A stretch of 64,000 nt of DNA from an uncultured Paracoccaceae bacterium (GTDB taxonomy: Bacteria > Pseudomonadota > Alphaproteobacteria > Rhodobacterales > Rhodobacteraceae). The position numbers and the translations under genes are program-made. Each line of letters starts with the position of its first letter. Position 1 is the first letter of the stretch. The stretch lies in assembly GCA_937916485.1 (NCBI GenBank), contig CALFSV010000044.1:1-64000 (forward strand). The letters are read 5' to 3'. Shown here piece after piece: positions 1-64,000 of the stretch. A model generated the notes under the pieces. The model ran no database searches. It had not been told where the DNA came from and saw only the letters and a list, made by a program, of their open reading frames with translations.

Positions 1-15
1 TCAAGCCTGAGCTGT

Positions 16-405
16 TCAAGAAGCAGCCAAACTACCTTCCGGGATGTGACACTTAGGCTTGTCGATCACAACGCAGAAACAGCGAAACTGGGCGTCGCGC
101 ATGAGCTGCGTTAGCTCATCCATGAAAGCTCTTCTTCGATCACCTTTGAGCCGTTCGTACTTCGAGCGAACGGCGGGATCTCTGATCTTGTCGGATTTCC
201 GCAAGTCGCGTTCATGGAGAACGATATTGTCGCAGCCCCAATACTTGAATTTCAGACGGTTGAAACGCGGGATCAGCTCGTCGATGTAGTGATCTTTTTC
301 GAACATGCAGTAATTTAGGCAGAGCAATGGGTACTCTGGTGCGGCAGTCCAATTGGAATGGCCGCTTTCATCTACATAAACCACATACTTGCTAAACTCT
401 GACAT
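16..405 (-). pseudogene. Truncated DUF3800 domain protein
   Basis: The 129-residue product opens with the YVDESG motif (residues 10-15) of DUF3800 proteins. This RNase H-fold-like family of unknown role often lies on mobile or phage-derived DNA. From memory the family usually exceeds 200 residues, so the C-terminal half is missing. The stop lies 15 bases from the window edge, so I cannot tell whether the gene is frameshifted, with the rest beyond the window, or is a true short remnant. Base composition here, and in the non-coding 190 bases up to 595, is clearly less GC-rich than the rest of the window. That fits acquired DNA. No partner gene is visible. Confidence 0.6.
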
Positions 406-595
406 GGATTACTAGCTACATCTATTTATCAACAGGCGCGAAGAGATATTCGTTTTGCCCAACTTCATCCAATGGTCCTAGCCGAATTGAATGGTCGCGT
501 TGGCCTCTTCGCTGCCACCCGACACTATTACTCCTAAAAACGCAACAAGCATCCAAACCTGCTACAAATGGGCACCTCCTATCACGAGCGAAACA

Positions 596-1762
596 CTAAA
601 CCCCCATCGCAAACCGTTTGAGCATGGCGGGATCGGGTTCCACCCCGATCCCTGGTCCGTTAGGGATCGCGACCCGCCCGGTCCTGGCGACCTGCGCCTG
701 AATGTCCAAAGGCTCGGTCAGGAGCGCGTCGCGGAACTTGTTGTCGGTGGTGTCGAACTCCAGCATCGGTTCGCGTGGGAAAAGCCCGCCGGGCAGGGGG
801 GGCATGGCGGCCAGCAGTTGCAGGTTGGTCGCCACCGCGATGGCCGACCCCCAGACGTGGTTGATGACGGGCGTGAAATGGGCGTGGCACAGCGCCAGAA
901 CCCGCAGGTATTCGGATATGCCCCCAAGGGCGCAGACCTCGGGCTGGGCAATGTCGAGGCCCCGGTTCTCAAGGATCGACCGCCAGCCCCAGCGGTTGAA
1001 CTCGGCCTCGCCGCCCGCGATGTTGACGCGCAGCCCGGCGCGCAATTCGCGGTAACCGTCGAGGTCTTCGGGGGCGACCGGTTCCTCGAACCAATAGGCT
1101 CCCAGTTCATCGAGCGCATGGCCGACGTAAAAGGCGTCCGAGGTTGTGTAGCAGTGGTTGGCATCCACCATGAAGTCAAAGTCCGGCCCGATCCCGTCCC
1201 GCACCGCCTGACACAGGCGCACATCGTCGCGGGCGCCCAGCCCGACCTTCATCTTGGTGGCGGCAAAGCCCATGTCCCGGATCGCCGCCGCCTCGTCCCG
1301 GAAGCGGGCGACATGATCGGCGGTGCTTTCGCGTTTGAGCATCATGCCATAGCCATAGGCCGGCACAGAGGTGCGATGCGCCCCCCCGATCAGCTTGTGA
1401 AGGGGCAGGCCCGCCACCTTGCCTGCGATGTCCCAAAGGGCGATATCGACCCCTGACAGCGATTGCAGCGGCATGCCCTTTTGCCCGTGGTCGCGCATCA
1501 GGTTGTATACCTTGTGCCAGATGACGTCTCGGTCCATCGGGTCAAGCCCCAGAACCATCGGCTGTATGACCCCTTCGACGATCCCCTTGTTGGCAAGCGC
1601 AATCGCGCCGGGGCCAAAGCATTCGCCCCAGCCGGTGATGCCCTCGTCGGTCGAGACCTCGACCAGATGGGCGGTCCGCTTGGCGTAATATTGCTGCGAA
1701 TACCCCAGCTCTTCTGGCATGTCGTATTGCAGGACATGGCTCTGGATGCGGGTGATTTTCAC
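596..1762 (-). CDS. Mandelate racemase/muconate lactonizing (enolase superfamily) enzyme, probable acid-sugar dehydratase
   Basis: The 388-residue protein has the enolase-superfamily layout: an N-terminal capping domain (about 1-120) and a TIM barrel. The K-M-K pair (K170, K172) supplies the catalytic bases. D200 (VDAN), E226 (WFEEP) and E252 (GGEAE) are the expected Mg2+ ligands, and H302 (NHVWG) is the second-face general acid/base. KxK plus His is the mandelate racemase subgroup pattern, which includes many aldonate and aldarate dehydratases. The substrate cannot be read from sequence. The gene is divergent from ltnD across a 130-base gap that carries a GGTATACC palindrome, so it probably belongs to the same acid-sugar regulon. 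Confidence 0.85.
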   Translation of the reverse strand: MKITRIQSHVLQYDMPEELGYSQQYYAKRTAHLVEVSTDEGITGWGECFGPGAIALANKGIVEGVIQPMVLGLDPMDRDVIWHKVYNLMRDHGQKGMPLQSLSGVDIALWDIAGKVAGLPLHKLIGGAHRTSVPAYGYGMMLKRESTADHVARFRDEAAAIRDMGFAATKMKVGLGARDDVRLCQAVRDGIGPDFDFMVDANHCYTTSDAFYVGHALDELGAYWFEEPVAPEDLDGYRELRAGLRVNIAGGEAEFNRWGWRSILENRGLDIAQPEVCALGGISEYLRVLALCHAHFTPVINHVWGSAIAVATNLQLLAAMPPLPGGLFPREPMLEFDTTDNKFRDALLTEPLDIQAQVARTGRVAIPNGPGIGVEPDPAMLKRFAMGV

Positions 1763-1856
1763 GGCGGGCCTCCTTGCGGTGCGGGTGCGGTCAGTCTTGA
1801 CGCAGGGTGTTTGTTTGGCAAGCGGGCTGCCGTTCCGCTTGGCTTGTCAATCGCGC

Positions 1857-1866
1857 TGGTATACCA
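1857..1866. promoter_or_regulatory. Candidate FadR/GntR operator TGGTATACCA upstream of ltnD
   Basis: This perfect 10-base palindrome lies 27 bases upstream of the ltnD start, in the divergent gap. A degraded half copy (TGGTAACA) follows within 12 bases. The same GGTATACC core occurs at 9458, 9513, 20406 and 22603. TGGT-N2-ACCA is the usual operator form of the FadR branch of the GntR family. Confidence 0.65.
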
Positions 1867-1892
1867 TTTGTGGTAACATGGGGAGAGCGTAG

Positions 1893-2816
1893 ATGGCAGG
1901 CGGATCGGTCGCGATATTTGGTCTTGGGGCGATGGGCTATGGCATGGCGGGCGCCTTGCTGCGGGCCGGGCTGACGACCCACGGATTTGACGTGAATGCG
2001 GATGCCGTCGCGCGCTTTCAGGCCGCAGGCGGGGCACCCGGCACCATCGCCGAGGTGGCCCAGACCCTTGATGCCGTTGTCATCGTTGTCGTGAACGCCG
2101 CCCAGACCGAGGCGGTGTTGTTCGGTGAGGCCGGGATTGCCGGCCAACTTGTCCCCGGAACAGCCGTGCTGGCCTGCGCCACGGTCGGCCCGGACGTGGC
2201 CCGCGACCTTGGCCGGCGCTGCGCGGCGCTGGGCCTGCACTACCTTGACGCCCCGGTGTCGGGCGGCACGATCAAGGCGGCGGACGGCACGCTCTCCATC
2301 CTCGCCTCTGGCTGCCCGGAGGCTTTTGCCAAGGCGCGCCCCGCGCTCGACGCGATGGCGGCTCAGGTCTTTGAGTTGGGGGACGAGGTCGGTGCCGGGT
2401 CGTCGATGAAGGCGGTCAACCAGATGCTTGTCGGTATCCAGATCGCCTCGATGGCCGAGGCGATGACCTTTGGCATGACCCAAGGGGTGGAGCCTGCGAA
2501 ATTTCTTGAGATCATCAGCCAGTGCGCTGGCACCAGCTGGGCGCTGGAAAGCCGGGCCCCCCATGTCATCGCGGGGGATTACACCCCGCTGAGTGCGGTG
2601 GACATCTGGCTCAAGGATCTTGGGATCGTTCTGGATATTGCCAAAGGGGCCAAGTTCGGCGCCCCCCTGACCGCTGCCGCCTTGCAGCAGTATCTTGCCG
2701 CCTCGGGCTCTGGCCTTGGGAAAGAGGATGATGCCGCGGTTGCCAAGGTCTATGCCCGCAATGCCGGGCTGACGTTACCGGGTGATGGGCCGGGTGAGGG
2801 GCCAAGTGAGGGATAG
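1893..2816 (+). CDS. ltnD: Beta-hydroxyacid dehydrogenase, L-threonate dehydrogenase (LtnD)-like
   Basis: The 307-residue protein belongs to the 3-hydroxyisobutyrate/6-phosphogluconate dehydrogenase superfamily. It has an N-terminal NAD-binding motif GLGAMG (10-15), the substrate motif around PVSGGT (catalytic-site Ser123) and the catalytic Lys173 in SMKAVNQ. The start is set by GGGGAGAG five bases upstream of ATG. LtnD oxidises L-threonate at C2 to 2-oxo-tetronate, the first step of the tetronate pathway. The call rests on the immediate OtnI-like partner and on OtnK/OtnC-like genes 14 kb away. On motifs alone it could equally be a tartronate-semialdehyde or hydroxyisobutyrate dehydrogenase. 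Confidence 0.72.
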   Translation: MAGGSVAIFGLGAMGYGMAGALLRAGLTTHGFDVNADAVARFQAAGGAPGTIAEVAQTLDAVVIVVVNAAQTEAVLFGEAGIAGQLVPGTAVLACATVGPDVARDLGRRCAALGLHYLDAPVSGGTIKAADGTLSILASGCPEAFAKARPALDAMAAQVFELGDEVGAGSSMKAVNQMLVGIQIASMAEAMTFGMTQGVEPAKFLEIISQCAGTSWALESRAPHVIAGDYTPLSAVDIWLKDLGIVLDIAKGAKFGAPLTAAALQQYLAASGSGLGKEDDAAVAKVYARNAGLTLPGDGPGEGPSEG

Positions 2817-2820
2817 TGGG

Positions 2821-3567
2821 ATGAAATTCTCGGCCAATCTGGGGTTCCTGTGGACCGATCGCCCCTTGCCCGAAGCGATCCACGCCGCCAAGGCGGCGGG
2901 CTTCGATGCTGTAGAATGCCACTGGCCCTATGACACGCCCTCCGCCGATGTTGCGGCGGCGCTGGCAGAGACCGGCCTGCCGATGCTTGGCCTGAACACC
3001 CGCCGGGGCAATCCGGGCGAAAACGGTCTCGCCGCCTTGCCCGGTCGCCAGTCCGAGGCACGGGCGGCGGTCGACGAGGCGCTGGCCTATGCCCGGGTGC
3101 TGGATACGCCGAACGTGCACGTCATGGCAGGCTTTGCCAAAGGCTCTGACGCCGAGGCCACGTTCATCGATATACTGCGCTATGCCTGCGACAGCTTTGG
3201 CGGGGGCACGGTCCTGATCGAGCCTCTCAATCACTACGACGCCCCCGGTTACTTTCTGCAAACCACGACGCAGGCCAAGGCCATCATTGCCCGTGTTGCC
3301 CGGCCCAACCTCAAGATCATGTTCGACTGCTACCATGTCCAGCTGATGGAAGGCGACGTCACCCACCGGCTTGAGAAGTTGCAGCCGCTGATCGGCCATA
3401 TCCAGGTGGCGTCTGTCCCTGATCGGGGTGCCCCCGATCACGGTGAACTGAACTACCCGCATATCTGGGCAACCCTGCGTCGGCTGGGCTGGAGCGCGCC
3501 GATCGGGGCCGAGTACAAGCCCGGCGGGGATACCGATGCGACGCTGGGCTGGATGTCAGCCGTCTAG
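2821..3567 (+). CDS. otnI: Hydroxypyruvate isomerase family TIM barrel, 2-oxo-tetronate isomerase (OtnI)-like
   Basis: The 248-residue TIM-barrel protein is of the xylose-isomerase-like/Hyi type. Metal-site segments are visible at IEPLNHYD, MFDCYHVQ, the IGHIQVA stretch and GAEYKP. ATG at 2821 follows GAGGG at the end of ltnD, so the two genes form one transcription unit with a 4-base gap. An in-frame upstream start exists, but it lies inside ltnD and lacks a ribosome site. OtnI interconverts 2-oxo- and 3-oxo-tetronate, which links ltnD to the kinase/decarboxylase pair further along. The last 12 bases overlap the convergent SAF-domain gene. Confidence 0.72.
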   Translation: MKFSANLGFLWTDRPLPEAIHAAKAAGFDAVECHWPYDTPSADVAAALAETGLPMLGLNTRRGNPGENGLAALPGRQSEARAAVDEALAYARVLDTPNVHVMAGFAKGSDAEATFIDILRYACDSFGGGTVLIEPLNHYDAPGYFLQTTTQAKAIIARVARPNLKIMFDCYHVQLMEGDVTHRLEKLQPLIGHIQVASVPDRGAPDHGELNYPHIWATLRRLGWSAPIGAEYKPGGDTDATLGWMSAV

Positions 3568-4896
3568 AAAGGCTGTCTGATCCGCGCGCAGGGCAAAGAT
3601 GTCCTTGTCGTCCACGATCTCGACATCGTCGAGGCTGACGATCTGGTCCTTCTGGATCGGCTTTTTCAGCTTGATGTGATGTGCCAGCCCGATGGGCAGG
3701 GCGTTGCGCTGCTGCGACTGGGTGGCCGGGATCGCCTTGGCCCAGACCTTGTAGCCGCCTTCGCCGTCCAGATACTCCCCCGCCGCAAAGTCCCCCTTGG
3801 AGGTGGCTACGGCATCCGCCCGCCAGCGCGTCGACGAACCGGTCGCCTCGCCCCGCAGGCAGGCCGACAGGACCGACACGCTCGTCTCAAGCCCGATCAG
3901 GTGGAAGGGCCGCCACATGGACCCGTACCAGCCCGACGGATCGGTCAGCAGGCCGTATTGCTGGAAACAGGCACGGGTATAGGCGTCAGGGGCCTTGAAG
4001 GTGACGAACATGCCGTACTGGATGTTGTTCAAAACCACCCGCCCGTCCGGTTCCCGGCTTGACGCGATATCGACAAGGCCGGGTTTGGCCAGGTGGCCGC
4101 CTTCGCTGACAGGGCGGAACACGGTGGCGAGGTCCTGCAAACCGGCGGGGTGAAAGGCCAGACCGTCATCGGGGCAGTCCAGCCCGGTGGCATTGGCGAC
4201 CGCTGCCATTTCGATCGCGGCTTTGGTGCCATCGGTGAAGGAGTTATACATCTTGGGATTGAAGTCGCCCGCCGCCACCTCTTCGTCGGTCCAGCCAAAG
4301 TAGCCCCAGACGGTATCGGGGGTGGAATAGCGATAGGGCGGGGCAAAGTTCATGCCCTTGCCCGCCGCGATCAGCTCGAACCCGCAGGAATGGACCCAGT
4401 CCACAAGCTCGCAGATGGCGGCAGGCTGATCGCCATAGGCCATCGAATAGACGACGCCCTGTGCCTTTGCCCGGTTGGCCAGAACAGCTCCGCACAGCAC
4501 GTCAGCCTCGACGTTGACCATGATCACATGCTTTCCGGCTTCTATCGCGGCCAGCCCGTGGCGGGTCCCGGCAAGGGGGTGGCCCGTCGCCTCGATGATG
4601 CAGTCGATGGCGTCGCAGGCAAAAAGGTCGCCCGCATCCTCGGTCAGGCAGGTGGTGCCGTTCTGAACCGCGTCGGCCATGCTGGTGGCACAGTATTGGG
4701 CCTCGTCCCACCCGACGCGGGCCAGCGAGGCGCGGGCCTTGGTCTGGTCTAGATCGGCGATGCCGACGATGTCGTAGCCCTGAATGTACTTGGCCTGCGC
4801 CAGGATCATGGAGCCGAACTTGCCCGCCCCGATAAGGCCGATGCGAATGGGACGGTCCTCGGCATGACGGGCGGCAAGCAGGGATGACAGGTTCAT
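3556..4896 (-). CDS. NAD(P)-dependent oxidoreductase, homoserine-dehydrogenase-like with C-terminal SAF domain
   Basis: The 446-residue protein has a Rossmann fold with GLIGAGKFG (about 20-28), a central domain and a C-terminal part that resembles the SAF fold (from LPIGLAHHIKLKKP on). ATG at 4896 follows GAGG by six bases; a TTG four codons earlier is less likely. Length and architecture match the family often annotated as predicted homoserine dehydrogenase. That family includes, as far as I recall, the DXR-like reductoisomerase DRL described in Brucella. Neither reaction can be shown here. Its place between otnI and a split transketolase suggests work on a sugar or sugar phosphate. It is transcribed alone on the minus strand. 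Confidence 0.72.
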   Translation of the reverse strand: MNLSSLLAARHAEDRPIRIGLIGAGKFGSMILAQAKYIQGYDIVGIADLDQTKARASLARVGWDEAQYCATSMADAVQNGTTCLTEDAGDLFACDAIDCIIEATGHPLAGTRHGLAAIEAGKHVIMVNVEADVLCGAVLANRAKAQGVVYSMAYGDQPAAICELVDWVHSCGFELIAAGKGMNFAPPYRYSTPDTVWGYFGWTDEEVAAGDFNPKMYNSFTDGTKAAIEMAAVANATGLDCPDDGLAFHPAGLQDLATVFRPVSEGGHLAKPGLVDIASSREPDGRVVLNNIQYGMFVTFKAPDAYTRACFQQYGLLTDPSGWYGSMWRPFHLIGLETSVSVLSACLRGEATGSSTRWRADAVATSKGDFAAGEYLDGEGGYKVWAKAIPATQSQQRNALPIGLAHHIKLKKPIQKDQIVSLDDVEIVDDKDIFALRADQTAFLDG

Positions 4897-5043
4897 GGCA
4901 GACCTCAAGAGTGTTTCGGGATCAGGCTAGCACAGGATGACGGGGGCAACCGTTAAGTCCTGCTTAAAAGACAGGTAAGAGAACTGGATTGCGCCGCGCG
5001 ACCCCAAATGATGACCTGACATTGGATCACAGGGGGAGGTTTC

Positions 5044-5895
5044 ATGCACAAGGCAACAGCCAAGAGCGGCTCGAACGTCAGCCTTGCCCGACGGGCCTGG
5101 GCCATCCGGCGCAACGCCCTGCTGATGGGCGAGGTGCAGGGGCAGGGCTACATCGGTCAGGCGCTGGGCGTAGCCGATGTGCTGGCCGTGTCCTACTTTC
5201 ACGCCCTCAGTTATCGGCCCGACGACCCGGAGTGGGAGGGCAGGGACAGGTTCCTTCTGTCCATCGGGCATTATGCCATCGCGCTTTACGCCGCCCTGAT
5301 AGAGGCTGATATTCTGCCCGAGGCCGAGATCGGGACCTACGGTATGGATGACAGCCGGATGCCGATGTCGGGCATGGCCGCCTATACCCCCGGAATGGAA
5401 ATCACCGGCGGCTCGCTGGGACACGGTCTGGGGATTGCGGTCGGCATGGCGCTGGGCCTCAAGCGCAAGAAGAACCCTGCCTTTGTCTACAACATGCTGT
5501 CGGACGGCGAGCTTGGTGAAGGCTCCACCTGGGAGGCGGTGATGTCCGCCGTCCAATGGAAGCTCGACAACCTGATTGCCATCGTCGATTTCAACGACCA
5601 GCAGGCGGACGGCAAATCCACCGCTGCCCTTGCCCAGGTGCCCGAGATCGGACGCTGGGCCGCCTTTGGCTGGTTCGCGCAAGAGGTTGACGGCAACGAC
5701 ATCGACGCCCTTGTCGCGGCCTTCGATGCCGCCCGCACCCATACCGGCGCGCAGCCCCGAGTGATCATTTGCAACACCACCATGTGCAAGGGCATCCCGT
5801 TTCTGGAACAGCGTGAAATCACGCATTTCGTCCGGGTCGAGCCGGAAGAGTGGTCCCGGGCCCTCGACATCCTTGATGCGGAGATGCCTCAATGA
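5044..5895 (+). CDS. Transketolase, N-terminal (thiamine diphosphate-binding) subunit
   Basis: This 283-residue half-transketolase carries the thiamine diphosphate motif, from SDGELGEG to NDQQ, and the conserved GSLGHGLG segment. A strong GGGGGAGG precedes the ATG. The stop overlaps the start of the next gene, which supplies the C-terminal half, so the two chains should form one enzyme. Split transketolases occur in several sugar pathways, including the apulose-4-phosphate transketolase AptAB. The donor and acceptor sugars here are unknown. The gene starts the operon tktN-tktC-SDR. Confidence 0.85.
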   Translation: MHKATAKSGSNVSLARRAWAIRRNALLMGEVQGQGYIGQALGVADVLAVSYFHALSYRPDDPEWEGRDRFLLSIGHYAIALYAALIEADILPEAEIGTYGMDDSRMPMSGMAAYTPGMEITGGSLGHGLGIAVGMALGLKRKKNPAFVYNMLSDGELGEGSTWEAVMSAVQWKLDNLIAIVDFNDQQADGKSTAALAQVPEIGRWAAFGWFAQEVDGNDIDALVAAFDAARTHTGAQPRVIICNTTMCKGIPFLEQREITHFVRVEPEEWSRALDILDAEMPQ

Positions 5896-6929
5896 GCGAC
5901 CAAACCCTGTCCCGCCGCCGCTCAAAGTACATTCCGCGCACCGCACCCGAGGGTGAGCGGCTGGCAACCTCTGCCATGATCGCCTCGCTTGACGCAGAAG
6001 GGCGCGAGACGATCGCCGCCCCCTTTGGCCATGCCCTTGTCGACCTCGCCCGCGACCGCGAGGACATTGTCGGCCTGACGGCAGACCTGTCGAAATACAC
6101 CGACCTGCATGTCTTTGCCAAAGCCTACCCCGACCGGTTCTACCAGATGGGCATGGCCGAGGCGGTGATGATCAGCGCTGCCGCCGGGCTTGCGCGCGAA
6201 GGGTTCACCCCCTTTGCCACCACCTATGCCGTCTTTGCTTCGCGTCGGGCCTATGACTTTATCATAATGGCCATAGCGGAAGAGAACCTGCCGGTCCGGA
6301 TCGTCTGCGCCCTGCCGGGCCTGACCACCGGCTATGGCCCCAGCCATCAGGCGACCGAGGATCTGGCGATCATGCGGGGGATGCCGAACCTGACCATCAT
6401 CGACCCCTGCGACGCGGTCGAGATTGATCAGGCCACCCGCGCCATCGTCGATCATCCCGGTCCGGTCTACATGCGGCTGTTGCGGGGCAATGTTCCCAAT
6501 GTGCTGGGGGAATACGGCTATCAGTTCAAGCTGGGGCAGGCCCAGATGCTGCGCGACGGGCGCGATGTCCTGTTCGTGTCCTCGGGCTTTATGACGATGC
6601 GGGTGCTGGATGCAGCCCGCAAGTTGCAGGCCGATGGCGTCGATTGCGGCGTCTTGCATGTGCCGACCATCAAACCGCTCGACACCGCGACCATCGTGGC
6701 CGAGGCGGGCAAGGGTGGGCGGCTTGTGGTGACGGCGGAAAACCATTCGGTGACCGGTGGGCTGGGCGAGGCTGTGGCCGCAACCCTGATGCGGGCAGGG
6801 GTGCATGTGCCTTTCCGCCAGATCGGCCTGCCCGACGCCTTTCTGGACGCGGGCGCCTTGCCGACGCTGCACGATCAATACGGTATCTCTGTCGATGCGG
6901 TCACCGCATCGGTCAAATCCTGGCTGTGA
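5892..6929 (+). CDS. Transketolase, C-terminal (pyrimidine-binding) subunit
   Basis: The 345-residue protein contains the transketolase pyrimidine domain, with the essential Glu in GMAEAVM (about 92-98), followed by the C-terminal transketolase domain (TAENHSVTGGLGEA). Its ATG overlaps the stop of the N-terminal subunit by four bases, which implies translational coupling and equal amounts of both chains. It is slightly longer than typical split C-subunits because of about 40 extra N-terminal residues (SRRRSKYIPRTAPEG and following). Function must be read together with the preceding gene. Confidence 0.85.
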   Translation: MSDQTLSRRRSKYIPRTAPEGERLATSAMIASLDAEGRETIAAPFGHALVDLARDREDIVGLTADLSKYTDLHVFAKAYPDRFYQMGMAEAVMISAAAGLAREGFTPFATTYAVFASRRAYDFIIMAIAEENLPVRIVCALPGLTTGYGPSHQATEDLAIMRGMPNLTIIDPCDAVEIDQATRAIVDHPGPVYMRLLRGNVPNVLGEYGYQFKLGQAQMLRDGRDVLFVSSGFMTMRVLDAARKLQADGVDCGVLHVPTIKPLDTATIVAEAGKGGRLVVTAENHSVTGGLGEAVAATLMRAGVHVPFRQIGLPDAFLDAGALPTLHDQYGISVDAVTASVKSWL

Positions 6930-6938
6930 GGACACCCC

Positions 6939-7694
6939 ATGAAATTGCTTGAGGGCAAGACCGCCGTCATCACCGGAGCGGCAAGCCCGCGTGGCCTTGG
7001 CAAAGCCACCGCCCGCCTGTTTGCCCAGCACGGCGCCCGCGTCGTCATCCTTGACCTTGACGCCGACGAAGCGGCAGAGGCCGCCGCCGATCTGCCGGGG
7101 ACCGGACATATCGGCCGGGTCTGCGACGTGACCCAGAAGACCGACTGCGACACCATCGCGGCAGAGCTGATCGCGGCCATGGGCCAGATCGACATCCTTG
7201 TGAACAACGCAGGCATCACCCAGCCGCTCAAGCTGATGGACATCGCCCCGGCAAACTACGACGCGGTTCTGGATGTGAACCTGCGCGGCACGCTTTACAT
7301 GTCGCAGGCGCTGATCCCGCATATGCGCGAGCGAGGGCAGGGGTCGATCGTCAACATGTCCTCCGTCTCGGCCCAGCGGGGGGGCGGCATCTTTGGCGGG
7401 CCGCATTATTCGGCAGCCAAGGCCGGTATTCTGGGCCTGACCAAAGCGATGGCGCGGGAACTGGCGCCAGACGGCATCCGGTCGAACGCGATTTGCCCCG
7501 GCTTTATCGCGACCGACATCACGGCTGGCAAATTGACCGACGCCATGCGGGCCGAGGTTCTGGCAGGCATCCCAATGGGGCGGGCCGGAACGGCGGACGA
7601 TGTGGCGGGCTGCTGCCTGTTCCTGGCCTCAGACCTGTCGGCCTATGTGACCGGGTCAGAAGTCGATGTGAACGGCGGGTCCCTTATTCACTAA
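6939..7694 (+). CDS. Short-chain dehydrogenase/reductase
   Basis: This classical SDR of 251 residues has a cofactor loop TGAASPRGLG (11-20, a variant of TGxxxGxG), NNAG, an active-site Ser in MSSVSA and the YSAAK catalytic Tyr-Lys pair. The C-terminus VNGGSL is normal for FabG-like enzymes. The aspartate after the second strand (LDLDAD) suggests NAD preference. It starts nine bases after the transketolase C subunit, behind GAGG, and closes that operon. A polyol or acid-sugar dehydrogenase is the natural guess. The last 11 bases overlap the convergent LysR gene. Confidence 0.82.
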   Translation: MKLLEGKTAVITGAASPRGLGKATARLFAQHGARVVILDLDADEAAEAAADLPGTGHIGRVCDVTQKTDCDTIAAELIAAMGQIDILVNNAGITQPLKLMDIAPANYDAVLDVNLRGTLYMSQALIPHMRERGQGSIVNMSSVSAQRGGGIFGGPHYSAAKAGILGLTKAMARELAPDGIRSNAICPGFIATDITAGKLTDAMRAEVLAGIPMGRAGTADDVAGCCLFLASDLSAYVTGSEVDVNGGSLIH

Positions 7695-8658
7695 GCGGTG
7701 GGTTGGAAATCCGGTGTCCCGGCTCGATCTGGGTCGTGGTCAGGCCGTGGGCGGCCAGAAGGTGCTCGACCTCGGTCGCGTGGTCATCTGCCTGCCCTTC
7801 GACCCAATCAAGGAACAGCCGCACCGGCCGCCGCTTGATGAAACGGTCGGGGCACAGCGCCCAATAGGCTGGGAATTGCAGCACTGGCAAGTTGGGGGTC
7901 ACAGGAACCAGTTGTCCGCTGGCCAGTTCCGCACTGGCAAGGGCCAGCGACTCCAGCACCACGCCCACCCCGTCCACAGCCAGTTGCAGCGCCATCGACG
8001 ACCGGTCCATCAGGACCGTCTTGCGGTTTGTCCCGGTGACGATTCCATTGTGCAAGAACCAATAGTCCCATTGGCAAAGGGCCCGGGCGCTGTCGATTAG
8101 TCGGGCCGCGGATAGCGGATCATCGGCAGGCAGGCTGGCCAGATAGGCGGGGCTGGCCAATGGCAGGACCTGATCCTGCACAAGGGGCCGGGCATAAAGA
8201 CCCGGCCAATCTCCAGTGCCGTAACGCACATCAAGGTCCATCACCTCGCGGTTGAAATCGGTCGGGTCGGGGGCGGCGTCGACCCGCAGGTCCCAATCGG
8301 GATATTCGGCCAGAAACTTTGCCAGCCGGGGACCCAGCCAGCGGACGCCAAAGCTGGGCGAGACCCGCAGGTTCAGCCGGTGGGCGGTGCGGGTCCGACC
8401 TAGGTTGGCCTGTGCATCGGCCAGCATCCGAAGCGCGGTGCCTGCCGTCTGGGCCAGCATTTCGCCTTCCAGCGTCAGGGATAGCAAACGGCCGTTGCGG
8501 CGAAACAGCTTGACCCCAAGCTGTTGTTCCAAAAGCTTGATCTGCTGACTGACGGCCGACGGCGATACCGAAAGCTCTTCTGCCGCGCGCGATACGCCGC
8601 CCCGACGGGCCACCGCTTCAAAGAAGGGCATGGCGTTAAGGTTCGGGACGCGGGACAT
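7684..8658 (-). CDS. LysR-family transcriptional regulator (GcvA-like)
   Basis: The 324-residue protein has an N-terminal winged helix (SRAAEELSVSPSAVSQQIKLLEQQLG, read as two adjoining helices around residues 20-45) and a LysR substrate domain with GVRWLGPRLAKF. It follows the gntR gene with a 6-base gap and is probably co-transcribed with it. Candidate targets are the divergent TRAP operon or the transketolase operon that ends against it. I did not find a convincing T-N11-A box at the gene's own promoter, which fits read-through from gntR. Confidence 0.85.
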   Translation of the reverse strand: MSRVPNLNAMPFFEAVARRGGVSRAAEELSVSPSAVSQQIKLLEQQLGVKLFRRNGRLLSLTLEGEMLAQTAGTALRMLADAQANLGRTRTAHRLNLRVSPSFGVRWLGPRLAKFLAEYPDWDLRVDAAPDPTDFNREVMDLDVRYGTGDWPGLYARPLVQDQVLPLASPAYLASLPADDPLSAARLIDSARALCQWDYWFLHNGIVTGTNRKTVLMDRSSMALQLAVDGVGVVLESLALASAELASGQLVPVTPNLPVLQFPAYWALCPDRFIKRRPVRLFLDWVEGQADDHATEVEHLLAAHGLTTTQIEPGHRISNPPLSE

Positions 8659-8664
8659 GCAGGC

Positions 8665-9396
8665 CTACTCAGCGGCCTGGTTGTCAACCTTGGCCGGGAT
8701 ATCGGGGCCAGAATCGGGGCCAGAATCAGGACCAGAATCGGGTGAGGTGGTGAATTCCTCGGAAATCGCCTCGACGATATCCTCGGCCAATCGGGCCAGG
8801 TGAATGCCGATGGCCTCGCGGATGCCGTCCGGGTCGCGGGCCTTGAGGGCGTCAACGATATGGGTGTGATGGTCGATCACCCGTTCCCGGTTGCGGCGTT
8901 TGACGGCCGCCAGAAACCGGGCGCGCCAAAGGCGGGCCAGAAAGGTGCGGTGAATTTCGGCCAGCGGGATGTTGTGAGAGGCGCGGGCAATGGCGCTGTG
9001 AAAGGTCATGTCGATCTCGAACATGTCGATGGGATCAACCAGATGATACTTTGCCGACATCTCGTCCACGATGGCCGAAATCGCGGCGATCTCGGCATCG
9101 GTCGCCCGCTCACAGGCAAGTTCGCCCGACAGCTTTTCGACCGCCAAAAGCACTTCGACCTGGTCCGAGATCTGCTTGATCGACGGTCGCGAGACGATAG
9201 GGCTTCGGGCGGGCCGCAGCTCGACCAGACCTTCGGTGGCCAGAATGCGAATCGCCTCGCGCAGGGGGGTCCGGCTGACCCCCATCTCGGCGGCGTTATC
9301 ACGCTCTTTTATAGAGGAACCGGGCAAGAGTTTGCCGCGCAGGATGTCGCGCCGCAATTGGGCTGCGATCTGTTCGGCAAGATTGGATTCAGTCAT
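8665..9396 (-). CDS. GntR-family regulator, FadR/FCD subgroup
   Basis: ATG at 9396 gives 243 residues; a longer frame upstream runs through the promoter and is not used. The N-terminal winged helix has the family signature SRTPLREAIR. The FCD ligand domain carries the metal-type residues in FEIDMTFH, HHTH and IGIHL. It is divergent from the TRAP operon, and two GGTATACC palindromes lie between them. It is the best candidate to bind those sites and to sense an acid-sugar ligand. The C-terminus carries a Pro-Asp-Ser-Gly repeat encoded by a 12-base tandem repeat. The LysR gene follows on the same strand. Confidence 0.88.
   Translation of the reverse strand: MTESNLAEQIAAQLRRDILRGKLLPGSSIKERDNAAEMGVSRTPLREAIRILATEGLVELRPARSPIVSRPSIKQISDQVEVLLAVEKLSGELACERATDAEIAAISAIVDEMSAKYHLVDPIDMFEIDMTFHSAIARASHNIPLAEIHRTFLARLWRARFLAAVKRRNRERVIDHHTHIVDALKARDPDGIREAIGIHLARLAEDIVEAISEEFTTSPDSGPDSGPDSGPDIPAKVDNQAAE
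8702..8737. repeat. 12-base tandem repeat (three units) in gntR 3' end
   Basis: The unit TCGGGGCCAGAA occurs twice exactly (8702-8713, 8714-8725) and once with two changes (8726-8737). On the minus strand it encodes repeating Ser-Gly-Pro-Asp at the C-terminus of the regulator. Such in-frame repeats vary in number by slippage without breaking the gene. Confidence 0.85.
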
Positions 9397-9454
9397 CCTG
9401 AAAAAGGCCCACCTTTGGCGGACGGCCCCGATAGGCAATCCGCTCTTTTGAAAA

Positions 9455-9469
9455 TTTGGTATACCGAAA
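9455..9469. promoter_or_regulatory. Candidate FadR/GntR operator, gntR-proximal
   Basis: GGTATACC (9458-9465) lies inside the near-palindrome TTTGGTATACCGAAA, 62 bases upstream of the gntR start and in the gntR-TRAP divergent gap. It probably gives autoregulation of gntR. Confidence 0.65.
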
Positions 9470-9509
9470 AGCGTTGATTGTCGAGGTTGCACTCGCTATC
9501 GTGAAACGC

Positions 9510-9523
9510 GATGGTATACCATC
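9510..9523. promoter_or_regulatory. Candidate FadR/GntR operator, TRAP-proximal
   Basis: GATGGTATACCATC is a perfect 14-base palindrome 71 bases upstream of the TRAP binding-protein start. It is the longest perfect copy of the shared GGTATACC motif. Its centre lies 55 bases from that of the 9455 copy, close to five helical turns. Confidence 0.72.
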
Positions 9524-9593
9524 TGAGCGCGTGTCCTGGGAGGGACGCGTGGAAGCGAAAAGGTGGTCGAAGATCGCCAAGGGAGGAACTACA

Positions 9594-10610
9594 ATGAAAC
9601 TCAAGACAGCTTTGATGACAGCTGCCGCAGCAGCGGTCGTGGCCGGACCGGCCTTGTCGCAGGAATTGACCCTTCGGATGCAGACGCACTATGCGACCGA
9701 GCATCCCACAGGCCAGATGCTTGCCACCTTTATCGACGACGTCCAGACCATGTCGGGCGGCGAGATTGCCATCGAGATGTTCTATTCGTCTTCGGTTGTT
9801 GCCACGGTCGAAACCTTTGACGCCGCCATCAACGGCATTCTGGATTGCGACGCCACCGGCGGTGCCTACCAGACCGGCAAGAACCCGGCGTTCCAGTTCG
9901 TCGGCGACATCATGGGCGGCTACGACACCCCTTGGCAGCAGTATAGCTGGCTGTATTACGGTGACGGCTACCAGGCCGCACAGGATCTGTACAACGCTCA
10001 GGGCATGCAGCTGATCGGCTGGGCCATCTACGGTCAGGAATCCTTTGCCTCCTCGCGTCCGCTGGCCGGTCCCGAGGATCTCGTTGGCTGGAAGTTCCGG
10101 TCCCCTCCGGGTATGGAGACCGAGATCTTTGAAGAGCTGGGTGCATCGCCCATCGTGATGGACTTCACCGAGATCTTTACCGCTCTTGAAACCGGTATCA
10201 TCGACGGCGCCGATGCGTCGGGCCTGGCCAACAACGTGGGTCTTGGTCTGTACGACATCGTCAGCCATGCGACCTATCCCGGCTTCCATTCCATGCCGTC
10301 CGACCACCTCGCCTGTAACCAGGCCGTGTGGGAAGGCATGACCGAACAGCAGCGTCGCATTATCGACACTGCCTGGCAGAAGCTGTCCTTCCAGATCGCT
10401 CTTGCGAACGAGAAGAACAACGCCGAAGCCGCAGCCGCACTGACCGCAGCTGGCGTCACTCTGCATGACTGGTCCGCCGAAGACCGCGCTGCGTTCCGCG
10501 TCGGTGCTCAGGTGGCCTGGGAAGACTGGGGCACCCGCAGCCCCGAGGCAGGCGCGCTTCTGGCCAGCCACAAAGATTATCTGTCCCAGCTGGGCCTGAT
10601 CAGCGAGTGA
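9594..10610 (+). CDS. TRAP transporter substrate-binding protein (DctP family)
   Basis: The 338-residue periplasmic protein has a clear Sec signal peptide (charged MKLK, hydrophobic Ala/Val core, cleavage near ALSQE at about 22-24). The mature DctP fold includes GWKFRSPPG (the segment with the conserved carboxylate-binding Arg) and ETGIIDGADASG. GGGAGGAAC lies seven bases before ATG 9594, so an in-frame start 138 bases earlier is rejected. It delivers its ligand to the DctQ/DctM pair that follows. The ligand is probably an organic or sugar acid, given the dehydratases in the same operon. A strong hairpin follows the stop. Confidence 0.9.
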   Translation: MKLKTALMTAAAAAVVAGPALSQELTLRMQTHYATEHPTGQMLATFIDDVQTMSGGEIAIEMFYSSSVVATVETFDAAINGILDCDATGGAYQTGKNPAFQFVGDIMGGYDTPWQQYSWLYYGDGYQAAQDLYNAQGMQLIGWAIYGQESFASSRPLAGPEDLVGWKFRSPPGMETEIFEELGASPIVMDFTEIFTALETGIIDGADASGLANNVGLGLYDIVSHATYPGFHSMPSDHLACNQAVWEGMTEQQRRIIDTAWQKLSFQIALANEKNNAEAAAALTAAGVTLHDWSAEDRAAFRVGAQVAWEDWGTRSPEAGALLASHKDYLSQLGLISE

Positions 10611-10641
10611 TCGGAGGGCCTCTGAGAGGCTGATCCAAAAC

Positions 10642-10670
10642 AAAGGCGGGTCCAAAGCGGGCCCGCCTTT
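10642..10670 (+). terminator. GC hairpin with T-run after the TRAP binding-protein gene
   Basis: Arms AAAGGCGGG (10642-10650) and CCCGCCTTT (10662-10670) enclose an 11-base loop and are followed by T. The hairpin lies 31 bases after the dctP stop and before dctQ. It is either a partial terminator or a 3' stabiliser that raises binding-protein mRNA over permease mRNA. Confidence 0.75.
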
Positions 10671-10715
10671 TCCAACCGGATCAGAAGTCTGGTTTTTCAT
10701 GTGGGGAGGCATGTG

Positions 10716-11525
10716 ATGCAGAGCAATTCGCTTTGGCTCGGGCGTTTGCGAGGGCCGGTCAAGACGTTGATGATCGTCTTCGTCGGACTGACGCTGGCGC
10801 TTTACGTCTATCTTATCCTGAACAAGATCTTCGTTGCAGATGCCTATGGCATGCACGAAATGATCCGCCCCGCCGGACGTCCAATTGTTCAGGCGATGCT
10901 TGCACTCTTGTCGCTGTCGATCCTTTTCGCCTCGATTTTCCTGTCAGACACCAAGGGGGCGATCGAAACGCCGCCCGACGGTGTGTTTGATCTGGTGTCC
11001 GTGGTGCTGGGCCGACTGGCCATGATCATGACCGCCTTTATCGTGCTGGTCATGTTCTACGAGGTCGTGTCGCGCTATGTCTTTTCCAAGCCGACGCTTT
11101 GGGCGAACGAGCTTTCGCTATGGATCGCGTCTTTCGTATTCCTGCTGGCCGGGCTTTACGCCATGCAGCAGCGCAGCCACATCCGCATCTACATCATCTA
11201 TGACATGATGCCCCGCTGGGCGCAGAAGGCCTCTGATCTCCTGTCTGTCCTGTTGATCGTCTTCTTTACCTTTGCCCTTGTCTGGGGCGGCTACACCGAT
11301 GCCGAAAACCGCTTTATGCGGATGGAGACCTTTGGCACCGCCTGGGACCCGCCGCTTCCGGGCATAGTGAAACCAGCGCTTCTGATCATCGTCGTCATGG
11401 TCTGCCTTCAGGCCGTGTCCAACCTCATCGCGGACTGGAACAAGGCTCCGGCAACGCACACGCCGATGGATGAAATCGACGAGAGCGAGATTGAGAACAT
11501 CCGCCGCACGCTTGAGGAGAAGTGA
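10716..11525 (+). CDS. TRAP transporter small permease (DctQ family), long form
   Basis: At 269 residues this is longer than the usual 160-180 of DctQ. About 90 extra N-terminal residues hold two hydrophobic helices before the four-helix DctQ core (from FDLVSVVLGRLAMIM on). ATG 10716 is six bases after GGGGAGG. It lies in the inner membrane between the binding protein and the large permease. Its stop overlaps the region of the dctM start. Long DctQ forms pair with long DctM forms, as here. Confidence 0.85.
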   Translation: MQSNSLWLGRLRGPVKTLMIVFVGLTLALYVYLILNKIFVADAYGMHEMIRPAGRPIVQAMLALLSLSILFASIFLSDTKGAIETPPDGVFDLVSVVLGRLAMIMTAFIVLVMFYEVVSRYVFSKPTLWANELSLWIASFVFLLAGLYAMQQRSHIRIYIIYDMMPRWAQKASDLLSVLLIVFFTFALVWGGYTDAENRFMRMETFGTAWDPPLPGIVKPALLIIVVMVCLQAVSNLIADWNKAPATHTPMDEIDESEIENIRRTLEEK

Positions 11526-11527
11526 TC

Positions 11528-13123
11528 ATGGTTGATATCGGAACCCTTAGCCTGATCATCCTTCTGGGCATGTTCGCCCTGTTGGCCATCGGGATGCCAC
11601 TGGGCTTTGCCTCCGCCTTCCTGGCGGTGGTGACCCTGATGCTGAAGTTCGATCCGTCCCTGCTGTTTGGTGATTTCGGGCGGGGGCCGCTGTCGGTGCT
11701 GGCGCAGGCCGTTTACCGACAAATGACGAACTACGTCCTGATATCGGTCCCGCTATTCATATTCATGGCCGCGATGCTGGAACGATCCGGCATTGCCCGC
11801 GACATGTATTCGTCCCTCAACGTCTGGCTAAGTCGGACCAGGGGCGGGATCGCCATCGTCACCTCGATCATGGCCGTCATCATGGCCGCCATGTCGGGGA
11901 TCATCGGGGGGGAGGTTGTCCTTTTGGGCCTCATCGCCCTGCCGCAGATGCTGCGCCTTGGGTACGACCGCAACCTTGCCATCGGCACCATCTGTGCCTC
12001 CGGCTCACTCGGGACCATGATCCCGCCGTCGATCGTGCTGATCTTTTACGGGTTGGTGACTGAAACTTCGATCAAGGCGCTGTTTACCGCGTCGTTCTTG
12101 CCGGGCTTCATGCTGGCGTCCTTCTTTATCATCTACATCATCGTTCGCACCCGGATGAACCATTCGCTGGCCCCGCTGCCACCGCCGGTTCCGGGTGAGC
12201 CTGAGGGCCGTGAAAAAAGCCTGATGTTCCTTGGCTTCCTGTCGAAGTTCACCTTGTGGTTCGCAGGCTTCCTTCTGGCACGTGCCTTGTTCTTTACCCT
12301 GACGGGGGACAATGCGATCCGCGAAGGGCAGGACCCGATCCCGCTTGGCATGGTGGCGGACATTCCGTGGATCGTCGGTACCTTTGTGCTTGCCGCGATC
12401 CTTGTCTATGTCGTCGTCGGCCGCGAGCGGTCCAATAAGGGCTGGGAAATGGGCAAGGGCCTGATCGCCCCCATCGTCGTCATCGGCGTTGTTCTGGGGT
12501 CGATCTACGGTGGCATCACCGGCATCACCGAGGCCGCTGGCATGGGTGTCATTGCCGTGTTCGTCATCGGCATGATCCGGCGCGAGATGACCTTTGACAT
12601 CGTCTGGGACAGCCTCATCCGGACCCTCCGCTCGACCGGTACCATCATCTGGGTGACCATCGGGGCCGCCGCCCTTGCTGCCGCCTACACACTGGCAGGG
12701 GGGCCGACCTATGTCGCAAACCTGATCGTGGGGGCAGACCTGCCGACGATGGGGATCATCCTGATGATGATGCTGGTCTTCCTGATCATGGGCATGTTCA
12801 TGGACTGGGTCGGCATCGTTCTACTGATCATGCCGGTGTTCCTGCCCATCGTGGTGCGCCTGCCCGCCGAAGAGATCGGGTTCCTGAGCAGCATTGATGC
12901 CCGCTACATCCCGATCTGGTTCGGTGTGGTGTTCTGTATGAACATGCAGGTCAGCTTCTTGTCGCCGCCCTTTGGCCCGGCAGCCTTCTACCTGAAATCC
13001 GTGGCCCCGCCCGAGATTTCGCTGACCGACATCTTCCGGGGGTTCCTGCCGTTCATCGCGCTGCAGCTGTGTGCCTTGTCCACTCTGCTGATCTGGCCGA
13101 ACATCGTGACGGTGTTCCTGTGA
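11528..13123 (+). CDS. TRAP transporter large permease (DctM family), long form
   Basis: This 531-residue inner-membrane protein has many hydrophobic segments and DctM signatures (GASGSLGTMIPPS-like stretch around 156-170; MDWVGIVLLIMPVFLP near the C-terminus). ATG 11528 follows GAGGAG by eight bases; GTG two codons earlier is possible. About 90 residues more than a standard DctM sit in a central insertion (around 215-310) with extra helices. Together with the long DctQ this marks one TRAP subtype. It should work as a sodium-coupled secondary importer. Confidence 0.88.
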   Translation: MVDIGTLSLIILLGMFALLAIGMPLGFASAFLAVVTLMLKFDPSLLFGDFGRGPLSVLAQAVYRQMTNYVLISVPLFIFMAAMLERSGIARDMYSSLNVWLSRTRGGIAIVTSIMAVIMAAMSGIIGGEVVLLGLIALPQMLRLGYDRNLAIGTICASGSLGTMIPPSIVLIFYGLVTETSIKALFTASFLPGFMLASFFIIYIIVRTRMNHSLAPLPPPVPGEPEGREKSLMFLGFLSKFTLWFAGFLLARALFFTLTGDNAIREGQDPIPLGMVADIPWIVGTFVLAAILVYVVVGRERSNKGWEMGKGLIAPIVVIGVVLGSIYGGITGITEAAGMGVIAVFVIGMIRREMTFDIVWDSLIRTLRSTGTIIWVTIGAAALAAAYTLAGGPTYVANLIVGADLPTMGIILMMMLVFLIMGMFMDWVGIVLLIMPVFLPIVVRLPAEEIGFLSSIDARYIPIWFGVVFCMNMQVSFLSPPFGPAAFYLKSVAPPEISLTDIFRGFLPFIALQLCALSTLLIWPNIVTVFL

Positions 13124-13130
13124 TGGTAAC

Positions 13131-14216
13131 ATGGCACACATAGACCGGGTCATTGCGGATCATTACCTGATCCCGCTGCCGCGGGTTCTGGAAGACAGCA
13201 TGCACGGCGCGATGTCCGGGTTCGAGGTGGTCACCGCCCGCGTCACTGACGCGGACGGGGCCGAGGGGGTCGGCTATACCTTTACCTGCGGTGTCAACGG
13301 TGGGGCGATAGCCGACATTCTGGGCCGCGAGATGGCCCCTCGCGTGCAGGGCAGGGATGCCGACCTGATCGAGGCGATCTGGAAAGACATGTGGTGGGCG
13401 TTCCACTACGCGGGTCGGGGTGGGCCGACGGTGCTGGCCCTGTCCGCCCTCGATATGGCGCTTTGGGACCTCAAGGCCCGGCGCGCCGGTCTGCCCCTGT
13501 GGCGGCTGTTGGGGGGCTTTGACCCCAAGGTGCCCTGCTATGCGGGGGGTATAGACCTTGACCTGACCGCGGCCGAACTGATCGAACAGACCCACGGCAA
13601 CATCGCCAACGGTCATAGGGCCATCAAGATGAAGGTGGGCCGCGACCGGCTGTCCGAGGACGTGGCCAAGATCGCCGCCATGCGCGAGGCCTTTGGGCCG
13701 GACATGTCGCTGATGGTGGATGCGAATATGAAATACACCGTCGATCAGGCGGTGCGGGCGGCAAGGGCGTTTCAGCCCTTTGACCTGACCTGGTTCGAAG
13801 AGCCGATCCCCCCCGATGATCCCGCAGGACACATGCGTATTCTGCGAGACGGCGGCATTCCCATCGCCTCGGGCGAGAACCTGCGCAGCCTTTGGGATTT
13901 CCGCACCGCCATCGAAGGCGGGGTGACCTTTCCCGAACCCGATGTCACCAACTGCGGGGGCATCACCCCCTTTATGAAGATCGCCCATCTGGCCGAGGCC
14001 TACCACCTGCCGGTAACCAGCCACGGTGCCCATGACATCACCGTCCACCTTCTGGCTGCCTGCCCGAACCGCTCGTACCTTGAAGCGCATGGGTTTGGCC
14101 TTGAAAACTATGTCGAAAATCCTCTGATCATCCAGGACGGCTATGCCATCGCCCCCGAACGCCCGGGACATGGGGTCGCCTTCGACTGGGATCGTTTAGA
14201 AAGTGTAAGAGCATGA
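13131..14216 (+). CDS. Mandelate racemase/muconate lactonizing family enzyme, second paralogue
   Basis: The 361-residue enolase-superfamily barrel has the K-M-K base pair (AIKMKVG), metal ligands in VDANMKY, WFEEP and SGENL, and the opposite-face His in SHGAHD. It begins eight bases after the dctM stop, so its substrate is probably what the TRAP system imports. It differs from the 596-1762 paralogue in length and in the capping loop, so the two likely act on different sugar acids or epimers. Aldonate/aldarate dehydratase is the expected class; racemase activity is not excluded. Confidence 0.85.
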   Translation: MAHIDRVIADHYLIPLPRVLEDSMHGAMSGFEVVTARVTDADGAEGVGYTFTCGVNGGAIADILGREMAPRVQGRDADLIEAIWKDMWWAFHYAGRGGPTVLALSALDMALWDLKARRAGLPLWRLLGGFDPKVPCYAGGIDLDLTAAELIEQTHGNIANGHRAIKMKVGRDRLSEDVAKIAAMREAFGPDMSLMVDANMKYTVDQAVRAARAFQPFDLTWFEEPIPPDDPAGHMRILRDGGIPIASGENLRSLWDFRTAIEGGVTFPEPDVTNCGGITPFMKIAHLAEAYHLPVTSHGAHDITVHLLAACPNRSYLEAHGFGLENYVENPLIIQDGYAIAPERPGHGVAFDWDRLESVRA

Positions 14217-15154
14217 GACTGACCGAAGCCCAGACCCGACAGTTCGAGGAACAAGGCTACCTCGTGGTCCCAAATGTCCTGTCCGACGATGTCCGCCTCA
14301 AGGTGATCGCCGAGTATACAGAGTTGCTTGATGGGCTCTATGCCCGCTGGCAGGCCGAGGGGCGGGTGCCGCAGACGTCGGGCGATTTCTTTGAAAAGCT
14401 GCTGATCAGCTATCAGGCCGGATGTGAATGGTTCCAGCCGATGGATATTTCGCTGCCCGGCAGCGAGATCGCGGCTGACACCCCGTTTCACATCGGACCG
14501 GCCGTGTTTGACATGATCACCGATGCCGGCCTGCTGGATCTGGTCGAGGATCTGATCGGGCCCGAGATCACGTCGAACCCGATCCAGCACGTCCGCCTCA
14601 AGCCCCCGTCGCAGACGTTGCGCAACGATGAGCCGACGCCGCACATCATGGTCACTGACTGGCATCAGGACCGGGCCGTGGCCCATGCCGAAGGCGACAC
14701 CACCCAGATGGTGACGGTCTGGGTTGCCGTGACAGATGCGACAGTCGAAAACGGGTGCCTGCAGGTCATCCCCGGTCGTCCCCAGATGTACCCCCATTGC
14801 CCCAAGCGGCAGACCGCCATTGCCGATGGGTTTCTCGACATGTCGAAGGCCATCCCGCTGCCGGTGCCTGCCGGCGGCGTGGTGATCTTTCACCCGCTGA
14901 CACCGCACGCCTCGCTTGATAACGTGTCGGACCGGTTCCGCTGGTCGTTCGACATTCGCTACAACGTGACGGGGCAGGCAACGGGGCGGTCGCATTTCCC
15001 CGATTTTGCCGCCCGGTCCAAGGCGCGGCCGGAAACGGTGCTGGCCGATTGGCAGGTCTGGCGGAACATGTGGCTTGAGACGCGGCGCACCTCGGCGCGG
15101 AACGCCTACATTCCCCTTCACCGTTGGAGCTCTGACGCGCCGGTCTGTGCCTGA
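14213..15154 (+). CDS. Phytanoyl-CoA dioxygenase (PhyH) family protein
   Basis: The 313-residue Fe(II)/2-oxoglutarate dioxygenase-like protein has the HxD part of the iron triad in WHQDR (about 148-152) and the distal His in LTPHASLDN, with the 2-oxoglutarate-binding Arg expected in RWSFDIRY. All three iron ligands look present, so it should be active. It overlaps the preceding dehydratase gene by four bases and the next oxidoreductase by one. PhyH enzymes hydroxylate varied small molecules, and the substrate is unknown. A dioxygenase is unusual inside a sugar-acid operon. Confidence 0.82.
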   Translation: MRLTEAQTRQFEEQGYLVVPNVLSDDVRLKVIAEYTELLDGLYARWQAEGRVPQTSGDFFEKLLISYQAGCEWFQPMDISLPGSEIAADTPFHIGPAVFDMITDAGLLDLVEDLIGPEITSNPIQHVRLKPPSQTLRNDEPTPHIMVTDWHQDRAVAHAEGDTTQMVTVWVAVTDATVENGCLQVIPGRPQMYPHCPKRQTAIADGFLDMSKAIPLPVPAGGVVIFHPLTPHASLDNVSDRFRWSFDIRYNVTGQATGRSHFPDFAARSKARPETVLADWQVWRNMWLETRRTSARNAYIPLHRWSSDAPVCA

Positions 15155-16191
15155 TGCCTCTCGTTCCGCTCTGTGTCATCGGTGGCGGTTCGATCGGGAT
15201 GCGGCACATCGAATGTGCGCTTGCCTCGGACGTCGTTGACCTGACCGCCGTGGTCGAGGCGGATGCGGACCGCCGTGCCGCTCTGCGCGACATGGGTCTG
15301 CCTGCCGTGGCGGGGCTGGACGAGGTTCCGCCTGCCACCAAGGGGGGCGTCATCGCTACCCCGACGCCCAACCACGCCCATATGGCGCTGGACTGTCTGG
15401 AGCGGGGCTGGGCCGTGCTGGTGGAAAAGCCATTGACCGAAACGCTGGCGGATGCCGATCTGTTGTGCGTTCGGGCAGAGGAGTTGGGCCTGCCCCTGAT
15501 CACCGGCCACCACCGGCGCTGTCATCCCTTTGTGAGCCATGCCCGCGACATGATCGCGCGGCTTGGTCAGCTTGTCGCGGTGCAGGGTATCTGGTCCCTG
15601 CGCAAGCATGACACCTACTACGATCCGCTCTGGCGGCGCAGTGCCGGGGCCGGGCCTATCCTGACCAACCTGAGCCACGAGATCGACCTTCTTCATTGCA
15701 TGGTCGGCGGGATCACAGAGGTTTCGGCCATGTCCTCCAGTGCCGCCCGCGGTTTTGAGATCGAAGATACGACAGCGCTGTCTTTACGCTTTGACAACGG
15801 CGCACTTGGTAGTTTCGTGATGTCCGATGCCGGGGCCTCGCCCTGGGCGTTTGAGGCCGCGACCGGCGAGAACCCCGCCATTGCGGTGCGGGGCGGTGAT
15901 CCATTGCGGTTCATCGGGATGGAGGGGGCGTTGTCCTTCCCATCGCTGGCCCTGTGGCAGGCCAGTCCGGGGCATCCCCCCGACTGGCAGTATCCGCTGG
16001 TCGAAGAGGGCGGGCCCGATCTGGCCAAGGTGGACGGGGTCGCGGTTCAACTGGACCGGTTTGCCGCCGTGGTGCAGGGCGGTCAGGACGCGCTTTTGGC
16101 CACGGGCCGGGACGGATGGCGGACCATGCTTGTGCTGGATGCGGTGCAGGCGGCGGCCCGGACCGGGCAAACCCAGACAGTGGCGCAATGA
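15154..16191 (+). CDS. Gfo/Idh/MocA family oxidoreductase
   Basis: The 345-residue protein has an N-terminal Rossmann motif (GGGSIGMRH, about 7-15) and the family EKP motif (VLVEKPL), with TNLSHEIDLL as the catalytic-His segment of the C-terminal domain. It starts one base inside the PhyH stop (TGATG), so it is translationally coupled. NAD(P)-dependent oxidation or isomerisation of a sugar, inositol or glycoside is expected. The nearly fixed pair PhyH plus Gfo/Idh in this operon suggests successive steps on one substrate. Confidence 0.84.
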   Translation: MPLVPLCVIGGGSIGMRHIECALASDVVDLTAVVEADADRRAALRDMGLPAVAGLDEVPPATKGGVIATPTPNHAHMALDCLERGWAVLVEKPLTETLADADLLCVRAEELGLPLITGHHRRCHPFVSHARDMIARLGQLVAVQGIWSLRKHDTYYDPLWRRSAGAGPILTNLSHEIDLLHCMVGGITEVSAMSSSAARGFEIEDTTALSLRFDNGALGSFVMSDAGASPWAFEAATGENPAIAVRGGDPLRFIGMEGALSFPSLALWQASPGHPPDWQYPLVEEGGPDLAKVDGVAVQLDRFAAVVQGGQDALLATGRDGWRTMLVLDAVQAAARTGQTQTVAQ

Positions 16192-16198
16192 CCTTGTT

Positions 16199-16226
16199 CC
16201 GTCGCACCTTGACCCGTCGCACCTTG
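16199..16226. repeat. 13-base direct repeat, period 15
   Basis: CCGTCGCACCTTG occurs at 16199-16211 and 16214-16226, in the 59-base gap between the Gfo/Idh and DMT permease genes. It is probably a small slippage duplication. No function is evident. Confidence 0.8.
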
Positions 16227-16250
16227 GGCCGAGAGACGGGACAGTAGCGT

Positions 16251-17171
16251 ATGGCGTATCCTGTTGCCCCCAGAGAAGACCGGACCGCACTTGGCCTTGG
16301 CGCAATGGCGGTTGCAGTTTTCTTTTTCACCTGCATCGATTCATCCGCCAAGTGGCTGGTTCTGGCCGGATTGCCCGCCTTGCAGGTGGTGTTTGCCCGC
16401 TATTCCATGCATCTGGTCCTGTCGCTTGTCCTGTTTCTGCCAAGGGAAGGGCTGTCTGCCCTAAGGTCCAATGCCCCTTATCGGCAGGCGATGCGGTCGA
16501 CCTTTCTGTTTGTCAGCACGGCGATGAACTTTACCGCGCTCAAGTATCTGCCGATCACGGTGACGACGACGATCATGTTTGCCGGACCCATCGTGGTGAC
16601 GTTCCTCGCGATCCCGATCCTGAAGGAAAAAGTGGGCATTCACCGGATGCTGGCCGTTTGTGTTGGCTTTGTCGGGGTGGTCGTTGTCATGCAGCCCTGG
16701 GGCACCGCGTTTCATCCGGCCATGTTCCTTAACCTTGGGGCGCTGTGCGGGGCGTCACTCTACTTTATCCTGACGCGGATGCTGGCAGGGATCGAAAGCA
16801 ATGCGACCAGCCAAATCTGGTCCTCGGGGCTGGCGACGATTTGCATCGCACCCTTTGCCTTTTCGGTTTGGGTCTGGCCCGATGGGCTGGGGACCTGGGC
16901 CGTTTTTCTGATGATCGGGATATTTGGGGGGGTGGCGCATATCCTTGTCACGCTGGCCCACCGGCTTGCCGATGCCTCGATCCTGGCGCCGGTCATCTAT
17001 ATCCAGATCGTTCTTGCCGCCGTGGCAGGCATCCTGATCTTTGACACATGGCCCACCGTCTGGACCCTTGGGGGCGGGATGATCATCATCGCGGCGGGCA
17101 TCTATATCTGGCACCGCGAACGGCAGAATTCCAAGGCCAAGCTTGCCTTGCCACAGGTCCCCCCACCCTGA
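16251..17171 (+). CDS. EamA-family (DMT superfamily) membrane permease
   Basis: This 306-residue integral membrane protein has about ten hydrophobic helices arranged as two EamA repeats. The first includes FFFTCIDSSAKWL and the Pro/Gly-rich helix FAGPIVVTFLAIPILKE; the second ends in the C-terminal helix before YIWHRERQ. Such proteins export or import small metabolites, often amino acids or sugars, with unclear specificity. It is last in the TRAP-dehydratase-PhyH-Gfo/Idh run, 59 bases after the preceding stop and behind a weak purine-rich site. It meets otnC head-on, leaving 15 bases between stops. Confidence 0.82.
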   Translation: MAYPVAPREDRTALGLGAMAVAVFFFTCIDSSAKWLVLAGLPALQVVFARYSMHLVLSLVLFLPREGLSALRSNAPYRQAMRSTFLFVSTAMNFTALKYLPITVTTTIMFAGPIVVTFLAIPILKEKVGIHRMLAVCVGFVGVVVVMQPWGTAFHPAMFLNLGALCGASLYFILTRMLAGIESNATSQIWSSGLATICIAPFAFSVWVWPDGLGTWAVFLMIGIFGGVAHILVTLAHRLADASILAPVIYIQIVLAAVAGILIFDTWPTVWTLGGGMIIIAAGIYIWHRERQNSKAKLALPQVPPP

Positions 17172-17186
17172 GGCGGGGCCTGACCC

Positions 17187-17843
17187 TTAGCAGTCATCCT
17201 TGGGCATGAGGTCCGCGATCTGCTGCGGGGTCAGCATCCGTACCGGCAGGCCGCGCAGCAAAAGGGCCAACTTGGCGTTTTCCTCAAGCTCTTCCATCGC
17301 ATAAACCGCCGCCTCCAGCGATGCGCCTGCAACGACGGGGCCATGATTGGCCAGCAGGACCGCCGACCGTTTGCCCGCAAGCCCGCGCACAGCATCGCCC
17401 ATCGCCGGATCGCCGGGCAGGAAAAAGGGCAGCAGCTTGACCTTGCCCATCTTCATGATCGCATAGGGCGTGATTGGCGGCAGGACGTTGTCGGGGTCGA
17501 CCTCGGGCAAGGTCGAAAGGGCGGTGGAATGGGTGGTATGCAGATGCACGACCGCCCCGGTTCCTGTCCGCGTTTCATAGAAGGCGCTGTGGAGCGGCAT
17601 TTCCTTGGTGGGTTTTAGCCCTGACAGAAGGCGGCCGTCGGGGCCGATATGGCTGATCTCGGCTGGATCAAGGAACCCCATAGAGCTTCCTGTCGGGGTC
17701 ACCAACAGGCTGCCATCCTCCAGCCGGACCGAGATATTGCCAGTGGACCCGTTGGTCAGCCCCCGGTCGAACAGGGACTTGGCAAACATCACCATCCGCT
17801 CGCGGGCGCGGGCTTCGGTGTGGGATATAGACGCGTCGGTCAT
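17187..17843 (-). CDS. otnC: Class II aldolase/adducin family, 3-oxo-tetronate 4-phosphate decarboxylase (OtnC)-like
   Basis: The 218-residue protein has the class II aldolase zinc site: HLHTTHS (His ligands) and the downstream NHGPVVAG His, plus the substrate motif STGNIS near residue 34 and TPTGSS. ATG 17843 overlaps the otnK stop by four bases; a longer in-frame extension upstream is antisense-free but lies inside otnK and is rejected. In the tetronate pathway OtnC removes CO2 from 3-oxo-tetronate 4-phosphate to give dihydroxyacetone phosphate. The fused order otnK-otnC supports the call over a fuculose aldolase. Confidence 0.8.
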   Translation of the reverse strand: MTDASISHTEARARERMVMFAKSLFDRGLTNGSTGNISVRLEDGSLLVTPTGSSMGFLDPAEISHIGPDGRLLSGLKPTKEMPLHSAFYETRTGTGAVVHLHTTHSTALSTLPEVDPDNVLPPITPYAIMKMGKVKLLPFFLPGDPAMGDAVRGLAGKRSAVLLANHGPVVAGASLEAAVYAMEELEENAKLALLLRGLPVRMLTPQQIADLMPKDDC

Positions 17844-19066
17844 GCAGTCTCCATCAGCGACAGCGCCTCGGAAAAGAAGTCGGGACCGCCAAAGTTGCCG
17901 GACTTCAGGGCAAGGGCCAGATCGCGCCCTTCGACCATCAGCGCCGGCACGCCAGTCGCAAGGCGCGGGCCGATGACGAGCCTGTGGGCGGAAAGTCCTG
18001 ATACGACAGCGCCGGATGTTTCGCCCCCCGCCACGATCATCCGCCGCACGCCCGCATCGGCAAGTGCTGCGGCCAGATCGGCAAAGAGGGCCTCGATCGC
18101 ATGGGCGATCCGGTCGGTCCCGTAAAGGTCCTGCGCGGCCCGAACGTCCGCCGGGTCGGCCGAGGTGTAGAGAAGCGGCGGGACCTTCTGTTCCATGGCC
18201 CAGGCGACAAGGTCGCCCCGGCGGACCGTGCCGTCTATCACCTCTTTGGCGGTGATCTCGCGGGCTGGCGCGATAGCGGCATATTTCGCGACCTGGCCCC
18301 GTGTCGCCCTGCTGCATGAACCGGAAAGCACGACGCCCGGGCCCGTCACGGCCGTCCAGTCGGGGGTCCCGGGTGTCGCGCCGAAATTAGCGGGCAGGCC
18401 AAGGGCAATGCCGGAACCGCCGGTCAGCAACTTGCGGTCCTTTGCGGCGGCGCCAAGGGTGATGAGGTCGGCCCCTGAAATGGCGTCAGCGATGACCATC
18501 GACGGCGGCAGGGCGGCGAGGGCAGCCCGCACCGCCTCGGGCCCTTGTGACACCACGGTCATCGGCAGGTGGGTGACCGGCCAGTCGGTCTGGGCGGCCA
18601 GCACCCGGCGCAGATCGGCGTCGCGCATCGGGGTCAGGGGGTGATCCTGCATGCCGCTTTCGTTCAACAGCACATCCCCGACGAACAGATGGCCCTGATA
18701 GACGCTGCGCCCGGCCTCGGGAAAGGCGGGGCTGGTGATCACATGGGTCTCGCCCAGACGGGCGGCGAGGGCTGTGGCAACCGGACCGATATTGCCCGCA
18801 TCCGTGCTGTCGAAGGTCGAACAGACCTTGAACACGATCTGCGTCGCGCCCTGCGCCAGCAGCCATTCGCAGGCGGCAAGGGACTGGGCCACCGCATCCG
18901 CTGGCGCAATGGTGCGGGATTTGAGGGCGACAACCCCTGCATCGACCCCGCCCGCGGGCCCGTCGGGCACCCCGACATATTGAACTGTGCGCATCCCAGC
19001 CTCGGCCAGGGTCAGGGCAATGTCAGAGGCGCCGGTAAAGTCATCGGCAATCACGCCCAGATGCAT
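17840..19066 (-). CDS. otnK: Four-carbon acid sugar kinase (DUF1537), 3-oxo-tetronate kinase (OtnK)-like
   Basis: ATG 19066 gives 408 residues, beginning with the DUF1537 signature GVIADDFTGASD (residues 4-15). The C-terminal nucleotide-binding domain contains VLSGSCSRATRGQ, GGETSGAVV and GPRLATGVPAL. These kinases phosphorylate 3-oxo-tetronate at O4 before OtnC acts. Some paralogues work on 3-oxo-isoapionate or glycerate-like acids, which the nearby split transketolase keeps open. The start overlaps the upstream lactonase-like gene by one base. Confidence 0.83.
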   Translation of the reverse strand: MHLGVIADDFTGASDIALTLAEAGMRTVQYVGVPDGPAGGVDAGVVALKSRTIAPADAVAQSLAACEWLLAQGATQIVFKVCSTFDSTDAGNIGPVATALAARLGETHVITSPAFPEAGRSVYQGHLFVGDVLLNESGMQDHPLTPMRDADLRRVLAAQTDWPVTHLPMTVVSQGPEAVRAALAALPPSMVIADAISGADLITLGAAAKDRKLLTGGSGIALGLPANFGATPGTPDWTAVTGPGVVLSGSCSRATRGQVAKYAAIAPAREITAKEVIDGTVRRGDLVAWAMEQKVPPLLYTSADPADVRAAQDLYGTDRIAHAIEALFADLAAALADAGVRRMIVAGGETSGAVVSGLSAHRLVIGPRLATGVPALMVEGRDLALALKSGNFGGPDFFSEALSLMETA

Positions 19067-19860
19067 CAGTGTGTTTCCTTCGATGGTCCCCGGTCCAGCC
19101 GGGTGATATGCGGTGCGATGTCTTGCGGAAACCGCTCTCGCACCAGCGGGTCGTGGCCCGGTATGATCAGGTCGGGCCGACTGGCCAACTGCCCAAGCCT
19201 TGTAAAGCCGTCGAGCATGTTCTGCATGTCCACCACGATGGGAAAGGGCATGCGGCGCTGAAAATTCTCGTAATAGTGGGCGGCGTCCGAGGCCAGCACC
19301 AGCCACCCAGCGGAGGTCCGGACCCGGACCGCCTGAAGCCCGCGCGAATGGCCACCGATGCAATGGACCGTCACGCCCTCGGCGATTTCGGCGTCTCCGT
19401 CGTAGAACACCACCTTGCCGGCATAAAGCCGCTTGACCGCTTCGCAGACATGGCCGGCTGTAAAGGGCATCCGCAGGGTGTCGTGGCACATGCAAGGGCC
19501 GGTGGCATAGGCCATCTCGGCGGCTTGCATGTGCAGGGTTGCATTGGGAAACAGATGCAGGCCGCCCGCATGGTCATAGTGCAGATGGGTCAGGATGAGG
19601 GTGGTGATGTCGTCCGGGGTCAGACCAAGGGGGGCAAGGGCCTCCTGCGGTTCCAGCCGGATCGGACGCCCCCGGGCTGTCGCCTCGGCGCCATCATAGC
19701 CAGTATCGACAAGGATCACTTCTGTCCCGCGCCGAAGGACCCAGATGAAATAGTCCATCGGATGAGGGGCGTCGTGATTGTCGGCAAAGACAAAGCTGTC
19801 GGCCCGCGTCCGTTCTTCCCTGTCCGCATACTTTAGCGCGTGGACCTGCCAATCACTCAT
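19066..19860 (-). CDS. Metallo-beta-lactamase fold hydrolase, N-acyl-homoserine-lactonase-like
   Basis: The 264-residue protein has the dinuclear metal motif THLHYDHAGG, with further ligands at GGHSRG, ASDAAHYY and the C-terminal PGHD. The order and length match the AHL lactonase (AiiA/AttM) branch. There is no signal peptide, so it is cytoplasmic. It sits in the operon ABM-MBL-otnK-otnC with 1- and 4-base overlaps. Hydrolysis of a sugar lactone feeding the kinase is therefore more likely than quorum quenching, though the latter cannot be excluded. Confidence 0.82.
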   Translation of the reverse strand: MSDWQVHALKYADREERTRADSFVFADNHDAPHPMDYFIWVLRRGTEVILVDTGYDGAEATARGRPIRLEPQEALAPLGLTPDDITTLILTHLHYDHAGGLHLFPNATLHMQAAEMAYATGPCMCHDTLRMPFTAGHVCEAVKRLYAGKVVFYDGDAEIAEGVTVHCIGGHSRGLQAVRVRTSAGWLVLASDAAHYYENFQRRMPFPIVVDMQNMLDGFTRLGQLASRPDLIIPGHDPLVRERFPQDIAPHITRLDRGPSKETH

Positions 19861-20150
19861 TGCGCGACCTGAGTATACCGCCTGACGGACTTGGTCGCGA
19901 TCATGTCGGCCGTGGCCGCGTCAAAGGCCTTGAAGTGGGCGCTGGCCAGATGGGCGTCAAAGGCGGCTGCGTCGGTATAAAGTTCGTACAGCCCAACCTC
20001 GTCGGGCAGGGATGGGTCGGTCAGAACGTCGAACTGACGGCACCCCGGTTCCTCGGCCAGCGAGGTGCGGGCATTTCGCAGCATCAAGGGCATGAAATCG
20101 TCCATGCGCCCGGGCGCGATTCCAAAGGTAACACAAACCGCAAAACTCAT
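19857..20150 (-). CDS. Antibiotic biosynthesis monooxygenase (ABM/YgiN-like) domain protein
   Basis: This small dimeric ferredoxin-like alpha/beta-barrel protein of 97 residues has the ABM pattern: EPGCRQFDV, VGLYELYTDAAAFDAHLAS and HFKAF. Members include quinol monooxygenases and aldose mutarotase-like or isomerase-like proteins, and many act on small sugars with unknown chemistry. It is first in the minus-strand operon leading to otnC and overlaps the lactonase-like gene by four bases. A mutarotase-like supporting role is possible but is inference only. Confidence 0.8.
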   Translation of the reverse strand: MSFAVCVTFGIAPGRMDDFMPLMLRNARTSLAEEPGCRQFDVLTDPSLPDEVGLYELYTDAAAFDAHLASAHFKAFDAATADMIATKSVRRYTQVAQ

Positions 20151-20543
20151 CCTGGTCCCCCCGACTCAGCGCCTCGTCCTGTCGGGCGCGATGGCACCAC
20201 GACGCGTTCACTGATGGCGAGTATGGCCGCTATGGCGGGGCTGAGAAAGACCAAATGGCCGGAACCGGAGTGGTGGAAAGGGCAGATCGCGCCGATTCCG
20301 GGCTAGGATTCATCTGGCCGCGACGGATTACTGCGCATCCATGGCGATCGGGGCAACAAATGGACTCGGCTACCAAGCTGGTTGAGTATGGTTCTGAAAT
20401 TGCAGGGTATACCACGCAATAAATTGCCGTTTCATCCGAATTCAGCGCGTTTTTCCTTGCTTTTAGTGATGCATACGTTAACAAATGTGTAAATTCAGCC
20501 TGACAGCATTTCGCAAAGATTGGTTGACACTGCAGGATCCCGA
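20151..20543. other. 393-base divergent intergenic region
   Basis: It separates the minus-strand ABM operon from the plus-strand ttuC-like operon. The only clear element is the GGTATACC site at 20406-20413. The half nearest the ttuC-like gene is more AT-rich and could hold both promoters. I see no convincing small gene or RNA structure. Confidence 0.6.
20406..20413. promoter_or_regulatory. Candidate FadR/GntR operator upstream of ttuC-like operon
   Basis: The GGTATACC core, with a less symmetric flank (GGGTATACCAC), lies 131 bases upstream of the dehydrogenase start. It is the weakest of the five copies by flank symmetry. Confidence 0.55.
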
Positions 20544-21644
20544 ATGATGGGGCATCATTTTACCATAGCGGTTTTTGAAGGGGACGGTATCGGCCCCGAG
20601 ATCACGGCGCCCACGATTGAAATCCTGACCAAACTGGCCGGAACCAATCGTGACTACGACCTGACCTTTGTGACCGCGCCAGCAGGCGCGGCCTATTATG
20701 CCCGAACGGGAGAAAGCCTTCCGGCAGAATCGCTGCGCATCGCCGGTGAGGCGGACGCTATCCTGCTGTCGGCGATGGGTCTGCCTGACGTTCGCTATCC
20801 TGACGGCACCGAAATTTCCCCCCAGATCGAATTGCGCAAGCACTTTGGCCTTTATGCCGGGGTCCGGCCGGTGCGGGTCCCTGTCGGTGGGATTACACCG
20901 CTGAAGATGGCCAAGGACCGGTGGATCGACTTTGTCCTGATCCGCGAAAGTACCGAAGGTCTGTTCTTTACCCAAGGTACCGGTGAGGTCAGCCATGACG
21001 AGGCCCGCGAAACGCTGCGGATCACGCGTGCGGTTTCTGAAAAGCTGTTCGCTTTTGCCTTCAAGATGGCCGCCGATCGCAAGGCCCATGGTCGGGGACC
21101 GGGGCGGGTGACCTGCGTGGACAAGGCAAACGTGTTCCGCGCCTTCGCCTTTTTCCGCGGTATCTTCAACGAGGTTGCGGCACAAAATCCGGACATCAAG
21201 GCCGACAGCGCCTATGTTGATGCAACGGCGCTTTGGCTTGTTCAGAAACCGTGGGATTTTGATGTTCTGGTCACCGAGAACATGTTTGGCGACATTCTGT
21301 CCGATCTGGGGGCAGGCCTGATGGGCGGGCTTGGCCTTGCGCCGTCCGCCGATATCGGGGACGACCATGCGGTCTTTCAGCCCTGCCACGGATCGGCCCC
21401 TGACATTGCCGGGCAAGGCAAGGCCAATCCCTTTGCCATGTTCCTGTCGGCGGCCATGATGCTGGAGTGGCTGGCGATAAAGCACAATGTCCCGGCCATG
21501 AGCAATGATGCTGACCTGCTACGGCTCGCCGTTGAGGCGCAGGTCGCGGCGGGAACGACGCTGACCCCGGATCTTGGCGGCACGGCCTCAACACAAGAGG
21601 CATTCCTGGCCGTTGCTGACATCCTTTGCGCGGGACGAAAATGA
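20544..21644 (+). CDS. Isocitrate/isopropylmalate dehydrogenase family, tartrate dehydrogenase (TtuC)-like
   Basis: The 366-residue beta-decarboxylating dehydrogenase opens with VFEGDGIGPEI. It has the substrate arginines in IELRKHFGLYAGVRPVR, RESTEGLF, the catalytic YVDATALWL and the metal site VTENMFGDILSDLGAGL, then the HGSAPDIAG cofactor loop. Which subtype is uncertain: tartrate/D-malate dehydrogenase fits the context better than leucine biosynthesis, because no leu genes are near. The start is ATG 20544 or the adjacent ATG 20547; the ribosome site is weak. It leads the operon with a Gfo/Idh gene and gntR, joined by 4-base overlaps. Confidence 0.83.
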   Translation: MMGHHFTIAVFEGDGIGPEITAPTIEILTKLAGTNRDYDLTFVTAPAGAAYYARTGESLPAESLRIAGEADAILLSAMGLPDVRYPDGTEISPQIELRKHFGLYAGVRPVRVPVGGITPLKMAKDRWIDFVLIRESTEGLFFTQGTGEVSHDEARETLRITRAVSEKLFAFAFKMAADRKAHGRGPGRVTCVDKANVFRAFAFFRGIFNEVAAQNPDIKADSAYVDATALWLVQKPWDFDVLVTENMFGDILSDLGAGLMGGLGLAPSADIGDDHAVFQPCHGSAPDIAGQGKANPFAMFLSAAMMLEWLAIKHNVPAMSNDADLLRLAVEAQVAAGTTLTPDLGGTASTQEAFLAVADILCAGRK

Positions 21645-22654
21645 AGGTCGCCTGCCTTGGAGCGGGCTACTTCAGCCAGTTTCACCTAAGCGGCTGGCGG
21701 GCCATTGACGGGGTCGAGGTTGTCGGAATCTCGGACCTTGATGGCGATGAGGCGCGGGCCACCGGGCTGCCGGTCTATCCGACCCTGTCCGACATGATGG
21801 CGCACACCTCGCCCGACATACTCGACATCATCATCCCCCCCGAAGGCCATGCAGAAGCGATCCGCGAGGGCCTGCGCCACGCCCCTCGTGCGATCATCTG
21901 CCAAAAGCCGTTCTGCACCTCGCTTCATGAGGCGCGCGAGATGGCGCTGTTGGCAAAAGAGGCGGGCATACCCCTGATCGTGCACGAGAATTTTCGGTTT
22001 CAGCCCTGGTATCGGGCGTTGCGAAGCCTTCTGGACGAGGGCGCGATTGGCACGCCCTTGCAGGCGACGTTCCGGATGCGACCGGGGGATGGGCAGGGGC
22101 CGGACGCCTATATGGCACGGCAACCCTACTTTCAGGGGCTGCCCCGTTTTCTGGTCCATGAAACGGCGGTGCATTGGGTCGACACCTTTCGATATCTGTT
22201 CGGCAACCCCACAGCGGTTTATGCCGACCTGCGACAGCTGAACCCGGTCATCGCGGGTGAGGATGCCGGGTTTATCCTGTTTGATCATCCGGGCGGGGTG
22301 CGGGTGATGTTTGACGGCAACCGGCTGCTTGATCATGCCGCCGCAAATCCCCGCTGCACCATGGGCGAGGGGCTGTTTGAAGGGACTGGGGGCAGCATCA
22401 GCTTGCGCGGTGATGGATCGCTTTACCTGCGCGCCTTTGGTCAGCAGGAGGAGGTCTGCGTCCTGCCACCTGACACCAGCGGCATATTTGGGGGCGATTG
22501 TGCCCGCCACTTGCAGGCCCATGTTGTGACCGCTTTGTCAGACGGTGGGGGTTTTGAAAACACGGCTATAGATTACCTGACCGTACTTGAGGTAAAAGAG
22601 TTGGTATACCAATCTTCATTTTTGAACAAAAAGATAGAAATGGCACGCCAATGA
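21641..22654 (+). CDS. Gfo/Idh/MocA family oxidoreductase
   Basis: ATG 21641 gives 337 residues. The Rossmann motif GAGYFSQFH is at 7-15, CQKPF replaces the usual EKP at about 88-92, and the catalytic-His segment is FLVHETAVHWVDTFRYLFG. It overlaps the stop of the ttuC-like gene by four bases and the next gntR by four bases. The Glu-to-Gln change in the EKP motif is unusual. An NAD(P)-dependent sugar dehydrogenase is expected, with unknown substrate. The operator for the next gene is embedded in its 3' end. Confidence 0.83.
   Translation: MKVACLGAGYFSQFHLSGWRAIDGVEVVGISDLDGDEARATGLPVYPTLSDMMAHTSPDILDIIIPPEGHAEAIREGLRHAPRAIICQKPFCTSLHEAREMALLAKEAGIPLIVHENFRFQPWYRALRSLLDEGAIGTPLQATFRMRPGDGQGPDAYMARQPYFQGLPRFLVHETAVHWVDTFRYLFGNPTAVYADLRQLNPVIAGEDAGFILFDHPGGVRVMFDGNRLLDHAAANPRCTMGEGLFEGTGGSISLRGDGSLYLRAFGQQEEVCVLPPDTSGIFGGDCARHLQAHVVTALSDGGGFENTAIDYLTVLEVKELVYQSSFLNKKIEMARQ
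22601..22612. promoter_or_regulatory. Candidate FadR/GntR operator inside the 3' end of the Gfo/Idh gene
   Basis: TTGGTATACCAA is a perfect 12-base palindrome 38 bases before the gntR start. It is read in frame as Leu-Val-Tyr-Gln in the upstream gene. It could autoregulate gntR or act as a roadblock. Confidence 0.65.
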
Positions 22655-23328
22655 CCCTGGATGCTGAGCGCACCAGATCAAATTCTTCCATCGCGGTCGA
22701 CATGCTGCGCGACCTGATCTTTTCGGGTGAACTTGCCGCAGGCACCGACCATCTGGAAAGCGAACTGGCCGAGGTTCTTGGCATGTCGCGGACGCCTGTC
22801 CGCGAGGCTGTGGTTCTGCTTGAGGCGCAGGGCCTGCTTGAGGTCCGGCCCCGTAAGGGCGTGCGGATCAAGCGGGTGTCGCCTGAAGATATGGCTGAGA
22901 TTTACGATATCCTGACCGAGCTTGAAAGCCTTGCCGCCGAGACCGCTGCAAAGGCGGGTTATTCAGAGCAGGAGCTTTCTGGAATGAAGCAGGCCCTCGA
23001 CGCCATGGACGAGGCTATTGCCCTTCATAATCGCGAAGCCTGGGCCATTGCTGACGACAACTTTCACCAAGAACTTGTCAGCCTGGGCAAAAATGTTCGC
23101 TTGCAGGCCATTGCCACGATGATGTCCGATCAGGTGCGCCGTGCCCGTCTTGTCACGCTTTACATCAGGCCAGAGCCGACCAAGTCAAACTCTGACCATC
23201 GCGACGTCTATGATGCGATCCTGCGGGGCGATGCGGCTGCTGCCCGTGCCGTACATCACGAGCATCGCGCACATGCCAAGCAGGTGATCCTGGAGCTGCT
23301 GCGCCGCCACCGGTTGAGCAGTATCTGA
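22651..23328 (+). CDS. GntR-family regulator, FadR/FCD subgroup
   Basis: The 225-residue protein has the winged-helix signature SRTPVREAVVLLEAQGL (46-62) and an FCD domain with metal-type residues in ADDNFHQE and SDHRDVYD and the C-terminal VHHEHRAHA. It overlaps the Gfo/Idh stop by four bases, so it is the last gene of its operon. The TTGGTATACCAA site just upstream suggests autoregulation. It is a second candidate for the GGTATACC sites alongside the 8665-9396 regulator. Confidence 0.88.
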   Translation: MTLDAERTRSNSSIAVDMLRDLIFSGELAAGTDHLESELAEVLGMSRTPVREAVVLLEAQGLLEVRPRKGVRIKRVSPEDMAEIYDILTELESLAAETAAKAGYSEQELSGMKQALDAMDEAIALHNREAWAIADDNFHQELVSLGKNVRLQAIATMMSDQVRRARLVTLYIRPEPTKSNSDHRDVYDAILRGDAAAARAVHHEHRAHAKQVILELLRRHRLSSI

Positions 23329-23416
23329 AGGTCATCTGGCGCGCCCTTTCAAGGTGCGGCGTGGCGATGGCGGGTCAACGGTGTATGACCAGGGAACATT
23401 CGCCAAAGGACGCCCC

Positions 23417-24792
23417 ATGTCCATGCTGATCACCACCCATCTTGAGATCGTTCTTGTCACGCTGCTAAGCCTGTTGATGGCCGTTGTGGTGTTGCAGCAA
23501 AGGCGGTCGCCCCAGTCGGCGGTGGCCTGGCTGTTGTTCATGATCGTGGTGCCCTATCTGGCCTTGCCCCTGTTCCTGCTGCTTGGATTTCGCAAGCAAA
23601 GCGGCCGGTTTGCGCCCATCGTGTTCATCCCTGAGATGGCGGCGGACGATAGCGGCGGCCCCAAGGCGGCCCGTCTTGATCATGTGTTTCACGAGTTTGG
23701 CCTGCCTGCTGCGAGGCCGGGCCATGACTTTACCCTTTTGGCTGTCCGCTTCTTTCTCATGCGGCGCTGTCGACCATCGTTGAGACGGCGACAGACAGCA
23801 TTGATGTGCTGTTCTACATCGTGGCCGACGATCCGGTAGGCGTGGCCTTTGTAAAGGCCCTGACCCGACGCGCCCAAGAGGGCGTCAAGGTTCGCCTGCT
23901 TCTGGACCGGTTCGGCAGCCTGCGCCCGCCGCGCGGGGCCATCGCGGGGCTCAGGGCGGCGGGCGGTGAGGTGCGGTTCTTTTCGCCCCTCATCCAGCGT
24001 CCGGGCAATGGCAAGCTGAACCTGCGCAACCATCGCAAGATGGTCATCGCGGACGGGATGCGCGTCTTTAGCGGCGGCATGAACGTGGGAGAGGACTACC
24101 TTGGCCCCAAACCCGTCCCCGGCCAGTGGAACGATCTCGGCTTTGACCTGACCGGCCCGGCCGTTGCCCATTTCGAGGATATCTTCATTTCAGACTGGGA
24201 GGTTGTGGGCGGGGTGCCGGACCGCCGACCGCACACGGGGCCTGTCCCGCAAAGGGGCGATGCCACCGTTCAGGTGGTCCCTGCCGGGCCGGATCTGGTG
24301 TTGGACCCGCTGCACGATGGGCTGGTTCAGTCGATTCACGCGGCCCGTAAAAGGGTCTGGGTCGTGACCCCCTATTTCCTGCCGACTGAATTGCTGGGCA
24401 ACGCCCTGACCATCGCCGCCCGGCGGGGTGTCGACGTGCGGATCGTTCTGCCCCGCAAATCGAACCAGCGTCTCGCGGATTTCGCCCGGGGGGCGTATTT
24501 GCGCGAAATGGAGGATGCCGGGTGCAAGGTCCTGCTTTGGCAACCGGGCATGATCCACGCCAAGGCGGGTCTGATCGACGATGTCGCCTTTGTCGGATCG
24601 GCCAATTTCGATGTGCGCAGCATGTTGCTGAACTTTGAGGTCGACCTTTTCGTCTATGACGTCAGGTCTGTCGCCACCCTGGAAAGCTGGTTTCTCGATC
24701 TCTTGCCCGATTGCAAGGCTGGGGTCCCCCGCGCGAGTTTCATCCGTCGGTTGGCCGAAGGCGTGTTTCGACTGGGGGCGCCAGTCCTGTGA
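23417..24792 (+). pseudogene. cls: Cardiolipin synthase (phospholipase D family), apparent frameshift
   Basis: The N-terminal frame from ATG 23417 encodes two membrane helices typical of cardiolipin synthases. The C-terminal frame carries both HxKxxxxD motifs (NHRKMVIAD and IHAKAGLIDD). The reading frame changes near 23735-23740, at the run CCCTTTTGG: one inserted base there would join FTLL to the segment before AALSTIVETATDSIDVLFYI and give about 458 residues, the normal family length. So this is either a recent inactivating deletion or a sequencing error in a homopolymer. If intact, it joins two phosphatidylglycerols to cardiolipin at the inner membrane. Confidence 0.8.
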
Positions 24793-24815
24793 AGATCGGG
24801 CCAGTCCTGTGACCG

Positions 24816-25559
24816 TTAGTCGGTAAGGGGCTCCAACGGAACGCGGCCGTCTTCAGTCAGTTGGGTCGCCTTGCCGTCCTCGATCACCACGACGGTCAGG
24901 GGCCCGCCATAGGCGGCGCCGGTATCAATGTTCAGGCGGTTGCCGTAGTTTTTGGGCACGTCCACCGGCGTGTGCCCATGCACCACAAGGCCACCGTGAT
25001 CGCGCCGGTCGTTGTGAAACTCTGCCCGGATCCACATCAGATCGGTCGGCTTTTGCTGATCCAGCGGGAGACCCGGACGCAGGCCCGCATGGACAAAGAT
25101 CGCCCCCGCGGTCTGGTGCATCAGGGGCAGGGCCTCCAGAAACTGGCGGTGTGCGGGTGGGACCTTTGCCAGCGCCTCTTCGTGCAGATCGTCGAGGGTG
25201 CGGCCTTCGACATCGGCAATGCCGTAGCTGGCCAGCGTCGTCGGTCCACCCAGACGGGGGTGCAGCCAGCTAAGATCCGACCGCAGGCCGGGGTCCTTGG
25301 CGCGGGGATCATCAAGGAAGAGGGCGAACATGAAATCATGGTTGCCCTTCAGCGTGATCCAGGGACCGCCCTTTGCCGGGCCCGCCACCAGCCAGTCGAT
25401 GACGCCGGCGCTGTCCGGACCCCGATCCACCAGATCGCCCAGATGGACAACGGGGGCGATGTCGTCACCGGTCAGCCGGCGGTCGCGGGCGATCAGGACA
25501 TGGGCCTCTTGCAATAGCCCAAGGTGGCCATGGATGTCGCCAATGGCATAAGCGCGCAT
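24816..25559 (-). CDS. Calcineurin-like metallophosphatase (PrpA/ApaH-type)
   Basis: The 247-residue protein has the metallophosphatase motifs GDIHGH (7-12), GDLVDRG (41-47) and GNHDFM, with VHAG and GHTPVDVPKN further on. It resembles bacterial PPP-type Ser/Thr phosphatases and diadenosine tetraphosphatases. It begins 16 bases after the Anbu stop on the same strand, so it may be the last gene of the Anbu operon. Substrate choice between phosphoprotein and dinucleotide cannot be made by eye. Confidence 0.84.
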   Translation of the reverse strand: MRAYAIGDIHGHLGLLQEAHVLIARDRRLTGDDIAPVVHLGDLVDRGPDSAGVIDWLVAGPAKGGPWITLKGNHDFMFALFLDDPRAKDPGLRSDLSWLHPRLGGPTTLASYGIADVEGRTLDDLHEEALAKVPPAHRQFLEALPLMHQTAGAIFVHAGLRPGLPLDQQKPTDLMWIRAEFHNDRRDHGGLVVHGHTPVDVPKNYGNRLNIDTGAAYGGPLTVVVIEDGKATQLTEDGRVPLEPLTD

Positions 25560-25575
25560 GAATTTGGTCCGTTTG

Positions 25576-26307
25576 TTAGAGGGTGACGTCCGGCAGGCTG
25601 TCGAAGGCCATCTTCAGCGCATCGCCCCAGCCCTGCGAGATGGTCTGAAAGTCGGGGTCATCTGCCTCGACCCGACGCTCAACGCCCTTTTTCAGGGATC
25701 CGGTTTCGTAGATCTGCAGGTCCAGCGGAAGGCCGACCGACAGGTTGGCCTTGATGGTCGAATCAAAGCTGACGAACAGAAGCTTGGCCGCAGCCTCAAA
25801 GCTCATCGCGGGGTCAAAGGCCCGGACAAGGATGGGACGGCCGTATTTCATTTCGCCGATCTGGAAGAAGGGCGTATCCGGACCGGCTTCGACAAAGTTG
25901 CCTTCGGGATAGACCAGGAAAAGGCGCGGTTCGCTGCCCTTGGTCTGACCACCTACTATGATCGAGGCGTTGAAGGTGTTTGACGCCTCCATCCCGGTGC
26001 GCTTGTGCTCGGCAATCACCTCTTTGAGGGTTGTCCCGATCAGGCGGGCGACCTGGAACATCGACGGCAGGCCAAGGATCGACGGGTTCCGATCACCGGG
26101 GGCCTTCATCCGTTCTTCGATCAGGCTGACGACGGATTGTGTCGTGGCCAGATTGCCCGCCGTCATGATGGTGACAAAGCTTTCGCCCGGATCCTCCCAC
26201 GAAAACATTTTGCGATAGGTCGAGATATTGTCGAGACCGGCGTTCGTCCGGGTGTCGGACATGAACACCAGGCCGCGGTCTAACCGAAGAGCCACACAAT
26301 AGGTCAT
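25576..26307 (-). CDS. Anbu, proteasome-type peptidase homologue
   Basis: The 243-residue protein begins Met-Thr-Tyr-Cys, so removal of Met would expose the N-terminal Thr nucleophile of the Ntn-hydrolase fold. The SDTRTNAG segment and Lys in YRKMF match the proteasome active-site Asp and Lys positions. Anbu (the ancestral beta subunit) forms ring or helical assemblies, and its substrate is still debated. The three genes upstream (ATP-grasp, alpha-E, transglutaminase) are the well-known Anbu partners, which makes the call firm. It is 12 bases downstream of the transglutaminase gene. Confidence 0.9.
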   Translation of the reverse strand: MTYCVALRLDRGLVFMSDTRTNAGLDNISTYRKMFSWEDPGESFVTIMTAGNLATTQSVVSLIEERMKAPGDRNPSILGLPSMFQVARLIGTTLKEVIAEHKRTGMEASNTFNASIIVGGQTKGSEPRLFLVYPEGNFVEAGPDTPFFQIGEMKYGRPILVRAFDPAMSFEAAAKLLFVSFDSTIKANLSVGLPLDLQIYETGSLKKGVERRVEADDPDFQTISQGWGDALKMAFDSLPDVTL

Positions 26308-26319
26308 TGCTTGCGCCTG

Positions 26320-27132
26320 TTATTGTTGCTGAACCTCAACGGTCACCGACATGCGCTCGCCGCTGGCTCCGAATCTCATCCCTGATACAGGGGCGGCCTC
26401 GAAATAGTCCAGACCCGTTGCGATACGGACGTAACGGGTATCGGGCGATATGGCGTTTGAGATGTCAAATCCGACCCAGCCCAGTTCGGGCAACCAGGCC
26501 TCGGCCCAGGCGTGGGTCGCATCCTGCACCACCCGATCGTCCATCATCAGGTAGCCCGACACATAGCGGGCCGGCACGCCCATCAGCCGGGCGCAGGCTA
26601 TAAAGACATGGGCATGATCCTGGCAAACACCGCAACCGGCGGCCAGCACATCCTCGGCCCCCCAGTCGATCTGCGATGATCCGGTTTCGTAGGCAACCGC
26701 GTCGTGAATGGATTGGGACAGGGCATGCAGGCGGGCCAGAACGGGGGCGTCGCGGTCCAGCTCGGCCACCAGTTTGCGCGACAGGGGGCCAGGCTTGGTG
26801 GCTGGGGTGGTCCGTTCGAACATCCAAAGCGGCATGAACCCCGCATGGGGGCCGGTGACGCCCGCATTGTCGCGCACCTCAACCTCGCCCTCGCAACGGA
26901 CCACGATTTCGGTCGTGCCGGGGTCCGAACTGATAAGGTCGACGGTATTGCGGTGGGCATCCTCAAAGCTGAGCTGCTTTTTCCCGCCGGTGACTTTCGT
27001 CGACCATGACAGAACGGTTTGGGCCCCATGGGATTTGGGGGTCAGGCGGATCTGTTGCAGCCCGTAGGTGACCGGGGCGTCATAGGTATAGGTCGTCGTA
27101 TGGGCGATCCGAAGGCGCATCAGGTCATTCAT
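26320..27132 (-). CDS. Transglutaminase-like cysteine peptidase of the Anbu cluster
   Basis: The 270-residue protein has a bacterial transglutaminase N-terminal domain (to about 95) and a transglutaminase core. The catalytic triad is visible: Cys in AAGCGVCQDHAH, His in DATHAWAEAW and Asp in WVGFDIS. It may cleave or form isopeptide or amide bonds on a peptide product handled with the ATP-grasp protein. The start at 27132 overlaps the alpha-E stop by eight bases; Met5 at 27120 is an alternative. It is third in the four-gene operon. Confidence 0.86.
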   Translation of the reverse strand: MNDLMRLRIAHTTTYTYDAPVTYGLQQIRLTPKSHGAQTVLSWSTKVTGGKKQLSFEDAHRNTVDLISSDPGTTEIVVRCEGEVEVRDNAGVTGPHAGFMPLWMFERTTPATKPGPLSRKLVAELDRDAPVLARLHALSQSIHDAVAYETGSSQIDWGAEDVLAAGCGVCQDHAHVFIACARLMGVPARYVSGYLMMDDRVVQDATHAWAEAWLPELGWVGFDISNAISPDTRYVRIATGLDYFEAAPVSGMRFGASGERMSVTVEVQQQ

Positions 27133-28063
27133 AGAAACGGTAGTCCAATTCTGTCTGCCTGCTTAGGGCGACAAGGTCGACAATGAAGCTGCCGATGAAC
27201 TCGTGCAGGCCAGTGTCGAAAATATCCTCGATCCTGCGTTCCGAGACCTGCCGACACAGGCTGTCGGCCATGTCGTGGCAGGGCAGGCGGGTGCCATAGT
27301 CCTGAGCGAGATAACCAAGATTGTCGCGGATTTTTTCGCAACAGAACACAAGGCTACGCGGCATCCGCTTGTCCAGGATCAGGAATTGCGAAATCTCGCG
27401 CGGGCGCACCTCTTGCCCGTAGGTCAGGCGAAACCCGCCCTCGGCCGAGACCGATCGCAGGATGGATTCCCACTGCACGTTGTCGATCGAGGATCCGACC
27501 GCCGAGGCAGAGGGCAGAAGGACGTAGTATTTGACGTCCAGAATTCGCGCCGTGTTGTCCGCCCGTTCGATAAAGGTGCCGACTCGGGCAAAATCGTAGA
27601 TGTCGTTGCGTAGCATGGTGCCATGCATCGCGCCCCGCACAAAGGCTGACCGCTGCCGGATCTGGGTGATGACATGGGGCAGGTCCCGCTCGCTGACCTT
27701 GCGGGCAAGGGTGTCCTTGAGGACCATCCAGCATTCATTGACGCTTTCCCAGACTTCGCGGGTCAGGGCGGTGCGCACCAGCTTGGCGTTGTTGCGGGCG
27801 CTTTCGACGACAGACATCACGCTTGAGGGGTTGGCGCGGTCGCGCAGCATCCAGTCGATGGCCTGGTCACGGGTGACCTCGTCATATTTCTCGTTATAGC
27901 CCCACAGCACGCCAGCCGATTGCAGGACGCTTGTCCATTCGTCGTCCGAGGCCGATCGGGTCAGCGCGATCCGCTGCCCCGCCTCGACCATTCGGGCGGT
28001 GTTTTCAGAGCGTTCAAGGTTGCGGAACATCCAGAAGAGGCCGCCTGCGGTTTTTCCGAGCAT
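27125..28063 (-). CDS. Alpha-E domain protein (DUF403) of the Anbu cluster
   Basis: This mainly helical protein of 312 residues starts with the conserved LGKTAGGLFWMFRNLERSEN-type stretch (2-21), rich in the Glu and Arg positions typical of the alpha-E family. No catalytic motif is recognised. The family is nearly always beside circularly permuted ATP-grasp and transglutaminase genes and may be a scaffold or carrier. It starts four bases after the ATP-grasp stop. Confidence 0.86.
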   Translation of the reverse strand: MLGKTAGGLFWMFRNLERSENTARMVEAGQRIALTRSASDDEWTSVLQSAGVLWGYNEKYDEVTRDQAIDWMLRDRANPSSVMSVVESARNNAKLVRTALTREVWESVNECWMVLKDTLARKVSERDLPHVITQIRQRSAFVRGAMHGTMLRNDIYDFARVGTFIERADNTARILDVKYYVLLPSASAVGSSIDNVQWESILRSVSAEGGFRLTYGQEVRPREISQFLILDKRMPRSLVFCCEKIRDNLGYLAQDYGTRLPCHDMADSLCRQVSERRIEDIFDTGLHEFIGSFIVDLVALSRQTELDYRFYE

Positions 28064-28067
28064 GGCC

Positions 28068-29522
28068 CTATTCCTCCAGCACCCAGGTGTCCTTGGTGCC
28101 GCCTCCCTGACTGGAGTTCACCACCAGACTGCCTTTCTTGAGCGCCACGCGGGTCAGGCCGCCGGGCGTAATCTTGACCCCCTCGGGCGAGACCAGGACA
28201 AAGGGCCGCAGATCGACGTGCCGGGGGGCAAGGCCCGCCTTGGTAAAGATCGGCACGGTCGACAGGCTAAGCGTCGGCTGGGCGATGTAGTTCGAGGGGC
28301 GTGCCTTGAGCTTGTCCCGGAAGGCCGCGATTTCCTTGCGGCTGGCCGTCGGTCCAATCAGCATCCCGTAGCCGCCCGATCCATGAACCTCCTTGACCAC
28401 GAGGTCGGGAAGGTTGTCGAGGACATAGGCCAGGCTGTCCGCCTCGGAACAGCGCCAGGTGGGCACGTTCTGAAGGATCGCCTTTTCGCCTGTATAAAAC
28501 TCAACGATATCGGGCATATAGCTGTAAATCGCCTTGTCGTCGGCAATCCCGGTTCCCGGCGCATTGGCGATGGTGATCCCGCCCGACCGGTAAACGTCCA
28601 TGATGCCGGGCACGCCAAGGGCGCTTTCGGGATTGAAGTTCAACGGGTCGAGGTAGTCGTCGTCGATGCGCCGGTAGATCACGTCGATGGGCTGGTAGCC
28701 TTGGGTCGTGCGCGTTGCGATGCGGCCATCGACAACGCGCAGGTCGTGCCCTTCGACCAGCTCCACGCCCATCTTGTCGGCAAGGAACGAGTGTTCGTAA
28801 TAGGCCGAGTTGTAGATGCCCGGCGTCAACACCGCGACGACAGGATTGCCGGAGCAGGCCGCGGGAGCGCAGGCCGACAGGCTGCGGTGCAGCAACTTGG
28901 GATAGTTCGACACCGGCTGGACCCGGTTCTTGGAAAACAGCTCTGGAAACATCTGGAGCATGGTTTCGCGGTTCTCCAGCATATAGCTGACGCCGCTGGG
29001 CGTGCGGGCATTGTCCTCAAGGACAAAAAAGTCGTCGTCGCCTGTGCGGACCAGATCGATGCCCACGATATGGGTGTAGACGCCGCCGGGCGGGGTGACC
29101 CCGATCATCTGGGGCAGAAAGGCCGCGTTCTTGGCGATCATCTCGGCCGGAACCCGGCCCGCCCGGATGATTTCCTGGCGGTGATAGATGTCATGGAGAA
29201 AGGCGTTGATCGCCCGGACCCGCTGTTCGATGCCGCGGGCAAGCTTGCTCCACTCGCGGCCCGAAATGATGCGGGGGATGATGTCGAAGGGGATCAGACG
29301 TTCGGCCGCTTCTTCACGGCCATACACGTTGAAGGTGATGCCTGTCAGGCGGAAAACCTCCTCAGCCTCGCGCTGCTTACGGCGCAATCGGGCCGGGTCC
29401 TCTTCGGCGAACCAGCTGTTGAACGGAGCATAGGGTTCGCGCAGGCCTGCCTCGCGTCCCCACATCTCATCGAATGTCTGGCTTTGGCTTTGGCCTTGGC
29501 CCTGGCTTTGCTGTTGTGTCAT
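28068..29522 (-). CDS. Circularly permuted ATP-grasp protein (DUF404/DUF407) of the Anbu cluster
   Basis: ATG 29522, behind AGGA, gives 484 residues starting with a Gln/Ser/Gly-rich low-complexity tail (QQQSQGQGQSQSQ). An in-frame start 25 codons earlier has no ribosome site. Conserved blocks include VGIDLVRTGDDDFFVLEDN, SGVSYMLENR and KEVHGSGGYGM, typical of the permuted ATP-grasp ligases that form amide bonds. It heads the operon ATP-grasp, alpha-E, transglutaminase, Anbu. This layout suggests synthesis and turnover of a small peptide-like product; the product is unknown. Confidence 0.88.
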   Translation of the reverse strand: MTQQQSQGQGQSQSQTFDEMWGREAGLREPYAPFNSWFAEEDPARLRRKQREAEEVFRLTGITFNVYGREEAAERLIPFDIIPRIISGREWSKLARGIEQRVRAINAFLHDIYHRQEIIRAGRVPAEMIAKNAAFLPQMIGVTPPGGVYTHIVGIDLVRTGDDDFFVLEDNARTPSGVSYMLENRETMLQMFPELFSKNRVQPVSNYPKLLHRSLSACAPAACSGNPVVAVLTPGIYNSAYYEHSFLADKMGVELVEGHDLRVVDGRIATRTTQGYQPIDVIYRRIDDDYLDPLNFNPESALGVPGIMDVYRSGGITIANAPGTGIADDKAIYSYMPDIVEFYTGEKAILQNVPTWRCSEADSLAYVLDNLPDLVVKEVHGSGGYGMLIGPTASRKEIAAFRDKLKARPSNYIAQPTLSLSTVPIFTKAGLAPRHVDLRPFVLVSPEGVKITPGGLTRVALKKGSLVVNSSQGGGTKDTWVLEE

Positions 29523-29632
29523 GTCCTGATCATATGGGGCGCTTTGGAATTGACAATGATTGCCTTGCAGCTGACGTGGCTTGGGACGCATTTGCATAGG
29601 AAATAATCACGGCTCACCCTCGGGTTGTGCTG

Positions 29633-32600
29633 TCAGTGAAAGTCCCGACTTTTCGGGATGATACGGGCATCGCGGGGATGGCCACGGTTGGGGGCGGACA
29701 TCGGATTGGCCAATGGGTTGGACAGGGGGCGGTTGACCTCATCGGCATGGGCCGTTGGCGGGGCCATCGAGGGGGCCAATCCATCGGGTGCCAGCCGCAA
29801 AAGGGCGTCCGACCGGTCCTCCAACCGTTCTGCCACCACATGGATGATGTCCACATCGCGCTGGACATAACCGTGGATGACCAGCAGGCGCGATTGCATG
29901 ACGACTTTGCGAAACTGCTCCATCACCTTGGGCCAGACCACCAGGTTGGCAACGCCGCGTTCATCCTCGAGCGTGATAAAGCAGACCCCCTTGGCGCTGC
30001 CTGGCCGCTGGCGGATCAGGACAAGACCGGCCAGCTTGACCCTTTGCCAGTTGCGGCTGCCCTTGAGGTCGGATGTGGCGATATAGCCCTGACGGGTCAG
30101 GCTTTTGCGCAGAAAGGCCATCGGATGGGCCTTCAGGGACAGGCGCAGGGTCTGGTAGTCGGCCACCACCTGTTCGCAGACCGGCATGGCGGGCAGGGGA
30201 ACGGGGACCTCTTCTCCCTCGGGGTTTGCGTCGCGGAACAGGGGCAGGTCTGGGGCATCCTTGATCGCCTTGGCCTCCCACAGGGCCTGGCGACGGTCGA
30301 TGAACATCGACCGCATCGCGTCGGCCTCGGCCAGGCGGCGAACCTCGGCGGCGGTCAGCCGGCCCTTTGTCTTGAGGTCCTCGACCGCGCGGTAAGGGCC
30401 GTCGCGCAACCCGGTCAGGCGCAGGGCGGCCTCTTCACGCAGGCCGCCGATCTGGCGCAGGCCCAGGCGGACGGCAAAGCCCCCCTGGCCCAAAGGCTCC
30501 AGCGTGCTGTCCCAGTCCGAGTAATTCACATCTGGCGGACGGACCTCTACCCCATGCTCGCGGGCATCGCGCACGATCTGGGCCGGGGCATAAAAGCCCA
30601 TCGGTTGCGAGTTTAACAACGCCGCGCAAAATACTGCAGGATAATGACATTTCAGCCAGGACGAGACATAGACAAGGTGGGCGAAACTGGCCGCATGGCT
30701 TTCGGGAAAGCCATATTCGCCAAAGCCCTTGATCTGGTTGAAACAGCGGCGGGCAAACTCTTCCTCATAGCCCCGGGCGACCATGCGGCCGACCATCTTT
30801 TCCTCAAGCAACCCGATCGTGCCCTTGGAACGGAAGGTCGCCATCGCCTTGCGCAGCTCATTGGCCTCGGCGGGGGAAAAGCGGGCGGCCTCGATGGCGA
30901 TCTTCATCGCCTGTTCCTGGAAAATCGGAACACCCAAGGTGCGGCCCAGGATGTTCTTCAACTCGGCCGGATCATGAGGGGCCCCGGGAGAGGGATAGTC
31001 CACCCGCTCTTCCCCGTTGCGGCGGCGCAGATAGGGGTGGACCATATCGCCCTGGATCGGGCCCGGGCGGACAATGGCCACCTCGATCACCAGGTCGTAG
31101 AACTCGCGCGGGCGCAGACGGGGGAGCATGTTCATCTGGGCCCGGCTTTCCACCTGAAAGACCCCGACCGAATCCCCCCGGCACAGCATCTCATAGACAC
31201 GGGGGTCCTCGCGCGGGGTGGTCGCAAGGGTGAAGGTCTGGTCGTAATGAGCTGAAATCATGTCAAAACACTTGCGGATGCAGGTCAGCATCCCAAGGGC
31301 CAGGATATCCACCTTCAGGATGCCCAGGGCGTCGATGTCATCCTTGTCCCATTCGATAAAGGACCGGTCGGGCATCGCCCCGTTGCCAATGGGGACCGTC
31401 TCGGTCAGGGGGCGCTCGGTCAGGATGAAGCCGCCGACATGCTGGCCCAGATGGCGGGGCATGCCGATCAGCTGCTGGGCCAGAAGGATGGTCTTGCGCA
31501 ACAACGGCTCGGTCAGGTCAAGACCGGCCTCGCGGACATGGGTGCCATGGACTTCCTTGCCCCAGGACCCCCAGATGGTCTTGGCCAGCGCGCCGGTCAC
31601 ATCCTCGGACAGGCCCATGACCTTGCCCACCTCACGAATGGCCGAGCGGGGGCGGTAGTGGATGACGGTGGCGCAAAGGCCGGCCCGGGTGCGGCCATAT
31701 TTCGAATAGATGTGCTGGATCACCTCTTCGCGGCGCTCATGCTCGAAATCGACGTCGATATCGGGGGGCTCCTTGCGCTCTTCACTGATAAAGCGCTCAA
31801 ACAAGAGGCTGTGCTGGGCCGGGTCCACCGCGGTGATGCCCAGCACATAGCAAACGGCCGAATTGGCGGCAGAGCCGCGGCCCTGACACAGGATCGGTGG
31901 GCTCGTCTCATGGCGGGCAAAGCGGATGATGTCATGGATGGTGAGGAAGTAGCGGGCAATGTCGAGCTTTTCGATCATCGCCAGTTCTTTCTTCAAAACC
32001 GCAACGGTGGCCGGCAGAACCCCTTCTGGATAGCGCCAGGCCGCCCCCTCCCAGGTCAGCTTCTCCAGATGGGCCTGCGGGGTGGAGTCCTCGGGAATGA
32101 CCTCGCGGGGGTATTCATAGGCCAGTTCGCGCAGGGAAAAGGCGCAGGCATCGGCGACCGCCCGGGTGGCGCGGATGGCATGGGGCCATTCGGAAAACAG
32201 GCGGGCCATCTCGGCCGGGCTCTTGAGGTGACGCTCGGCATTGGGGTCAAGGCGAAAGCCAGCCTCGGCAAGGGTGCACTTCTCGCGGATGCAGGTCATG
32301 ACATCCTGCAAAGGGCGGCGGTCGGGGGCATGATACAGGACATCATTGGTCGCCAGCAGGCTCAGGCCATGGCGGCTGGCCAGGCGGTCCAGGGCATTGA
32401 TCCGGGCACGGTCGTCGCCGCGATAAAGATAGGCGGCCGCCAGGTAGCCCAGGCCGGGCAGACGGCGGATCAGACCGGGCAGGCGGCGGGCAAAGCGGGC
32501 GATATCCTCGCCCGGCAGGGCAATCAGCTGCAGGCCCTCCGCTGCGCCGGCCAGATCGTCAAGCGTCAGGTCGCAAACCCCCTTGGCCTGCCAGACCCCG

Positions 32601-32977
32601 TCAGGATCATGCATCTTGCCCTTCGACAGCAGGCGGGACAGGCGGCCATAGGCCTCGCGGTCGCGGGGATAGGCCAGAAAGGCGTCGCCGGTCACCAGCA
32701 CGAGTCGGCAGCCGATCAGGGGGCGGATATGGGCCTTTTCCGCCTCCACCTGCAGGCGGACAACACCGGCCAGGGTGTTGTAATCGGCGATGCCAAGGCG
32801 GTCATACCCCAGATGCCAGGCCTCGCGGGCCAGATCCACGGCATCCGATGCGCCGCGGAGAAAGGAAAAGCACGACACCAGGCCCAACTCCACATAAGAG
32901 GCCGGGGGATTGGGGGCAAAGACGCCGTCGTCGGGCAGGGTGCGACGAGGATGGGTATGATCGTTCTCAGGCATCAT
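29633..32977 (-). CDS. dnaE2: Error-prone DNA polymerase DnaE2
   Basis: This C-family polymerase alpha subunit of 1114 residues has an N-terminal PHP domain (LGIADYNTLAGVVR near 60), the polymerase core with PDIDVDFEHERREEV (the catalytic Asp pair), the helix-hairpin-helix region near IGGLREEAALRL and a C-terminal OB fold (KLAGLVLIRQRPGSAKG). GGGGAGG directly precedes two adjacent ATGs (32977 and 32974). With ImuA and ImuB it forms the SOS mutasome that bypasses lesions and causes induced mutation. It is 234 bases downstream of imuB, a gap that holds two hairpin repeats. Confidence 0.93.
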   Translation of the reverse strand: MMPENDHTHPRRTLPDDGVFAPNPPASYVELGLVSCFSFLRGASDAVDLAREAWHLGYDRLGIADYNTLAGVVRLQVEAEKAHIRPLIGCRLVLVTGDAFLAYPRDREAYGRLSRLLSKGKMHDPDGVWQAKGVCDLTLDDLAGAAEGLQLIALPGEDIARFARRLPGLIRRLPGLGYLAAAYLYRGDDRARINALDRLASRHGLSLLATNDVLYHAPDRRPLQDVMTCIREKCTLAEAGFRLDPNAERHLKSPAEMARLFSEWPHAIRATRAVADACAFSLRELAYEYPREVIPEDSTPQAHLEKLTWEGAAWRYPEGVLPATVAVLKKELAMIEKLDIARYFLTIHDIIRFARHETSPPILCQGRGSAANSAVCYVLGITAVDPAQHSLLFERFISEERKEPPDIDVDFEHERREEVIQHIYSKYGRTRAGLCATVIHYRPRSAIREVGKVMGLSEDVTGALAKTIWGSWGKEVHGTHVREAGLDLTEPLLRKTILLAQQLIGMPRHLGQHVGGFILTERPLTETVPIGNGAMPDRSFIEWDKDDIDALGILKVDILALGMLTCIRKCFDMISAHYDQTFTLATTPREDPRVYEMLCRGDSVGVFQVESRAQMNMLPRLRPREFYDLVIEVAIVRPGPIQGDMVHPYLRRRNGEERVDYPSPGAPHDPAELKNILGRTLGVPIFQEQAMKIAIEAARFSPAEANELRKAMATFRSKGTIGLLEEKMVGRMVARGYEEEFARRCFNQIKGFGEYGFPESHAASFAHLVYVSSWLKCHYPAVFCAALLNSQPMGFYAPAQIVRDAREHGVEVRPPDVNYSDWDSTLEPLGQGGFAVRLGLRQIGGLREEAALRLTGLRDGPYRAVEDLKTKGRLTAAEVRRLAEADAMRSMFIDRRQALWEAKAIKDAPDLPLFRDANPEGEEVPVPLPAMPVCEQVVADYQTLRLSLKAHPMAFLRKSLTRQGYIATSDLKGSRNWQRVKLAGLVLIRQRPGSAKGVCFITLEDERGVANLVVWPKVMEQFRKVVMQSRLLVIHGYVQRDVDIIHVVAERLEDRSDALLRLAPDGLAPSMAPPTAHADEVNRPLSNPLANPMSAPNRGHPRDARIIPKSRDFH

Positions 32978-33002
32978 GGCCTCCCCTGGCCCCGAGGGAC
33001 AA

Positions 33003-33140
33003 GGGGGGCGCTGCCCCCCACCGCCTACGGCGCTTCCCCCCGGGATATTTCCAATCCAAAGAAGGGATCATCAGGACCATGTTATTTCTTCGGAGTATAA
33101 ATATCCCGGGGGAGCGCGCAGCGCGGGGGCAGAGCCCCCA
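33003..33140. repeat. Inverted pair of GC-hairpin/GGGATATTT intergenic repeats
   Basis: Copy one has GGGGGG(33003-33008)/CCCCCC(33014-33019) and CCCCCCGGGATATTT at 33036-33050. Copy two is in reverse: AAATATCCCGGGGG at 33099-33112 with GGGGG(33125-33129)/CCCCC(33135-33139). Related copies lie at 37646 and 46925. Placed between imuB and dnaE2, the pair can fold into nested hairpins and may tune dnaE2 expression or mRNA decay. Confidence 0.75.
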
Positions 33141-33211
33141 ACCGCACGCAGTGCCAGAAAGGATGCGCCGCAGGCGCGCCATTGGACTGCCGGGGTCGTG
33201 TATTGGAGAGA

Positions 33212-35293
33212 TCATGCAAAGATCCCGTGGATGAACCAGCGCGGGTCGCCGCCCCGGCCGTCTTCCTGAACGCCCTCGCGATAGAGCCAGAAGCGGCGGC
33301 CGGTGTGGTCCTCGATCCGGTAGTAGTCCCGCAGCCTTGTGCCGGGCAGATCGGCCCACCATTCGGGGGCGATACGCTCTGGCCCGGCAAAGCGGGCGAC
33401 CCGGTGGGTCACCCGCCGCCAGACGAACTGGGCGGGCGGCCCTTCGGGGACGGCGTAGATGACCCGGACCTCCTCGGGCGGGTCGAACAGGCGGACGGGG
33501 CGGGGTGATGTCCCCGGCTCTGGCCGGCGCGGCGGGCCGGCCATGGCGGGGGCCCAGACCTCGCGCCGCTCGGGCACGTGGCTTTCGCGCATGGCGGGCC
33601 GTCGCAGCGACCTGGGTCCGAACCGCGCGGAGAGCCGGTCCACCAGCTGCGCCATATCTGGCCCGTCCTCGGGCCGCCCGTCGAGCCGCGCCTGCGCCAC
33701 CCCCATCTTTTCGGCCACGCTGGCCGCCAGGGTGATCAGGTCAAAGCCAAAGCCCGGATCGATCCGGTCCAGCTTGCCCTCGAACAAGCGCAGCAGGTGG
33801 CCGGTCGCCCGGCTGGGCTGCGAGGTTGTGGCATCCACATGGCTGACCTCGCCATCGCTGCGATAGACCGTCAGCGTCAGCCGCCGCGCCCCGAAGCCCG
33901 CGGCCGCCATCCCCTGGCAAAGCTCGGCCACAAGGGCGGGCAGATGCGGTTCGGGGGCCTGCACCGGTTCGGCCAGCTTGGCCTGGACGGCAAAGCGGGG
34001 CGGGTCGTCGGGGGCCGAGACAGGTTCGGCCAGTTGTCCCATCATCTGGTCCAGCCGCAGCAGCGGATTGCCGGGCAGGGCCGCCTGTGAAAAGCGCCGT
34101 GCCAGCGACAGCCGGGGCACTGCCGCCAGCTCTCCGACCGTCTTGAGCCCCAGCCGCTTGAGCAGGAGCACTGTCTGCCCGTCCAGCCGCAAGGCCCGCA
34201 CCGGCAGGGACCCCATCCGCAGGGCAAGGCCGTCAGCTGTGCAGATCTCGCGCACTGCCCCGAACCGCGACAGCGCCCAGGCGGCCCCATGGGTGGGGGC
34301 GATGGCCAGCTGGCTAGACAGCCCCAGGCTGGACAGCTTTTCCTCGATCTCGCGCATCAGGGCCGCTTCGCCCCCCCAAAGGTGGTCGGACCCTGTGGTG
34401 TCCATTACCAGCCCGGCCCCCGCGCCAGTTTCGCTCCCGATCCCCGCCGACCTGTCAACTGCCGACCTGTCAACTGCTGTCCAGGGGCACCAGCGCCGCG
34501 ACCAGAGCATAAGCTGATCAAGCGCGGCCCGGTCGCTGCCCAGGTCGGCGTAGTCCAGCTTGAGCGTGGGCACGAGCGCCCGCATGTCGACCACCCTTGC
34601 CCCTACCTGCACCCCGGCCAGCCCGGCCGCCCGGTTGATGGCATGCACGACCGGCCCGTGGGGCCCTTCGACGGCCAGGGCCTGGGGCAGGTCCTCGGGC
34701 AGGGTATCCCCCCGGGCGGCTGCGCTGCGCTGCCAACGCTCCATGCTGAAATTGGGCAGGTAGAGGGCCAGGATGCGCCGGGTCAGCCCCTTTGGCCGTT
34801 CGGGCGGGGCGATGGACCCTGCGGCCGGGCTTGCCCGCCTGCCAGTCTTGCGGTTTGGCCCCTCTTGTTCCTTTGGCCCCTCATCCTCGCTGGGTCCTGC
34901 CCGCCAGGCCAGGGCTTCGCTGGGTTGGGCTTTGCTGGGTTTGGCCCGGCTCGGTTGGGGGATGCCGATTGGGCTGAAGGCCTCTTCTTCGGGTCTTTGT
35001 GGCAGGCCCGGCTCTCGTGGGGTGCGGGGCTGGGCAACCTCGGCCTCCAGCGCGCTTTGCAGGGCGGCGATGGCGCGGGCCAGGTCATCGGGATCGGTGC
35101 GCGACGCCGGGGAGCGCGGCGGGGCTGGTGCCGGGGGAGCCGACGGGGGAGCCGACGGGGCTGGTGCCTGATCCTTGGCCTCGCCTGCGCTTGCCGGGCG
35201 GCCCGTAAAGGGGGTGACGCGACCGGTGGTGGCAGGCTGGCGGGCCTTTGGGGAGAGGGCGGCGCGGTCTGGCAGCTTGACCTCGCCCCTCAT
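33212..35293 (-). CDS. imuB: ImuB, catalytically inactive Y-family polymerase homologue, with long N-terminal extension
   Basis: The conserved ImuB part starts near residue 168 (RRILALYLPNFSMERW) and includes DTTGSDHLWGGE, where Y-family polymerases carry their catalytic acidic residues. ImuB family members lack polymerase activity and act as a hub binding the beta clamp, ImuA and DnaE2. The first 165 or so residues are Pro/Ala-rich low complexity with short tandem DNA repeats, making it 693 residues against roughly 500 usual. No ATG or GTG near the core start offers a shorter alternative. It is 105 bases downstream of imuA. Confidence 0.88.
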   Translation of the reverse strand: MRGEVKLPDRAALSPKARQPATTGRVTPFTGRPASAGEAKDQAPAPSAPPSAPPAPAPPRSPASRTDPDDLARAIAALQSALEAEVAQPRTPREPGLPQRPEEEAFSPIGIPQPSRAKPSKAQPSEALAWRAGPSEDEGPKEQEGPNRKTGRRASPAAGSIAPPERPKGLTRRILALYLPNFSMERWQRSAAARGDTLPEDLPQALAVEGPHGPVVHAINRAAGLAGVQVGARVVDMRALVPTLKLDYADLGSDRAALDQLMLWSRRWCPWTAVDRSAVDRSAGIGSETGAGAGLVMDTTGSDHLWGGEAALMREIEEKLSSLGLSSQLAIAPTHGAAWALSRFGAVREICTADGLALRMGSLPVRALRLDGQTVLLLKRLGLKTVGELAAVPRLSLARRFSQAALPGNPLLRLDQMMGQLAEPVSAPDDPPRFAVQAKLAEPVQAPEPHLPALVAELCQGMAAAGFGARRLTLTVYRSDGEVSHVDATTSQPSRATGHLLRLFEGKLDRIDPGFGFDLITLAASVAEKMGVAQARLDGRPEDGPDMAQLVDRLSARFGPRSLRRPAMRESHVPERREVWAPAMAGPPRRPEPGTSPRPVRLFDPPEEVRVIYAVPEGPPAQFVWRRVTHRVARFAGPERIAPEWWADLPGTRLRDYYRIEDHTGRRFWLYREGVQEDGRGGDPRWFIHGIFA

Positions 35294-35397
35294 CTGTTGG
35301 CCCAGCTTAGCTTAGAGCTGCCTGTCTTGGCCCAGCCTATGTTGGCCCTACAGGTGCTTGCCCTGCCGGTGGCCGTGCCTGATCCTTGCCTCATGGC

Positions 35398-36117
35398 TTA
35401 GCCCAATGCCCCGGCTGCCCGGCTTTGCCGGTTCGGATCGTCGGTGGCGGCGACAGCGTGATCAAAGGTCAGGGCGTGGTCGCCATGATCATAGCGGGCC
35501 ACCCAGGAGCCCGGTGTCCGCCAGCGGGCGCGAAACAGCTCTGCCCGCCATTGTGGCGCGCCGGGGGCCCGCATGTCGTCGGGCTCGGGCAGCGATGGCA
35601 GCGAGGCCAGCCGCCAGCGTTCGCGCGCCGCACTCAGGTCTGCGCGGGCCGCCCGGCGGATCAGCCAGGCGGGGACGGCATGCGCCTCGGAGCGCAGGGC
35701 CAGCCGTTTGGAGGCGGTGAAGTCGAGGGCAGGCGGATCGCCCCAGACCTCGCCCACCACGGCAGAGAGGGCGGTGCAGCCCAGCCCCTGTTCCATGGCC
35801 CAAAGCACATCGACCGCCCGGTTGACGGTCAGAAAGTACATCTCGGGCGGGCGGGCCATACCGGCCAGGTAGGGCCGCCCGCTTTCGCGCAGGGACAGCC
35901 GGTCCTGGATCCAGAGCACCGGCCCTGTCGCATCGGGCAGATGGGCGATGACAAAGCCGGGGGCGGCCCCGTCCACCACGGTCTCGGGAAAGACCTCTGC
36001 AAGGGTGGCCTGCCGCCGGTCGCGATCCTGCCCTGTCTGCCCTCGGGCGGCAGAGGCCAGCCGGGGGGGCAGGCTGGGGGGCATATTGGAGGCGGGCGGG
36101 CTTTGCACGGGACTCAT
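35398..36117 (-). CDS. imuA: ImuA, SOS mutasome accessory protein
   Basis: The 239-residue protein is in the ImuA position, directly before imuB-dnaE2 and behind a LexA box. It matches ImuA rather than the longer RecA-like proteins: LWIQDRLSLRESGRPYLAGM, the ALWAMEQGLGC-type segment (here VLWAMEQGLGCTALSAVVGE) and SKRLALRSEAHAVPAWLIRR. It is thought to be a RecA-related protein without a full Walker motif that supports translesion synthesis. It is the first gene of the damage-inducible operon. Confidence 0.87.
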   Translation of the reverse strand: MSPVQSPPASNMPPSLPPRLASAARGQTGQDRDRRQATLAEVFPETVVDGAAPGFVIAHLPDATGPVLWIQDRLSLRESGRPYLAGMARPPEMYFLTVNRAVDVLWAMEQGLGCTALSAVVGEVWGDPPALDFTASKRLALRSEAHAVPAWLIRRAARADLSAARERWRLASLPSLPEPDDMRAPGAPQWRAELFRARWRTPGSWVARYDHGDHALTFDHAVAATDDPNRQSRAAGALG

Positions 36118-36129
36118 CCGTTCCTGTTT

Positions 36130-36144
36130 GTTCTTCTTTTGTTC
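36130..36144. promoter_or_regulatory. LexA (SOS) box, GTTC-N7-GTTC
   Basis: GTTC at 36130-36133 and GTTC at 36141-36144 are separated by seven bases, the alphaproteobacterial LexA consensus. It lies 13 bases upstream of the imuA start, which explains SOS control of the mutasome operon. Two further GTTC copies follow (36147, 36153) with other spacing. Confidence 0.88.
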
Positions 36145-36244
36145 TAGTTCGTGTTCACCCCTTCGTCAAATCGCTTCTGCGCCTTTTGCATTGCGAGGGC
36201 AGGGGCGCTGAGGCATTGTCCGACAGGTAAAGGGGAGGGCAGAG

Positions 36245-37582
36245 ATGCGTCGAATTCATCTTGTCGGAGGGCTGATCAGCCTGGCTGCTGGCGCGGCATT
36301 GGCGCAGGGAACCTCGTTTACCTTGCCTGCCCCAGTTACGGATGCCGATTATGCCCCGGTTCGTGCGGATGAGGCGGCGTTGGGGCAGTTGCTGTTCTAT
36401 GATCCGATCCTGTCGGGGAACCGCGAAGTGTCCTGCGCCACCTGCCATCACCCGGCCTTTGGGACCGGCGACGGATTGTCGCTGTCGCTGGGCGACGGGG
36501 GGATCGGGCTGGGGCCGAAACGCACCCCCGACCCCGACAACCTCCCCGAGCAGCGCATCCCCCGCAACGCCCAGGCTCTGTTCAACCTTGGAGCGGTGGA
36601 ATTCACCGTCCTGTTCCACGATGGCCGGATCGAGGCGGACCCGGACAAGCCCGGCGGCCTGCGCACGCCGTTGGACGAAGAGATGGTCGCGGGCTTTGCC
36701 TCGCTCCTGTCGGCCCAGACGATGTTTCCGGTCCTGTCCCCCGACGAGATGGCCGGCCATTATACCGAGAATGAAGTCGCCCGGGCCACCCGCCTGGGCC
36801 GGATCACCGGAGAGGGCGGCGCCTGGGATCTGATCTCCCGCCGGGTGGCGGCGATTCCGGCCTATGCAGAGGCCTTCGAAGCGGTCTACGATACCGTCCA
36901 AGGCCCTGATGATATTGATTTTACCGATATATCAAACGCCATTGCCGCCTTTATCGCCTTTGAATGGCGGTCCGATCAGAGCCCCTTTGATGCCTATCTG
37001 CGCGGCCAAGGCACCCTGTCGCCCGAGGCCGAGGCCGGAATGGCGCTGTTTTATGGCGAGGCGGGCTGTGCGGCCTGTCATTCCGGGCCCTTCCAGACCG
37101 ATCACGGATTTCATGCCATGGGCGATGCCCAGCTTGGCCCCGGCAAGGGCGCCCGATTTGAAACCCATGCCCGCGACGAGGGCCGGTTTCGTGTGACCGG
37201 CAATCCCGCCGACCTTTATGCCTTTCGCACCCCGTCCTTGCGCAACGTCGCCCAGACCGGCCCCTATGGCCATGCAGGCGGGCACCGGAACCTTGCGTCC
37301 TACATCACCGCACATGCCGACCCGCTCGCCGCCCTTGAGAGCTATGACCGGGACGAGGCGGTTCTTCCGGCATTCGGGGCGGCGGACTGGCGGATCCTTG
37401 ACGACCCGATCGAACTGGCGGCCATCGAGGCGGCGGTGGATTTCGCCCCTGTACCCCTGACCGCGGCGGATGTGGCGTCCCTGGTCGCCTTTCTGGAAAG
37501 CCTGAGCGACCCGGTGGCCCTTGAAGGCCGATTGGGTGTGCCGGAGGTGGTGCCGAGCGGGTTGACGGTGGTCAATCCTTAG
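36245..37582 (+). CDS. Di-haem cytochrome c peroxidase/MauG-like protein, periplasmic
   Basis: The 445-residue protein has a signal peptide (cleavage near ALAQG, about 18-21) and two c-type haem motifs, CATCHH (about 60-65) and CAACHS (about 278-283). That is the layout of bacterial CcpA/MauG/MbnH proteins. It is longer than a standard peroxidase (around 330), like MauG-type enzymes that oxidise protein residues. The neighbouring convergent gene encodes an exported FG-GAP/ASPIC protein, a possible substrate or partner. It is divergent from imuA, with the LexA box in the 127-base gap, but lies beyond that box. Confidence 0.87.
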   Translation: MRRIHLVGGLISLAAGAALAQGTSFTLPAPVTDADYAPVRADEAALGQLLFYDPILSGNREVSCATCHHPAFGTGDGLSLSLGDGGIGLGPKRTPDPDNLPEQRIPRNAQALFNLGAVEFTVLFHDGRIEADPDKPGGLRTPLDEEMVAGFASLLSAQTMFPVLSPDEMAGHYTENEVARATRLGRITGEGGAWDLISRRVAAIPAYAEAFEAVYDTVQGPDDIDFTDISNAIAAFIAFEWRSDQSPFDAYLRGQGTLSPEAEAGMALFYGEAGCAACHSGPFQTDHGFHAMGDAQLGPGKGARFETHARDEGRFRVTGNPADLYAFRTPSLRNVAQTGPYGHAGGHRNLASYITAHADPLAALESYDRDEAVLPAFGAADWRILDDPIELAAIEAAVDFAPVPLTAADVASLVAFLESLSDPVALEGRLGVPEVVPSGLTVVNP

Positions 37583-37645
37583 GGCGATTGGCTGGCCCTA
37601 GCGAGATAGGCTGGCCTTAGGGTGACGGGCTGGCGTTGAGGGAAA

Positions 37646-37691
37646 GGGGGGGCTCTGCCCCCCGGCCTGCGGCCTCCCCCCGGGATATTTT
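37646..37691. repeat. GC-hairpin/GGGATATTT intergenic repeat, copy three
   Basis: A GGGGGGG/CCCCCC stem (37646-37652, 37658-37663) with loop CTCTG is followed by GGCCTGCGGCC and CCCCCCGGGATATTTT. It lies between the convergent peroxidase and FG-GAP genes and could end transcription from the left. Confidence 0.75.
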
Positions 37692-37725
37692 GGGCGAGAT
37701 GAGGATCAGGGCTGCGGGCTGCGGT

Positions 37726-39339
37726 TTATTGTGAGCGGCTGATTGTGAGCGGGGTGTTGGCGGGGGCCTCGATCGGGCCGCTTTGGCTGCCGTCCGGCCA
37801 GGTGACACTCACCCGGGTCGTGGCGGCGCTGCCGAGGCCGAAATGCAGGGGCAGGGCCTGCCCGCCGCCGTGGCCGCCGCCGATGGTGACCTGCTGGATT
37901 TGTGCGCCCTGTGGCCCTTCGACCGTGACCGTGGCGCCGATGGCCTGCCGGTTGCCGCCGGGTTGCTGCAGGGCAATGCTGAGCCAGTTGCCGGTGTCCG
38001 GCGTGATGTTCCGATAAAGTTCGAGCGGCGCCCGCCGGTTGACGACGACAAGGTCGAGCCGCCCGTCATTGTCCAGATCGGCCAGCGCCGCGCCGCGCGA
38101 CCGTTCGGTGGTGGCGATGCCCGCGATGTCGCCCGCCTCGGCGAAGGTGCCGTCCGGTTGCTGCATCAGGAGGTTGTTGGGGTCGTGGATCGCATTGGTG
38201 GGCATCTGATCGACATTGCCCTTGGCGATAAAGAGATCGGCCCGCCCGTCGTTGTCCACATCCCCAAATTGCGCGTGCCAGCCGGTCGAGGGCCGCCCGT
38301 CATCCCCCAGATATGGCCGGTGCGCCGTGGTCCCCAGCTCGTAAGGCGCGCCGAGATAGGTGCCGTCCGGCTGCGCCAGTTGCAGGAGCTGGTCCCCCAT
38401 GGAGGTCAACATCACCTCGTCCCGCCCGTCGCCCGTCAGGTCCCGGCTGGCGATCCCCATGCCCCAGAGGGCGACCCGTTGCCATCCGTCCGCCTCGGTC
38501 AGGAACCGCTGGTCGGCAATGTCCCACATCTGTTCTGATCCTCCCCGGACGTAATACTGCCGGTCATTGGAGATCCGCAGCGATGGCCGCCCCCGGGCAT
38601 CCCGGGCGGCCAGCATCGACAAGGCGCAGAAGCCCGGGGTGAGCGGCGTTGCATGATAGCCGAAGGCGGCCGTTCCCGGCCCGTCCGTGGCCGGGCGCGC
38701 CAGCCGGGTGGGCCGCAGCAGGGCGTTGTCGTCGCAAACCTCGAACGGGCCGTTCGGATCGGCCCTGTCGACGTAATGGCCTATGGCCAGCGTCGGCAGG
38801 TCATCCCCCTCCCACCAGGCGGAGAAGGCGGTGGTCCAGCTGTCGGGCGCGGGCACTGCCCAGCTTTCGGTGACATCGGCAAAGCTGCACTTAGGCCCGC
38901 CTTGCAGGACCTGATCCGGGCCGACCCGCAGGACGTAGAGGTCAAGATGGTCGTCCCCGTCGATGTCGATGGGGTAGGCCCCGGTCATGCCGGTGATTGC
39001 GGGAAAGGCAGCGCGCGAAAAGCGAAAGTCGCCATCGTTGTGAAGAAGCGTGGCCGGGCTGGTGCCGCCGGCCGCCAAGAGCTCGGGCAGGGTGTCGCCA
39101 TCGCAGTCAAAGACCGCCAGGCCGCCGCCGACAAAGTGTTCCCAGCCGCCTTCATAGCTGTGCAGAGGCAGGGAGTCCGAGTGATCCTCAAGGCTGGGCT
39201 GGGCCGTGAGAGGGGCGGTGGCGGCAAGCAGGGCAAGCAGGGCAAGCAGGGGGAATGGGGTGATATGTTGAGAAAGTGAAAGTAATGACGGTCTATTTGG
39301 CCAAATATCCCCATTAAATATCAAAAAAATATTGGTCAT
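37726..39339 (-). CDS. Exported FG-GAP/VCBS repeat protein with ASPIC/UnbV C-terminal domain (CRTAC1 family)
   Basis: The 537-residue protein has an N-terminal hydrophobic signal ending near PLTAQP (about 48). It has repeated calcium-binding-type DxDxDG loops (FDCDGD, IDIDGDD, DLTGDGRDE, DVDNDGRAD, DLDNDGRLD), which predict a beta-propeller. The ASPIC/UnbV domain is at the C-terminus (IGATVTVEG to HFGLGSA). Its start overlaps the stop of the ROK repressor gene by four bases, so it is translated from that transcript. The adjacent di-haem peroxidase suggests a shared periplasmic role. The molecular function is unknown. Confidence 0.84.
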   Translation of the reverse strand: MTNIFLIFNGDIWPNRPSLLSLSQHITPFPLLALLALLAATAPLTAQPSLEDHSDSLPLHSYEGGWEHFVGGGLAVFDCDGDTLPELLAAGGTSPATLLHNDGDFRFSRAAFPAITGMTGAYPIDIDGDDHLDLYVLRVGPDQVLQGGPKCSFADVTESWAVPAPDSWTTAFSAWWEGDDLPTLAIGHYVDRADPNGPFEVCDDNALLRPTRLARPATDGPGTAAFGYHATPLTPGFCALSMLAARDARGRPSLRISNDRQYYVRGGSEQMWDIADQRFLTEADGWQRVALWGMGIASRDLTGDGRDEVMLTSMGDQLLQLAQPDGTYLGAPYELGTTAHRPYLGDDGRPSTGWHAQFGDVDNDGRADLFIAKGNVDQMPTNAIHDPNNLLMQQPDGTFAEAGDIAGIATTERSRGAALADLDNDGRLDLVVVNRRAPLELYRNITPDTGNWLSIALQQPGGNRQAIGATVTVEGPQGAQIQQVTIGGGHGGGQALPLHFGLGSAATTRVSVTWPDGSQSGPIEAPANTPLTISRSQ

Positions 39340-40628
39340 GATGTGGCCATCAGCTCCTTGCCGTCGCCCAGAAGCTGGTCGGTGATGGCGGACAGCGCCA
39401 GAGCGGTGGCCCCCTGGGCCCAGACCATGTCGCCCCAGGCGTGGATCTCGATCTTGCAGGGGGCGCGGCCCTCGGTCAGGGTCAGGCCCTGCATTTCGGC
39501 CAGCACCTCTTCGGCGTAGAGATAGTCGTAGGTCATCCGTTCCCCCGACAGAACGATCAGTTCGGGATCGAAGATCTGGATGACGTTGGACAGGCCGAGC
39601 GACAGGTAGCGACCGGCCCGGCGAAAGATGTTCTGGGCGGCGATGTTGCCGGACTTGGCCTCGGCGAAGAGGGTCTCGAGCATCGCCTGCGGGCTTTGCA
39701 GGTTCCGACTGGACCGACCCAGCGCGGTCGAGGCTTCGCGGGCCAGGGCATAGTCGGCAAGGTAGGCCTCAAGACAGCCGCGCCGTCCGCAACGGCAAAG
39801 CGCCCCGTCAAGTTGCACCTTGGTATGTCCCAGTTCGAGGCCCATCCCGCGCGAGCCGCGAAAGAGGCGGTTGTTCAGGACAACACCCATGCCGACGCCA
39901 TGTTCGATGGTTACGACAACAAAGTCCGACATGGCCCGCCCGACGCCGAACCACAGTTCGGCGAGGGTCAGCACGTTGGCGTCGTTGTCGATAAGGGCAG
40001 GCAGGTTGAACCGCTCTTCTATCACGGCCTTCAGCGCCAAGTTGCGGATCGACAGATGGGGCGACCACAGCACAACGCCGGTTTCGTGATCGACCAGCCC
40101 GGACATGCCGACGCCGATGGCGCTGACATCGGACAGGCTGCGCTCGGTCCGGGTCAGCAGCGCCTGCACCAATGCTTCGATCTCTTCGAGGATCTGGTCG
40201 GGCGTCTTGCGCATTGGCGGGGTAGGTAGGGTCACTTCGGCCATCATCCGGCCCGCAAAGTCCGTCATTACGGCCGAGTGGCGTTCGTCGGACAGCTTGA
40301 TCCCGATGACGATGCGGCTTTCTGGCACAACCTCGAGCGCGACGGGGGGGCGACCCCGGGTGGCGTCGCGCGAATCACGCGGTGTGCCTTCGACTTCACG
40401 CAAAAGGCCCTGGCTGATCAGGTCAGAGCTGAGCGCGGTGACAGAACCCGCGCTGATATCAAGCGCGCGGGTGATGTCGGCGCGTGCTGCGCGACCGGTG
40501 GCGCGGACATGCTCGAACACCTGTTGTCGCAGGGGCTTGGCCTCGGGGCCTGCGCTGGACAGCAGGGGGCCGCAACCGGACGGCGTGCCGTCCGATTCGG
40601 AACCCTGTTGATCCAGCTGGTCGTACAT
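39336..40628 (-). CDS. xylR: ROK-family transcriptional repressor (XylR-type)
   Basis: ATG 40628, behind GGAG, gives 430 residues. A much longer in-frame extension lies antisense over xylF and is rejected. The protein has an N-terminal winged helix (ADITRALDISAGSVTALSSDL) and a ROK domain with the zinc motif CRCGRRGCLE. It is divergent from the xylose transport and catabolic operon, so it should repress that operon and release on xylose. Two inverted repeats lie in the 216-base gap. It is co-directional and overlapping with the FG-GAP gene. Confidence 0.88.
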   Translation of the reverse strand: MYDQLDQQGSESDGTPSGCGPLLSSAGPEAKPLRQQVFEHVRATGRAARADITRALDISAGSVTALSSDLISQGLLREVEGTPRDSRDATRGRPPVALEVVPESRIVIGIKLSDERHSAVMTDFAGRMMAEVTLPTPPMRKTPDQILEEIEALVQALLTRTERSLSDVSAIGVGMSGLVDHETGVVLWSPHLSIRNLALKAVIEERFNLPALIDNDANVLTLAELWFGVGRAMSDFVVVTIEHGVGMGVVLNNRLFRGSRGMGLELGHTKVQLDGALCRCGRRGCLEAYLADYALAREASTALGRSSRNLQSPQAMLETLFAEAKSGNIAAQNIFRRAGRYLSLGLSNVIQIFDPELIVLSGERMTYDYLYAEEVLAEMQGLTLTEGRAPCKIEIHAWGDMVWAQGATALALSAITDQLLGDGKELMATS

Positions 40629-40689
40629 AACTTCACGCTCCGAATTATTTCTGCAGGTGCGAAGGTGGAATGCGGGTATTGTTCCTTGA

Positions 40690-40708
40690 CTGCCTAAAGA
40701 TTTGGCAG
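40690..40708. promoter_or_regulatory. Inverted repeat in xylR-xylF gap (site 1)
   Basis: CTGCC(40690-40694) and GGCAG(40704-40708) flank an AT-rich nine-base centre. It is a possible ROK operator on the xylR side. Arms are short, so confidence is low. Confidence 0.35.
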
Positions 40709-40752
40709 CCTGAGGAATGAAATCCCGTCTTTGGGGCGCATGTCCAGAATTT

Positions 40753-40776
40753 TTATTTTGACAACTGAAGAAATAA
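40753..40776. promoter_or_regulatory. Inverted repeat overlapping a -35-like TTGACA (site 2)
   Basis: TTATTT(40753-40758) and AAATAA(40771-40776) form a palindrome spaced by 12 bases, and TTGACA at 40758-40763 lies within it. This is a plausible xylF promoter with a ROK operator, 69 bases before the xylF start. Confidence 0.5.
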
Positions 40777-40844
40777 GTCGATGCTCTCGTCTCAGGACAC
40801 AAGTCCACGATTCCATGTTGGGATCGACTTCTGGGAGGAAAGAT

Positions 40845-41867
40845 ATGCACAAGGCAATTATCGCCGCCGCGCTGGCGGTGGTCGGTTTCAATTCGGCTGC
40901 GATGGCCGAAGGAATGTTGGTCGGGGTTTCCTGGGCGAGCTTTCAGGAAGAGCGTTGGAAGATCGACGAGGCCGCAATGGTCGCGGCCATCGAAGCCAAC
41001 GGCAACAGCTACGTTTCGGCAGACGCTCAGTCGTCGTCGACCAAGCAGCTTGCTGACGTCGAAGCTTTGATCGCGCAGGGCGTCAATGTCCTCGTGATCA
41101 ACGCCTGGGACAAGGACGCCATCGGGCCGGCCATCGACGCCGCTGCCGCAGAAGGCATCCCGGTCATCGGCTACGACCGTCTGATCGAAGACGACCGCAC
41201 CTTCTACCTGACCTTCGACAACGTCGGCGTCGGTCGGATCATCGCTGAATCGGTCATGGCCGTTCAGCCCACCGGCAACTATGCCATCATCAAGGGCGAC
41301 CCCGGTGATCCGAACGCAGGTTTCCTGCTGCAGGGCATGATGGAAGTCATTGGTGGCGCTGTTGATTCGGGCGACATCACCATCGTTGGCGAGGCCTTCT
41401 CGGACAGCTGGAAGCCCGAGAACGCACAGACCAACATGGAGCAGATCCTGACCGCAAACAACAACATGGTTGATGCGGTTCTGTCCCAGAACGACGGCAT
41501 GGCCGGTGGCGTTGTGGCGGCTCTTTCCGCCCAGGGTCTCGTGATCCCTGTCGGTGGCCAGGACGGTGACCTTGCTGCGATCAACCGTGTTGCCCGTGGC
41601 ACGCAGACCGTGTCCGTGTGGAAAGACGCTCGTGCCCTTGGTACCGCGGCTGGCGACATTGCCTCGGCTCTGGCTGAAGGCACGATGATGGCCGATATCG
41701 AAGGCGCGTCGATGTTCGACGGTGGTGAGCGTGGCATTCCGATCCCCGCCATCCTGCTCGACCCGACCCCGCTGACCCGTAACAACCTGAATGTTGCGAT
41801 TGATGCAGGTCACATCACCAAGGAGCAGGCTTGCGAAGGCGCCATGGAAGGCGTTGCCGGCTGCTGA
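40845..41867 (+). CDS. xylF: D-xylose ABC transporter substrate-binding protein
   Basis: The 340-residue periplasmic binding protein of the ribose/xylose family has a signal peptide (cleavage near AMAEG, about 18-22), an early SWASFQEERW substrate-pocket segment, VIGYDRLI and the hinge region NDGMAGGV. GGGAGGAAAG precedes ATG 40845. It delivers xylose to XylH/XylG. The identification rests on the complete operon with xylB and xylA. A long hairpin follows the stop. Confidence 0.9.
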   Translation: MHKAIIAAALAVVGFNSAAMAEGMLVGVSWASFQEERWKIDEAAMVAAIEANGNSYVSADAQSSSTKQLADVEALIAQGVNVLVINAWDKDAIGPAIDAAAAEGIPVIGYDRLIEDDRTFYLTFDNVGVGRIIAESVMAVQPTGNYAIIKGDPGDPNAGFLLQGMMEVIGGAVDSGDITIVGEAFSDSWKPENAQTNMEQILTANNNMVDAVLSQNDGMAGGVVAALSAQGLVIPVGGQDGDLAAINRVARGTQTVSVWKDARALGTAAGDIASALAEGTMMADIEGASMFDGGERGIPIPAILLDPTPLTRNNLNVAIDAGHITKEQACEGAMEGVAGC

Positions 41868-41875
41868 TCGGGAAC

Positions 41876-41926
41876 TGAAAATGGCCGGCGTCGGGGATAT
41901 CCCTCGACGCCGGTTGGCCATTTTCA
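41876..41926 (+). terminator. Long hairpin after xylF
   Basis: Outer arms TGAAAATGGCC (41876-41886) and GGCCATTTTCA (41916-41926), with inner arms GGCGTCG (41887-41893) and CGACGCC (41905-41911), form a stem of 18 pairs with one 4-base bulge. It lies nine bases after the xylF stop and likely raises xylF mRNA over the permease genes. Confidence 0.82.
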
Positions 41927-42036
41927 GGACCTTACCTGAAATTGGCGATAAGCGGTCGGGCTTTGCTTTGTGGCAAGGCCCCGCCCATTGTCACTGACCC
42001 GCCATTTCGGCGCGGACCTGACCATTGGATATCACC

Positions 42037-43383
42037 ATGACGGACACTTCGACCAAGCCCGCGGCGGCCATTTCAACGACTGGTTCGACCTCGGGGCCAA
42101 GCTCCGGACCTCTGACGCGGTTCCTGCGCGCGACCGAAATTGACACCCGCCTTCTGGGCATGATGGGTGCCTTGTTGCTGATCTGGCTGGTGTTCCATTT
42201 TTATGGCGTCATCTTCAACGGGTTCGGCGCCTTCCTGACACCGCGCAACCTTTGGAACGTCTCGGTCCAGATGTCGTCCATCGGGATCATGGCGACGGGG
42301 ATGGTGCTCGTCATCGTGACCCGCAATATCGACCTGTCGGTTGGCGCAATCCTGGGCGTGACCGGCATGGTCATGGGGATCCTGCAGGTCGAAATCCTGC
42401 CGCAGTATCTGGGCCTTGGCCATCCGGCGATCTGGGTCATCACCGTCATCGTGGGCATCTGCGTCGGTGGCTGCATCGGCGCCATTCATGGCTGGCTGAT
42501 CGCCTATCGCGGCATTCCATCCTTTATCGTCACCCTGGGCGGCCTGCTTGTCTGGCGCGGCGCGGCCTTTCTGTCGGCCAACGGCAAGACGATTTCCCCG
42601 GTCGATGCGACCTTTACCCTTCTGGGCGGCGGGCCCTACGGCGCGATCGGCGCAGTGGGCAGCTGGACGGTTGGTGTGATCGCCTGCCTTGGTATTCTGG
42701 CAGCGCTCTATGCCGGTCGCCAAAGCCGCAAGCGGCATGACTTTCCTGTTCGTCCGATGTGGGCAGAGATTTTCATGGGTCTTTTGGGCTGTGGCCTTGT
42801 CATTGGCGCTGTCCTTGTCGTGAACGCCTATCCCTGGCCGCGTGGTATCGTGAATAGCTATATCGAGGCCAACGGCATCGTGCTGGCCGAGGGCGAGACG
42901 CTCTTTATCAGCCACGGCTTTGCCTACCCCGTCCTGATCATGCTCACCGTCGCGCTTTTGATGACCCTTCTGGTCAGCCGCACCCGGTTTGGTCGTTATG
43001 TCTTTGCCATTGGAGGTAACCCGGAGGCGGCGGCGCTCGCAGGCATCAACGTGCGCTGGATGACGCTGCGGATCTTTGCGCTGATGGGGGCTTTGGCTGG
43101 CTTGGCGGCAGTCGTCGCCTCGGCCCGTCTGAACTCAGCCACCAACGCTCTGGGGCTTTTGGACGAACTTTATGTCATCGCCGCTGCGGTCGTCGGGGGC
43201 ACCAGTCTGGCGGGGGGCGTCGGCACGATTTACGGGGCGATCCTCGGGGCGCTGGTGATGCAAAGCCTGCGGTCCGGGATGGTGTTGATCGGCTTCGACA
43301 CCGCCGTTCAGCAGATCGTGGTGGGGTCGGTCCTCGTCCTCGCCGTCTATCTCGACAACCTGTATCGCAACAGAGCGAAGTGA
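42037..43383 (+). CDS. xylH: D-xylose ABC transporter permease
   Basis: The 448-residue inner-membrane protein is of the RbsC/XylH branch, with about ten or more hydrophobic helices. ATG 42037 is used; the in-frame TTG four codons earlier is weaker. Features include the cytoplasmic loop [15 protein letters not shown], which contacts the ATPase, and [25 protein letters not shown] near the end. An extra loop of about 50 residues around 225-290 makes it longer than RbsC, as is usual for XylH. Confidence 0.9.
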
Positions 43384-43393
43384 GGGGCAGGGC

Positions 43394-44161
43394 ATGAGCA
43401 CAGAACGCACAGGAACGCCGATGGTCGAGCTGCGCGACATCTCGATCGCCTTCGGGGGGATCAGGGCCGTCGACGGAGTGTCGCTAGACCTTTATCCGGG
43501 CGAGGTCGTGGGCCTGCTTGGTCACAACGGGGCCGGCAAGTCGACGTTGATCAAATGCCTGTCGGGGGCCTATCAGGCCGACCACGGCCAGATCTTCATC
43601 AATGGGCAAGAGGTCACGATCAACAACCCGCGCGACGCGCGCGAATACAATATCGAGACGATCTACCAGACCCTGGCCCTTGCCGATAACCTTGATGCGG
43701 CCTCGAACCTCTTTTTGGGCCGGGAACTGGTGACGGGCGGCGGACTTCTGGACGACGCAAGGATGGAGGCGGAGACCCGCCGCATTCTGGCCCGCCTCAA
43801 CCCCAACTTCAAAAAGTTCAAGGACCCGGTCAGCGCCCTGTCCGGTGGTCAGCGGCAGTCGGTGGCCATTGCGCGGGCGGTCTACTTCAACGCCAAGATC
43901 CTGATCATGGACGAGCCGACGGCCGCCCTTGGTCCGCAGGAAACCCAGATGGTGGCCGAGCTTATTCACGAGCTGAAGCGTGATGGGCTTGGCATCTTTT
44001 TGATCGACCACGATGTGCATGCCGTAAAGCAGCTGTGCGACCGGGCGGCGGTCATGAAGAATGGCCAGCTGGTAGGCGTGGTCAAGGTCGACGAAGTGAC
44101 CGAAGACGACCTTCTGGCGATGATCATCCTTGGAAAGAAGCCAGAACATCTGGCTGCCTGA
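43394..44161 (+). CDS. xylG: D-xylose ABC transporter ATPase, single-domain form
   Basis: The 255-residue ABC ATPase has Walker [10 protein letters not shown], signature LSGGQRQ, Walker B ILIMDEPT and the switch His in DHDVHAV. Enteric XylG/RbsA proteins carry two ATPase domains (about 500 residues); this one carries a single domain, like the FrcA-type ATPases of alphaproteobacteria, and must dimerise. It starts 11 bases after xylH and is followed by xylB after 16 bases. Confidence 0.9.
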
Positions 44162-44176
44162 ATAATTGGGGCGAAA

Positions 44177-45607
44177 ATGGCGACCTATATCGGCCTGGAC
44201 CTTGGGACGTCGTCCTTAAAGGCGATTCTGATCGACGAAGATGAGACTGTCCTGGCAGAGCATACCGTGCCCCTGTCGGTGCAGCGTCCCCATGACGGCT
44301 GGTCCGAACAAGACCCGGCCAGCTGGGCCGCTGCGGCGGATGCGGCGCTTGCCGCCCTTGCGGGCAAGGCCGATTGCAGCGCCCTTGCCGGGATCGGACT
44401 GTCGGGCCACATGCATGGTGCGACGCTGCTGGACGCCGAAGACCGGGTGTTGCGGCCCTGCATGCTGTGGAACGATACCCGCAGCGCGGCGCAGGCGGCC
44501 CGGATGGATGCCGATCCTCGCTACCGCGCCATCACCGGCAATATCGTCTTTCCCGGCTTTACCGCACCCAAGGTCGAATGGGTCCGCGAGACTGAGCCGG
44601 AGGTCTTTGAAAAGATCGCCAAAGTCCTGCTGCCAAAGGATTATCTACGCCTGCATCTTACCGGTGGCCATGTGACCGAGATGTCGGATGCGGCGGGGAC
44701 AGCCTGGTTTGACACCGGCGCGCGGGACTGGTCCGACGCCTTGCTGGCCGACTGTCGCCTGTCGCGGGCGCAGATGCCCAGCCTTGTCGAAGGCTCTGCC
44801 GTTTCCGGCAGGCTCCGGGGTGGCTTTGGCCTGCCGCAGGTGCCTGTCGCGGGCGGGGCCGGGGACAATGCGGCGGCAGCCATCGGGGCGGGGGTGGTTC
44901 AGGATGGCACGGCCTTCCTGTCGCTTGGCACCTCGGGCGTGCTTTTCGCGGCCAACGATGGCTACCGGCCCGATCCGGCAACTGCCGTCCACACGTTCTG
45001 CCATGCGGTACCGGGAACATGGCACCAGATGGGTGTGATTCTGGCGGCGACAGACGCGCTTGAGTGGCTGTCCCGCCTGACCGGGCAAACGGCAGCTGAT
45101 CTGACGCGGGACCTCGGGCCCTTTCAGGCACCTGGCCGCACCCTGTTTCTGCCCTATCTTGGCGGAGAGCGGACGCCGCACAACAATGCCGCCATCCGGG
45201 GGCAATTCCTGCATCTGGACCACGCGACCGACGCCAAGGCGGCGACGCGAGCGGTGCTGGAAGGGGTCGCCTATGCCTTTGCCGACAGCCGCGATGCGCT
45301 GGCGGCCACGGGCACGACGATCCGGCAGGCGCTGGCCATCGGGGGCGGGGCGAAATCAGCCTATTGGCTTGAGGTACTGGCCACGACCTTGGGCTTTGCA
45401 TTGGATGTGCCGCGGGCGGGCGACTTTGGCGCGGCCCTTGGCGCGGCGCGTCTGGGGCGCATGGCCGCAACCGGGGCAGGGGCAGAGATCGCCACTACCC
45501 CACCCATCGAGCGCACTGTCACACCGGATGCCGGACTGACCGCGGCCTTTGCCGAGGGCCACGCCCGCTACCGGGACAGCTATCAGGCCCTGAAGGGCCT
45601 ACACTAG
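44177..45607 (+). CDS. xylB: Xylulokinase
   Basis: The 476-residue FGGY-family kinase begins GLDLGTSSLKA (phosphate-1 motif, Asp at 8). It has the substrate motif SGHMHGATLLD, the GGAGDNAAAAIG segment with the catalytic Asp, and the ATP site AIGGGAKSAYW. It phosphorylates D-xylulose made by XylA. The length is normal. It lies between the ABC ATPase and xylose isomerase genes in the expected operon. Confidence 0.92.
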   Translation: MATYIGLDLGTSSLKAILIDEDETVLAEHTVPLSVQRPHDGWSEQDPASWAAAADAALAALAGKADCSALAGIGLSGHMHGATLLDAEDRVLRPCMLWNDTRSAAQAARMDADPRYRAITGNIVFPGFTAPKVEWVRETEPEVFEKIAKVLLPKDYLRLHLTGGHVTEMSDAAGTAWFDTGARDWSDALLADCRLSRAQMPSLVEGSAVSGRLRGGFGLPQVPVAGGAGDNAAAAIGAGVVQDGTAFLSLGTSGVLFAANDGYRPDPATAVHTFCHAVPGTWHQMGVILAATDALEWLSRLTGQTAADLTRDLGPFQAPGRTLFLPYLGGERTPHNNAAIRGQFLHLDHATDAKAATRAVLEGVAYAFADSRDALAATGTTIRQALAIGGGAKSAYWLEVLATTLGFALDVPRAGDFGAALGAARLGRMAATGAGAEIATTPPIERTVTPDAGLTAAFAEGHARYRDSYQALKGLH

Positions 45608-45622
45608 AAAGGGATTGAGGAC

Positions 45623-46915
45623 ATGACAGACTTTTTTGGGGGCATTCAGCCCGTCGTCTATGAGGGGCCGGACGCCCAAAGTGACTTTGCCTTTCGCCAC
45701 TACAATCCCGACGAAATGGTCATGGGCAAGCGGATGGCGGACCATCTGCGCTTTGCCATCGCCTATTGGCACTCCTTTGCGTGGCAGGGGGGCGACCCCT
45801 TTGGCGGGCAGACTTTTGAACGGCCCTGGTTTGGCGACACGATGGACCTTGCCCGGCTGAAGGCCGATGTGGCGTTCGAGATGTTCACCATCCTGGGTGC
45901 GCCCTACTTTTGCTTTCACGATGCGGACGTCCGCCCGGAAGGGGCTGATTTTGCAGAGAATACCCGTAATCTGCGCGGCATCACCGATTATTTCCAGGGC
46001 AAGATGGAAGAGACCGGGGTCAAGCTGCTTTGGGGCACGGCGAACCTGTTTTCGCACCGGCGCTATATGTCGGGGGCGGCCACCAACCCCGACCCGGAGG
46101 TCTTTGCCTTTGCTGCGGCCACCATCAAGACCTGCATGGATGCCACACACCAGCTGGGTGGCGAAAACTATGTGCTGTGGGGCGGGCGTGAAGGCTACGA
46201 GACACTGCTGAACACCGACATGGGCCGCGAACGCCAGCAGGCTGGCCGGATGTTGCAGATGGTTGTCGATTACAAGCACAAGATCGGCTTTGACGGGACC
46301 ATCCTGATCGAGCCCAAGCCGCAGGAACCGACCAAGCACCAATACGACTATGATGTCGCGACCGTCTATGGGTTCCTCAAGGATTTCGGCCTTGAGGGTG
46401 AGGTCAAGGTCAACATCGAACAGGGCCATGCCATTCTGGCGGGGCATTCGTTCGAACATGAGCTGGCGCTGGCGCGGGAGCTGGGGATTTTCGGTTCGAT
46501 CGACATGAACCGTAATGATTACCAATCCGGCTGGGACACCGACCAGTTCCCCAACAATGTGCCCGAAATGGCGCTGGCCTATTACGAGGTTCTGCGGGCA
46601 GGCGGGTTCAAGACCGGGGGCACCAACTTTGACGCCAAGCTGCGGCGCCAGTCGCTGGACCCGGAGGACCTGATCCTGGCCCATGTCGGTGGCATGGATG
46701 CCTGTGCGGCGGGATTGAAGGCGGCAGCGGCGATGCTGGAGGACGGCAAGCTCGAAGAAGCGCGCGCGGCGCGCTATGCCGGTTGGGAGACCTCGGGCTA
46801 CCTCGACAGTGATCTTGCCGCGCTGACGGCCGAGGTCGAGGCAAAGGGCATCAATCCCGCGCCCCGGTCCGGCCGGCAGGAGCGGTTGGAGAACCTCGTT
46901 AACCGCTATCTCTGA
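45623..46915 (+). CDS. xylA: Xylose isomerase
   Basis: The 430-residue class II xylose isomerase has the catalytic His in [11 protein letters not shown] and the metal ligands in [18 protein letters not shown] and [18 protein letters not shown], with [13 protein letters not shown] follows GGGATTGAGGAC. It converts D-xylose to D-xylulose as the first catabolic step. It is the last gene of xylFHGBA, and a hairpin repeat lies right after its stop. Confidence 0.94.
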
Positions 46916-46924
46916 AGCGTCGGT

Positions 46925-46963
46925 GCGGGCCCCTTTGGGGGTCCGCCTCCGGCGGGAGTATTT
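46925..46963. repeat. GC hairpin with GGGAGTATTT tail, copy four of the intergenic repeat
   Basis: The stem GCGGGCCCC (46925-46933) pairs with GGGGGTCCGC (46937-46946) with one extra G and is followed by CTCCGGCGGGAGTATTT. It lies ten bases after the xylA stop, between convergent genes, and likely serves as the xylose-operon terminator. Confidence 0.75.
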
Positions 46964-47011
46964 GAGACAAAGCGAAGGGCCCGGAGGCCATTTAGCGGCT
47001 GGTGGCGCGGA

Positions 47012-49159
47012 TCAGGGGCCGTTCTTGGCCTCGCGCTGCAGTTCGCTGGTGAGGTTCGGGTTGTAGAACATGGTGGCGGACCTGTCCGGCAAAGCGTTTC
47101 TTTCCTTGAGCCATTGCAGAATGTCCTGTCCTGACATGGGATGGGCGCAGAGGTAGCCCTGGATCGCGGTGCAGCCAAGCGCCCGTAGGACGTCCCGCTC
47201 GGCGGTGGTTTCCACGCCTTCGGCCAGCACCTCTAGCCCGAAGCGGCCGGCCAGGTCGATCACCGCCTCTGCGATGACCCTGGAGTCTTCGTCCTGGTCG
47301 ATGTCGCGCACGAGGGACTGATCCATCTTGATCCGTTGTACGGGGAAGCGCCGTAGCGAGCCGATGGCGCTGTGACCGGTGCCAAAGTCGTCCAGTTCAA
47401 TTGCGAAGCCAGAATTGGCGAGCTTATGAATGGTTTCGCCGGCCTGTGCGGCCCTTTCGTCGAGAAGGGTGGTTTCCAGGATCTCGAACCTGAGGTGGGC
47501 GGGGCTGAGGCCAAAAGCCTCGACCTGCCGGACGATCCTTGGGTGCAGGGTCGCATCGGCCAGTTGGGCGCTGGAAATGTTCAGGCTGACCTTTGGCGCG
47601 TCGACACCGGCGCCGACGAGTGTCCGGATGAACCCGAGGCTTTGCGTCAGGACGGTGGCATCGATGTCGGGGATCAACCCGGCCTCTTCTGCTGCCGGAA
47701 GGAAGGTGGCGGCGTTTAGAAGCCCGCGATCGGGGTGTTGCCACCGGGCCAGTGCCTCGAACCCCAGGACGCGGGACCCGTCAATGCTGAGCTGTGGCTG
47801 GAAATACGGGATGATCTGCCCTGCGTTCAGGGCCGCCCGGATCTGTTGTGCCAGCAAGGCGTTCGAAACCGTGCCGTGCCGCATGTTGGCGCAAAACAGT
47901 TCCGAGCGGTTTCGTCCCCCCCGCTTTCCCAGGTTCAGCGCAATGTCAGCGTCCGAGACGGTCTGTTCGAAACTATGTGCAGACCCCAGATCCCAGGTGG
48001 CCACCCCGACGCTGGCGCCGACAAGGCACTGCCTGCCCCGGTAGAGGATCGGGCGGGCAATGTCGTGTCGGATCCAGTCTGCGATCGAGATGAGTTGTTC
48101 ATCCGTCAGCCTTGTTTGCATCAGAACGAGGAACTCGTCACCGCCGATCCGGGCGACGACATCGCGGTGGCGGACATGCATGCGCAGCCGGTCCCCCACC
48201 TTAGACAGAACATGGTCGCCGGCATCGTGCCCAAGCGCATCGTTGATCGACTTGAACCGGTCGAGATCGAGGTGCAGCACGGCCAGCCTTTCCTGTGCTG
48301 TCAATTCGGCTGCGGCGGCGGCAAGAAAGCTCGAGACGCCCCGCCGGTTCAGAAGGCCGGTCAGGACGTCGGTCTCGGCGGCCATCTCAAGCTGGTGCTG
48401 CTTGCGTTTTATGTCGGTGATATCGACCCGGATACCGACCCGTACGCCATCGGGTGTCCGACGTTCCACGATCCGCAGCCAGCGCCCATCGGTCAGGAGT
48501 TGTTCGACCGTCGCACTTTGATCCAGGTGGCGGGCCGTCCGCTCCTGCAACCAGGCCTCTTCCCGACCGACGGCCTCTGCGTATTGGCCGTTTTCAAGGC
48601 CGTAGCGCAGAATATCCTCAAACCTTGCGCCGGGGATCATGGCGGGGGCACTGAGGGCGTAAATCTCGCGGTAGCGGCTGTTGCAGACGATGAGCCGATC
48701 GTCCTTGTCATAGTGGACAAAGCCGTCGGGCAAGGTTTCGACCGCGTCGATCAGCGTATTTGCAGCGTTGCGGGCGGCCCGTCGGGCTGATTGCAAGGCC
48801 GTGGCATCGACCCCCTGTGCCAGGACGACCGAAGGGGGGCCGGGGTCGAGAGACAGCCCAAGCTCTGCCTCGTAGGCGGTGCCGTCCTTGCGACGGTAGG
48901 TCAGCGTCAGGGGAACCGAGGCGACCTGCCCCAGGATCAGCGGAGCCAGCCGATCCTGCAGATCGCGGATGTCATGATCTGGACAGATGTCGGCAAGGGT
49001 CAGCCTGGCCAGTTCACCAGCGTCATATTGCAGGTTGGTGCGCGAGTGCCGGTTGGTGAGAACAATCCGAAGGGTGTCCGCATCGAAGGCCATCGCCTCA
49101 CCGGGTGAGGTTTCAAAGGCGTGTTGCAGCAAGAAGCTGGAGATCGTTGGGTCTGACAT
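47012..49159 (-). CDS. PAS-GGDEF-EAL cyclic-di-GMP signalling protein
   Basis: ATG 49159 gives 715 residues. Two PAS-like regions (about 5-110 and 125-260, the latter with LPDGFVHYDKDDRL) precede a GGDEF domain with intact RIGGDEF and an EAL domain with intact FEALARW, the acidic segment EILETTLL and ELDDFGTGHS. Both active sites look competent, so it could make or break c-di-GMP; such tandem proteins usually favour one activity. No membrane helices are seen, so it is cytoplasmic. It is a single gene. Confidence 0.9.
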   Translation of the reverse strand: MSDPTISSFLLQHAFETSPGEAMAFDADTLRIVLTNRHSRTNLQYDAGELARLTLADICPDHDIRDLQDRLAPLILGQVASVPLTLTYRRKDGTAYEAELGLSLDPGPPSVVLAQGVDATALQSARRAARNAANTLIDAVETLPDGFVHYDKDDRLIVCNSRYREIYALSAPAMIPGARFEDILRYGLENGQYAEAVGREEAWLQERTARHLDQSATVEQLLTDGRWLRIVERRTPDGVRVGIRVDITDIKRKQHQLEMAAETDVLTGLLNRRGVSSFLAAAAAELTAQERLAVLHLDLDRFKSINDALGHDAGDHVLSKVGDRLRMHVRHRDVVARIGGDEFLVLMQTRLTDEQLISIADWIRHDIARPILYRGRQCLVGASVGVATWDLGSAHSFEQTVSDADIALNLGKRGGRNRSELFCANMRHGTVSNALLAQQIRAALNAGQIIPYFQPQLSIDGSRVLGFEALARWQHPDRGLLNAATFLPAAEEAGLIPDIDATVLTQSLGFIRTLVGAGVDAPKVSLNISSAQLADATLHPRIVRQVEAFGLSPAHLRFEILETTLLDERAAQAGETIHKLANSGFAIELDDFGTGHSAIGSLRRFPVQRIKMDQSLVRDIDQDEDSRVIAEAVIDLAGRFGLEVLAEGVETTAERDVLRALGCTAIQGYLCAHPMSGQDILQWLKERNALPDRSATMFYNPNLTSELQREAKNGP

Positions 49160-49367
49160 ACATGGTCCAGGCTGGGCCAAATGACCCGAGTGAGTGGCCT
49201 GATGATGATGCCGTCGCGGTCTTTATCAACGGGTAAAGAGTATCGGTAAAGGACCGGTGCCGGGGGCTGTAAATCTGTAGCCTTTTAGGAAGTGCCTCTA
49301 CCCAAAGTTGTTTCGGACGGGGCCGCTGCGGCCGCCCCTATCTGATCCGTGTGTCTAGGTGCCGTTG

Positions 49368-49886
49368 TCAGATGCCTTCATCCTGGAAAAAGCCGTAGCG
49401 CCCGCCGTGAAACACCAAAGGCTCGGCCCCACTGTGATGTGCCCGTATCACCCGTCCCACGACGATCACATGGTCGCCGGCGTCGTGGGTTGCCTCGAGA
49501 TTACATTCAAAACACGCCGCAACCCCGTTGATCAGGGGCACGCCCTGTGGGCTTGTCACCCAGTCAAGATCATTGAAGGCGGTCTTGGACCGGGTAAACG
49601 CCTCGCAAATGGCCTTTTGGCTTTGGTCGAGGATATGGATCGCGAAACGCGGCGCGTGGGCGAAATGCACAAAGCGGTGCGAGGCTTTGGCGGGTGACCA
49701 CAGCACTAGCGGCGGGTCAAGGGACACGCTGGCAAAGCTGTTGGCGGTGATCCCGACCGGGCCTTCGGGCGTATCGGTGGTCACGACCGTGACCCCGGTG
49801 GCAAAGGCCCCCAGCGCGTTGCGGAACGCCCGGGCGTCGTCCTGCGGCGAAAACTGTGTTCCGGGGGCGATCGAAATCTCGTCCAT
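49368..49886 (-). CDS. Flavin reductase (HpaC/SmoA-like), NAD(P)H:FMN
   Basis: The 172-residue flavin-reductase-like split-barrel protein has FATGVTVVTT, GITANSFASVSLDPPLV and FECNLEATHDAGDHVIVVGRV, typical of the small component of two-component flavin monooxygenases. It overlaps the aldo-keto reductase stop by one base and is the third gene after the SsuD-like monooxygenase, so it should supply that enzyme with reduced FMN. In the sulfoquinovose monooxygenase pathway the equivalent protein is SmoA. Confidence 0.86.
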   Translation of the reverse strand: MDEISIAPGTQFSPQDDARAFRNALGAFATGVTVVTTDTPEGPVGITANSFASVSLDPPLVLWSPAKASHRFVHFAHAPRFAIHILDQSQKAICEAFTRSKTAFNDLDWVTSPQGVPLINGVAACFECNLEATHDAGDHVIVVGRVIRAHHSGAEPLVFHGGRYGFFQDEGI

Positions 49887-50782
49887 TAGGCGACCTCATG
49901 GCCAAGTGCGGCCTCGTAAAGGGTGAACCACGTTTGCCGGTCCATCGCGACCTTGAGCGCGTCTGACAAAGTGGCGATCCGGCTTAGGGTGTTGGTGCCC
50001 ATGACCGGAAGAATGCCTGCAGGATGGGCCAAGAGCCATGCCACCGCTACCGCTGCCGCGTCGACATCGTGCAGCTGTGCGATCTCGCGCAGCTTCTGTG
50101 TCACACCAGGGCGGCTTTCGGCCATCAGATGGCCGCCGCCAAGCGGGGACCATGCCATGATCGGCTTGGCCTGTTCATGCAGGAAGGCGACGTCCCCGTT
50201 GGTGAAGGGGTCAAGGGCGGTCAGGCTGAGTTCGATCTGGTTGGTGGCAAGAGGTGTTTCCATGCGCGATTGCAGCAGCTTCCAGTCCCAGGGGCGAAAG
50301 TTGGACACGCCAACCGCGCCGACCTTGCCGCTTTGGACCAGATCATCAAGAGTGCGGCCCGTCTCTTCGGGGCGCATCAAGGGATCGGGGCGGTGGATCA
50401 GCAAAAGGTCGATCTGGTCGATGGCCATCAGCGACAGCGATGTATCGACCGAGGATTCGATATGGGCGCGCGAGGTGTCATAGTGCTTGACCCGTGCGCC
50501 CGCGTGGCGTCCTGCATCCACCACGATGTCGCATTTCGTTACGATCTCGACCTGCGACTTGAGTGCGGGGGCGGCCCGGAAAGCGGCGCCGAGGATCTCT
50601 TCGGCCATGTAGCCGCCGTAGATGTCGGCCTGATCGAGCGTCGTGATGCCCTGGGCCAGGCAGCTTTCGACCTTGGCCTGAACATGGGCGGCAGAGGTGT
50701 CGGGGTCGTCGCCCAGCCGCCACATGCCATAGACGATGCGGGACAGATCAACGCCGCCGCCCAGTGTTACACGTTCCATCAT
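49886..50782 (-). CDS. Aldo-keto reductase, YdhF/SmoB-like
   Basis: The 298-residue TIM-barrel reductase has the catalytic tetrad visible: D50 and Y55 in DQADIYGG, K83 in VTKCD and the His in LLLIHRPDPL. The LIHRPDPL and ATNQIELS blocks place it in the YdhF branch. It overlaps the monooxygenase stop (TGATG). In the Agrobacterium sulfo-SMO pathway the matching enzyme SmoB reduces 6-oxo-glucose to glucose with NADPH. That role is inferred from context here. Confidence 0.82.
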   Translation of the reverse strand: MMERVTLGGGVDLSRIVYGMWRLGDDPDTSAAHVQAKVESCLAQGITTLDQADIYGGYMAEEILGAAFRAAPALKSQVEIVTKCDIVVDAGRHAGARVKHYDTSRAHIESSVDTSLSLMAIDQIDLLLIHRPDPLMRPEETGRTLDDLVQSGKVGAVGVSNFRPWDWKLLQSRMETPLATNQIELSLTALDPFTNGDVAFLHEQAKPIMAWSPLGGGHLMAESRPGVTQKLREIAQLHDVDAAAVAVAWLLAHPAGILPVMGTNTLSRIATLSDALKVAMDRQTWFTLYEAALGHEVA

Positions 50783-51939
50783 CAGCGGCGGTCTCCTGTG
50801 CCCAGAGGGGTCTGGGGTGTTGTCGCGGGCACGCGCCCGTATGCATGGGGAAGCGAGCAGGTCTTGAGTTCGGGCATTACCCGGGTTCCGAAATGGACAG
50901 CTTCGTCGATATGCGGATAGCCAGAAAAGATGAAGGCCCGGATGCCCATCTTGCGGTAGGCCTCTATCTCGGACAAGACCTGATCGGTCGACCCGACAAG
51001 GGCCGCCCCGCAGCCCGACCGGGCCCGTCCGATCCCGGTCCATAGGTGCGGCTCCACATAGCCGAACTTGTCCGCCAGCTCCCGCGCCTTGGCCTGATGG
51101 GCGACGCCAAGCGAGATGGAATCATGTGCCCTGTCGCGGATCATCTTGCCGCAGTCGTCATCCAGTTTGCTGACCAGATGTTCGGCGTATTCCCGTGCCT
51201 CGGCCTCGGTGTCGCGCACGATCATATGGACCCGCAGACCATAGTCGAGGGTTCGGCCGTGCGCCTCGGCCCTTGCGTGCACATCGCGCATGCGCTGGGC
51301 GATCTGTTCCTTGGGTTCGGGCCACATCAGGTAGACGTCGCATTGCGCCCCGCAAAGCTCGAGCGCGGGTGGGGAATAGCCGCCAAAGTAGAGCAGGGGC
51401 CCGCCGTTGTGCTGGTAGGGGCGGGCCGGGTCGGTGGAAAGGCCGTGAAACTGGTAGACCTCGCCATCGAAATCGACGGTGTCGCGGGTCCAGCACTGGC
51501 GCAGGATCTCGACCACCTCATGCGACCGCTTGTAGCGAAAGGCGCTGTCGGCCACTTCGCCCGGAAAATCCGAGGAGATGACGTTGAGCGTCAGCCGCCC
51601 TTGCAACATATGGTCGAGCGTGGCGACCGTGCGGGCCAGCATGATGGGCTGCATCTCACCGCAGCGGATCGCGGCGAGAAAGTTGATGTCGGTTGTCAGC
51701 TGGCTCATCGCGGCGACGAAGGACAGGGTGTCCTGACCGACCTGATAGGACGACGGCGCCAGCACATTGCGAAAGCCTTGCGCCTCGGCCGTCTGGACGA
51801 TGTCGCGGCAATGGGCAAAGGACGATCGCAGGTCGCCGTCCGGCACCCCTAGAAAGGCGTAATCGTCTGAACACAGGGCGGAAAACCACGACACTTCCAG
51901 GGCGTCCAGGTCGGCGCTTGTTACCGGTACGACAGTCAT
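50782..51939 (-). CDS. Luciferase-like FMNH2-dependent monooxygenase, SsuD/SmoC-like
   Basis: ATG 51939, behind GGGAGGG, gives 385 residues, close to SsuD (about 380). Luciferase-fold blocks include FLAAIRCGEMQPIMLARTVATLD, the LTLNVISSDFPGE segment and YFGGYSPPALELC. The C-terminal segment near GIRAFIFSGYPH matches the alkanesulfonate monooxygenase pattern. The operon order monooxygenase, aldo-keto reductase, flavin reductase equals smoC, smoB, smoA. The expected reaction is oxidative loss of sulfite from a sulfonate, most likely sulfoquinovose. Confidence 0.82.
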   Translation of the reverse strand: MTVVPVTSADLDALEVSWFSALCSDDYAFLGVPDGDLRSSFAHCRDIVQTAEAQGFRNVLAPSSYQVGQDTLSFVAAMSQLTTDINFLAAIRCGEMQPIMLARTVATLDHMLQGRLTLNVISSDFPGEVADSAFRYKRSHEVVEILRQCWTRDTVDFDGEVYQFHGLSTDPARPYQHNGGPLLYFGGYSPPALELCGAQCDVYLMWPEPKEQIAQRMRDVHARAEAHGRTLDYGLRVHMIVRDTEAEAREYAEHLVSKLDDDCGKMIRDRAHDSISLGVAHQAKARELADKFGYVEPHLWTGIGRARSGCGAALVGSTDQVLSEIEAYRKMGIRAFIFSGYPHIDEAVHFGTRVMPELKTCSLPHAYGRVPATTPQTPLGTGDRR

Positions 51940-52000
51940 GAAGCCCTCCCACAGGATCGCATTTATTGGACTTGCGTAGCACCTCGGCATGTGTGCATCA

Positions 52001-52009
52001 ATACTGTAT
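52001..52009. promoter_or_regulatory. Candidate operator in the smo-like divergent gap
   Basis: ATACTGTAT is a short palindrome flanked by direct copies of ATCAAT, in the 100-base gap between the monooxygenase and gntR starts. HutC-type regulators bind similar short AT-rich palindromes. Confidence 0.35.
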
Positions 52010-52039
52010 CAATTGCGGGGCACATCGAGGGGAACGGCG

Positions 52040-52777
52040 GTGCAGGACGACTTGGACAGGCCGCTGGCCTTGGCCTCGAAGGCCGCTTTGCCAAAATATG
52101 TCCGCATCTCCGAGCGCCTGATCCGCGACATCGCGGCAGGCCGGCTGACCGACGGGGCCCGGTTGCCGCCCGAACGCGAGATGGCAGTAGAGTTGGGCGC
52201 TTCAGTCGGGACCTTGCGCAAGGCGCTTGCCGATCTGGCGGACAAGGGGCTGTTGGAGCGTATCCAGGGCTCTGGCAACTATGTCCGGCAACGCCCCGAA
52301 GCAGCGTCGGTCTACGCATTCTTCCGGCTGGAGCGTCCCGAGGGGGGCGGCTTGCCGACGGCCCTATTGCTGTCGGTCAAGACGATGGCCAAGCCTGCCG
52401 ACATTCCCGCCTTTGGGACATCGTCCCTTGGGCACCGCATTCGGCGCTTGCGGATGCTGGATGACGCGGTCGTGGCGCTTGAGGAAATCTGGCTCGACGG
52501 TGGCTGCGCCAAGCGCATCGTAGCCGAGGATCTGTCGGAGTCGCTGTACCTCTACTACCGCGATGACCTTGGCCTTGTCGTCAGCCGGGTCGAGGACCGG
52601 ATCGGGATGGAGACCGTCCCAGACTGGGCCGACGAAAGGTTCGCCCCCGTGGCCGGAGCGCCCTGTGCCCATATCGAACGGCTTAGCTGGGCAGGGGATG
52701 GTCCGGCGATCGAGTATTCGCGCAATTGGTTCGATAAAGACCAGGCAAAGTATATTTGCCGCATGGGAAGAGGCTAA
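52040..52777 (+). CDS. GntR-family regulator, HutC/UTRA subgroup
   Basis: GTG 52040 has GAGGGG seven bases upstream and gives 245 residues. An ATG at 51989 is in frame but lacks a ribosome site and would cover the candidate operator. The winged helix is clear (LPPEREMAVELGASVGTLRKAL), followed by a UTRA ligand domain (VALEEIWLDGG to AIEYSRNWF). It is divergent from the smo-like operon and four bases before the Gfo/Idh gene, so it probably controls both. It differs in ligand-domain type from the two FadR-type regulators at 8.7 and 22.7 kb. Confidence 0.84.
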   Translation: MQDDLDRPLALASKAALPKYVRISERLIRDIAAGRLTDGARLPPEREMAVELGASVGTLRKALADLADKGLLERIQGSGNYVRQRPEAASVYAFFRLERPEGGGLPTALLLSVKTMAKPADIPAFGTSSLGHRIRRLRMLDDAVVALEEIWLDGGCAKRIVAEDLSESLYLYYRDDLGLVVSRVEDRIGMETVPDWADERFAPVAGAPCAHIERLSWAGDGPAIEYSRNWFDKDQAKYICRMGRG

Positions 52778-52781
52778 AATA

Positions 52782-53870
52782 TTGCAAAATGTAAATTATG
52801 GATTGGTCGGTTGCGGCATGATGGGGCAAGAGCACATCCGCAATATTGCCCTTTTGCCGGGGGCCCGGATCACGGTTGTCTACGATCCCGTCACCGCCCT
52901 TGCCGAACATGCCGCCGCTATGGCGGGCGGGGCGCGGGTGGCCTCGTCGCTGGCCGACCTGCTGTCGCAGCCCGACCTTGATGCGCTTGTCGTCGTCAGC
53001 CCCAACCACGTTCACGTCAGCCAGATGCGCGAGATTGCCGCGACCCGTCCCTTGCCTTTGCTGATGGAAAAGCCGCTTTATACCGACCCTGCGGACGCGG
53101 CTTTCGTGGCGTCGCTCAAGGACAGCTATCCCGCGCCGATCTGGGTGGCGATGGAATATCGCTACATGCCCCCGATGACCGCCATGATCGAGGCGGCGGA
53201 TGAGGCGACGGGCGGCATCAGGATGTTGACCATCCGCGAACACCGCTTTCCCTTCCTGCCCAAGATCGGGGACTGGAACCGGTTCAACAGCCAAACGGGC
53301 GGCACCATGGTCGAGAAGTGCTGCCATTTCTTTGACCTGATGCGGGTCATGCTGCACAGCGACCCGGTCCGGGTCATGGCCAGCGCCGGGCAGGGGGTGA
53401 ACCACCTTGAGGAAGAGATTGGTGGCAAGAGCCCGGACATCTGGGACCACGGCTATGTCCTTCTGGACTTTGCCAATGGTGCGCGGGCCATGCTGGAGCT
53501 TTGCATGTTCGCCGAAGGCAGCCGATATCAGGAAGAGGTGAGCGCGGTGGGGCCGGATGGCAAGATCGAGTGTTTCATCCCCGGTCCGGGCCGGTTCTGG
53601 CCGCAGAGCCTTGGCCCCGCGCCCTTGCCCCAGCTCGTGATCAGCCCGCGCAACCCCAAGGGACCTATGCATCAGGACATCCCCGTCGATCCTGCCTTGT
53701 TGACAGCCGGGGACCACAACGGATCGACCTTCTACCAGCACCAGAAGTTCAATGCCGTGGTGCGGGGCGAAGGCGAGGTTGAGGTGACGTTGCATGATGG
53801 TGCGATGGCCGTGGCCATAGGTATCGCAGCGCAAGACTCCGCCCGAACGGGGCAGGCGGTCCGCCTCTGA
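52782..53870 (+). CDS. Gfo/Idh/MocA family protein, candidate NAD-dependent glycosidase (GH188-like)
   Basis: The best start is TTG 52782, nine bases after GAGG and four bases after the gntR stop; it puts GLVGCGMMG at residues 7-15, as normal for the fold. It has 362 residues. EKPL and the segment GGTMVEKCCHFFDLMR hold the usual catalytic Lys and His. Its link to the smoABC-like operon through a shared regulator raises the possibility that it is one of the NAD-dependent sulfoquinovosidases, which belong to this fold and accompany sulfoquinovose pathways. Plain sugar dehydrogenase activity is the alternative. Confidence 0.78.
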   Translation: MQNVNYGLVGCGMMGQEHIRNIALLPGARITVVYDPVTALAEHAAAMAGGARVASSLADLLSQPDLDALVVVSPNHVHVSQMREIAATRPLPLLMEKPLYTDPADAAFVASLKDSYPAPIWVAMEYRYMPPMTAMIEAADEATGGIRMLTIREHRFPFLPKIGDWNRFNSQTGGTMVEKCCHFFDLMRVMLHSDPVRVMASAGQGVNHLEEEIGGKSPDIWDHGYVLLDFANGARAMLELCMFAEGSRYQEEVSAVGPDGKIECFIPGPGRFWPQSLGPAPLPQLVISPRNPKGPMHQDIPVDPALLTAGDHNGSTFYQHQKFNAVVRGEGEVEVTLHDGAMAVAIGIAAQDSARTGQAVRL

Positions 53871-53902
53871 CATCGTGGTCAGAGGAGAACCGGGGCGCAA
53901 AG

Positions 53903-54517
53903 TCAGATATCGAAAAAGACCGTTTCGTCAGGGCCTTGCAGGTGGATGTCGAACCGGTAGGCCCGGTCCCCGATCTTGCGGGCCAGCAGGGTCGGCACAC
54001 GGCTCTGATGCTCGATCCGGGTCAGGATCGGGTCAACGGCATTCGCTTCGGCCTCATCCTCGAAATAGATGCGGGTGTGCAGGCCGATGTTGATGCCCCG
54101 CGCCACCACCCAGGCGGTGATATGGGGGGCTTGCAGGCGGCCATCGGGCCAGGGCACCTGACCGGGCTTGACCGTTTCAAAGTGAAACTCTCCCGTCTCC
54201 ATGTCCCCCGGACTGCGGCCCCAGCCGGTAAAGTTCGGGTCCGCCACGCCGCGGGTTTCCTTGGGCGAGGGGTAGAGGCCTGCGGCATCGGCCTGCCAGA
54301 CCTCGATCATCGCGTCCTTCAAGACGCTGCCCATGCCGTCGAACACGGCGCCGGTCACGGTGATCTCGGTCCCCTTGACCGGGCCGGTTTTCATCGAGGT
54401 GCCCAGATCGCCGCCATAAATGCCGATCCCGGTAAAGTTGGGGGTGCAACCGATATGGACGTAAGGGCCTGCCGTTTGGGACGGGCTTTCCTTGAGGTAA
54501 GACAATGGTTGGGTCAT
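53903..54517 (-). CDS. pcaG: Protocatechuate 3,4-dioxygenase, alpha subunit
   Basis: The 204-residue intradiol-dioxygenase-fold subunit begins with the SPSQTAGPYVHIG block typical of PcaG, and FDGMGSVLKDAMIEVWQADAAG follows. It lacks the full iron-ligand set, as expected because the iron is held by the beta subunit. Its ATG overlaps the pcaH stop by four bases. Together they open the ring of protocatechuate to 3-carboxy-cis,cis-muconate. It is the last gene of pobA-pcaC-pcaH-pcaG. Confidence 0.92.
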   Translation of the reverse strand: MTQPLSYLKESPSQTAGPYVHIGCTPNFTGIGIYGGDLGTSMKTGPVKGTEITVTGAVFDGMGSVLKDAMIEVWQADAAGLYPSPKETRGVADPNFTGWGRSPGDMETGEFHFETVKPGQVPWPDGRLQAPHITAWVVARGINIGLHTRIYFEDEAEANAVDPILTRIEHQSRVPTLLARKIGDRAYRFDIHLQGPDETVFFDI

Positions 54518-55239
54518 CACACACCCTCCTGACGGTTTTCAAAGAACGACTGCCGCGCCCCGCGCAGGACTATGTCGAACTTGTAGGCAAGGGCGTCCAT
54601 CGGGACGGTCCGGTTCATGTCGAGGGGGGCGATCAGGGTCTTGATCGCTTCGGGGTTGCTCACAGCCCCAAGGATCGGGCAGCGCCAGATCAGCGGGTCG
54701 CCCTCGAAATACATCTGGGTGATCAGGCGCTGGGCAAAGGCCTGCCCAAAGATGCTGAAGTGAATATGGGCGGGCCGCCAGTCATTCATGCCGTTGGGCC
54801 AGGGGTAGGCGCCGGGGTGGATGGTGCGAAACTCGTAATGGCCCTCGGCGTCGGTGATCACCCGGCCGCAGCCACCAAAATTGGGGTCGAGCGCGGCAAG
54901 ATAGCTTTCCTTCTTGTGCCTGTAGCGGCCACCTGCATTGGCCTGCCACACCTCGACAAGGGCGCCGGGCACGCCGCGCCCGTTTTCGTCAAGGACCCTG
55001 CCATGCACCATGATGCGCGGTCCGATCGCCTCTTCTCCGGGGCGGGCGTAGTTCAGGATCAGGTCGTTATCGAGCTTGCCCAATATGTTATGGCCAAAGA
55101 CCGGCCCCGTCTCTTCGCTGATCGAGGTTGGAAAGCTGAGAAGCGCGGCCTGCGGTGACCGTTTGATCGTGGTCTTGTAGGGGGGGTAAAGGCCGGGCGG
55201 CTGCCAGCCCCGGTCGCGCACATGATACCCGTTGGACAT
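54517..55239 (-). CDS. pcaH: Protocatechuate 3,4-dioxygenase, beta subunit
   Basis: The 240-residue catalytic subunit holds the Fe(III) ligands: Tyr in GGRYRHKKE, Tyr in PGAYPWPNG and the two His in RPAHIHFS. The N-terminal [11 protein letters not shown] block is characteristic. It pairs with PcaG, whose gene overlaps. Upstream, pcaC ends one base before the intergenic step to pcaH. The ring-cleavage product would go to PcaB, which is not in this window. Confidence 0.93.
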
Positions 55240-55240
55240 G

Positions 55241-55618
55241 CTACTCTCCCTTCATTTCCGAATAGGTCTGTTTGGCAAGCTTGATGGCATGATTGGCCTT
55301 GGGCACGCCTGCGTAGACGGCCACATGCAGAAAAGCCTGCATCACATCCTCGGGGCTAGCGCCGGTGTTGGCGCTGGCGCGGATGTGCATCGGGATTTCC
55401 TCGAAATTGCCAGTGGCGGCCAGCAGGGCCAGGGTCAGCATGGACCTTTCGCGCCGGCTGATGGTGTCGTCTGACCAGAGCGTGCCCCAAGCACCCTCGG
55501 TGATGAGGGTCTGAAAGGGCGCATCGAACGGCGTCTTGGCCGCCTCGGCCCGGTCGACATGGGCGTCGCCCAGAACCTCGCGCCGGGTCTTCATGCCCTC
55601 GGCCATCCTGTCGGTCAT
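55241..55618 (-). CDS. pcaC: 4-carboxymuconolactone decarboxylase
   Basis: The 125-residue AhpD-like helical protein of the carboxymuconolactone decarboxylase family has [27 protein letters not shown] and the [20 protein letters not shown] segment. It acts after PcaB in the beta-ketoadipate pathway, giving the enol-lactone. It starts 30 bases after the pobA stop and is not fused to PcaD, unlike the PcaL fusions of some bacteria. Confidence 0.9.
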
Positions 55619-55648
55619 CCTGCGCTCCTTCGATAAGGCGACTGGCCC

Positions 55649-56818
<1,170 letters not shown>

Positions 56819-56843
56819 CTAGACCTCCCTGTGGTGGATAGAA

Positions 56844-56870
56844 TTTACTATTCCATTCAGGGCAAGTAAA
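56844..56870. promoter_or_regulatory. Candidate LysR operator between pobA and pcaQ
   Basis: TTTACT (56844-56849) and AGTAAA (56865-56870) form an inverted repeat spaced by 15 bases, close to the size of LysR T-N11-A boxes. A wider pair, GGCAAG/CTTGCC (56861-56866, 56891-56896), also spans the gap. Confidence 0.5.
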
Positions 56871-56910
56871 ATGACAAAATATCCTTATTGCTTGCCATCT
56901 TGGAAAGCAA

Positions 56911-57837
56911 ATGGACCGCCGTATCAAGTTTCGTCATCTGGACGCCTTCGTCGCCATCGCCCGGGCCAAAAGCCTCAAGCGGGGTGCCCTTCAGATCAAC
57001 CTGAGCCAGCCCGCGATGTCCAAAACCCTCAAGGACCTTGAAGACATCCTGGGCACGACCCTGATGGAGCGGGACCGCTCTGGCGTGCGCCTGACCGCGC
57101 AGGGAGAGGTGTTCCTGCACTATGCCGAGCAGAGCATTGCGGCCCTGCAACATGGTCTCACCAATATCGAAAGCCTTGGCAAAGGCACCGCCGTTCCGCT
57201 GTCGGTCGGGGCGATGCCCTCGGTCGCGGCGCAGTTCCTGCCCGAGGCGATGGCCGAATTTCGCGACATTTCGCCCGATACGGTGCTGCATATCGAAGAG
57301 GGGCCGCACAGCTTTCTGGTGGACCGGTTGCGGCGCGGGGCGCTGGATCTGGCGGTGGGGCGGTTGGGCCTGCCCGAGACGATGGTGGGGCTGACCTTTA
57401 CCCAGCTCTATTCCGAAAGCGTCGTTTTTGCCGTGGCGCCGGACCATCCGCTGGTCGGCAATCCCGATCTGATGGCGATCAACGATCACCTTGTCGTCTA
57501 TCCCCCAAAGGATGCCGCCATCCGGCCCCTTGTCGCCCGGTTCCTGATCAGTCAGGGCGTGGCGCTGTATGACCGGCGGATCGAAAGCACGTCGATGGCC
57601 ATCGGGCGGGCGCTGGCGCTGGGGCCGGGCCGGGCGGTCTGGGTGATCTCGCGCGGGGTGGTGGCGGCGGATGTGGCGGCCGGGCATCTGACCATCCTTG
57701 ATATTGATACTTCGCCCACCGCTGGCCCAGTGGGGATCATGTCGCGTGCAGATGCAGACCTGTCGGCGGCGGCGCGCCTGTTCAGCCGGATTCTGAAAGA
57801 CAGGGGCGAGGCGCATGGCAACCCGGCAGGGTTGTGA
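56911..57837 (+). CDS. pcaQ: LysR-family regulator, PcaQ type
   Basis: The 308-residue protein begins RRIKFRHLDAFVAIARAKSLKRGA and continues with the recognition helix near LSQPAMSKTLKDLEDILG, features I associate with PcaQ. The substrate domain follows. PcaQ activates pca genes with beta-carboxy-muconate or gamma-carboxymuconolactone. Divergent placement beside pobA-pcaCHG supports the call; a PobR-like role is possible. Confidence 0.85.
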   Translation: MDRRIKFRHLDAFVAIARAKSLKRGALQINLSQPAMSKTLKDLEDILGTTLMERDRSGVRLTAQGEVFLHYAEQSIAALQHGLTNIESLGKGTAVPLSVGAMPSVAAQFLPEAMAEFRDISPDTVLHIEEGPHSFLVDRLRRGALDLAVGRLGLPETMVGLTFTQLYSESVVFAVAPDHPLVGNPDLMAINDHLVVYPPKDAAIRPLVARFLISQGVALYDRRIESTSMAIGRALALGPGRAVWVISRGVVAADVAAGHLTILDIDTSPTAGPVGIMSRADADLSAAARLFSRILKDRGEAHGNPAGL

Positions 57838-57846
57838 CGCGTGACG

Positions 57847-57879
57847 AAATTAATTGCTATGCATGTGAACAATTAATTT
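57847..57879. promoter_or_regulatory. 10-base inverted repeat AAATTAATTG / CAATTAATTT
   Basis: Perfect arms at 57847-57856 and 57870-57879 with a 13-base spacer lie just after pcaQ and 42 bases before the crotonase gene. It is AT-only apart from one G/C pair, so it is a poor terminator stem. An operator for the crotonase-TRAP operon, perhaps for MarR or another regulator, fits better. Confidence 0.65.
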
Positions 57880-57920
57880 ATATAACAAAGTCGAAGTGAG
57901 GACGACGGCAGGGGGCTGGA

Positions 57921-58703
57921 ATGCCAGAGGGCGGCTTTACCGCGGATGTGATCCGCATGGAACGCGACGGCGCGCTGGCGATCCTGATATTTGACCGTCC
58001 GGCCAAGCGCAATGCGATGAACGACGACCTTGTCGATGCATTGGATGCGTTTTTCTCAAACATTCCCAAGGATGTACGGGCTGTGGTCCTGTATGGTGAG
58101 GGTGGGCATTTCTGCTCGGGCCTTGATCTGTCAGAGCATCGCCACCGTTCACCCGAAGAGACGGTCTACCATTCGCGCAATTGGCACCGTGTTGCCGACC
58201 TGATTGAATTTGGCGGCGTGCCGGTGGTGGCCGCCCTGACCGGCGCTGTGATTGGTGGCGGGCTTGAGATCGCGGCAGCCGCCCATGTGCGGGTGGCAGA
58301 GCCATCTGTCCGGTTCCAACTGCCCGAAGGGCGGCGCGGCATCTTTGTCGGCGGTGGCGCCACGGTGCGTGTTGGTCGTCTGCTTGGCCCCGATCGCATG
58401 CGCGAGATGATGTTGACCGGGCGCAGCTACGGCGCTGAGGAAGGGGTGACCCTTGGCCTTGCGCATTATGCAGTAGGCGAGGGGGAGGCTCTGGCCAAGG
58501 CCAAAGAGCTTGCCTTGCGGATCGCAGAGAACGCGCCCTTCTCCAACTATCTGATGATTAACGCGATCTCGCGGATCAACGACATGTCGCGCAGCGATGG
58601 CCTGTTCATGGAAAGCCTGTCGGCCGCCATGTCCCAGACCACCCCTGATGCGACGGAGGGTTTACAAGCCTTTCTGGAAAAGCGACCACCTAGTTTCAGG
58701 TGA
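57921..58703 (+). CDS. Crotonase/enoyl-CoA hydratase family protein
   Basis: The 260-residue crotonase-fold protein has the oxyanion segments HFCSGLDLSEH and GAVIGGGLEIAAAAH and the glutamate-type site near QLPEGRRGIFVGGG. It does not match the feruloyl-CoA hydratase/lyase pattern I know, so simple hydration of an aryl-enoyl-CoA is more likely. It is the first gene of a run with a TRAP transporter. The SDR and acyl-CoA dehydrogenase nearby complete a beta-oxidation-like set. The ligase and thiolase are not in the window. Confidence 0.84.
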   Translation: MPEGGFTADVIRMERDGALAILIFDRPAKRNAMNDDLVDALDAFFSNIPKDVRAVVLYGEGGHFCSGLDLSEHRHRSPEETVYHSRNWHRVADLIEFGGVPVVAALTGAVIGGGLEIAAAAHVRVAEPSVRFQLPEGRRGIFVGGGATVRVGRLLGPDRMREMMLTGRSYGAEEGVTLGLAHYAVGEGEALAKAKELALRIAENAPFSNYLMINAISRINDMSRSDGLFMESLSAAMSQTTPDATEGLQAFLEKRPPSFR

Positions 58704-58707
58704 GCAG

Positions 58708-58727
58708 AGGGCAGGGAGAGCCCTTTT
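58708..58727 (+). terminator. Short hairpin with T-run after crotonase gene
   Basis: AGGGC (58708-58712) pairs with GCCCT (58720-58724), followed by TTT. It is weak and probably an attenuator or processing point before the TRAP genes. Confidence 0.45.
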
Positions 58728-58773
58728 GTAAAAGTATCTGCAACGTCTATAAAACGATCCTTGGGAGGTTACC

Positions 58774-59808
58774 ATGAAGAGATGGACCCTACTTTCGACC
58801 ATCGCAGCAGGTGCGATGGCGCTTTCGGCCCTGCCGGTCGCAGCACAGGAAGTGACCCTGCGCCTGCACCAGTTCCTGCCGCCGATGTCGACTATACCTG
58901 CCCAGATCCTTGTGCCTTGGGGCGAAGGCCTGACCGAAGCGTCGGACGGTCGCATCGTTGTCCAGCACTTTGACGCCATGTCCCTTGGCGGTCGCCCCGG
59001 CGACCTGCTGGATCAGGCGCGCGACGGTGTTGTCGATCTGTCGATGACGCTGGTGGGCTATACCCCCGGCCGCTTCCCCCGCAGCGAAGTCTTTGAACTG
59101 CCCTTCATGATGACCGACCCTGTCGCCACGGCTCTGGCCTTCTGGCAGATGGTCGAGTCTGACTTTCAGGACAGTGAATACGCCGATGTGAAGATCCTTG
59201 GCGCATGGGTCCATGGCCCCGGCGTGATCCACACCGCGGACCCGGTCAACAGCCTTGAGGATATGCAGGGCAAGACCGTGCGCGGACCGACCCGCGTCAT
59301 CAATGACCTGCTGTCCGAGCTTGGGGCGACCTCTGTCGGCATGCCGCTGCCCGCTGTCCCCGAAGCGCTGTCCAAGGGTGTCATCAACGGCACCGTGATC
59401 CCGTGGGAGGTCACGCCTTCGGTGCGTCTGACCGAGCTTGTCACCAACCACACCGAGTTCTCGGGGGCAGAGGCGCTTTACACAGCGACCATCGTTCTGG
59501 CGATGAACAAAGACCGCTACGAGGCGCTTCCCAATGATCTGCGGGCAATCCTGGACGAGCAGTCGGGCGCGGCGCTGTCCACTTTTGCCGCCCAGGTCAT
59601 GTATGACTACGACGCCCCCGGTCGGGACATCGCGGTCGCCGCTGGCAACAACATCATCACGCTGGACGAGGCTGAAGTTGCCCGCTGGAAAGAGGCCTCC
59701 TTGCCGGTCATCGCCCGCTGGGTGGACGAGATGACCGCCCAAGGCATCGACGGTCAGGCCCTGATCGACGAAGCCCGCGAGCGGATCGCGGCCAACTCGG
59801 CCATGTAA
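58774..59808 (+). CDS. TRAP transporter substrate-binding protein (DctP family), second system
   Basis: The 344-residue protein has a signal peptide (KRW start, cleavage near PVAAQE, about 20-25) and the DctP blocks QGKTVRGPTRVINDL (conserved Arg) and NGTVIPWEVTPSVRL. TGGGAGGTTACC precedes the ATG. Its place between crotonase and HSD10-type genes suggests an aromatic or phenylpropanoid acid as ligand, which some DctP proteins bind. A 10-pair hairpin follows its stop. Confidence 0.9.
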   Translation: MKRWTLLSTIAAGAMALSALPVAAQEVTLRLHQFLPPMSTIPAQILVPWGEGLTEASDGRIVVQHFDAMSLGGRPGDLLDQARDGVVDLSMTLVGYTPGRFPRSEVFELPFMMTDPVATALAFWQMVESDFQDSEYADVKILGAWVHGPGVIHTADPVNSLEDMQGKTVRGPTRVINDLLSELGATSVGMPLPAVPEALSKGVINGTVIPWEVTPSVRLTELVTNHTEFSGAEALYTATIVLAMNKDRYEALPNDLRAILDEQSGAALSTFAAQVMYDYDAPGRDIAVAAGNNIITLDEAEVARWKEASLPVIARWVDEMTAQGIDGQALIDEARERIAANSAM

Positions 59809-59855
59809 GAGCGCCAGTGTCACGGCCACCCGAGGTTGGCCCGACCCTGGCGACG

Positions 59856-59880
59856 GACCGGGCGCTGCTGGCGCCCGGTC
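59856..59880 (+). terminator. Perfect GC hairpin after the second dctP-type gene
   Basis: GACCGGGCGC (59856-59865) and GCGCCCGGTC (59871-59880) are perfect 10-base arms around TGCTG, 47 bases after the binding-protein stop. No T-run follows, so mRNA stabilisation rather than termination is likely. Confidence 0.75.
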
Positions 59881-59902
59881 GACCCTCAACCCCTTCGAAA
59901 GC

Positions 59903-60430
59903 ATGGACATGTACAGCCTTCTGACCAAAGTGGCGGATTTCATTGCCCGCACGATGGCCTATGTCGGCGGCGCGACGCTGATCGCACTGGTGGTGATGAT
60001 CTGCATCTCAATCGCGGGGCGGACCCTTGTGCCCTTTGGGCTCAGCCCGGTGAAGGGCGATTTTGAATGGATCGAGATCGGCGTCGGTTTTGCCATTTTT
60101 GCCTTTCTGCCCTGGTGCCAGTTGCAGCGGGGCCATGCGGCGGTCGACCTGTTCGAGCCGGTCTTTCCCAAGGCGATGAACCGCGTCATCGACGTGATCG
60201 TCGACATCGGCATGTTTGCGGCCGCCACCATCATAGCCTGGCGGCTGTGGCTGGGCATGCTGGACAAGCAGCGCTACGGCGAGACGACGTTCATCCTGCA
60301 ATTCCCAGTCTGGACCGCCTATGCGGCCGGACTTGTCGGGGCGGTGGCCTTTGCGGCCGTCAGCCTTTACTGCGTCATTCGTTCAGGCCGCCGACTGGTG
60401 TTGCCGCGGCGTGAGGGTGAACATGTCTAA
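59903..60430 (+). CDS. TRAP transporter small permease (DctQ family), second system
   Basis: The 175-residue membrane protein has four hydrophobic helices, the normal DctQ size. It contains FEWIEIGVGFAIFAFLPWCQLQRGHAAVD, where the short QRGHAAVD motif is family-typical. The start is ATG 59903 or the ATG two codons later; no strong ribosome site is seen. Its 3' end overlaps the dctM start by eight bases. Confidence 0.87.
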   Translation: MDMYSLLTKVADFIARTMAYVGGATLIALVVMICISIAGRTLVPFGLSPVKGDFEWIEIGVGFAIFAFLPWCQLQRGHAAVDLFEPVFPKAMNRVIDVIVDIGMFAAATIIAWRLWLGMLDKQRYGETTFILQFPVWTAYAAGLVGAVAFAAVSLYCVIRSGRRLVLPRREGEHV

Positions 60431-61745
60431 CATCGAACTGGCGATCTGGTCCTTTCCGGTCCTATTGTTCCTGATCTTCTTGCGCATTCCCATCGCGCTG
60501 GCGATGTTGGCCGTGGGCTTTGGCGGCACGTTCCTTGTGACGGGCACGCCCAATATGACGCTCAACCAGCTCAAGAACCTGACGTTTGGTACGTTCTCAA
60601 GCTATTCGCTGTCGATCATCCCCCTGTTCCTGCTGATGGGCCAGTTTGCGACGCTGTCGGGCATGTCGGCCTCGCTGTTCCGGGCAGCGGAAAGCTTTCT
60701 TGGCCATCGCAAGGGCGGGGTGGCGATGTCAGCCATCGGCGCCTGTGCCGGTTTCGGCGCGATCTGCGGATCATCGCTCGCCACGGCGGCCACGATGGGG
60801 CAGGTGGCTTTGCCCGAGTTGCGGCGCTACGGCTACCCCGGATCGCTGGCCACTGGTGCGCTGGCGGCAGGGGGCACCCTTGGCATCCTGATCCCGCCTT
60901 CGGTCATTCTGGTGATCTATGCCATCCTGACTGAACAGAACATTGCCAAACTGTTCGTGGCCGCGATGATCCCCGGCATTCTGGCAGCACTGGGCTATAT
61001 GCTGGCGATTGCCATCTGGGTCCGCGTCTCACCAAACTCGGCCATCGTGCGCGAGCGGATCGTCTGGTCCGAACGCCTGATCGCGCTGGCCAAGGTATGG
61101 CCGGTGCTGACGATCTTTCTGGTCGTCGTGGGCGGTATCTATCTTGGTATCTTTACCCCGACCGAGGCGGCGGCGGTTGGTGCAGCCGGGACCGGCATCG
61201 CGGCCCTTGCATCAGGCCAGATGAGCGTGGCCAAGCTGCGCCAGGCGATCCTCGCCACGGCCTCGTCCACGGCGATGATCTTTCTGATCGTTTTGGGGGC
61301 GGGCCTTTACAATGGGTTCCTTGCCCTGACGCAGCTGCCCCAGACCTCGGCCCTTTGGGTGAGTGAGCAAGGGTTTTCCCCCTGGCTGATCCTGACCATC
61401 GTCTTGCTGATGTATCTGGCCTTTGGCTGCATCATGGATTCGCTGTCGATGGTCCTTTTGACTGTCCCGATCATCTATCCGATCATGCTCGCCCTCGACT
61501 TTGGGTTGTCGCCTGACGAGTTTGGCCTGTGGTTCGGCATTCTGGTGCTGATCGTGGTCGAGGTTGGGCTGATCACCCCGCCGGTGGGGATGAACCTCTT
61601 TATCATCAACGGTATGGCCCGCGATATCCCGATCGGTCAGACCTTTCGGGGGGCGCTGCCATTTGTCACCACCGATGTCATCCGGGTCGCCATTCTGGCG
61701 TCTTTCCCGTCGATCACACTCTGGCTGGTCTGGGCGATCTACTAG
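60423..61745 (+). CDS. TRAP transporter large permease (DctM family), second system
   Basis: ATG 60423, five bases after GAGGG, gives 440 residues, the standard DctM length. There are about twelve hydrophobic segments, with GGTLGILIPPSVILVIYA and FGCIMDSLSMVLLTVPI blocks. It forms the sodium-coupled channel with the DctQ partner. It meets the SDR gene head-on with 12 bases between stops. Confidence 0.9.
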   Translation: MSNIELAIWSFPVLLFLIFLRIPIALAMLAVGFGGTFLVTGTPNMTLNQLKNLTFGTFSSYSLSIIPLFLLMGQFATLSGMSASLFRAAESFLGHRKGGVAMSAIGACAGFGAICGSSLATAATMGQVALPELRRYGYPGSLATGALAAGGTLGILIPPSVILVIYAILTEQNIAKLFVAAMIPGILAALGYMLAIAIWVRVSPNSAIVRERIVWSERLIALAKVWPVLTIFLVVVGGIYLGIFTPTEAAAVGAAGTGIAALASGQMSVAKLRQAILATASSTAMIFLIVLGAGLYNGFLALTQLPQTSALWVSEQGFSPWLILTIVLLMYLAFGCIMDSLSMVLLTVPIIYPIMLALDFGLSPDEFGLWFGILVLIVVEVGLITPPVGMNLFIINGMARDIPIGQTFRGALPFVTTDVIRVAILASFPSITLWLVWAIY

Positions 61746-61757
61746 GCCGCCTGTCGC

Positions 61758-62525
61758 TTAACGGGGGGCCATGCGAATTGCCCCGTCAAGGCGGATGACC
61801 TCGCCGTTGAGCATCGGGTTGTCGATGATGTGACAGACGAGGGCGGCATATTCAGAGGGATCGCCCAGCCGCGAGGGAAACGGCACCTGCTGGCCCAGCG
61901 ATGTCTGCACCTCGGGGGGCAGGCTCTCGAGCAAAGGGGTGAGAAACAACCCCGGCGCGATGGCGCAGACCCGGATGCCCTTGTCGGCCAGATCGCGGGC
62001 CATCGGCAGGGTCATTGAGACGATGCCCCCCTTGGAGGCCGCATAGGCGATCTGCCCGACCTGCCCGTCGTAGGCCGCGACAGAGGCTGTGCTGATGATG
62101 ACGCCCCTTGCATCATCCGGGCCAACCCCGTCCGCGGCAGCCATCAGGCGGGCGGCCTGCGACGCGCAGTTAAAGCTGCCGATCAGGTTCACCCGGATCG
62201 TCCGTTCAAACACCTCCGGATCATGCGCCTCGCCGCGTGACACGGTCTTGGCCGCCGGGCCGATGCCTGCGCAATTGACCAGAACCCGCAAAGGACCACT
62301 TTTGGACATCGCGGCGGTCAGGCCCGCCCGGACGCTTTCGGGGTCCGACACATCAACGGTATGGAAGGTGCCGCCGATGGCTGCGGCATGGGCCTCGCCC
62401 GCCTCGACATTGCGGTCAAAGATCGCCACATGCAGGCCCCGGTCGGCAAGGGCGCGGGCCGTTGCGGCCCCAAGGCCCGAGGCCCCTCCGGTCACGACGG
62501 CGACGGCATCGGTTGCAATGGTCAT
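61758..62525 (-). CDS. SDR, 3-hydroxyacyl-CoA dehydrogenase type 2 (HSD10)-like
   Basis: The 255-residue SDR has TGGASGLG (11-18), NCAGI, the active-site Ser in ISTASVAAYDGQVGQ and YAASKGG. The C-terminal blocks IAPGLFLTPLL, VPFPSRLGDPSEYA and LNGEVIRLDGAIRM are the hallmarks of HSD17B10-type 3-hydroxyacyl-CoA dehydrogenases. It would oxidise the product of the crotonase. It is 12 bases after the marR stop on the same strand. Confidence 0.88.
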   Translation of the reverse strand: MTIATDAVAVVTGGASGLGAATARALADRGLHVAIFDRNVEAGEAHAAAIGGTFHTVDVSDPESVRAGLTAAMSKSGPLRVLVNCAGIGPAAKTVSRGEAHDPEVFERTIRVNLIGSFNCASQAARLMAAADGVGPDDARGVIISTASVAAYDGQVGQIAYAASKGGIVSMTLPMARDLADKGIRVCAIAPGLFLTPLLESLPPEVQTSLGQQVPFPSRLGDPSEYAALVCHIIDNPMLNGEVIRLDGAIRMAPR

Positions 62526-62537
62526 GATCGGGTGGTC

Positions 62538-63050
62538 CTATTCTGCGGTTCGGCGGATCTTGCGCAGGATGGCCAGCAATTGGTCGCGTTCCTGCGGTGT
62601 GACCATGTCAAAGAACGCCTCTTCGTGGCGGTGCACCGTGGCAAGCGCGCGGGCATAGGTCTCGCGGCCGGCGTCGGTGGGATGCAGGGCCTGCACCCGG
62701 CGGTCCCCGGGCACGGCAACACGCTGCACAAGGTGCCGCTGTTCCAACTGGTCAACGATGGCCACAAGGCCGGACCGTTCAATGCCAAGCTGGCGGGCAA
62801 GGTCGCTTTGGCTGATGCCTGGATGCTCTACCGTGACCGAGAGGGCGGAAAAGACCCGGGCGGATAGGTCGTCGGCCGCCAGCGCCTCGCGGAAGTCCAT
62901 CTGCAACAGGATATACACCCGTTTGAGGTTGTAGCCGATCAGCTGGTCAAGGCTGTTGTCCCCGACGTCAACCCCGGCTTCCTCCACTAACGCTGCTGCG
63001 GACGAGGTGTCAGGCTCTGCCGTTGCCGCGTTGGATGCCGTCCTCGCCAT
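62538..63050 (-). CDS. MarR-family transcriptional regulator
   Basis: ATG 63050, behind GGAGGA, gives 170 residues with a winged helix (SQSDLARQLGIERSGLVAIVDQLE) and the wing RVAVPGDRRVQALHPTDAG. An N-terminal Ala/Ser-rich tail of about 30 residues precedes it. MarR proteins of this sort (such as CouR) repress phenylpropanoid-CoA genes and are released by the CoA thioester. A 15-base near-perfect palindrome lies in its promoter. It leads the marR-SDR unit and is divergent from the acyl-CoA dehydrogenase. Confidence 0.87.
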   Translation of the reverse strand: MARTASNAATAEPDTSSAAALVEEAGVDVGDNSLDQLIGYNLKRVYILLQMDFREALAADDLSARVFSALSVTVEHPGISQSDLARQLGIERSGLVAIVDQLEQRHLVQRVAVPGDRRVQALHPTDAGRETYARALATVHRHEEAFFDMVTPQERDQLLAILRKIRRTAE

Positions 63051-63102
63051 GTCGTCCTCCCGCACACCCGGCCACAGTGAGCAAATTCATTATGCCGGGA
63101 TT

Positions 63103-63117
63103 GTTTAGCTGCTAAAC
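63103..63117. promoter_or_regulatory. Candidate MarR operator GTTTAGC-T-GCTAAAC
   Basis: Two 7-base arms (63103-63109, 63111-63117) flank one central base. It lies in the divergent gap, 53 bases before marR and 129 bases before the acyl-CoA dehydrogenase. Size and symmetry suit a MarR dimer. Confidence 0.7.
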
Positions 63118-63245
63118 TGTTATACAAATCAGCAGCGAAAAGTCCACGTTTCTTCTTTGCTTGGGCGGACCTGTCCCGGTGCGCAGGCCACCCTTGCCTT
63201 GTCCGGTCAGATGACCACCCTCGCCAGGTCAAGGAGGCTTTGACC

Positions 63246-64000
63246 ATGATCCCGTTTGCCGCCCCGCTTGGGGATATTGAAGCGGCGCTAGGGCGTGCCA
63301 CGGACGGGCAGGACCTGCCCGATTGGGACGGTGACCTGGCCCGCGACGTCCTTGGCCATTTCGCGACCTTCGCCGAAGGCGTGCTGGCACCCCTCGACGA
63401 GATCGGCGACCGGCAGGGCTGCCGGATCGAGGGGGGGCGGGTCCGTACCCCAGATGGATTTCCCGCCGCCTATGCGGCCTACGCCCGCGACGGCTGGCCC
63501 GGGCTGACCCTGCCCGAGGCCTTTGGGGGGCAGGCCCTGTCGCCGTTGATCGGCGCGAGTGTGACCGAGGTTTTTGCCGGGGCGAATTTGTCGTTGCAGA
63601 TGGTGACCGGGCTGGTCGCAGGGGCGGCCCGCACGATCCTTGCCTTTGGCAGTCCCGACCAACAAGCGCGCTGGCTGCCCCGTCTGGCCTCTGGCGACAT
63701 CCTCAACACCATGTGCCTGACCGAACCGGGGGCGGGGTCGGATCTGTCCCGTATTCGGACCCGGACAAGGATGGACGGCACGGCCTGGCGGATCGACGGG
63801 GAAAAGACCTTTATCTCGGGCGGAGATCAGGACCTGACCAAGGACATCCTGCACCTCGTCCTTGCCCGGACGGGCGACGAGGCCGGGGTCAGGGGGCTAA
63901 GCCTGTTCCTGTGCCCATCCCAAATCGGCCAAGGGCGTAATGCGGTAAGGGTGACCCGGATCGAGGACAAGATGGGGCTTCATGCCTCGCCCACATGCCA
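63246..64000 (+). CDS. Acyl-CoA dehydrogenase (partial, runs off the window)
   Basis: ATG 63246, eight bases after AAGGAGG, opens a frame still open at the window end (251 codons). It shows the acyl-CoA dehydrogenase N-terminal and middle domains: WPGLTLPEAFGG, CLTEPGAGSDL (FAD-contacting block) and EDKMGLHASPTC. The early sequence has an extra N-terminal helix region, as in the 560-600 residue branch (DmdC/FadE5-like). It would start the side-chain oxidation completed by the crotonase and HSD10-type genes. Confidence 0.88.
   Translation, partial: MIPFAAPLGDIEAALGRATDGQDLPDWDGDLARDVLGHFATFAEGVLAPLDEIGDRQGCRIEGGRVRTPDGFPAAYAAYARDGWPGLTLPEAFGGQALSPLIGASVTEVFAGANLSLQMVTGLVAGAARTILAFGSPDQQARWLPRLASGDILNTMCLTEPGAGSDLSRIRTRTRMDGTAWRIDGEKTFISGGDQDLTKDILHLVLARTGDEAGVRGLSLFLCPSQIGQGRNAVRVTRIEDKMGLHASPTC

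Follow-up and report, generated by a model that had tools for sequence, protein, structure and literature searches.

A probable sulfo-SMO gene cluster with a predicted GH188 sulfoquinovosidase and a conserved operator-like element in a Rhodobacteraceae bacterium

The window, a stretch of 64,000 nucleotides from a Rhodobacteraceae bacterium, has a gene cluster at positions 49368–53870, and its five open reading frames (ORFs) were all found in the list of ORFs and translations of the window. On the minus strand, a monooxygenase (50782–51939; 385 aa), an aldo-keto reductase (49886–50782; 298 aa), and, as the final gene, a flavin reductase (49368–49886; 172 aa) form an operon in which each pair of neighbors overlaps by a single base that is common to the stop codon and the ATG. 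Divergent to them on the plus strand, a GntR/UTRA (HutC-type) regulator (52037–52777) is followed after four bases by a Gfo/Idh protein (52782–53870) with a TTG start. All five proteins exceed the curated cut-offs of their Pfam families (Bac_luciferase, Aldo_ket_red, Flavin_Reduct with 137 bits, GntR and UTRA with 65 and 80 bits, and GFO_IDH_MocA). The coordinates, along with the two domains of the regulator, bear out the overlapping operon and the divergent regulator and Gfo/Idh gene reported in a preliminary description of this DNA. Between the divergent genes are a possible promoter of the operon (TTGATG - 17 bp - TACGCA; 51973–52001, minus strand) and an operator-like element of 18 bp (AATTGATACAGTATTGAT; 51997–52014, minus strand). 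For the monooxygenase, a start at 51939 rather than at the ORF start of 51990 is probable, as the first residue from there aligns with the first of 7oh2. The probable start codon of the regulator is GTG at 52037; with translation from the upstream ATG (51989), the conserved operator-like element would be part of the coding sequence. We compared 81 loci, the window and 80 that were fetched, and the divergent gntR-smoC pair recurs in all 80 fetched loci, which excludes a chance arrangement of genes.

In a search of PDB, the monooxygenase matches 7oh2 and 7olf, which we take to be SmoC structures, with 751 and 749 bits over residues 1–384, compared with 206 bits for structures of SsuD alkanesulfonate monooxygenases. 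The aldo-keto reductase matches 7bbz and 7bby, presumably SmoB structures, with 416 bits, compared with 201 bits for YdhF. The earlier assignment of these SsuD-like and YdhF-type proteins to SmoC and SmoB is therefore upheld by scores, and the best matches of the monooxygenase are not to plain alkane enzymes. The flavin reductase matches no solved SmoA by name (the best PDB match is 4xhy with 171 bits), and its domain and position suggest a SmoA-type protein, in agreement with its earlier designation; a relative is encoded close to smoC in 71 of the 81 loci, among them the window. Families Bac_luciferase and Flavin_Reduct are common to SsuD/SsuE-like systems, and the presence of both domains in the operon could point to a general alkanesulfonate system (SsuD/MsuD-like) for scavenging sulfur, with the aldo-keto reductase and Gfo/Idh genes as unrelated neighbors. 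This is extremely improbable given the gap between 751 and 206 bits, on which we rejected a plain alkanesulfonate/SsuD system, and the recurrence with SmoC of SmoB in 71 and of the Gfo/Idh protein (SqgA; see below) in 55 of the 81 loci. Moreover, across 295 genomes of the family, SqgA is encoded in 121 of 124 that have SmoC versus 24 of 171 that do not. PMC13372026 recognizes sulfo-SMO by SmoB and SmoC within 10 ORFs; in the window, the two genes adjoin each other (boundary at 50782).

The Gfo/Idh protein is predicted to be a GH188-type NAD-dependent sulfoquinovosidase (SqgA). It has scores of 513 bits to 8zn9 and 365 and 364 bits to GH188 structures 8qc2 and 8qc3, compared with 64 bits to the best inositol dehydrogenase; the latter identity was rejected on these scores. 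The alignment also yielded the sought sulfonate-binding residues, an arginine and a lysine. All eight examined positions of ArSqgA (K107, Y136, R166, L170, K172, E189, H193, and H321), including sulfonate-binding R166, L170, and K172, are identical in the aligned SqgA of the window. Numbering was matched by hand to that in PMC10755693, whose Glu163 lands at Glu164 by hand count in the alignment. The sulfoquinovosidase proposed in the preliminary description is consistent with these results, and the closest matches of the protein are not inositol dehydrogenases. FlSqgA and ArSqgA (8qc2 and 8qc3), from Flavobacterium sp. K172 and Arthrobacter sp. U41 according to PMC10755693, are likewise NAD-binding proteins of the Gfo/Idh type with catalytic and sulfonate-binding residues in common with SqgA of the window, which differs in being nearer to 8zn9 and in its location in a sulfo-SMO cluster. 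Across the 81 loci, the glycosidase is SqgA in 55, GH31 in 24, and neither in two, both of which are at contig edges; none has both. In its Pfam domains the protein resembles Gfo/Idh/MocA dehydrogenases, as expected if it served the glucose produced as a sugar or inositol dehydrogenase and not as a glycosidase. But such a role is very unlikely in light of the scores, the retention of the sulfonate-binding arginine and lysine, and the separation of sqgA from GH31 across loci.

Judged from sequence, the five genes very probably represent a sulfo-SMO (sulfo-ASMO) cluster for sulfoquinovose (SQ), a sulfosugar of plants and algae, with a GH188 sulfoquinovosidase. The flavin reductase, SQ monooxygenase, and 6-oxoglucose reductase are like those of the sulfo-SMO pathway (SmoABC) of Agrobacterium tumefaciens, and Agrobacterium-labelled loci (e.g., L058) likewise have the 18-bp element and a GntR gene in divergent orientation. 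Agrobacterium-type loci (15 of this class) differ in having genes for a SmoF-type ABC importer and GH31 beyond gntR, whereas the window lacks both and has SqgA. In Roseobacter sulfo-SMO clusters, as in the window, smoABC occurs with sqgA in place of GH31, and GH188 is near-universal, according to Kaur et al. (2023; PMC10755693). The cluster of the window itself confirms this pattern. Hence, its earlier characterization as a compact five-gene variant does not hold in the sense of a separate type of pathway, given that sulfo-SMO with GH188 is already published there. The accompanying claim that it has neither its own importer nor GH31 is true of the locus. In the window, tblastn (E of 1e-10, at least half of the query covered) found no GH31, SmoF-type, SBP11-type, or SQ-type DctP gene; the other DctM of the window gave 29% in the same search. 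A TRAP system is beside smoA in 28 of 55 loci with SqgA, whereas the window and nine other SqgA loci, one of which is cut by a contig end, have no linked importer.

The 18-bp element, AATTGATACAnTATTGAT, is between gntR and smoC in all 81 loci at a nearly fixed position, with 14–18 of 18 positions matched by the best site and 9–13 by the second-best site per locus. The window has one match, compared with 0.05 expected from shuffles. A perfect ATAC-n-GTAT palindrome was first a candidate operator and is present in just five of 81 loci (W, the window, and L001, L003, L035, and L061); therefore, the longer element was adopted. The possible -35 of smoCBA sits inside the element, and the promoter is seen in alignment rows (12 of 81 rows printed). 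In the family, the element is found in 114 of 124 genomes with SmoC versus 18 of 171 without, and with up to 2 mismatches allowed it is absent from 10 of the 124. Because of its conservation across loci, we propose the element as a candidate operator of the divergent GntR/UTRA regulator. In a few genomes, it also precedes unlinked sqgA, TRAP, and ABC genes. No sought gene adjoins the site in 22 of the 35 element regions that were fetched for genomes with SmoC. EamA, YeiH, and glpD joined the list of sought genes after they or their families had been seen, so these labels are weaker than those of sqgA, TRAP, and ABC. Sites counted as chance include one that overlaps the start codon of an ABC gene (G171; L127) and two, each with 1 mismatch, inside ORFs (G135 and G273).

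Types of importer binding proteins largely exclude each other among the 124 genomes with SmoC: 70 have only the TRAP type, 37 only the ABC type, five both, and 12 neither (p 7e-16). Among genomes lacking SmoC, 26 also have the TRAP type (three of these have no SqgA either) and seven the ABC type (four of them without SqgA). Inference for the strain of the window rests on its nearest relative among the genomes compared, G001, a 92% complete MAG with 30% of the 31-mers of the window in common. In this MAG, we found no GH31 sulfoquinovosidase, no SmoF-type importer (best match of 27% identity), and no SQ-type TRAP (best match of 26%; none at 1e-80). Of the two types of binding protein it has only the ABC type, which is not linked to the SMO cluster (G001:C34; operon from about 6722). 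In the tree of ABC proteins (49 ABC genomes; G034, G070, G145, G156, and G201 left out, and G152 seen as L100 of G007 with the same coordinates), the clade with the G001 protein has 40 members, of which 15 share a fetched region with SmoC; of the other 25, three have the element when up to 2 mismatches are allowed. G174 (L205) falls outside both groups, and L202 (G044), a row on a long branch, was set aside. Because of the ABC type in G001 and the distribution of TRAP and ABC, the lack of an importer in the cluster is most readily accounted for by an unlinked ABC system like that at G001:C34, which is most likely the importer of the strain, with SQ as predicted substrate. This explanation was not foreseen in the preliminary description.

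The ABC operon of G001 adjoins genes for a GH88-like and an 826-aa-protein-like product, which suggests a uronide substrate instead. A less likely but plausible alternative is that this system takes up unsaturated uronides, with another route of entry for SQ: these neighbors occur in both G001 and G006, and no element within 3 mismatches is on the G001 contig. Membership in a clade with ties to SMO regions and to the element, and the mutual exclusion of TRAP and ABC types, argue instead for SQ. Uptake of SQ could also depend on importers in the window, an ABC system of the xylose type (40731–44161) or a TRAP system (58774–61745), both less than 10 kb from the cluster, and a xylB homologue is near the SMO cluster in five of 80 loci. 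However, xylAB and a dedicated ROK regulator belong to the xylose operon, the TRAP system sits behind pca/pob-type genes, the tblastn search of the window (E of 1e-10, half of the query) gave no SQ-linked DctP match, and the element precedes neither, making either importer an unlikely route.

Under the preferred reading, SQ or sulfoquinovosyl glycerol would be taken up by an importer whose genes are outside the cluster, most likely the unlinked ABC system. SqgA would cleave the glycoside with catalytic NAD+ and transient oxidation of C3, yielding SQ and glycerol. With FMNH2 supplied by SmoA, and O2, SmoC would break the C–S bond to release sulfite and 6-oxoglucose, which SmoB would reduce to glucose at the expense of NAD(P)H. 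From the element, which overlaps the likely -35 of smoC, the divergent GntR/UTRA protein may repress in both directions until SQ or a metabolite releases it. The sequences themselves show which genes these are, how they are arranged, that active-site residues and the element are conserved, and how importer types are distributed; from this we infer the reactions, the repression, its inducer, and the importer substrate for the organism of the window.

The conserved element and the exclusion between TRAP and ABC importers go beyond the preliminary description and provide named candidates for the regulator site and importer. We consider it somewhat probable that the GntR/UTRA regulator and its operator define an SQ regulon that spans Rhodobacterales and Rhizobiales and extends to genes outside the SMO cluster, that TRAP and ABC systems are interchangeable importers in it, and that the importer-less cluster of the window is thus part of a regulon or gene set whose members are spread over the chromosome. 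The element offers a way to find unlinked SQ genes, as in genome G132, where three contigs have it before smoC, sqgA, and the gene of an ABC binding protein, and a fourth has it next to a glpD-like gene.

Five ORFs between 49368 and 53870 of the window, all present where the preliminary description had placed them, form a cluster whose sequence gives good support for its assignment as a sulfo-SMO/GH188 sulfoquinovose (SQ) cluster. On the minus strand, smoA (49368-49886; Pfam Flavin_Reduct), smoB (49886-50782; Aldo_ket_red) and smoC (50782-51939; Bac_luciferase) are joined by one-base overlaps, and on the plus strand a divergent gntR (52037-52777; GntR and UTRA) is followed by sqgA (52782-53870; GFO_IDH_MocA; TTG start). 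ORF listing alone puts the starts of smoC and gntR at 51990 and 51989, respectively. The smoC start at 51939 is more likely because of homology to 7oh2/7olf, and the inferred gntR start at 52037 is more likely because of the position of a conserved element.

Sequence comparison with solved structures bears out the proposed SmoB, SmoC and NAD-dependent sulfoquinovosidase identities. SmoC scores 751 and 749 bits to 7oh2 and 7olf over residues 1-384 of 385 versus 206 bits to SsuD, and SmoB scores 416 bits to 7bbz/7bby versus 201 to YdhF. We take 7oh2/7olf, entries that themselves bear generic molecule names, to be SmoC structures and 7bbz/7bby to be SmoB structures. SqgA, the 52782-53870 product, scores 513 bits to 8zn9 and 365/364 bits to 8qc2/8qc3, the latter two being GH188 structures according to the available part of PMC10755693, versus only 64 bits to its best inositol dehydrogenase match. 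All eight ArSqgA residues named in that part (K107, Y136, R166, L170, K172, E189, H193, and H321) are identical in the aligned window protein, with numbering matched by hand, and lie in motifs EKPL (from 96), MEYRYM (124), EHRFPFLPK (153), VEKCCH (177), and GDHNGST (310). Glu163 of the same source falls on the Glu numbered 164 here, again by hand.

This kind of cluster is already known, and GH188 is described in the portion of PMC10755693 at hand as near-universal in Roseobacter sulfo-SMO clusters; what is added here is a regulator element and a pattern of importers. The words TRAP, ABC, regulator, and GntR are absent from the main text of PMC10755693 in a word search, as are TRAP and ABC from those of PMC13372026 and PMC12890257, which in the parts available treat the sulfo-SMO pathway. 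Excerpts of PMC9594981 mention a characterized A. tumefaciens SQGro ABC transporter, and excerpts of PMC11465081 mention ABC transporters and regulators of other GH188 clusters. No title or abstract among those listed in literature searches on sulfoquinovose transport and regulation concerned the element or the choice between TRAP and ABC, and the one paper matched for TRAP transport deals with a taurine-respiring gut bacterium. Newness is not claimed because the search covered titles and abstracts, and importers or the regulator may be treated in Liu et al. 2023, on Roseobacter, or in Sharma et al. 2022.

In the stretch separating gntR from smoC, the highest-scoring ungapped match to AATTGATACAGTATTGAT agrees at 14-18 of 18 positions in 81 of 81 loci (the window and the best 80 of 570 confirmed relatives in a scan of genome contigs), and second-best matches have 9-13 of 18. 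Because only the best 80 were kept, the sample consists of close SmoC relatives (82-98% identity); gntR is divergent in all 80. In most loci the element starts roughly 57-86 bases ahead of smoC, L040 (near 99) and L025 (near 173) being outliers, and it occurs once in the window at up to three mismatches, where shuffled sequence gives 0.05. In a family survey of 295 genomes, one per genus, SmoC was called in 124 at E ≤ 1e-100. Searched with N at position 11 and up to two mismatches, the element is found in 132 of the 295, counted per genome (114 of 124 with SmoC versus 18 of 171 without), and a reversed-pattern control matches in 12. Among positions listed, it lies 48-111 bases before smoC in at least 94 genomes.

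The same 81 loci differ in sulfoquinovosidase and importer, where lacking an importer means no match of three binding-protein queries at 50% identity over half the query. SqgA accompanies a TRAP protein in 28 loci, another ABC protein (SBP11) in 16, a SmoF-like ABC protein in one, and no detected importer in ten, including the window and its close counterpart L001, a Flavimaricola MAG contig that has all 12 window proteins sought at 94-99% identity. GH31 occurs with a SmoF-type ABC importer in 15 loci and without a detected importer in nine; SqgA and GH31 occur together in none of the 81. A sulfoquinovosidase was not detected in L033 and L057, both cut by contig ends. Eight of the ten SqgA loci without importer, the window and L001 among them, have both smoB and smoA; no smoA was detected in L021, and L042 is truncated at a contig end. 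Nine SmoC+SqgA loci lack a detected smoB (L005, L007, L012, L018, L020, L029, L032, L077, and L080) and adjoin an ABC/GH88/KduI cluster with an 826-aa protein, for which a Pfam search gave no match. Their 6-oxoglucose reductase may be encoded at another site or be of another kind.

At 1e-80, 101 of the 295 genomes have the TRAP protein and 49 the ABC protein. Among the 124 SmoC genomes, 70 have TRAP only, 37 ABC only, five both, and 12 neither (Fisher p 7e-16, with shared ancestry lessened, not removed, by taking one genome per genus). SqgA is present in 121 of 124 genomes with SmoC versus 24 of 171 without, and 23 of these 24 have the TRAP protein; they probably rely on this importer for sulfoquinovose pathways of another type. 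Genomes with neither SmoC nor SqgA have TRAP in three cases and ABC in four. One SmoC match, G236:C7:10419-11066, is partial (residues 166-381) with an internal stop codon.

In G001, the nearest relative genome compared (92% complete), neither an SQ-type TRAP protein nor GH31 was found, and the best match to a SmoF-type importer is just 27%. G001 encodes a single protein with 52% identity to the ABC binding protein located after smoCBA in G052. When 46 ABC proteins were placed in a tree with rhizobial and SmoF sequences, the G001 protein fell in a clade of 40 usable tips (support 0.991), 15 of which share an examined region with SmoC. Among the remaining 25, three have the element at up to two mismatches, one at three and one at four; 20, including the G001 protein, lack it. 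Against SQ import by this type, GH88-like and 826-aa-protein-like genes adjoin the ABC operon in G001 and G006, and the contig of the G001 protein has no element within three mismatches; the single G001 element within two mismatches is at smoC. SMO loci also adjoin members of a second ABC clade (rhizobial SBP11), together with GH88 and KduI genes, which leaves the substrate of both clades uncertain.

We examined 51 regions, covering part of the element sites that are distant from smoC or could not be resolved to it: 35 from SmoC-bearing genomes and 16 from genomes without SmoC at 1e-100. Two of the 35 are the SMO locus itself (G057, G147), ten have an intergenic element adjoining a candidate gene, one (G171) has a further element overlapping an ABC gene start codon, and the remaining 22 show no sought gene at the element. 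The element adjoins the ABC binding protein gene in G132, G164, and G203, sqgA in G132 and G171, a PF03601 (YeiH-like) gene in G313, and TRAP genes in G005, a site from an 18-genome search and not from the survey. G132 (L118, L119, L131) carries elements on four contigs, before smoC, sqgA, and the ABC binding protein gene and beside a glpD-like gene, with another ORF starting on the other side of the last; a glpD-like gene is in keeping with the release of glycerol from sulfoquinovosyl glycerol. EamA-type transporters lie 254 bases from the element in G269, where the start of another gene is 56 bases away on the opposite side, and 203 bases from it in G052. At L121 and L122, from two genera, the element precedes an EamA-family transporter that may export, for instance, sulfite as part of the same regulon. 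Two of the 16 regions without SmoC have SQ-type genes, gntR-sqgA and TRAP in G163 and gntR-sqgA, smoB, smoA, and TRAP in G060; such genes are absent from the other 14, in 11 of which the site is inside an ORF. The G060 locus (L163, G060:C37:5500-12500) runs from gntR-sqgA and the element to smoB, smoA, and TRAP, and no smoC match was found between element and smoB.

On the low-coordinate side of smoA in the window are a xylose operon (39339-46915; ROK regulator, Peripla_BP_4 binding protein at 40731-41867, permease, ATPase, XylB, and XylA) and then a PAS-GGDEF-EAL protein (47012-49180). Among the best 80 of 570 loci, a xylB homolog is near the SMO cluster in five (L001, L038, L049, L071, and L079), and the PAS-GGDEF-EAL protein is full-length only in L001, with partial matches in others. 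The genes at 53903-61745 (protocatechuate dioxygenase genes, FAD_binding_3 monooxygenase, LysR, enoyl-CoA hydratase, and a TRAP system) probably serve aromatic-compound use, without a link to SQ.
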